IMG/VR virus record: IMGVR_UViG_3300033153_000805
Coordinates: 1-28,861 of that record
Origin: a virus
Strand: one strand, 5' to 3'
DNA length: 28,861 nucleotides
The translations under genes were made by a program, and so were the position numbers. Every line of letters starts with the position of its first letter. Within the stretch, counting starts at the first letter, position 1. The notes beneath the pieces were generated by a model, which was not told where the DNA came from, ran no database searches, and saw only the letters and a program-made list of their open reading frames with translations. This document shows, one piece after another, positions 1 through 28,861 of the stretch.

Positions 1-543
1 ATGGATGATGCACCGAGCAATGAATTTTTCTTGGAATACATTGCACGACCTCAGACTGCTGAGATATTTTTTGAAGATGTACTTAAAGCTTGTGTATTTT
101 ATGGTATGCCAATACTAATAGAAAATAACAAGCCAAGACTTTTGTATCATTTCAAGAACAGAGGGTATAGAGGTTTCTGTATGAATAGACCTGATAAACA
201 ATATACAAAGTTATCGAAAACAGAAAGAGAATTAGGTGGAATACCAAACTCAAGTGAAGATGTGAAACAAGCACACGCATCTGCAATTGAATCTTATATA
301 GAACAGAAGATAGGAATGGGAGATGACTTGGAGATGGGGGATATGGTATTCACAAGAACATTAGAAGATTGGGCAAAGTTTGATATTTCTAACAGAACTA
401 AATATGATGCATCAATTAGTTCAGGGTTAGCAATTATGGCAACACAAAAGCATCTTTATTTACCTGAGAAAAAAGTATCAAAAATAAAGGTTAACTTTGC
501 AAGGTATAGTAATAAGGGAAATTTAAGCGAAATTATTAGATGA
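1..543 (+). CDS. terL: Terminase large subunit, C-terminal nuclease part (5' end outside window)
   Basis: This is the C-terminal 180 residues of a phage DNA-packaging motor. The visible part corresponds to the RNase H-like nuclease domain, which cuts concatemeric DNA at the portal. Seen: the block ending YGMPILIENNKP (E41 a likely metal ligand), the stretch HFKNRGYRGFCMNRPDK (residues 50-66), GGIPNSSEDV (79-88), and a late acidic residue in KYDASISSG (D136), the usual place of the last nuclease aspartate. No Walker A/B ATPase motors are present, so most of the protein (large terminases are normally well over 400 residues) lies before base 1. The ATG at base 1 is therefore probably an internal methionine, or the start of a fragment if the gene is split upstream. 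The stop overlaps the portal start (ATGA), indicating translational coupling. Confidence 0.82.
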   Translation: MDDAPSNEFFLEYIARPQTAEIFFEDVLKACVFYGMPILIENNKPRLLYHFKNRGYRGFCMNRPDKQYTKLSKTERELGGIPNSSEDVKQAHASAIESYIEQKIGMGDDLEMGDMVFTRTLEDWAKFDISNRTKYDASISSGLAIMATQKHLYLPEKKVSKIKVNFARYSNKGNLSEIIR

Positions 544-2399
544 AAAACGTAAAAATAGATATAGCATCTACAGGATTTCCAAGTCAATTTGTTTCAGACA
601 AGGAGAAGGCAACTGAAGAATTTGGATTACAAATAGGTCAGGCGATTCAATATGAATGGTTCAGAAAGGATGGAAATAATTGTAGGTACTTTAGTCAGTG
701 GAGAGATTTCCATAGACTTAGATTATATGCAAGAGGAGAACAACCTATTGGAAAATACAAAAATGAATTAGCAATTGATGGAGATTTATCTTATCTAAAT
801 TTAGATTGGACACCTGTTCCTATACTTCCTAAGTTTGTTGATATTGTTGTTAATGGAATGCAAGATAGATTATTTGATGTTAACACATATGCACAGGATG
901 CAGTGTCACAATCAAGGAGAAGTCAGTTTCAAACAATGATAGAAGGACAAATGGTTGCTAAACCTTTGTTAGAAAAAATTCAAGAGAAAACAGGAGTTGA
1001 CCCTTTTACTACAAATCCTGATGAACTTCCTGAATCAGATGAAGAGCTTAAATTATATATGCAGTTGAATTATAAACCTGCTATAGAAATCGCTAACGAG
1101 GAAGCTATCAATACGTTATTTGAATCTAATAAGTACGATGATATTAGAAAGCAATTAGATTATGACCTTACTGTTGTAGGTATGTCTGTAGCTAAACACG
1201 AGTTCCAAGAAGGAGATGGTGTTAAAATAAGTTATGTTGACCCTGCTAATGTTGTTCATAGTTATACTGAAGACCCACATTTTAAAGATTGTTTTTATTG
1301 GGGAGAAATTAAAAATGTTCCAATAACTGAACTTATAAAAATAGACCCTTCATTAACAAGAGAAGATTTAGAAGAAATATCACAATACTCACAAAGTTGG
1401 TATGATTATTATAACGCAGCACAATTTTATCAGAACAGTATTTTTTACAAAGACACTGCTACTCTACTTTACTTTAACTATAAGACTACTAAGAAAGTTG
1501 TTTACAAAAGGAAAGTAAAAGATAATGGTAATGTAAGTATGATAAAAAAGGAGGACACTTTTAATCCACCTGCAGAAATGATGGAAGAAGGAAACTTTGA
1601 AAAGGTTTCTAAAACTATTGATGTGTGGTATGAAGGTGTTATGGTTATGGGAACTAATATTATGCTTCAATGGAAGATGATGGAGAATATGGTTAGACCA
1701 CAATCTGCTACTCAACACGCTATTCCAAATTATGTAGCTTGTGCTCCAAGAATGTATAAAGGTAGTATTGAATCTTTAGTTAGAAGAATGATTCCTTTTG
1801 CAGACTTGATACAGATTACCCATTTAAAACTTCAACAAGTTATTTCAAGAGTAGTACCTGATGGTGTATTTATTGATGCAGATGGATTAAATGAAGTAGA
1901 CTTAGGAACAGGAAATGCTTATAATCCTGAAGATGCTTTAAGGTTATACTTTCAAACAGGTTCCGTTATTGGTAGAAGTTACACACAAGATGGAGACTTC
2001 AATCAAGCAAGAACTCCAATTAGAGAACTTCAATCAAGTTCAGGAGCAGCAAAAGCACAAATGCTTATAAGTAATTATAACCATTACTTAAACCAAATTA
2101 GAACTGTAACAGGATTAAATGAAGCAAGAGATGGTAGCTCTCCTGACCCTAACTCATTAGTTGGTCTTCAGAAGTTAGCTGCTTTAAATTCTAATGTAGC
2201 AACAAGACATATATTAAATGGTAGTCTATTTATAGCTAAGAGTTTAGCTGAAGCTATGACTTATAGAGTTGCAGATATATTACAATACTCTGACTTTAAA
2301 GATGAGTTTATAAACCAAATAGGTAAATACAATGTAGCTATCTTAAATGAGATTAGTGAATTGAGTTGGCTCCTGATGAAGAACAAAAACAACAATTAG
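540..2399 (+). CDS. Portal protein, N-terminal and core part (frame-disrupted)
   Basis: Portal proteins form the dodecameric ring through which DNA enters and leaves the head. This 619-residue frame begins at ATG 540, overlapping the terminase stop. Family-like features are the N-terminal WRDFHRLRLYARGEQPIGKY stretch (about 57-76), a hydrophobic block around LDWTPVPILPKFVDIVVNGM, and the segment with YVDPANVVHSYTEDPHF (about 231-247), all typical of crAss-like or flavophage portals as I recall them. The last 13 or so residues (SWLLMKNKNNN) look like out-of-frame translation. The natural continuation lies in the -1 frame from about 2360 and gives a joined protein of about 802 residues, a normal length for this portal class. 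Position directly after terminase and before the capsid gene supports the call. Confidence 0.85.
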   Translation: MKNVKIDIASTGFPSQFVSDKEKATEEFGLQIGQAIQYEWFRKDGNNCRYFSQWRDFHRLRLYARGEQPIGKYKNELAIDGDLSYLNLDWTPVPILPKFVDIVVNGMQDRLFDVNTYAQDAVSQSRRSQFQTMIEGQMVAKPLLEKIQEKTGVDPFTTNPDELPESDEELKLYMQLNYKPAIEIANEEAINTLFESNKYDDIRKQLDYDLTVVGMSVAKHEFQEGDGVKISYVDPANVVHSYTEDPHFKDCFYWGEIKNVPITELIKIDPSLTREDLEEISQYSQSWYDYYNAAQFYQNSIFYKDTATLLYFNYKTTKKVVYKRKVKDNGNVSMIKKEDTFNPPAEMMEEGNFEKVSKTIDVWYEGVMVMGTNIMLQWKMMENMVRPQSATQHAIPNYVACAPRMYKGSIESLVRRMIPFADLIQITHLKLQQVISRVVPDGVFIDADGLNEVDLGTGNAYNPEDALRLYFQTGSVIGRSYTQDGDFNQARTPIRELQSSSGAAKAQMLISNYNHYLNQIRTVTGLNEARDGSSPDPNSLVGLQKLAALNSNVATRHILNGSLFIAKSLAEAMTYRVADILQYSDFKDEFINQIGKYNVAILNEISELSWLLMKNKNNN

Positions 2400-2947
2400 A
2401 AGCTAATATTCAAATGGCATTAAGCAAAGGAGATATTAACCTTGAAGATGCAATTGATATAAGGGAAATAAAAAATATCAAACTTGCTAATCAACTTTTA
2501 AAACTCAAAAGAAAAGCCAAACAAGAAAGAGAAGAGAAGATGAAAATGCAACAACAAGCTATGGCTGCTCAACAACAATTAAAGTCTCAAGAGATGGCAG
2601 CACAAATGGCACAACAAAAACTTCAAATGGAGACTCAAGCTAAATTGCAGTACAGACAAGCTGATATTGCTTTTGAAATTGAGAAAATGAATAATGAAGC
2701 TATGTTAAAATCTCAATTAATGGATAAAGAGTTTCAATTAAATGTTGAGTTGGCTAAATTAAATAATCAAGGTTTATCAGATAGAGAAATGCAAAGAGAA
2801 GATGCTAAAGCTAAAAGAATAAGTCAAGCAAATACTCAGCAATCAAAAATGATTAACCAAAGAAAAAACAATTTACCACCAATGAACTTTGAATCTAATG
2901 AAGATAGTTTAGATGGGTTTGATTTAGCAGAATTTAACCCTCGTTAA
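2366..2947 (+). CDS. Portal protein, C-terminal coiled-coil tail (separated by frameshift)
   Basis: This frame begins APDEEQKQQLEANIQMAL and continues EDAIDIREIKNIKLANQLL, which reads as the direct extension of the portal. It is followed by a long Gln/Met/Lys-rich helical segment (about residues 45-150) and a short acidic end. It is open from 2360, immediately after a TGA at 2357-2359, and overlaps the portal frame by 30-40 bases. No independent promoter or plausible start is visible: the first codon at 2366 is TTG and the first ATG is 2414. One missing A near 2359-2362 would restore a single reading frame (…EIELAPDEE… or …ELELAPDEE…). No X-XXY-YYZ slippery heptamer is present here, so programmed -1 frameshifting is unlikely. 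I read it as the portal C-terminus rather than a separate gene. Confidence 0.8.
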   Translation: MAPDEEQKQQLEANIQMALSKGDINLEDAIDIREIKNIKLANQLLKLKRKAKQEREEKMKMQQQAMAAQQQLKSQEMAAQMAQQKLQMETQAKLQYRQADIAFEIEKMNNEAMLKSQLMDKEFQLNVELAKLNNQGLSDREMQREDAKAKRISQANTQQSKMINQRKNNLPPMNFESNEDSLDGFDLAEFNPR

Positions 2948-2976
2948 TACTGTCTAAAACATTAATAAATTTTGTG

Positions 2977-2984
2977 TAACTTTG
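2977..2984 (+). promoter_or_regulatory. Bacteroidetes-type promoter, -7 box TAACTTTG
   Basis: TAACTTTGTA lies in the 55-base gap after the portal gene and matches the Bacteroidetes -7 consensus TAnnTTTG. Three other intergenic boxes in the window share the TAnCTTTGTA core. No clear -33 TTTG at normal spacing is seen. It would start the scaffold-capsid transcript near 2990, about 13 nt before ATG 3003. Confidence 0.6.
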
Positions 2985-3002
2985 TAATATAAATAAAATC
3001 AA

Positions 3003-3077
3003 ATGGAAATTAAAGTAAGAGAAGTAACAAATGTTGAGGAAAAAATCAACACAACAAGTCGAACAAGAATTGCTTGA
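3003..3077 (+). CDS. Probable true N-terminus of the scaffold-like gene (short frame, frame-disrupted)
   Basis: ATG 3003 opens a 24-codon frame reading MEIKVREVTNVEEK and then low-quality sequence to TGA 3075-3077. Removing one A from the A6 run at 3040-3045 would join it to the downstream frame as MEIKVREVTNVEEK-STQQVEQELLEKHE, a smooth helical, charged N-terminus, giving a 372-residue protein. It sits at the right distance from the promoter box at 2977. The alternative is that 3031 is the true start and this is a chance or leader ORF. Confidence 0.45.
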   Translation: MEIKVREVTNVEEKINTTSRTRIA

Positions 3078-4122
3078 AAAGCACGAGAATAAGTTCGAGG
3101 ATGCAAAACCTGAAACAACTGAGACTCCAAAGGTTGAAGTAGAAGTTCAGACAGAAACAAAAGTTGAAACTCCTAAAGAGGAAGTTACTCTTGAGAAAAA
3201 AGAATTAAACGAAGAAGAAGTTCTTCGATATATTGGAGATAGATACGGAAGAGAAATAAAATCTTTCGATGAATTAAATCAACAGAGAGAGGAAGAACCT
3301 TTACCTGAAGATGTTTCAAAGTATCTACAATATAAAAAAGAAACAGGTAGAGGATTCAGTGACTTTGCAAAACTGCAAAAGAATTATGATGAAATGGAAC
3401 CTGATACATTGCTAAGAGAATATTTATCTGCAACTGAAAAAGGTTTAGATGCAGATGATATTGAAGACTTAATGGAAGATTATCAATATGATGAAGATAT
3501 AGATGATGATAAAGCCATTAAGAAAATAAAGTTAGCAAAGAAAAAGACTATTGCGAAAGCCAAAGATTACTTTGAGCAACAACAAGAACAATACCGAGTA
3601 CCTCTTGAGTCGAGCAGGGAATCGAGTTCGGAATATAGCGAAGAAGAAATTGAAGGTTATCGTAAATATATAGCCGAAGCAAAGACATCACAGGAAGGTC
3701 TCAAACGTAAGAATGAGGTATTCCACAAGAAAACTGACGATGTGTTTAGTGAGTTCAAAGGTTTTGAGTTTACGTTAGATGACAACAAAGTTTATTTTTC
3801 ACCCGGTGATTCTGCTGAATTGAAGAAGTCTCAACTTAATCCACAGAACTTCGTTAATAAGTTCTTAGATGATGATGGGGTTATGGTAGATGCAGCAGGT
3901 TATCACAAGTCATTAGCAATGGCGATGCATCCTGAAAAGTTTGCTAAGTTTTTTTATGAGCAAGGGAAGTCTGCTGCTGCAGATGAAACTATGCGTGAGT
4001 TGAAAAATATAAAGATGGATACTCGCACTGCTCCTGAAGTAACTAAAACAGATGGTGGGATGCAAATTAGAGCTTTAGATTCCGACTCAGGTCGTGGTTT
4101 AAAGATTAGAAAAAGAAAATAA
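3031..4122 (+). CDS. Acidic coiled-coil protein, putative capsid scaffold
   Basis: This 363-residue protein lies between portal and major capsid protein, the usual position of a phage scaffold. The N-terminal third is Glu/Lys-rich (PETTETPKVEVEVQTETKVE and beyond). The middle is acidic, with runs such as DADDIEDLMEDYQYDEDIDDDKA, followed by helical KKTIAKAKDYFEQQQEQ. The C-terminus is basic (GRGLKIRKRK), as in scaffolds whose C-terminal tail binds the capsid protein. No enzyme motif is visible. The start at 3031 is doubtful; the frame is open only from 3028 and the better start is 3003 with a one-base change in an A6 run. The function is inferred from composition and position. It could also be a non-scaffold inner head protein. 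Confidence 0.6.
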   Translation: MLRKKSTQQVEQELLEKHENKFEDAKPETTETPKVEVEVQTETKVETPKEEVTLEKKELNEEEVLRYIGDRYGREIKSFDELNQQREEEPLPEDVSKYLQYKKETGRGFSDFAKLQKNYDEMEPDTLLREYLSATEKGLDADDIEDLMEDYQYDEDIDDDKAIKKIKLAKKKTIAKAKDYFEQQQEQYRVPLESSRESSSEYSEEEIEGYRKYIAEAKTSQEGLKRKNEVFHKKTDDVFSEFKGFEFTLDDNKVYFSPGDSAELKKSQLNPQNFVNKFLDDDGVMVDAAGYHKSLAMAMHPEKFAKFFYEQGKSAAADETMRELKNIKMDTRTAPEVTKTDGGMQIRALDSDSGRGLKIRKRK

Positions 4123-4155
4123 ATAATTAATAACAAAACTTAAAAATTAGAAAAA

Positions 4156-5604
4156 ATGGCTGGACAAGTTAATACTACACCCGGTTTTGATTTACAACCA
4201 AGTGCTCAGAGAGTGCCGTTGAAAACAAACTACATTACTAATTTCGACTTTATGAATCAGTATCTACCTGATACTTATGAAAAAGAGTTTGAAAGATATG
4301 GTAATAGAACAATCTCTTCATTCTTAAGAATGGTGGGAGCTGAAATGCCTTCTAACTCTGACTTAATCAAATGGGCAGAGCAAGGAAGATTACATACTAA
4401 ATATAAGAAATGTACAACTGCTGCATTAATTAATGCTGATGAAGCAGAATTTACTGTAGGAGATGACCCTAACGCAGGTATTTCTACTGCAAGTGCTTTT
4501 GGTGCTAACAGTGGTATTGCAATTAGAGTTGGACAAACAGTTCACGTTTCTGACAACGCAGGTGGTGGTGCTGAAAAAGGTATCGTTATCGAAGTTGATT
4601 ATGCTAACAGTAAATTTAAAGTTGCTTTCTATGCTGCTTCAGGTTTACCGGTTGCAGGTGCAGGTAAAGAATTTACAGTATTCATTTATGGTTCTGAATT
4701 TAAAAAAGGAACTGAAGGAATGGCTAATTCTTTAGAAGCTGATGATTTCATTTACGAGAACTCTCCAATTATCATCAAAGATAAGTACCAAGTATCAGGT
4801 TCTGATATGGCACAAATCGGATGGATTGAAGTAACTACTGAGAATGGAGCTTCAGGATACCTTTGGTATTTAAAATCTGAGCACGAAACAAGGTTAAGAT
4901 TTGATGACTACCTTGAGACTTCAATGATTGAAGCAGTTCCTGCTGAAGCAAATGGTGGTGTGAAAACACAAACTACTGCTGACAATGTTGGAGACAAAGG
5001 TTCTGAAGGAATCTTCTACGTTGTAGGACAGAGAGGAAACGTATGGGGTGGTGGTAATCCAACTACTTTAGCTGAGTGGGATTCTATCATTTCAAGACTT
5101 GATAAGCAAGGTGCGATTGAAGAGAACGTAGTATTCGTTAATAGAGATTTCGGTTTCGATATTGATGATATGCTTTCTAAGCAATCTTCTAATGCTGCAG
5201 GTGGTGTTTCTTATGGTCTATTTGACAATGAGAAAGAAATGGCACTTAACTTAGGATTCACAGGATTTAGAAGAGGTTATGACTTCTACAAATCTGATTG
5301 GAAATACTTAAACGACCCAACTATGAGAGGTGGTTTAGGTTCAGGAGAAATCAACGGACTATTAGTTCCTGCAGGTTCAACTTCTGTATATGACCAAATC
5401 TTAGGTAAGAACGCTAAGAGACCATTCTTGCACGTTAGATATAGAGCTTCTGAAACAGAAGACAGACGTTACAAGTCTTGGATTACAGGTTCTGCAGGTG
5501 GTGCTGAAACTTCAAGCTTAGATGCAATGGAGGTTCACTTCTTATCTGAAAGAGCAGTATGTACTTTAGGTGCAAACAACTTCTTCTTATTCCAAACGGC
5601 ATAA
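4156..5604 (+). CDS. Major capsid protein (HK97-fold type, inferred)
   Basis: At 482 residues, this protein follows the scaffold-like gene and is closed by the strongest terminator in the window, as expected for the most abundant virion protein. The N-terminal region holds FLRMVGAEMPSNSDLIKWAE followed by QGRLH (about 56-80), a pattern I associate with capsid proteins of crAss-like and flavobacterial podoviruses. Residues about 118-178 are a Gly/Val-rich beta segment that looks like a domain insertion, and related segments occur in three other virion proteins here. The C-terminal half contains RFDDYLETSMIEAVPAEA, GQRGNVWGGGNPTTL and WKYLNDPTMRGGL. The start ATG 4156 has an A-rich leader (TTAGAAAAA) and no Shine-Dalgarno. 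It is probably co-transcribed with the scaffold from the promoter at 2977. The fold assignment is inference from context and pattern. Confidence 0.85.
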   Translation: MAGQVNTTPGFDLQPSAQRVPLKTNYITNFDFMNQYLPDTYEKEFERYGNRTISSFLRMVGAEMPSNSDLIKWAEQGRLHTKYKKCTTAALINADEAEFTVGDDPNAGISTASAFGANSGIAIRVGQTVHVSDNAGGGAEKGIVIEVDYANSKFKVAFYAASGLPVAGAGKEFTVFIYGSEFKKGTEGMANSLEADDFIYENSPIIIKDKYQVSGSDMAQIGWIEVTTENGASGYLWYLKSEHETRLRFDDYLETSMIEAVPAEANGGVKTQTTADNVGDKGSEGIFYVVGQRGNVWGGGNPTTLAEWDSIISRLDKQGAIEENVVFVNRDFGFDIDDMLSKQSSNAAGGVSYGLFDNEKEMALNLGFTGFRRGYDFYKSDWKYLNDPTMRGGLGSGEINGLLVPAGSTSVYDQILGKNAKRPFLHVRYRASETEDRRYKSWITGSAGGAETSSLDAMEVHFLSERAVCTLGANNFFLFQTA

Positions 5605-5617
5605 GAGTATAAATAAT

Positions 5618-5651
5618 GGGGGAGTGTCTTTGAAGACACTCTCCTTTTTTT
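5618..5651 (+). terminator. Intrinsic terminator after the capsid gene
   Basis: A stem of about 13 bp (GGGGGAGTGTCT, loop TTGA, AGACACTCTCCT, with one or two G-U pairs) is followed directly by seven T residues at 5645-5651. Its inner stem is one exact copy of the window's dispersed 16-bp palindrome. It would end the scaffold-capsid transcript. Confidence 0.85.
5624..5639 (+). repeat. Dispersed 16-bp palindrome, copy 1
   Basis: GTGTCTTTGAAGACAC: 7-bp arms around a TG centre. Identical at 13655 and 28374, and present as its reverse complement at 18959 and 22611. This copy is the core of the terminator stem and lies 34 nt before the ATG at 5674. Confidence 0.9.
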
Positions 5652-5673
5652 AAATCAAATTAAATTATATAAA

Positions 5674-6423
5674 ATGGCAAAAAAGCAAAACAAAGCGTTT
5701 GTAGATAAGAACTACAAACTAAAGAAGGCAGTAGCACCTTTATCTTATATGCTACCAACAAAACATTCTTCAAGATTTCCTTTATTACACTTTGATGATA
5801 GCGAAGGTATAAACAGAGAACTTAGATATGCAAGAAACCAAAAGTCTCCATTTGTGGATGAGCAAGATGGGAATGCAATTTTGGAACCTGTTATATTTGA
5901 GGAAGGATTTCTTCACGTTAATAAAACCAATCAAGTATTACAACAATTTTTACATTATCATCCTTTAAATGGTAAAACATTTGTAGAGGTAGATAAAGCA
6001 AAAGATGCTTCTGAAGAAATAGAAGACTTAATGATTGAAGCTGATGCATTAGTGGAAGCTAAAAAATTATCTATTGAGCAATTAGAAAACATCTGTAGAG
6101 TTTTATTTGGTTCAAATGTAGCTACAATGTCTACTGCTGAATTAAAAAGAGATGTATTAGTATTTGCTAAAACAAACCCTGAAGACTTTTTAGATGTAGT
6201 TAATGACCCTGAATTAAAAATTATGGGTACAGTTGAGAGATTCTTTTCTGAAGGAATCTTAGCTTACAGAAAAAGTGGAAAGGAAGTTTGGTTTAATACT
6301 GCTACCAATAAAACTAAAATGCTGAATGTTCCTTTTGGACAGGATGCTAATGATTTGGTTGTGTCTTACCTCAAGAGTGATGATGGTGTAGAGGTACTTA
6401 AGCACTTAGAATCTTTATTATAA
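5674..6423 (+). CDS. Conserved capsid-region protein of unknown role
   Basis: A 249-residue protein directly after the capsid terminator. The N-terminus is basic (MAKKQNKAFVDKNYKLKKA). Residues about 37-100 contain FDDSEGINRELRYARNQKSP, then GNAILEPVIFEEGFLHV and FLHYHPLNGK, a pattern common in Bacteroidota and marine podoviruses beside the capsid gene. The C-terminal half is helical and acidic, followed by FFSEGILAYRKSGKEVWFN and LNVPFGQDANDLVVSYLKS. No signal peptide, membrane segment or catalytic motif is visible. A role as an auxiliary capsid, head-completion or vertex protein is guessed from position only. Its own promoter is not obvious, so it may depend on read-through of the terminator at 5618 or on an unrecognised promoter. 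Confidence 0.8.
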   Translation: MAKKQNKAFVDKNYKLKKAVAPLSYMLPTKHSSRFPLLHFDDSEGINRELRYARNQKSPFVDEQDGNAILEPVIFEEGFLHVNKTNQVLQQFLHYHPLNGKTFVEVDKAKDASEEIEDLMIEADALVEAKKLSIEQLENICRVLFGSNVATMSTAELKRDVLVFAKTNPEDFLDVVNDPELKIMGTVERFFSEGILAYRKSGKEVWFNTATNKTKMLNVPFGQDANDLVVSYLKSDDGVEVLKHLESLL

Positions 6424-6429
6424 TAATTG

Positions 6430-6437
6430 TATCTTTG
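6430..6437 (+). promoter_or_regulatory. Bacteroidetes-type promoter, -7 box TATCTTTG
   Basis: TATCTTTGTAGGG begins 7 nt after the stop at 6423. It shares the TATCTTTGTA decamer with the boxes at 7054 and 15561. Transcription would begin near 6442-6444, leaving a leader of about 55 nt before ATG 6497. No -33 element is evident. Confidence 0.7.
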
Positions 6438-6440
6438 TAG

Positions 6441-6480
6441 GGTTAGTCGCTAATTAATTAATTAGTGTTTTTTATTAACC
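6441..6480 (+). promoter_or_regulatory. Structured 5' leader or weak terminator hairpin
   Basis: The inner 16 bases CTAATTAATTAATTAG (6450-6465) are a perfect palindrome, extended by C6448-G6467 and G6449-T6466, and followed by T6 (6468-6473). An outer 5-bp stem pairs GGTTA (6441-6445) with TAACC (6476-6480). The element sits right at the predicted transcript start. It could stabilise the 5' end, attenuate transcription, or terminate transcripts arriving from 5674-6423. Confidence 0.5.
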
Positions 6481-6496
6481 AATTAAAAATATAAAA

Positions 6497-6988
6497 ATGG
6501 TAAAATTATTAAAACTTCCTATTACCACTGCAGTAGATAGTGGAACAACAACTGCTACAAGCACAGGTCAAATAGTTGACTCAGGACAAAACTTTGAAAC
6601 TACAGTTAGAATTGGAGACAAAGTTAAAATGACAGTTTCAGGAGAAACTGCTTTAGTAACTAAAGTTATAGATGATGACACTTTAGATATCAGTGCTGAT
6701 ATCGCAGTTTCAGGAGAAGCTTTTACTATCTCAAGAATAGACCACTTATTTGCTCCTGTAGGAGAAGGTATTCTTTGTGATATTAAGTCAGCTACTTTAG
6801 TTGAATTATTTAACGCAGGTCACTATAGTCATCATATTAAGATTACTGCAACAGGTGCTAATAGCTTATTAGCTGATGCAGTTAATGCAGCTCAAGTAAG
6901 AGCAGCAGAAACAATATGGACTGATGTTGTGGTAGATGTTGTTGTACCGGAAGGAACAGTCTTAACGGAATATACAACTGCAACATAA
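6497..6988 (+). CDS. Small beta-rich virion protein, possible capsid decoration or head fibre
   Basis: This 163-residue protein is encoded as a single-gene transcription unit: promoter box at 6430, terminator at 7016. It is Val/Thr/Ala/Gly-rich with almost no predicted helix. Residues 24-79 form a small beta module (GQIVDSGQNFE, then VRIGDKVKM, ETALVTKVIDDDTLDIS, then GEAFTI) that recurs in recognisable form in the neck protein at 7078, the tail protein at 14709 and an insertion of the capsid protein. The C-terminal part (IKITATGANSLLADAVN and WTDVVVDVVVPEG) is also beta-like. No signal peptide is seen. The insulated transcription suggests high-level production, which fits a decoration protein; this is inference. 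Confidence 0.78.
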   Translation: MVKLLKLPITTAVDSGTTTATSTGQIVDSGQNFETTVRIGDKVKMTVSGETALVTKVIDDDTLDISADIAVSGEAFTISRIDHLFAPVGEGILCDIKSATLVELFNAGHYSHHIKITATGANSLLADAVNAAQVRAAETIWTDVVVDVVVPEGTVLTEYTTAT

Positions 6989-7015
6989 TTAGAGTATAAT
7001 CCCAATCAAAACGAG

Positions 7016-7050
7016 AGACCTCTTCAAAAACTGAAGGGGTCTTTTTTTTT
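7016..7050 (+). terminator. Intrinsic terminator
   Basis: An 11-bp stem, AGACCTCTTCA paired with TGAAGGGGTCT (one G-T pair), with loop AAAAC and a run of nine T (7042-7050). It ends the 6497-6988 unit. The next promoter box starts only 4 nt after the T run. Confidence 0.9.
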
Positions 7051-7053
7051 CAT

Positions 7054-7061
7054 TATCTTTG
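7054..7061 (+). promoter_or_regulatory. Bacteroidetes-type promoter, -7 box TATCTTTG
   Basis: TATCTTTGTATTA lies between the terminator and ATG 7078. The predicted start of transcription near 7067 leaves about a 10-nt leader. It probably drives the neck and tail operon from 7078 to 15554. The -33 region would fall inside the terminator hairpin, and no TTTG is seen there. Confidence 0.68.
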
Positions 7062-7077
7062 TATTAAAAGAAGACAG

Positions 7078-8091
7078 ATGATAAATTCAGTTAGACAAAC
7101 AGTGATGTCTGTTTTGAATAAAAATAATTATGGATATATCTCTCCATCTGATTTTAACTTGTATGCGAAACAAGCTCAGTTAGATTTATTTGAAGATTAT
7201 TTTTATCAGTACAACTATCAGCTTAATAAAGAAAATAAAAGAATGTCAGGAACAGGATATGCTGACATTACTAAAGGGTTAGAGGAAGTAATTGATTCAT
7301 TCTCTTCTTATAATCCTCTGCAACAATATGACCCTGCAAACAAAGGAATATATGCAAGTGAGTATATTGCACCTTCATTAGTTACTACAGGAGATGAATA
7401 TTATCTTTTAAATAAACTATTAGTTTATTCTACCCTTAGAAAAAATGGAACAACTAACAGTATTTTAAGTAGTGGATTATGGCTTGTTGATACTACACAA
7501 GACTTTAACGCATTGGGTGTACAAGTAGGAGACCACGTTGTTACTATAGTTAATAACGTAGAGACTGCAGCTATTGTTTTAAGTGTTAGTACAAATGGAC
7601 AAGCAGTTCAAACTACTGAACCAATATTTATTGTAGCAGGTCAAGAGTATTCAATATTTGATGGAAGTAAAGTTAAAGAAGCAGAACAGGTTAATAACAG
7701 TAAGATTACAATGTTAAATAATTCTATATTAACCAAACCAACTTTACAGTATCCTGCGTATACAGAAAGGTCAGGAAGTGTATCAGGTAGTTTAAGTGGG
7801 TTTGATATTCTAAGTATGTATCCGAACAATCAAATAAATACATTAGGACAAGTAATGTGTCAGTATATAAGATTTCCATTTGCACCTAAATGGACTTATC
7901 TTTCATTAACCAATGGAGAACCATCATTTGACCCAACTCAACCTGATTATCAAGACTTTGAATTACCGAATGATGATGAGGTAAATTTAGTAAACAAAAT
8001 ATTGCAATACGCAGGAATGTCAATAAGAGAAATAGCAGCTACTCAATTTGGTCAAGCTGAAGAACAAGAAAGCGTAGCAGAAGAAAAATAG
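7078..8091 (+). CDS. Neck/ring (head-tail connector) protein
   Basis: At 337 residues, this protein has two helical ends around a beta module. The N-terminus (MINSVRQTVMSVLNKNNYGY, then ISPSDFNLYAKQAQLDLFEDYF) and the C-terminus (YIRFPFAPKWTYLSL, then DFELPNDDEVNLVNKILQYA, GMSIREIAATQFGQAEEQE) match the pattern I know for neck ring proteins of crAss-like and related podoviruses. Residues 133-194 (GLWLVDTTQDF, VQVGDHVVTIVNN, TEPIFIVAGQEYSIF) are an insertion of the same beta module as the protein at 6497. It is the first gene of the neck-tail operon, 3 nt before the adaptor gene. Ring-protein assignment is from pattern and position; the exact ring level cannot be told. Confidence 0.72.
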   Translation: MINSVRQTVMSVLNKNNYGYISPSDFNLYAKQAQLDLFEDYFYQYNYQLNKENKRMSGTGYADITKGLEEVIDSFSSYNPLQQYDPANKGIYASEYIAPSLVTTGDEYYLLNKLLVYSTLRKNGTTNSILSSGLWLVDTTQDFNALGVQVGDHVVTIVNNVETAAIVLSVSTNGQAVQTTEPIFIVAGQEYSIFDGSKVKEAEQVNNSKITMLNNSILTKPTLQYPAYTERSGSVSGSLSGFDILSMYPNNQINTLGQVMCQYIRFPFAPKWTYLSLTNGEPSFDPTQPDYQDFELPNDDEVNLVNKILQYAGMSIREIAATQFGQAEEQESVAEEK

Positions 8092-8094
8092 ATT

Positions 8095-9018
8095 ATGGCT
8101 TATATAACTCAATATCAATATTACGAAAATGGAGGTTTAGCTCCTGAGAATAAAAATTGGGGTTCGTACCAATATGTTTCACTTGAAGATATCGTTAACA
8201 ACTTTATGTTAATGTACTATGGAAACCACAACTTGATTAACAATGTTGAAAGGTTTAAAGTTTTATTCCACGCAAAGAGAGCTATACAGGAACTTAATTA
8301 CGATGCATTTAAAGAAATCAAAATATTAGAGCTATCTGTTTGTGATAGTTTAAGGTATGTTTTACCATCTGATTATGTGAATTGGGTAAGAATATCTTTA
8401 TATAAAGATGGATTACTTATGCCACTTACAGAAAATATTCAAACGAATTGGGCATCAGCATATCTACAAGATAATGATTGTAGAATACTTTTTGATTTAG
8501 ATGGTAATGCACTAAGTCCACAAGATTCTACTATAGATTATGACAGGATAACAGGTAGTAAGAAAAGTATATACTTAAACTCTAACTCTCCTTACAATAA
8601 TACATATGGATATTGTTGTGATGGGGATTGGTACTTTGATTACGAAATAGGTGCAAGATATGGTCTTAACACGGAGACTGCTAATAGTAACCCTACATTT
8701 AAAATAAACCCTAAAGGTGGTGTGATAAATTTCAGTTCAGGTATGTCAGGAGAGTTATGTATTCTTGAGTATGTATCTGATGGAATGGAGAATGGAGATA
8801 ATAGTTTGATAACTGTAAATAAATTATTTGAGGAATTTATTTATGCTTACATTGAATTTGCTATCTTAAATTCTAAAGTTGGTGTACAAGAATATATTGT
8901 TAATAGAACAAGAAAAAGAAAGTCAGCTTTATTAAGAAATGCAAAGATTAGAATTTCAAACATCCATCCGGGTAGATTACTACAGAATCTAAGGGGTAGG
9001 GATAAATGGATAAAATAA
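8095..9018 (+). CDS. Tail-tubular/adaptor-like neck protein (P22 gp4-type, inferred)
   Basis: A 307-residue protein starting 3 nt after the previous stop and ending 1 nt before the next ATG, so it is tightly coupled. Residues 52-75 (ERFKVLFHAKRAIQELNYD onward) are the helical signature of adaptor proteins that bind below the portal. They are followed by a beta segment with YVLPSDYVNWVRISLYKDG (88-106). The C-terminal region has a helix (EEFIYAYIEFAILNSKVGV) and a very basic tail (NRTRKRKSALLRNAKIRI and GRLLQNLRGRDKWIK). In crAss-like phages the equivalent gene is called tail tubular protein. The order portal, capsid, ring, adaptor, nozzle supports this. Confidence 0.75.
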   Translation: MAYITQYQYYENGGLAPENKNWGSYQYVSLEDIVNNFMLMYYGNHNLINNVERFKVLFHAKRAIQELNYDAFKEIKILELSVCDSLRYVLPSDYVNWVRISLYKDGLLMPLTENIQTNWASAYLQDNDCRILFDLDGNALSPQDSTIDYDRITGSKKSIYLNSNSPYNNTYGYCCDGDWYFDYEIGARYGLNTETANSNPTFKINPKGGVINFSSGMSGELCILEYVSDGMENGDNSLITVNKLFEEFIYAYIEFAILNSKVGVQEYIVNRTRKRKSALLRNAKIRISNIHPGRLLQNLRGRDKWIK

Positions 9019-9019
9019 A

Positions 9020-11377
9020 ATGGCAAATTTTACAAGAAACTTTACATTAGGTAAAATGAACAAAATGGTTGATGAACGACTCGTTCCAAATGGGGAGTAC
9101 ATTGATGCATTAAATGTTCGTATGGGTTCAACAGAAGCTGCTGAGATAGGAGTTATTGAAAACTCAAAAGGTAATGAACAACTTACTAATATCTTATACG
9201 AGAACACACCTTTATCATCTGATGCAAGATGTATAGGAGCTTTTGAAGATGGAGTAAATGAAACTATATATTGGTTTATACACGACAAAAACTTTCCTAA
9301 CACTCCAACTAAAAAATTAGATTTGATAGTATCATTTGATACTAAAACAGGGATAGTTGTTTACCACGTTATAAGTATTAATGATGGTACTAATGTAAAT
9401 ACTACTTTAAATTTTGATGAGAAGTATTTAATTACAGGAGTTAACAGAGTAGAGGATTTATTATTCTTTACTGATAACTTAAATGCTCCACGAAGAATTA
9501 ATGTAAAAAAGAATTACGCAGACCCTGTTAATAATGTAGATGGTTTTTTAGAAGAAGATATTTTAGTTATTAAAAGACCACCGGTTTCTTCTCCAACAAT
9601 AAACTTAGTTCAAACAGGTGGACAAGAAAACTTTTTAGAAGAAAGATTTATATGTTTTGCATATAGATATAAGTATGAAGATGATGAGTATTCAGCTACA
9701 TCACAATTTTCTAACCCTGCTTTTATACCAAATGCATTTGCCTTTACTCAAGCAAGTTACTTGAATGAGGGTATGACTAACTTTTATAATACTGCAGAGA
9801 TTACTTTCAACACAGGTGGTCCATTAGTAAAAGGAATTGATTTATTATTCAAAGATGCTAATAGTCCTGTTGTTAAAATAATAGAAAAATTAACCAAAGC
9901 TGACAATGGTTATACTGACTATCAAGATGTAACTTATCAGTTTAAAAACAGTAAGATATTTACTATTCTTCCTGAAGCTGACATCTTAAGATTATATGAT
10001 AATGTTCCTCGATACGCACAAGCTCAAACCATTATGGGTAATAGACTTATGTATGGTAACTATGTGGAAGGTTATGATATGCTTGATAAAGACAATAACC
10101 CTGTTAGGTTAGACTTTACTGTAGCACAAGAAAACACAGGGTTTGAACCTGATGAAGCCGATGGAGATAAGTCTTCTTTTTCATATACCATAGATGGAAC
10201 TGTAAGCGTACCATCATCAAAAGCTACTTTTGATATGACAGGTCTTGATTTAGTTGAAGGAGCTTTGATAGGATTTTCATTTACATTTCTACACGATAGT
10301 TGGTCAGGTACTACTCCTATACCAACCTCAAGCACTATAAACGAACCACCTTTAAATTTATCATTTGCATTTCTATTAGTTAAGGATTATGCATCCGTAT
10401 ATGAGTGGGTTACATCTCCTGAGTTTATATCTTTAATAGGTACAGATTTACCGAGTGGTACAATTCAACCTATGGCTACTGCAGACAATGGAACAACAAT
10501 GACTGATGTGTATAATCAACAGTTCATAGGTAGTCTTACTCTTGATGGTATTCTTTGTACAAAATTTGATAGTGGTATATCAGGAGGTGGTCAGGCAATA
10601 ATTGCAAATGCAAGTCCTGCAAATAGTAATATTGAATTTGTGTTTCCTGCAGTTCAGTATAAAGATACTGCCGGTAGTTCAGGTAGATTAAACACAGAAT
10701 ACTTTACCACATCTCAAGCTGAATTATTATATAGTAAGTCAGGTAATGGTTCAAGCTTACATAGTAATAGAGGTTATGAAGTTGGTATGATTTATATGGA
10801 TGACTTTAGTAGAGCAACTACTGCTTTAGTAAGTCAGTACAATACAGAACATATAGATTGCTCTGCATCTGCCACAAGAAATCAATTAAAGGTAACTATA
10901 CCTCCAACTCAGATTGCACCTAAATGGGCAACAAGATATAAGTTTGCAATAAAACCTGACAAAGAAACTTACGATACTATTTTTAGTAACATCTTTTTTA
11001 CTGACCCTGATACTAATGATACATACTTTTTATTAGAAGGAGAGAACTCTGCAAAGATTACAGATGGTCAAAGATTAATAGTTAAAGCAGATACATCAGG
11101 ACCAACTACCAATTGTGTTTTTTCAACAGTATTAGAAAAACAAGCTTATAATTCCGATGCTTTTCAACCTGTAGATAGTTCAGGTAATGACCTTAAATTT
11201 TTAGCAGGTACCTATATGAAGTTAAAAGCTAATAACTTCTCTGTTGAAAGTTCAGCTAATGCAGTGGTAGATACAGGAACTGCAGAACAGACTGCTAAAA
11301 AAAGAGACACTTACCCTGAAATTGGATTAAAAGTTTTTTACACAGGAGATGGTTCTGAGATGGAAGATGTGAATTAA
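9020..11377 (+). CDS. Tail nozzle/muzzle-type protein, N-terminal part (frame-disrupted)
   Basis: A 785-residue beta-rich protein. Its N-terminus (NFTLGKMNKMVDERLVPNGE followed by YIDALNVRM and STEAAEIGVIENSKGN, residues 7-52) is a hallmark of large phage tail nozzle proteins related in layout to T7 gp12, expected to form a beta-propeller hub. Later segments include RFICFAYRYKYEDDEYSA (about 208) and GNRLMYGNYVEGYD (about 340). The frame ends at 11375-11377 shortly after KVFYTGDGSEMEDVN. The next frame (open from 11359) continues with LRNYKLQKTVTASQDYDSFY and FFVGDNM. A single missing A at 11371-11373 (EDVK-LRNYKL) would make one protein of about 1543 residues. The start directly follows the adaptor stop. 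Confidence 0.8.
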   Translation: MANFTRNFTLGKMNKMVDERLVPNGEYIDALNVRMGSTEAAEIGVIENSKGNEQLTNILYENTPLSSDARCIGAFEDGVNETIYWFIHDKNFPNTPTKKLDLIVSFDTKTGIVVYHVISINDGTNVNTTLNFDEKYLITGVNRVEDLLFFTDNLNAPRRINVKKNYADPVNNVDGFLEEDILVIKRPPVSSPTINLVQTGGQENFLEERFICFAYRYKYEDDEYSATSQFSNPAFIPNAFAFTQASYLNEGMTNFYNTAEITFNTGGPLVKGIDLLFKDANSPVVKIIEKLTKADNGYTDYQDVTYQFKNSKIFTILPEADILRLYDNVPRYAQAQTIMGNRLMYGNYVEGYDMLDKDNNPVRLDFTVAQENTGFEPDEADGDKSSFSYTIDGTVSVPSSKATFDMTGLDLVEGALIGFSFTFLHDSWSGTTPIPTSSTINEPPLNLSFAFLLVKDYASVYEWVTSPEFISLIGTDLPSGTIQPMATADNGTTMTDVYNQQFIGSLTLDGILCTKFDSGISGGGQAIIANASPANSNIEFVFPAVQYKDTAGSSGRLNTEYFTTSQAELLYSKSGNGSSLHSNRGYEVGMIYMDDFSRATTALVSQYNTEHIDCSASATRNQLKVTIPPTQIAPKWATRYKFAIKPDKETYDTIFSNIFFTDPDTNDTYFLLEGENSAKITDGQRLIVKADTSGPTTNCVFSTVLEKQAYNSDAFQPVDSSGNDLKFLAGTYMKLKANNFSVESSANAVVDTGTAEQTAKKRDTYPEIGLKVFYTGDGSEMEDVN

Positions 11378-11454
11378 GAAATTATAAATTACAAAAAACA
11401 GTTACTGCATCTCAAGACTACGATAGTTTTTATGAATTTTTTGTCGGAGATAAT

Positions 11455-13650
11455 ATGCAGAATGTTATCACTCAAGGAACTCAAACTGTTGGAGCAGGTG
11501 GTGGAACTATAGAAAATGAATTTAAGACTGCTATATATGGTACTACAACTTCAAGTGGTGCACCGGGAAATGGAAGTTTAGGTGTTAACTATTGGCAGTT
11601 TGCAACTCCAAGAGTTGTGGCTGATGGAAGTACCTTACCACTATATTTATACGTTTCAGGAACAAGAGCTTGTGAACAAGCTAAACATAGTAAAAAAAGA
11701 AGGTCATCTATAAAAGGTAGAATAATTGTGTATAGAGCAGAATCTACTTTAATATTTGAAAGCGAACCTCTTGATGCATCTCCTGATGTATGGTATGAAA
11801 GTGAAGATTCATTTGGTATAGTAAGAGGAGATGGCTTCTGTGAATACACTATAAGTGTGGCAGCATCAGAACCAAACCCAATAGTTATAGACTATCAAGA
11901 TACAAGTGACTTACCTCAACAAGCGACTTGTGCTCCCGGAAAAACTATAACCTTTGTAGCTGAATGTAATTCGGCAGCTATCAACTCAAGTACACCACCA
12001 CAATCTGCAGCGAATGTTACAGGATTGAATAGTGCAATAACTGTAGATGATGGTACTCATTTAGGAGATGTACAGAATCAAGTATTATCAGGTAATGCTA
12101 CGCAACCTGCAATATCTAATTCAGGATTCTATAACTGTTATGCATTTGGAAATGGATGTGAAAGTTATAAAATTAGAGATAGTGTTTTAGGAAAAGATTT
12201 TAAACTTGGAAATAGAGTTACATCAACTGCAGCATTAGATTATAAAGAAGTAAGAAGATTTGCAGACATTACTTATAGTGGTATATATAACGATGAGTCT
12301 AATGTAAATAGACTTAACGAGTTTAATGGTGGTCTATTAAACTTTAAACCATTAGAAGAATCTTTTGGTCCAATACAAAAATTATTTGCAAGAGAAACAG
12401 ATGTACTTACATTACAAGAAGATAAGATATCTTATGTTCTTTCAGGTAAGAACTTATTATCTGATGCAGGTACAGGTAGTTTACTACAATCTGTTCCTGA
12501 AGTTTTAGGAACTCAGATTGCAAGAATAGAAGAATTTGGAATCAGTTTTAATCCTGAAAGTTTTGCTCAATGGGGTGCTGATAAATACTTTACTGATGCT
12601 AAAAGAGGTTCGGTACTTAGATTAGTGGGAACTTCTTATAGTAATGAACAATTAGAAGTTGTATCATCATATGGTATGAGAACTTGGTTTAGAGATTTAT
12701 TCTTAACAAGTTTTGAAACACAGAAGCTTGGAGGTTTTGACCCTTATATGAATGAGTATGTACTTTCAGCTAACCAACAAAAACTACCAATACCAAAAGA
12801 TTGTGTAGCTTGTGGAGTCCAACAGGAGATAACAATTACTACAGAGAATCCATTTGATAACTGCTTTGAGTTTGGGCAAGAGGTAGGACAAGTTGTTATT
12901 TCTTGGGAAGTTAATGGACCAATTAGAGGTTCTTTTGATGTACTTGCAACATATGATGGTGTTACTGTTTCAAATAGTAACAATTCCTCAAGTGGTCAAT
13001 TGATTTTTGATAAAAATAAAATAAGTGTAACTGAAGCTAATATTCAAATTATACCTGACCAATCCAATACAGAGGTTACTATAACGCTTACTGTTCCGTG
13101 TCCGGAAGCTAAGAGCATTACTATAATAGAAGTATGTGCTACGACACCTAATGAAGCAGGTTTATTAGTACATAACGAGCATAGATTTGTAGATGGAACG
13201 TATGTGTCTCCATTACAATCTACGCAAGTTCAGTATGGTCAAGGTGCTTCTCAACCAATTGTAACTTTCTATAGTTCTATAGCAGGAACAACAGGTTCAG
13301 GACCAATACCTACACCGGGTTCAAATATTACTTTAGCATTTAATAAATTTGGAGGAGATACTGCAGTATTTGATTTAGCTTCTAATAGATTTAGATGGTT
13401 AGTTACTACGCAAAACTACGCAAACACACAAGCTTCAGTTGGTGCTTTGTTAGCTGCATCTATTCCGATGGCAACTGCATCAGCAGGTGCTCCTAATTAT
13501 TACACAGGTACGTTTACTATGCCACCTGTAAATGATGGGGATTATTTGTATATTATTTACGATTACAGAAAACCAACTTTAATAGATTTATGTTACGATG
13601 AACGAGATGTTACGGATGCTTGTTGTGATTGTGATTTAACAGGAGATTAA
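11455..13650 (+). CDS. Tail nozzle/muzzle-type protein, C-terminal part (separated by frameshift)
   Basis: This is a 731-residue frame from the first ATG, but it is open from 11359, and the residues before ATG 11455 (QKTVTASQDYDSFYEFFVGD) look like genuine tail-protein sequence, so I read it as the continuation of the gene at 9020. It contains NCYAFGNGCESYKIRDSVLG (about 226-245), FADITYSGIYNDESNVNRLN (about 270), an LQEDKISYVL segment and KYFTDAKRGSVLRL, repeated in many nozzle proteins as propeller blades. The last quarter (from about 475) carries Ig-like beta modules (FGQEVGQVVISWEVNG, TEVTITLTVPCPEAKS) and it ends in a cysteine cluster, DACCDCDLTGD. A palindrome copy follows at 13655. No own promoter is seen. 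Confidence 0.78.
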   Translation: MQNVITQGTQTVGAGGGTIENEFKTAIYGTTTSSGAPGNGSLGVNYWQFATPRVVADGSTLPLYLYVSGTRACEQAKHSKKRRSSIKGRIIVYRAESTLIFESEPLDASPDVWYESEDSFGIVRGDGFCEYTISVAASEPNPIVIDYQDTSDLPQQATCAPGKTITFVAECNSAAINSSTPPQSAANVTGLNSAITVDDGTHLGDVQNQVLSGNATQPAISNSGFYNCYAFGNGCESYKIRDSVLGKDFKLGNRVTSTAALDYKEVRRFADITYSGIYNDESNVNRLNEFNGGLLNFKPLEESFGPIQKLFARETDVLTLQEDKISYVLSGKNLLSDAGTGSLLQSVPEVLGTQIARIEEFGISFNPESFAQWGADKYFTDAKRGSVLRLVGTSYSNEQLEVVSSYGMRTWFRDLFLTSFETQKLGGFDPYMNEYVLSANQQKLPIPKDCVACGVQQEITITTENPFDNCFEFGQEVGQVVISWEVNGPIRGSFDVLATYDGVTVSNSNNSSSGQLIFDKNKISVTEANIQIIPDQSNTEVTITLTVPCPEAKSITIIEVCATTPNEAGLLVHNEHRFVDGTYVSPLQSTQVQYGQGASQPIVTFYSSIAGTTGSGPIPTPGSNITLAFNKFGGDTAVFDLASNRFRWLVTTQNYANTQASVGALLAASIPMATASAGAPNYYTGTFTMPPVNDGDYLYIIYDYRKPTLIDLCYDERDVTDACCDCDLTGD

Positions 13651-13654
13651 TAAA

Positions 13655-13670
13655 GTGTCTTTGAAGACAC
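13655..13670 (+). repeat. Dispersed 16-bp palindrome, copy 2
   Basis: GTGTCTTTGAAGACAC, identical to copies 1 and 5, in the 33-base gap before the cysteine-rich tail gene. It ends 13 nt before ATG 13684. It is followed by A7 rather than a T run, so it does not look like a plus-strand terminator. Confidence 0.9.
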
Positions 13671-13683
13671 AAAAAAATAAAAT

Positions 13684-14691
13684 ATGAGTGCTCAATATTA
13701 TATAGATGGAACAACATTAGCTAATTCAACTGCAATATATTCAGATGCAGCATTGACTCAGTGTGCTCCACAAGGACATTATTCAGATGGTGTTAATACA
13801 AGATACCAAGTTTTGACTGCAACAGGTTGTTATTTACAAGCGTTACAACCTTGTCCATCCTGTGCTGAACCTTGTGGTGGTTCTATAAATGGTTCAGGTG
13901 GAGAAGGTATATATATTATAGACTTAGATGTAGGTGGAACTACTTCCGATGTAGGTGCAATTGTAGTGTTTATGAATCCGGCATCTGTTCCTGATGGTGT
14001 GTTAGTAGAATATAATGGAGTTACATATAACAAAGGTGTTAGAGCAACCGGAACTGCAGGTTCAACTGACTTAGGAGGAGGTACCTCAAACTCAGGAGGT
14101 TTAGCTCAAGGTTCTTCAGGTAACTATACTATGGTTGGTGTTAATCTTTCAGGTTGTGGATTAACTACTTTCCCTAAGACCTCTGATTTTGATGTGTATA
14201 ATTACGTTGGTGGAAGTTTTGTTGCTTCAGGAACTACGGAAACTGCTACTATAACTAATGCAGATTTAGTTCTTCAACCACAAGGCACAGGGGGTGTTCC
14301 CGGAAACTTTGTAATAGTAGTGCCAAAACCATATGCTGCTCCAAATACTATTAGAATTAAAATAATTGGTCCTTGTGGTGGTACAGGATGGAGTGCAGGA
14401 GTTACTTGTCCTACTTTATTAACGCAATTTAGTTCTCAACTTACACCTTTAAGTGCATCTAATGAAGCTTGTTCTCGTCAAAGAAACGATAGCTTATATT
14501 GTGTAAGTACATCCACAAGAGCAGCTACACAAACTCCTCAAGTTAGAGACCAAGTTTTTGAAGATGCTTATGGATTAGTGTCTGTTACTGATGGATGGAG
14601 AAGTTATCAAGACCCAAACAATCCTGCAGATTTTTATAGATACGAAACTAATCAAGGAGTTGTAATAACTTTAGAGCTTTGCACATCTTAA
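13684..14691 (+). CDS. Cysteine-rich tail/adhesin-like protein with duplicated end modules
   Basis: A 335-residue, Gly/Thr/Ser-rich beta protein with 11 cysteines (five clustered at 27-64, CPSCAEPC). Residues 5-57 (YYIDGTTLAN..AIYSDAALTQ..GHYSDG..C) and 271-333 (YCVSTST..QVFEDAYGLVSVTDGWRSY..C) look like two diverged copies of one module. Between them lies a beta-sandwich-like domain (DVGAIVVFMNP, VLVEYNGVTYNK, NTIRIKIIGPCGGTGWS) that resembles the C-terminal module of the upstream nozzle protein. There is no signal peptide. The place after the nozzle and before the tail-tip gene, and its composition, suggest a tail appendage or receptor-binding role. That is inference. The start is preceded by palindrome copy 2 and an A-rich leader. 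Confidence 0.7.
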   Translation: MSAQYYIDGTTLANSTAIYSDAALTQCAPQGHYSDGVNTRYQVLTATGCYLQALQPCPSCAEPCGGSINGSGGEGIYIIDLDVGGTTSDVGAIVVFMNPASVPDGVLVEYNGVTYNKGVRATGTAGSTDLGGGTSNSGGLAQGSSGNYTMVGVNLSGCGLTTFPKTSDFDVYNYVGGSFVASGTTETATITNADLVLQPQGTGGVPGNFVIVVPKPYAAPNTIRIKIIGPCGGTGWSAGVTCPTLLTQFSSQLTPLSASNEACSRQRNDSLYCVSTSTRAATQTPQVRDQVFEDAYGLVSVTDGWRSYQDPNNPADFYRYETNQGVVITLELCTS

Positions 14692-14708
14692 TTTTTAAAA
14701 AATAAAAT

Positions 14709-15554
14709 ATGTTTATATCTGATACTATACCGGCAAGTGAAACCACTAAAGGACAAAACTACACTTTAACATTTGATAGTGGTCAAGTGAAAGGGTGGAC
14801 ATCTTTTTATTCTTACTTTGCAGATTGGATGATTGGAATGAATAATTACTTTTATACTTTTAGTGGTGGTAATTTATACAGGCACAATACAAACTCTGTA
14901 AGGAATCAATATTATGGTGTTAACTATCCATCTACTCTAACTTCTGTTTTTAATGACCAACCATTAGAAAATAAACTATGGAAAACCATTAACTTAGAGG
15001 GAAGTGACAGTTGGAAATTAACTTTAGTTAGTGATATACAGACCACAGGTTTTATAGAAAAGGAATACTTTGAACCAAAAGAAGGTAGTTGGTTTGCTTT
15101 TATGAGAAATGCAGGTACAACACCGGCAGATTCAAAACAAGAATATCCACTACGTTCATTAAATGGTTTAGGTACTACATCTGCAGTTTCAACTGCAGCA
15201 GGTATTGTAACACTTGACTTCCCACTTGACTTACAAATAGGCAACATAATAAGTGTAGGAGATATAGTTTATTTTGGTGTTCCTTCAGGTACACCTCCTG
15301 TAATGATACCTAATTTAATGGGTCAAATAACTCAATTACAACTTGATGTTAGGTCAGGAATAAATAGAATTTTAGTTCAAGTACAGGGTTCAGCACCTGC
15401 AAATCAAAACACTTATATACTTTATTTAAAGAACGCAGTTGCAGAGTCTCACGGAATCTTAGGACACTATGGAGTTTTCCATATTGAAAATGATAACACA
15501 GAAAAAGTAGAATTGTTCGCAGTTGAGACTGAAGCTATGAAATCATTTCCTTAA
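14709..15554 (+). CDS. Tail tip-like structural protein
   Basis: A 281-residue protein. The N-terminal half (FDSGQVKGWTSFYSYFADWM, then MNNYFYTFSGGNLYRHNT, VFNDQPLENKLWKTINLEGS, residues 22-98) and the C-terminal end (GHYGVFHIEND and KVELFAVETEAMKSFP) follow a pattern normally found at the C-terminus of large phage nozzle proteins; here it is a separate gene. Residues about 158-240 (AGIVTLDFPLDLQIGN, SVGDIVYFGV, INRILVQVQ) are another copy of the beta insertion module seen in the proteins at 6497 and 7078. The gap from the previous gene is 17 bases of A/T. It is the last gene before the promoter box at 15561. Confidence 0.72.
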   Translation: MFISDTIPASETTKGQNYTLTFDSGQVKGWTSFYSYFADWMIGMNNYFYTFSGGNLYRHNTNSVRNQYYGVNYPSTLTSVFNDQPLENKLWKTINLEGSDSWKLTLVSDIQTTGFIEKEYFEPKEGSWFAFMRNAGTTPADSKQEYPLRSLNGLGTTSAVSTAAGIVTLDFPLDLQIGNIISVGDIVYFGVPSGTPPVMIPNLMGQITQLQLDVRSGINRILVQVQGSAPANQNTYILYLKNAVAESHGILGHYGVFHIENDNTEKVELFAVETEAMKSFP

Positions 15555-15560
15555 ATTTAG

Positions 15561-15568
15561 TATCTTTG
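15561..15568 (+). promoter_or_regulatory. Bacteroidetes-type promoter, -7 box TATCTTTG
   Basis: TATCTTTGTAGGA fills the 24-base gap between the tail gene stop (15554) and ATG 15579. The usual start of transcription 5-7 nt after the box would fall at 15573-15576, so the transcript would be leaderless or nearly so. It probably drives the acetyltransferase and ejection genes. Confidence 0.66.
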
Positions 15569-15578
15569 TAGGAACCCT

Positions 15579-15998
15579 ATGGTAGATAAAATATTAGACA
15601 TTAGACCACTAAAGGAGTCAGATTATGATACTTATTTAGTTAAGTGGTGGAATGATTGGGGATGGGAAGCACCACAAAAAGACTTCTTACCTCAAGATGG
15701 TACAGGTGGAATGATGGTATTAGATGATGAAACTCCTATATGTGCAGGGTTTGTATACTTCACAAATTCAGGAGTAGCTTGGGTGGATTGGATAATATCT
15801 AATAAAGATTATAAAAAGAAACCTGAAAGGTCAAATGCAATAGGTTTATTAATAGAGACATTAACTAATCTATGTAAGACAAAGGGAGCAAAGTATTGTT
15901 ATGCTTTGATAAAACATAAAGGGTTAGTTGAAACGTATAAAACATTAGGATATACAGAAGCAGATTCTTATACAAGTGAAATGATAAAAAAATTATAA
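15579..15998 (+). CDS. GNAT-type N-acetyltransferase family protein
   Basis: A 139-residue protein with the layout of a small GCN5-related acetyltransferase, which transfers acetyl from acetyl-CoA to an amine. Seen: the N-terminal strand LDIRPLKESDYDTYLVKWW, the central strands MMVLDDETPICAGFVYFTN, VAWVDWIISNKDY, the pyrophosphate-loop/helix region KKPERSNAIGLLIETLTNL (a weak version of the Q/RxxGxG/A motif), and the late YKTLGYTEADSYTSEMI typical of GNAT ends. The WWNDWGWEAPQKDFLPQDGT segment is a form I associate with phage versions sited in virion operons. Its substrate is unknown. It starts at its own promoter and ends 1 nt before the internal virion protein gene, so it may act on virion proteins or be packaged; that is inference. 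Confidence 0.78.
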   Translation: MVDKILDIRPLKESDYDTYLVKWWNDWGWEAPQKDFLPQDGTGGMMVLDDETPICAGFVYFTNSGVAWVDWIISNKDYKKKPERSNAIGLLIETLTNLCKTKGAKYCYALIKHKGLVETYKTLGYTEADSYTSEMIKKL

Positions 15999-15999
15999 T

Positions 16000-16899
16000 A
16001 TGGCAGCAGTAACGGCAGCAGTTGGAGGTTTAGTTATATCAGGTGTTAGTGCCGGTGTATCTTTCTCTCAAGCTAATAAACAAAAGAAAGCTCAACAGAG
16101 AGCAGAAGAAGAAGCTGATAAAGCAATGGAAGCAGCAAGGGGTAAGTTAGATGTTAACTTTGCTGAACAAATGTCTATTAAAAAAGAAGCTTACGATTTA
16201 GAAAGAGAAGCAATGTTAAGTGCAGGTGCTCAAGCAACTGAAGCAGGTATTGAAAGTGAAAGAGGTTCTGCTGCTACTGCCGGTAGAGTATATGCAGCAC
16301 AACAACAAGGTCAAGCCGGAATTAGAGGTGCAATGGCAGATGAGATGACTAACATTGAAAATGCAATCATTGAAGAAGATTCAAGACTTAGAGACTTAGA
16401 TGTGGCTTTAGACTTAGAAGAGGTTGCCGGTAATCAACAGGCAGCAGCAGATGCACAACGTGCAGCACAAGCAGCAAGACAACAAGGTGTCCAATCAACA
16501 TTAGCATTTGCACAACAAGGTTTAGCTATGGCTCCACTTTATAGCAAGAACACTGCAGCTCAAAAGTCAGCAATGGGAGAAGCACAGGGTTCAACTGCAA
16601 CTGCAGCAGATGTAAAGGCAGGTAGAGCAAAAAATATTGGAGATTCTATGAACCCATACTCAGGTAAGACAGTTCCAACTAAAAATTCTAATATATTTAA
16701 CAAAAAACAACAACAGTATTTTGGAAAAGATATAGGTCAATTGGATTTTGATGCTATGAGCAATAGAGACTTTAGAGCATTTAATAGAGCAGTAGGAAAA
16801 CAAGGTGGTTTTGATTTAAGAAGTAATCAACAGTATATTGATGCATACCAAAACCAAATGCAACAACCAACTTATAATTACTTCGGGTACAATCCTTAA
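16000..16899 (+). CDS. Internal virion protein, T7 gp14-like type
   Basis: A 299-residue protein. The N-terminus is a hydrophobic Ala/Gly/Val segment (residues 2-22, AAVTAAVGGLVISGVSAGVS) followed by a long Ala/Gln/Glu-rich helix (about 25-170, including KKAQQRAEEEADKAMEAARG and AAADAQRAAQAARQQGVQS). This is the composition and layout of the smallest ejection protein of podoviruses, which inserts in the outer membrane in T7. The C-terminal third is Asn/Gln/Tyr-rich (FNKKQQQYFGKD, QQPTYNYFGYNP). The gene starts 1 nt after the acetyltransferase stop and is followed by two larger genes in the small-to-large order of the T7 gp14-gp15-gp16 set. Identity is by composition and order; no sequence homology to T7 is claimed. 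Confidence 0.72.
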   Translation: MAAVTAAVGGLVISGVSAGVSFSQANKQKKAQQRAEEEADKAMEAARGKLDVNFAEQMSIKKEAYDLEREAMLSAGAQATEAGIESERGSAATAGRVYAAQQQGQAGIRGAMADEMTNIENAIIEEDSRLRDLDVALDLEEVAGNQQAAADAQRAAQAARQQGVQSTLAFAQQGLAMAPLYSKNTAAQKSAMGEAQGSTATAADVKAGRAKNIGDSMNPYSGKTVPTKNSNIFNKKQQQYFGKDIGQLDFDAMSNRDFRAFNRAVGKQGGFDLRSNQQYIDAYQNQMQQPTYNYFGYNP

Positions 16900-16911
16900 A
16901 AAAAATAAATT

Positions 16912-17034
16912 ATGGCAACTAAGTACGGATACGTTCAGAGAGACCCTCAAGACACTCAATTAAATTGGAATCAGATAGCTACTGACACAGTAGATATGCT
17001 GAATAATGAGGTAAAAGTTAGAGAAGAAAATTGA
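16912..17034 (+). CDS. Second ejection protein, N-terminal piece (frame-disrupted)
   Basis: ATG 16912, 12 nt after the previous stop, opens a 40-codon frame (MATKYGYVQRDPQDTQLNWN then QIATDTVDMLNNEVKVREEN) that stops at TGA 17032-17034. The frame that is open from 17015 continues with KIDKATQDYQTILNNVPQGE and runs without a stop into the gene at 17129. Removing one A from the A4 run at 17027-17030 (or adding two) joins them as …VREEIDKATQDYQ…. I read it as the true start of a protein of about 676 residues. Confidence 0.68.
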   Translation: MATKYGYVQRDPQDTQLNWNQIATDTVDMLNNEVKVREEN

Positions 17035-17128
17035 TAAAGCCACTCAGGATTATCAAACCATTCTTAATAATGTTCCTCAAGGAGAAAATACTCAACTAAA
17101 CGAATTTGCCTTAAATGCTGCCGATAAA

Positions 17129-18943
17129 TTGCAGAAACAAATGTTAATGCAAGAGACTTTACTTAAGTCAGGTCAATTGAATCCCAAACAATATACCATA
17201 ATGAGACAGAATCTTTCTGATGGTACAGACCAAGCTTTTAGTTTGATACAAGATTATAATGATGAGTACGCAACTAAGATGTCAATGATGAGTTCTGATT
17301 TACCTGTTAATGAAAGACTGTCAAGAATGGATGCTTGGATGATGGAGCAGGTAGAAGGGTTTGCTAATTTCACTGAAACTGAATTAGTTGTTAATCCACA
17401 AACAGGTATTATGTCTATGGCAAAATTAATTGATGACCCTAATAATCCCGGTCAACTTATTCCTGACCCTGACCCAAATAACTTAGTAACTGTACAACAA
17501 CTTCAAAATAGAATAAAAAGTAAGAAGACTCAGTATGATGTTATTGGTGGTGCTAAAAATTACATTGATGCTTTAGGAGAGCAAAAGGTTGTGATGGAAA
17601 GATTAGGTAATAAATATAAAGCAGGTATATTTAAAACCATAGAAGATATTAGAGCAAGAGAGGGTGGTTTTGAAGGTAAGAGTGATGCTGAGTTACAGGT
17701 ATTAGCCACTGAGATGGGTGTTGATTTACAAGATTTAAAAGGTTATGACTTATTCCAACAGTCTCAGAACACATTTATAGAAGGAGAGTTAAACTCCAAT
17801 CCTGATTTTGGTTGTAGTGTATTAGTGGACTTTGTTAATGAGACTCCTGATGGTAAAGAATACGATATGACATTTAACCCTAATGATGTATTTATTGGTG
17901 GAGACCCTGCTAATGGTAGAATACCGGGTACTGAAAATATTATATTAATGGAAAGCAAGGGTGGTAGACAAATACCAAACTTAAGTGATGAACAAAAAGC
18001 AGTTGCAAGAGAAGCTTATAAAGCACAAATAGATATAGGATTAAACTATAAAGAAAGTGTAAATGTTCAGCAGGTATATAAAGAGAAGAGACCAAAAACT
18101 GCAATAGAAGTTAAGCAAGGTAAGACAGAGAAGAAACAGGCAAATGTAATGACTAATATTGCCAAGCTTTACTATGGAGATAAAGCACAAATACAAGAAG
18201 CTGAAGCTGCAATTAGAGCAAGTAATCCAAATATAATTGGTCTTGATAGAAGTGGAGAAGATGTTATTATAGAATACAAGGATGGAAGAAGAGAAACCAT
18301 TCCTTTCTCAATTGATGGTCAAACTCAAACTCAAGAACAATGGGTTAAAGGTAACGCTAACTTCTTCTTGAATGAAGACGACAAAATTGATGATATAAAC
18401 AGTGTACTTAAAAAGGTAAGTGTTGACTTCTCAAAACCATTAAATACAACTGATAGTGTTGTCAACGTAGGAGAAGAGGAATCTACAGTATATCAGACTA
18501 AAGATGGAGAAACAAGGTCATTTAATGAAATGGTTGAATATGACATTCAACAACAAGTTAATAAAGTAGATACCGAACTGTCTGTTCCTTTAGATAATGA
18601 AAGTCAAGCAGCTAAAAATATAAATGAACAGTTAATAGGAACAGGATATCGAGCTGAAGTATCAGGTGCTTTTGATAATGTTTCATTTTATGACAAGAAT
18701 AATAATTTTATGGTTGAAATTAATTTAGATGGTGGAGCTACCACAGGACCATATGAAGTTAGAAAATTAGTTAAGAAGATTAAAAAGGAAATGTTAAATA
18801 GTAAGTCTGCTGAAGATAAAGCTATGATGATAACAAAATATAAAAAAGATATTAAGACTAAAAAGAACCTAAGAGCTAATCAAGGTGGTGGTAATAATCA
18901 AGGTGGTGGAGGAGTTAATGGTGGTCAATATAACAATCCGTAA
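17129..18943 (+). CDS. Second ejection/internal virion protein, main part
   Basis: A 604-residue frame from ATG 17129, really open from 17015; joined to the piece at 16912 it gives about 676 residues. The N-terminal part is helical (LQKQMLMQETLLKSGQL, QYTIMRQNLSDGTDQAFSLI). The middle is mixed (GGAKNYIDALGEQKVVMERLG; GVDLQDLKGYDLFQQSQN), with no recognisable enzyme motif. A basic helical region (KLVKKIKKEMLNSKSAEDKA) precedes a Gly/Asn-rich C-terminal tail (NQGGGNNQGGGGVNGG). Its place between the gp14-like and giant proteins matches the middle ejection protein (T7 gp15-like position). The function is inferred from gene order. It is followed by palindrome copy 3. Confidence 0.65.
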   Translation: MQKQMLMQETLLKSGQLNPKQYTIMRQNLSDGTDQAFSLIQDYNDEYATKMSMMSSDLPVNERLSRMDAWMMEQVEGFANFTETELVVNPQTGIMSMAKLIDDPNNPGQLIPDPDPNNLVTVQQLQNRIKSKKTQYDVIGGAKNYIDALGEQKVVMERLGNKYKAGIFKTIEDIRAREGGFEGKSDAELQVLATEMGVDLQDLKGYDLFQQSQNTFIEGELNSNPDFGCSVLVDFVNETPDGKEYDMTFNPNDVFIGGDPANGRIPGTENIILMESKGGRQIPNLSDEQKAVAREAYKAQIDIGLNYKESVNVQQVYKEKRPKTAIEVKQGKTEKKQANVMTNIAKLYYGDKAQIQEAEAAIRASNPNIIGLDRSGEDVIIEYKDGRRETIPFSIDGQTQTQEQWVKGNANFFLNEDDKIDDINSVLKKVSVDFSKPLNTTDSVVNVGEEESTVYQTKDGETRSFNEMVEYDIQQQVNKVDTELSVPLDNESQAAKNINEQLIGTGYRAEVSGAFDNVSFYDKNNNFMVEINLDGGATTGPYEVRKLVKKIKKEMLNSKSAEDKAMMITKYKKDIKTKKNLRANQGGGNNQGGGGVNGGQYNNP

Positions 18944-18958
18944 TTAATTTGTAAATTA

Positions 18959-18974
18959 GTGTCTTCAAAGACAC
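18959..18974 (-). repeat. Dispersed 16-bp palindrome, copy 3 (reverse orientation)
   Basis: GTGTCTTCAAAGACAC on the plus strand, the exact reverse complement of copies 1, 2 and 5. It ends 15 nt before ATG 18990. A second small inverted repeat, TAATTT-GT-AAATTA (18945-18958), abuts it on the left, so the 46-base gap could form two adjacent hairpins. Confidence 0.9.
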
Positions 18975-18989
18975 CAATAAATATATAGT

Positions 18990-21900
18990 ATGAACGAACA
19001 GGCATTTGATGATTTATATAAAGAGTTTGTAAGAACAGGATACAGAAAGTCAAAAGAAGATTTCAAGATTCTTATGAGCACTAATCTTGATGCATTTACA
19101 GATGGCTTTAACCAATTCGTAAATACAGGATACAATGGAGATGAAGCAGCTTTTGCTGAGTTGATTGGTGTAGAAGTACCTGTAAAAAAAAAAGAAGAAA
19201 CTCAAGACGCTTCTACGGATTTGTTATTGGCAGGTGGTTCTTTGGAGCCAGTCGAGTCGTCTGACTCCGACCCTTACATAGTTCCTGTAGAAGACCCTCA
19301 AACACAAAGTGATAGCACGTTCAACGAATATGCTGACTATCTTAATACCTATCAAGGAACTCCCGAATTTGACCAAAGTAAAGCTGACTCTTTAGGAAAC
19401 GCATCTATGAGTCAACAGTTTCAAGAACTCTCTCAAGGATACCAAGAAAACTTTGAAAAAACCGGATTCTATGGACCACCTGTACAAGGAAGAGATACAA
19501 GAGAGGATGATTACGTTGCTCCTACAATAGGTATGTACCCTGATGAGCAAACACTCAATAGATATTATGACCAACAACTTGCTGACAGGATGTTCACGTT
19601 AGAACAAATAGCTAAAGAGGAACCTAAACTGCAAGAGCAACTTCATAATGAACAGTTAGTTATACAACAACAACAAGATATTGATGCTGCTATAAATGCA
19701 CAAGTTATAGAAGAAGAGGGGTTCAAAAAAGCTTTAGCTACCATAGATAGTAGTTTAGTAGACCAAGAAGAGGAAGAGGTTGTTCCTTTTTTAACAACCC
19801 AATTTAAAGGTTATGGTTTTATATTTCAAGAAACAGGTGTAGGAGATTCAATGATAGTATCTGCACCTAATGGAAAGACTATTACTATTGATTTAGACCC
19901 CTTTACAACTGCAACAGAAGTAGCTGAGTCACAGAAGTTGAGAGACTTTATGCTTACTAATGCTACATTAAAACCAACTGCACCTATATCAGGAGAGGTT
20001 CAGAACTCTATGAGAGCAAAACAAATAAGACCAACCTATAGAATGAATTGGGATGGTTCGGTATCTACTCATAAGTTTGCTTCATATGAAGAGGATGGTA
20101 AGTTTAAGGTTATCCCAACTATATTCCCATCTTCTACGAATGCTGCAGATATGTCCACAAATCCTGATGATTGGATTGAACCTTTTAGATTTAGTGAAGC
20201 AATTGCAGAAGCAGAAAAAAGGGGAGAGGTATTTGAGTTTGATACTGCCGAAGAAGCTGAAGCTTTTGCTCAAGGTAGTTGGAAAGATATATCTACTCAC
20301 GATGCTGAAGGGTTAGACTTTTATCAAAAGAGAGGATTAGACTACAATAGAGAAAAGAAAATATACGATGCCTATATGGAAGCTACAGATATAATGTACT
20401 TCTTAGACCCCGATAGAGATGGTATAGCATACGCACCATTTAGACAAGAAAATTTAACTGAAGAACAAAAAAAATTATTAGGAGATAGTGTAGGTAAATT
20501 TTACATAGATGGTAAATTAAGGAATGATACTCAAGATATGCTAAGAAATGCTGAAGGAGTTGCTGAAAATTATGTAGATGATTTTATGAACGAAGACTCT
20601 CAACTTGCAAGAGAAGAGTTTGATTTATACTTAAATAAAAGACATCAAGTAGAAGCAGTTAATGCTATTAAATTAAATAGAAGAGTAAAAGCCATAGAGG
20701 ATGATGTAGTGCAAAGTTCATTAATGGAGTTTGGTGTACTACCTGAACAATTAATAGGTGCCACTTTTGAAGACCCTATTCAGAATCAAAGAGCAAAGAA
20801 TATAGTTCAAGCATATGATGAAGCAAGTGTTTATAAAGACATAGCAGCAGACAAATATTATAAAGCCAATACTTATTATGATATGAAGCATAATAAGGCA
20901 GCAACAAAAGAGTACGCTGATAATTGGGAATCATTTACAACTGAATGGTCAGGTGGTTTAGCGAGAGGTAAAGCAGGTAATGTTATTTTAGCAGGAGCTT
21001 TGTTCCCTGAAATATTAGGTGGTTATGATTTAGATGATGAAGAGTCAACAGAAAAAATGGCAGCAAAACTTGTTCAGTATTTGTCTGATGAACCTGAAAA
21101 AGTGTCTCGTATAATGACAAGATATAGTATGGCGAGAACATCTGATGAAATAGCATATACTATATGGAGTGACCCTTTTGAATGGGCAACAAGTTTAGCA
21201 GCCGGAAGTATATCTCAAATGCTACCTTATGGTTGGAAGATTGTACTCGGTACAACTGCAACAGGTGCAGGTACAGGAGCAGCGATTGGTTCAGCCGGAT
21301 TTGCCGGTGGTCCTACAGGTTTTGCTACAACGAGTGCCGGAGCAGTAACAGGAGCTACTTGGGGATTTAGAACAGGTATGGCAGCTACATCAATGGCTAT
21401 GGAATATACCAATGAAATGATAAGTGCTATTGATAATTTCTGTAGAGAGAATGGAGGGAGTATTAATGACCCACATATGGTTGCTGAAGCATTACAACAT
21501 CAATCAGTTTGGGATGAAGGTAGAAGAAGAGGTTTAGCGAGAGGTATACCAATTGCAACTGTAGATTTACTTACTGCAGGTTTAGCAGGTAAAATGTTAA
21601 AGGTAGGTACAATAGCAAATAAAGGTAAAAGAGTAGCTGCACTTGCAACAGAAAGAATTGTTGCTGACCCTTTCTCAGAAGGTGTTGGAGAATATCTTGC
21701 ACAAGTAAATGTAGGGGATGACATAAATTGGAAAGAAATATATGCTGAGATGGGTGGTGCTATGGGTAACAATACTTCTAATATGGCTATTAACCTTGCA
21801 AAGGAAACTATATTTACTAACAACATAGAGAAAGCATCATTACTCACTGACCTAAACTACTTATCAACAGAAGCAACAAGTGACTCAAGGATATCTGAGT

Positions 21901-24900
21901 GGGGTAATAATATGGAAAGACTTGGACAAATTACTCCTCAACAAAATAAACGTATTCAAGATAATGTTGGTTTAAGAAAGACTGCTAATGAGTTACTTAA
22001 AACAGGTAGATTAGGAAGAAAGTTTCAGGGCAAAAACTCACAAGCAGTAACCACAAGAGTTATGCAATTGCTTGGAGCAAAGGCAGAGCTATCATCAACT
22101 ACAAATAGAAAAGAATTATTTGGTAAAAAAATTGGAGAAATTAATGATGAGTTAAATGACATCATTACAACTAAGTCACTTAGACCAAAGAATGAGCAAA
22201 CAATTTTAGCAGGTACAGGTGTATTAGGAGTGCAAGAACAAGCTGCACCAATGGATGTGAGAACTGCTTTACCGAGCTACAGTATTAAAAAGAATAAATT
22301 TAGCAAGACAAGAAAGGTATCTAAAGAGGAGTTCTTAAAATATGTAAAAAGTTTAGATGCCACAAGACTACTGAAGCTTAATGCATCAGTGGTAAATGAT
22401 GAGGAGACATCTACCTTTGTTCAAGAAAAACTATTAGAAGCTAAATTAAAAAATAAGTTAAATGAAACTTCAGCAGGTAATGTTGAATCTACAGAGTCTG
22501 TATCTGTATCTGATGGTGTATCTACGGCAACAGAAACTGAAACTACTGAAGCTCCTGTTGAGCAAACACAATTACAAAGTGATGTTGCTGAAACAATAGA
22601 GGAAGATGGAGTGTCTTCAAAGACACTTGAAACTACCGAAGCAGTTGTTGATAATCAACAGGCAGCACAGACTATGGAAAATACAGAGGTATCAGACTTA
22701 GAAGCTACTCTACAAGAACAAGAGAGTGGTACTCAACCTAAAGTAGATTTCAGAATGAAAACTGTAGAAGAAACCGACCAAGAATTTGGACCTTCTGCAG
22801 AGGAGACTCAAGATATAACAAGACAAATAAACCAACAAGAGTCAGGGAATGTAGCTACAGAAATTAAGTCAGGAGTTACACAAAAGATAGATGTGGAAGA
22901 GTTAGGTAATAGAACTAAGAAACCTTTTAAAACTGTAAAGATGTCAGTGGTAAAAGGTATACCATCTGTATTTACTATCTCAGACCAACTCACAACAGGA
23001 GATGTTGTTAATCCAAACACAGGAAATACTATAAACGAATTGAAAGGTGGTTTAGGATTTACAAATACTGAAGGCAACGAACAAGCTGCTTGGGCAAACA
23101 CAACTGAAAAAGAAGCTGCCGATTTATATGTAAAAGCTGAAAGAGTTTACAATCAAAACAAAAAATTGTTTGATGATTGGTGGACTGCTAATCCTGAGTA
23201 TAATGGTTTAGTACCTATGAATGTAGTTAAGATGGGAGAGGGTTCTATTCTATCTAATGAAGCCACGTTTAGAGTGTTGTTAGATAACTTAAGTAAGATA
23301 CCTGCAAAGAATAAAAAGAATGCATTAAAAGTTCTAAGACAAAGTTTAAATAAAGTAATAGCTGATAGACAAAAGTCACTTAAAGAAGGAGGTAAAGCTG
23401 AATCAACTATGAAGCAGTACACTAAGCAATTAAATAATGCAAAGGATGCCTTGACTTTATTAGAGGGTGCAAAAACAATTGAGGATGTTATAGCTATAGA
23501 AAAGATTAAAGAACTTACTTTACCTGCAAGAAGAGAACTGATAGAGTTAATAGGTTATAGTCAACCTAATAGACATAATGAAACTAAAGGAGTGTCTGCT
23601 CCAAACTCTGCAGTATCTAAAGCTTTGATTGATGGTATGGGTAAAGATGCAAGGAAGCTAATAAATCTCGGTGTAATTACAGATTTAATTACAGACAAAC
23701 AAATGGCTAAAGTTCCCCAAAGAAGTATCGTAGCTATTCAAGGTATTGATGTTTTAAATGGTGGTGTAATTGAAACGAATCATCCTAACTACAAGTATGG
23801 AGTTAAGGGTAAAACTATTGGTATATTAGATGAGTCTATCGCAATACAAGATGCGTATGGAACTGCATTTAATAATGCGTTAGTTGGTTTAACAAAAGCA
23901 GAAGCGAATCCAAAAAAAGTTACAAAGAAACAAGCAGAAGCAAATCAAGAAACATTTGATAAAGCTCAAGAGAAAATAAAAAAGAAAGAAAAGTTAAATA
24001 AAAAAGAGACTGCTGCAGTTGAAGAAGGTAGATTAACAGAGGGTCAATTAAAGGCAGCAAGTCTTGGTACTATATTAACTGAAACCATTGGAGTACAGAA
24101 TGGTTTACCGGGTCTTGAGTTTATCGGAGCAATTGCTGAAGGTAATGTAGATAACGTAAACAAGCTTGTAAACTTTATGAACACTGCTTTCCCAAGTGTT
24201 AACATATCAACAGACAGTCAAACTTTTAGTACAGTTATAGAATCTGAGGGTGTAAAGAAATACCTAAAAGGAGATGAGGTTATATATGGTGTTACTGTAG
24301 ATGGAGATGTATATATTAATCCTGATGTACATAATAGTCAGTCTTCTATTTACAATACTGCTATTCACGAGATGGGTCACGTTTGGACTGACTACTTACA
24401 GACCACTAAGCAAGGGAAGAAGATATATAAAAAAGGTGCAGAATTAGTGCAACAAACTGAAGAGTTTAAGAAGCAACTAAAAGCTTTCAATGGAGATGTA
24501 ACTAAAGCCACTAATGAAGCTATGGCGATTTTGATTGGTAACAAAGGTCAAACCATTGCAGATGCATCAATCAAATCTAAGTTTCAAGAATGGTTGCTTG
24601 GGATGTGGAAATATATTAAGAGTCAATTCAAATTATCTAAAGACTTAACTGCAAAAGATATTCAGAATATGAACCTTGATACTTTCTTAGGTACTGCATT
24701 AGCAGATATATTTTCAGGAAAAGAAATAAAACTTACTGACCAACAATTAAAACAATTAAAGAATCCTGATGCAGCTTTCAGACAATCTATGTCTATTGAC
24801 AGTATAATTCAAACAGGTAGAGCAAATGGCTTTAGTGATGCATCAATAAAAGTTGTACTACAGAACAGAGGATTTAAAGCTAAAGCTATAAAAGATGCAA

Positions 24901-27900
24901 TGACTGTTCAGATTGATATGGTTACTCAAATGCCATCAGAGTTTTCAAACATTGAAGGTGGTGTAAATGTTGGTTTAAGATTATTTAATGAAGTTAGAAA
25001 TGCAGTAAACGCTTTCTCTATAGAAGGACCAAGAGGAGGTAGAGGTAGAGCAGGAGTAAGAACAAAAACATTTGCAGAAGTTAGAGAAAAGGCAATTGAA
25101 CTAATGAAACAGAATCCAATATGGCAGGTTCAAGATGAGCAAACCCAAATGGAATTAATAAATGCATTTGATAGAGCACTTGGTATTAGAAGTAATCCAA
25201 GAGTTAGACAACAGATAGCAGACATTAGAGCTAAGTTGAAACAAAGAAGAATAGGAGCTAAGAATCTTAAGGAAGCTCAAAGAAGAATGCGAATGAGAAT
25301 AAGACAATTACTTCCTAAGTCTAAGAATTATTCTAATACTTCATTAAATAAATTACTTAAGATAGTTAATGACACAACAGTTAAAAACTTTGATGGTCAA
25401 ATGGAAAGAGTTCTTGATGAGGTAGAAGCACAAAGAACTGTATTAAGAAATAAAGTTATACTTAAGATACAAGATTTAGTAGCTAAAAAAGCTAAGACTA
25501 TTAAGACACAATCAGGTAAGAGAAGGTCTGCAGGTTTAGATGCAATAGGTCAAAGTTATTTTGCTGAAGTCAAAAAAGTTTTACAGGCAGCAATAAAACA
25601 AGATATGGATTCTATGTTGGAGTTACAAAACAGTATAGATGAGAACCTGTATAACGAGGGTGTACAAGCTATTGAAGAGGGTGGAAAGCCAACAAGAAAA
25701 CAACAGGTAATGCTTGATAGACAGTTAGCTTTAGATACATTCGCAGATGTTCTTACAATGAACCTTGAAGAGGTTAATGCTTTATTTGAAGAAGTTAAAA
25801 AGACAAGAGGAGAATCCATTGCGAGATTAAATAATCGTAGACAACTTAGAAAGATGATGAGTCAATCTATTAAAGACTCTATTAATGAACAAATACGACA
25901 AGACTTTAAAGAACTTTATGATGCAAATGGTAATCCATTAAATGAAAACCAATTAGCAAAACGTAAAGATAGAATTAGGTTAGCTTTTAAAAACAACGGA
26001 GTCTTTGCTGCGTTAAGTGAATGGGGTAAACAATTTAAAAGTGAGGGTAGAAAATATAAAGTAAACAAACTTACTCAGTTTTTTTACAACAACCTTGCTC
26101 ATCTTGGAACTATAACAAACATATTAGACAGAGGTAAGAAAGGAATGTTTACAAAGGTATTCTATGATAACTTAAATAATATGGATGAGAATACTTTAAA
26201 TGGTATTAGAAGAGTTACACAAGAAATGAATGCCATCACTGAATCAGTTACAGGAAAGACTTGGTTAGAGTGGAAGTATTCATTAGGTAATGATATAATA
26301 GAACTAAGTGGTATAAAGAATAGTAAGACAGGAGCAGTGTACACTGAAGCTATGAATAAAGACCAAGCTATGAGAGTTATCGCTTTATCTTTAAATGATG
26401 TACAGAATGATAAATTAGTAGAGCAAGGGTTTACAAAAGAAAAAATAGACCAACTGAAAGATTTTGTAGGAGCAGAGAACGTAAGCATAATTGAACAGAC
26501 TGTTGACTTTTTATCTAATAAATACTATGAACAAACTAATGCAGTATTCTCTCAGGTTAATGATGTTAACTTAGGTTTTGTAGAAAACTATTTCCCTACT
26601 CAAACATTATCTCAATCTAAGGTAACTGCATCTATGCTTGATGGAAATGAAATACAAAAAATATTTACTGCAGATTTCTCTCCTGCACTTAAAGAAAGAA
26701 CAGACCAAAAGAGTGATGTTAAGTTAGGTTTATCTTTTACTGATGTGATGGAAGAACACACTAAACAAATGGAGAAGTATAAAGCTTATGCGTTAGGTGT
26801 TAAAGAAATTGATTCTGTATTAAAAGATGAAGGGGTTAAAAACCTTTTACAAGAAACAGGAACTGAAAGTATATTTAAGTCTGCATTGAACTATGCCATC
26901 AATCCTGACTCAGGTCCGGCAGTTAAAGAAACTATAATTGATGTACTACAAAGAAAGTTTACAGGTTTTGCATTAGCATTTAAGTTAATCCAAATACCTA
27001 AACAGATGACTTCATTTATACAAGCATACGATAGTTATGCCGGTGGTAAAACAAAAGTTCCCGGATTCAAGCTTATGAGTTTTATGTATGACTATGCGAA
27101 AGTATTAGCTATGGTTAGGTCAGAAATAAAAGAAGCAAGAGAAGTTTCAGCTACGTTTGATAATCGTATCAAGCAGGGGTTAGAGGGAGATATATATGGG
27201 TTAGAATCAGGTACAAGAACATTCAAGAAAGGTACTGCACAACAAGGAAAGACAGGTAAATTTAGAAGAGGTTTTAGAAAAGCCACAGGTTTAGCTACAG
27301 TGACAGGGGATATACTTGGTGTACTTGGATACAAAGCAGTGTACAATCAAGCCATTAGAAATGGTATGAGTAAAGCTGAAGCACTTAGATTGTTTAATGA
27401 TTATAATGCAACTCAGCAAACTCGTAGAGCTACTGAAAAAAATCCACTACAACAAAGTAAAGATTGGAGTAAAAGGTTCTTCACTATGTTTGGTAGTACA
27501 TTATTCTTACAACAGAATAAAGTGTATCAATCAATGAACAGTATGATTAATGATGTTAGTAGAGGTAAAGTTCCTTCAAGTAAGGATGCAAAAACTTTTG
27601 CTTTAAACTTTGCCGTAGCCAATGTATTATTTACAATGGCAAGTTACTCTGCATCTTTAATATCAGGTAATAGTGATGATAGAGACAGAGCAATGAAAGC
27701 AATAATGGATGCAGCAATGGGTAAGAATTTAATATTCCAAATCCCTTTAATTGGTGCAGGATTAGAGCAGTTAGAAAACACTATAACAGGTTCAAGAAAA
27801 CCTATTAGTGAGGGTGTTAATCCTTTTAATTCTGTTATATATAAAGTTAAGAAAGCATACGATGGGTTAAGTTCAGAGAGTATAATCAAAACTGCTCAAC

Positions 27901-28226
27901 CATTTTTAGAAATAATGATTGGTGCTCAAGTTGATTCTCCAATAGCTTTAATTAAATTATTAGGAGGAGATACTTCTGAAGAAAACATAATGCAAACAAT
28001 TGGTATCTCTAAATCTTACAGACCGGGATATGGACAGAAGCAAGGTAAGAGTAAAACTACCACACCTAAACCTAAGAAAACAAGTAAGAAAGACCTTAAG
28101 ATAATTGATGAAGACTTGTATAATGATTTGTATGGGAAAGATTCAGAAATATATAAGATTAAACAAGAACAAAGACAAATTAAAAAAGACATTCAAAAAG
28201 AATTAGATGACGCTTTAAATATGTAA
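18990..28226 (+). CDS. Giant (3078 aa) ejection/polyvalent virion protein with zincin motif
   Basis: The largest gene here, in the position of the third and largest podovirus ejection protein (T7 gp16 place). Seen in order: two tandem motifs at residues 5-32 and 35-61 (AFDDLYKEFVRTGY, AFTDGFNQFVNTGY); a domain at about 347-436 (WDGSVSTHKFASYEEDGKF, IPTIFPSS, FDTAEEAEAFAQGSWK) common in phage internal proteins; a Gly/Ala-rich hydrophobic stretch at about 750-815 that could enter a membrane; a Thr/Glu/Ser-rich linker at about 1155-1250; HEMGH at 1793-1797 with a downstream NEAMA (E1843), as in gluzincin metalloproteases; a long Lys/Arg-rich helical region (about 2000-2500); and a C-terminal part with FALAFKLIQIPKQMTSFI (about 2655) and hydrophobic helices. 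A role in crossing the cell envelope during DNA entry is inferred. No RNA polymerase DxDxD motif and no clear lysozyme motif were found. No frame disruption was seen over 9.2 kb. Confidence 0.78.
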   Translation: MNEQAFDDLYKEFVRTGYRKSKEDFKILMSTNLDAFTDGFNQFVNTGYNGDEAAFAELIGVEVPVKKKEETQDASTDLLLAGGSLEPVESSDSDPYIVPVEDPQTQSDSTFNEYADYLNTYQGTPEFDQSKADSLGNASMSQQFQELSQGYQENFEKTGFYGPPVQGRDTREDDYVAPTIGMYPDEQTLNRYYDQQLADRMFTLEQIAKEEPKLQEQLHNEQLVIQQQQDIDAAINAQVIEEEGFKKALATIDSSLVDQEEEEVVPFLTTQFKGYGFIFQETGVGDSMIVSAPNGKTITIDLDPFTTATEVAESQKLRDFMLTNATLKPTAPISGEVQNSMRAKQIRPTYRMNWDGSVSTHKFASYEEDGKFKVIPTIFPSSTNAADMSTNPDDWIEPFRFSEAIAEAEKRGEVFEFDTAEEAEAFAQGSWKDISTHDAEGLDFYQKRGLDYNREKKIYDAYMEATDIMYFLDPDRDGIAYAPFRQENLTEEQKKLLGDSVGKFYIDGKLRNDTQDMLRNAEGVAENYVDDFMNEDSQLAREEFDLYLNKRHQVEAVNAIKLNRRVKAIEDDVVQSSLMEFGVLPEQLIGATFEDPIQNQRAKNIVQAYDEASVYKDIAADKYYKANTYYDMKHNKAATKEYADNWESFTTEWSGGLARGKAGNVILAGALFPEILGGYDLDDEESTEKMAAKLVQYLSDEPEKVSRIMTRYSMARTSDEIAYTIWSDPFEWATSLAAGSISQMLPYGWKIVLGTTATGAGTGAAIGSAGFAGGPTGFATTSAGAVTGATWGFRTGMAATSMAMEYTNEMISAIDNFCRENGGSINDPHMVAEALQHQSVWDEGRRRGLARGIPIATVDLLTAGLAGKMLKVGTIANKGKRVAALATERIVADPFSEGVGEYLAQVNVGDDINWKEIYAEMGGAMGNNTSNMAINLAKETIFTNNIEKASLLTDLNYLSTEATSDSRISEWGNNMERLGQITPQQNKRIQDNVGLRKTANELLKTGRLGRKFQGKNSQAVTTRVMQLLGAKAELSSTTNRKELFGKKIGEINDELNDIITTKSLRPKNEQTILAGTGVLGVQEQAAPMDVRTALPSYSIKKNKFSKTRKVSKEEFLKYVKSLDATRLLKLNASVVNDEETSTFVQEKLLEAKLKNKLNETSAGNVESTESVSVSDGVSTATETETTEAPVEQTQLQSDVAETIEEDGVSSKTLETTEAVVDNQQAAQTMENTEVSDLEATLQEQESGTQPKVDFRMKTVEETDQEFGPSAEETQDITRQINQQESGNVATEIKSGVTQKIDVEELGNRTKKPFKTVKMSVVKGIPSVFTISDQLTTGDVVNPNTGNTINELKGGLGFTNTEGNEQAAWANTTEKEAADLYVKAERVYNQNKKLFDDWWTANPEYNGLVPMNVVKMGEGSILSNEATFRVLLDNLSKIPAKNKKNALKVLRQSLNKVIADRQKSLKEGGKAESTMKQYTKQLNNAKDALTLLEGAKTIEDVIAIEKIKELTLPARRELIELIGYSQPNRHNETKGVSAPNSAVSKALIDGMGKDARKLINLGVITDLITDKQMAKVPQRSIVAIQGIDVLNGGVIETNHPNYKYGVKGKTIGILDESIAIQDAYGTAFNNALVGLTKAEANPKKVTKKQAEANQETFDKAQEKIKKKEKLNKKETAAVEEGRLTEGQLKAASLGTILTETIGVQNGLPGLEFIGAIAEGNVDNVNKLVNFMNTAFPSVNISTDSQTFSTVIESEGVKKYLKGDEVIYGVTVDGDVYINPDVHNSQSSIYNTAIHEMGHVWTDYLQTTKQGKKIYKKGAELVQQTEEFKKQLKAFNGDVTKATNEAMAILIGNKGQTIADASIKSKFQEWLLGMWKYIKSQFKLSKDLTAKDIQNMNLDTFLGTALADIFSGKEIKLTDQQLKQLKNPDAAFRQSMSIDSIIQTGRANGFSDASIKVVLQNRGFKAKAIKDAMTVQIDMVTQMPSEFSNIEGGVNVGLRLFNEVRNAVNAFSIEGPRGGRGRAGVRTKTFAEVREKAIELMKQNPIWQVQDEQTQMELINAFDRALGIRSNPRVRQQIADIRAKLKQRRIGAKNLKEAQRRMRMRIRQLLPKSKNYSNTSLNKLLKIVNDTTVKNFDGQMERVLDEVEAQRTVLRNKVILKIQDLVAKKAKTIKTQSGKRRSAGLDAIGQSYFAEVKKVLQAAIKQDMDSMLELQNSIDENLYNEGVQAIEEGGKPTRKQQVMLDRQLALDTFADVLTMNLEEVNALFEEVKKTRGESIARLNNRRQLRKMMSQSIKDSINEQIRQDFKELYDANGNPLNENQLAKRKDRIRLAFKNNGVFAALSEWGKQFKSEGRKYKVNKLTQFFYNNLAHLGTITNILDRGKKGMFTKVFYDNLNNMDENTLNGIRRVTQEMNAITESVTGKTWLEWKYSLGNDIIELSGIKNSKTGAVYTEAMNKDQAMRVIALSLNDVQNDKLVEQGFTKEKIDQLKDFVGAENVSIIEQTVDFLSNKYYEQTNAVFSQVNDVNLGFVENYFPTQTLSQSKVTASMLDGNEIQKIFTADFSPALKERTDQKSDVKLGLSFTDVMEEHTKQMEKYKAYALGVKEIDSVLKDEGVKNLLQETGTESIFKSALNYAINPDSGPAVKETIIDVLQRKFTGFALAFKLIQIPKQMTSFIQAYDSYAGGKTKVPGFKLMSFMYDYAKVLAMVRSEIKEAREVSATFDNRIKQGLEGDIYGLESGTRTFKKGTAQQGKTGKFRRGFRKATGLATVTGDILGVLGYKAVYNQAIRNGMSKAEALRLFNDYNATQQTRRATEKNPLQQSKDWSKRFFTMFGSTLFLQQNKVYQSMNSMINDVSRGKVPSSKDAKTFALNFAVANVLFTMASYSASLISGNSDDRDRAMKAIMDAAMGKNLIFQIPLIGAGLEQLENTITGSRKPISEGVNPFNSVIYKVKKAYDGLSSESIIKTAQPFLEIMIGAQVDSPIALIKLLGGDTSEENIMQTIGISKSYRPGYGQKQGKSKTTTPKPKKTSKKDLKIIDEDLYNDLYGKDSEIYKIKQEQRQIKKDIQKELDDALNM
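22611..22626 (-). repeat. Dispersed 16-bp palindrome, copy 4, inside the giant gene
   Basis: GTGTCTTCAAAGACAC, in the same orientation as copy 3 and extended by an A/T pair to 18 bases. It is read in frame as part of DGVSSKTLE at about residue 1208, in the low-complexity Thr/Glu/Ser linker. It is the only copy far from a gene start. Confidence 0.9.
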
Positions 28227-28229
28227 TGT

Positions 28230-28394
28230 ATGAATGAGAGATTCCCTTGCACAGATGAGCACGTTCCAAAGGAAAGTATTGTCGAAAGGATAAATAAAAA
28301 GAATAGAGAGATGTGGGGTCCGATATGTAAGAAGTGTGATTTGTATGACCACTTCTGTAGATGTAAACCAACAGTGTCTTTGAAGACACAATAA
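28230..28394 (+). CDS. Small cysteine-rich protein, possible zinc-binding
   Basis: A 54-residue frame with ATG 3 nt after the giant gene stop. It holds C7, C33-x2-C36, H41, C43 and C45 (GPICKKCDLYDHFCRCK), which could form a small zinc knuckle or ribbon. The last codons (PTVSLKTQ) are encoded by palindrome copy 5. The close spacing to both neighbours supports a real gene. No family recognised. Short length and lack of comparison keep confidence moderate. Confidence 0.5.
   Translation: MNERFPCTDEHVPKESIVERINKKNREMWGPICKKCDLYDHFCRCKPTVSLKTQ
28374..28389 (+). repeat. Dispersed 16-bp palindrome, copy 5
   Basis: GTGTCTTTGAAGACAC, identical to copies 1 and 2. It ends 15 nt before ATG 28405 and overlaps the 3' end of the 54-residue gene. 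An A/T-only spacer (AATAAATAAATAGTT) separates it from the start codon. Confidence 0.9.
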
Positions 28395-28404
28395 ATAAAT
28401 AGTT

Positions 28405-28587
28405 ATGCCATTTAAAAAAGTAGGTAAAAATAAAAACGTAAGTCCAAGTGGTAAAATGTTTACTGACAAGCAAGTTAAGATGTACTACGCTACAGGTGGG
28501 TTCAGTCCTGAAAAGATAAAGAAGTATCAACTTGACAAGAAAAAGAAAAAGAAGTCAAAGCTTACCAAGAGGAAGAAGAGAAAGTAA
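28405..28587 (+). CDS. Small highly basic protein
   Basis: A 60-residue protein. The N-terminal half (MPFKKVGKNKNVSPSGKMFT, DKQVKMYYATGGFSPEKI) has a conserved look I associate with short phage proteins of the form PFKKVG..KYVSPSG, while the C-terminal 20 residues are almost all Lys/Arg, suggesting nucleic-acid binding. The start is preceded by palindrome copy 5. The last 33 bases overlap a convergent minus-strand gene. The role is unknown; a packaged DNA- or RNA-binding protein is a guess. Confidence 0.65.
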   Translation: MPFKKVGKNKNVSPSGKMFTDKQVKMYYATGGFSPEKIKKYQLDKKKKKKSKLTKRKKRK

Positions 28588-28861
28588 ATCTATACCTTGA
28601 CTAATGTTGAGGTAAGTTACTTCTTTACTAACCTTATCTTTATTCCATTGGGTTGTTTGAGGTAGGTCTCTGTGAGACCAATCGTATTGTTTACCTAATA
28701 AATAGAATGCCCACACTCCAAGTGGTGTAGAGTTCACATACACCGGCAGCATATCTAAAGCATTACTCCTTTCAATTATTGAGTCATACTTTTTCTTCTC
28801 CAACATTAAATCATTGTAATGTTTTCTTCTGCATTTTAATTCAAGATTAAGTTTATACTTT
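28555..28861 (-). CDS. C-terminal part of a minus-strand gene, possible PD-(D/E)XK nuclease family
   Basis: Read on the minus strand, an open frame enters from the window edge and stops at 28555-28557. The visible 101 residues begin KYKLNLELKCRRKHYNDLML and continue EKKKYDSIIERSNALDMLPV, YVNSTPLGVWAFYLLGKQYD, then LPQTTQWNKDKVSKEVTYL. The strand with E-L-K (E at 28840-28842, K at 28834-28836) followed by a basic helix and a KYD helix resembles the E-x-K half of PD-(D/E)XK nucleases; the upstream aspartate would lie outside the window. An ATG at 28804-28806 exists but is probably internal. It is the only minus-strand gene and converges on the 60-residue gene with a 33-base overlap. I see no clear terminator between them. 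Confidence 0.6.
   Translation of the reverse strand, partial: KYKLNLELKCRRKHYNDLMLEKKKYDSIIERSNALDMLPVYVNSTPLGVWAFYLLGKQYDWSHRDLPQTTQWNKDKVSKEVTYLNISQGIDLLSLLPLGKL

Follow-up and report, generated by a model that had tools for sequence, protein, structure and literature searches.

The last gene of the structural module in a 28,861-nucleotide stretch of marine phage DNA (hereafter the window) encodes a giant protein in which a predicted zincin-like metallopeptidase, a conserved M domain, and a variable slot lie between two large conserved modules. We favour, with somewhat better than even confidence, the interpretation that this giant is an ejected, protease-bearing delivery polyprotein, whose peptidase would process the giant chain itself or proteins packaged with it. 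The window giant is a further case of the already described polyvalent-protein class, and its family is unusually clear in its modular layout.

The giant gene and its modules

Translation of the open reading frame at 18990-28226 yields 3078 amino acids with no internal stop, in agreement with the sequence-only reading, and a protein identical to it is encoded on a second contig, L001. Searches of Pfam, PHROG, and the PDB with the whole protein as a single sequence returned no convincing match, as expected from the earlier remark that long stretches of it have no recognised function. BLAST coverage across 86 relatives nonetheless revealed a fixed order of parts: N module, hypervariable slot, M module, zincin, and C module (Table 1). 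The N module is probably a virion or ejection scaffold and the C module probably a packaging and ejection scaffold. At the N-terminus of the giant (window 19002-19169), FDDLYKEFVRTGY and FTDGFNQFVNTGY resemble each other and may form a short repeat, which is shared with MW202828 at approximately 34% identity.

Table 1. Features of the giant gene and its protein, in window coordinates.
Feature	Residues	Coordinates	Strand	Basis
Giant gene, probable virion protein	3078 aa plus stop	18990..28226	+	Open frame; same protein in L001; 86 related sequences
N module, conserved; putative virion/ejection scaffold	250-1120	19737..22349	+	Matched by ~66/86 relatives
Gly/Ala-rich stretch, mildly hydrophobic	753-799	21246..21386	+	Composition, hydropathy
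Hypervariable cargo slot, acidic linker here	1121-1245	22350..22724	+	Slot lengths and domain matches in relatives
M module, alpha/beta domain	1246-1690	22725..24059	+	Present in 64/86 relatives; confident AF2 fold
Zincin-like metallopeptidase domain	~1685-1910	24042..24719	+	AF2 topology, conservation
HEMGH active-site motif	1793-1797	24366..24380	+	Sole HExxH; conserved
E1843 in NEAMA, predicted third zinc ligand	1843	24516..24518	+	Invariant; in helix after HExxH helix
C module, all-helical; putative scaffold	2011-3078	25020..28223	+	~70/86 relatives; AF2

A Gly/Ala-rich region had been noted within the protein and suggested to be membrane-active. The enrichment is present (22 of 40 residues are Gly or Ala near 753-799), while the hydropathy peak reaches only about 1.1, under the transmembrane threshold, and lends little support to membrane activity. 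In the relative L002, the counterpart of this stretch overlaps a match to DUF6861 (7e-7).

The C module is all-helical in its AF2 model (pLDDT 72.5), and fold searches of the PDB with this model gave no match. The earlier suggestion that residues 850-1150 and 1900-2600 might hold further enzymes is not supported: residues 2011-3078 belong to this helical module, residues 850-1120 fall within the conserved N module, and the enzymes that relatives do carry lie in the slot. The M module is both confidently folded by AF2 and strongly conserved; if the window protein has a further activity, the M domain (~1270-1640) is the likeliest place for it.

The predicted zincin domain

HEMGH is the only HExxH motif in the giant, against approximately 0.005 expected by chance from its composition. 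The NEAMA motif (1842-1846) places E1843 50 residues past H1793 and 46 past H1797, exactly as the sequence-only reading had described. Both histidines and the glutamate of HExxH, the tryptophan that follows, and E1843 are invariant in all 40 aligned sequences. The same residues are invariant in 25 of 25 sequences of another alignment, to which Tenacibaculum phage Gundel_1 and MW202828 contribute and in which the glutamate at the E1843 position is also conserved in L040 and L082.

An earlier set of 80 relatives had been fetched by zincin alignment with HExxH as the search pattern, which biases any count of its conservation. An unbiased set was therefore assembled by retrieving relatives through the C module, giving 78 giants long enough to judge, some of them from near-identical loci, so that the counts are not independent. 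Sixty-one contain a zincin of the window type, located 215-289 residues ahead of the C module. A second zincin type (HEVFHAV-like, with NEE..AEL downstream) is found in 12 and HEIGH in one, leaving four with no HExxH, one of them 5'-truncated. The contigs carrying the zincin relatives L184-L209 are assigned to genomes that are for the most part from Bacteroidota (Tannerella, Dysgonomonas, Prevotella, and Spirosoma), and are perhaps prophages or phage contigs.

The AF2 model of residues 1246-2010 (M module plus zincin), built from 40 sequences, has a pLDDT of 86.7. Its zincin part contains three strands, with HExxH on a helix and E1843 on a later helix; the predicted strands (511-515, 518-523, and 529-531 in model numbering) follow a helix at 477-488. 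A zincin topology is thus predicted at the very place, around residue 1793, where its absence would have spoken against the metalloprotease proposed earlier. Profile matches are weak and consistent: the phrog_87 metallo-protease profile matches six of the 40 sequences (best 0.001), and SprT-like and M78 profiles also match with weak E-values. Taken together, the invariant ligands, predicted topology, and profile matches support assignment of the domain at ~1685-1910 as a zincin by its modelled topology. When the M-plus-zincin model was searched against the PDB by fold, hits to a helical pair in M prevailed and no zincin reached significance, an absence that was not counted against the assignment. 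Among predicted viral structures, the model found matches in the giants of elemo and Gundel_1 and in phage proteins with NAT_SF or PcfJ-like annotations.

Local hhalign comparison with the HExxH domain of the N4 virion RNA polymerase (vRNAP) aligned the HExxH piece at 2e-5, a value reached by none of 100 column shuffles, and the Glu helix at 0.0015. Since any pair of zincins could match at the HExxH piece, this alignment supports common superfamily membership rather than close kinship. That HEMGH arose by chance in a structural protein unrelated to zincins, as the empty Pfam and PDB searches with the full-length sequence might suggest, is extremely improbable and was ruled out given its chance expectation, its invariance in relatives, and a predicted topology that fits a zincin.

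The cargo slot and exchange of the middle cassette

Among relatives retaining M, the slot ranges from 94 to 1080 amino acids in length. Some of the 46 slots scanned hold a GNAT acetyltransferase, DUF3293, or DUF7178. Matches to ART-PolyVal and DUF3990 in these slots were sub-threshold, and ADP-ribosyltransferase domains are possible there. The window slot comprises only a 125-amino-acid acidic, Thr/Val-rich linker with no enzyme cargo. In the MW202828 giant (L004), a second motif, HEFGH, occurs at residue 1615 inside the 1080-amino-acid slot and perhaps marks an additional metallopeptidase as cargo.

Comparison of L002 with the window indicates that the middle is exchanged as a cassette: the N and C modules are 67% and 77% identical, respectively, whereas the zincin is only 28% identical and M is absent from L002. 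In L003, the giant gene is interrupted close to the cargo slot by an in-frame TAG (8933-8935), leaving parts of 1300 and 1940 codons. No ATG, GTG, or TTG occurs within 66 codons past it, and the other long ORFs of the locus stop at TAA; the TAG may reflect a natural split, readthrough, or a sequence error.

Genome context and probable presence in the virion

The window is a structural module comprising the end of TerL, the portal, a virion structural protein (4156-5604), more virion proteins, and finally the giant. The protein at 4156-5604 has 67% identity to its MW202828 counterpart and 46% to that of elemo. The same gene order, with the giant as last gene, is found in MW202828, Flavobacterium elemoF, and Cellulophaga phi38:1 and phi18:3. 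The phage is a podophage of the Elemovirus/Cellulophaga type, with the giant gene at the end of its structural module, and its host is probably a member of the Bacteroidota.

The earlier description of the giant as a virion protein with an ejection-protein layout fares well in its first part. The syntenic last gene of phi18:3 encodes gp123, a protein with a structural annotation based on MS/MS and a record of detection in virions. The window zincin finds a match in Gundel_1 (2.5e-12), and the N region of the Gundel_1 giant in turn matches gp123 (7e-14). On the basis of this synteny and chain of homology, the window giant is likely present in the virion particle; its ejection into the host with the DNA is inferred.

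Two genes of the module are interrupted in the window. The portal coding sequence changes frame at ~2360 and so falls into two ORFs (540-2399 and 2366-2947). At this break, 28 additional bases in the sister contig of L001 keep its portal frame open, indicating a 28-base deletion or assembly error in the window record. Similarly, the phrog_14478 structural gene occupies two ORFs in the window (9020-11377 and 11455-13650) and a single open frame of 1574 residues in the sister contig, which points to a second indel in the window record.

Proposed function

In the mechanism we propose, the N and C modules would act as a packaging and ejection scaffold flanking a cassette made up of the cargo slot, the M domain, and a predicted active zinc metallopeptidase. 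The giant would be packed in the capsid and delivered along with the genome. During maturation or after entry, the peptidase would cut the giant chain or co-packaged proteins, and cleavage would free the middle cassette. We put this last part, in which cutting of its own chain or of co-packaged proteins releases the cassette, at slightly less than an even chance. A processing role is favoured by the near-obligate zincin beside a variable slot, as a zincin of some kind is kept in 74 of the 78 giants whatever the cargo. Three points argue against it. The window slot is empty, leaving little cargo to free; N4 vRNAP, which has the same part order, is packaged unprocessed (work cited in PMC5512222); and the PDB fold searches of the model returned no significant zincin.

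Iyer et al. (PMC5512222) propose both self- or co-packaged processing and host targeting for the class, citing processing of P1 DdrB and the unprocessed N4 vRNAP. The main alternative, possible if rather unlikely, is that the window zincin is an injected effector cleaving host proteins (defence, envelope, or regulatory), with the rest of the chain only a carrier. Exchange between zincin versions would fit shifting host targets, but retention of the zincin regardless of cargo better suits a general role in processing, and no host target is known. It is less likely still that the zincin fold serves structure or packaging with little proteolytic role, as may hold for N4, in which encapsidation needs the HExxH-domain region and the packaged protein is uncut (work cited in PMC5512222). 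However divergent the copies, none has lost either histidine or either glutamate, and the second zincin type also keeps HExxH and a downstream Glu, which points to selection for catalysis.

Extending the delivery and processing interpretation beyond the window, we tentatively suggest that the virion giants of a widespread marine phage family might be injected delivery polyproteins, each consisting of a fixed scaffold, one hypervariable slot, and an exchangeable, near-obligate protease that frees cargo inside the host cell. If so, they would be the phage counterpart of polymorphic toxin systems that release themselves. The family bears on the role of MPTase domains in injected giants. Its natural variants (empty and filled slots, several zincin versions, and the cultured relatives Gundel_1 and the elemo phages) make cargo release directly testable.

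Comparison with known systems

Polyvalent proteins are very large multidomain phage proteins, and their MPTase domains, for which 12 clades are published, have an N-terminal helix, a three-stranded sheet, an HExxH helix, and a later Glu helix (Iyer et al. 2017, PMC5512222). The window giant resembles them in size, multidomain architecture, and predicted zincin topology, and its relatives likewise combine several unrelated domains including enzymes, joining the zincin with GNAT, DUF3293, and ART-like domains. Unlike them, the window copy has the zincin as its one recognisable enzyme domain and no sequence match to any Pfam polyvalent model, and its family has a fixed scaffold flanking a single variable slot. 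A literature search of partial coverage found no papers on polyvalent proteins in flavobacterial phages and none describing a layout of slot and protease like this one in marine flavophages.

N4 vRNAP (PDB 9PNR, PMC12633501) is also a giant virion protein, in which an HExxH domain is followed by a mostly helical C-terminus of ~1,100 residues. These parts follow one another in like order and size in the window giant, with sequence similarity confined to local profile matches; the window C module has no PDB fold match, and no T7-like RNA polymerase domain was found in the window giant by Pfam or PDB sequence searches.

The Podoviridae sp. ctfjg026 (MW202828) giant, of 3859 amino acids, has all modules in common with the window at ~30-40% identity, and its gene likewise sits after the structural genes; it differs in its long slot with the additional HEFGH. 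The Gundel_1 giant shares the window zincin, whereas Flavobacterium elemo giants carry the second type, and both match the window M-plus-zincin model by fold. The elemo giant gene occupies the same position as the window gene. Both differ from the window in diverged N and C modules and in their cargo (GNAT in Gundel_1 and DUF3293 in elemo). In plan, the window family conforms to the 'polyvalent protein' described by Iyer et al. (2017), and its parts come in an order like that of the N4 vRNAP C-terminus.
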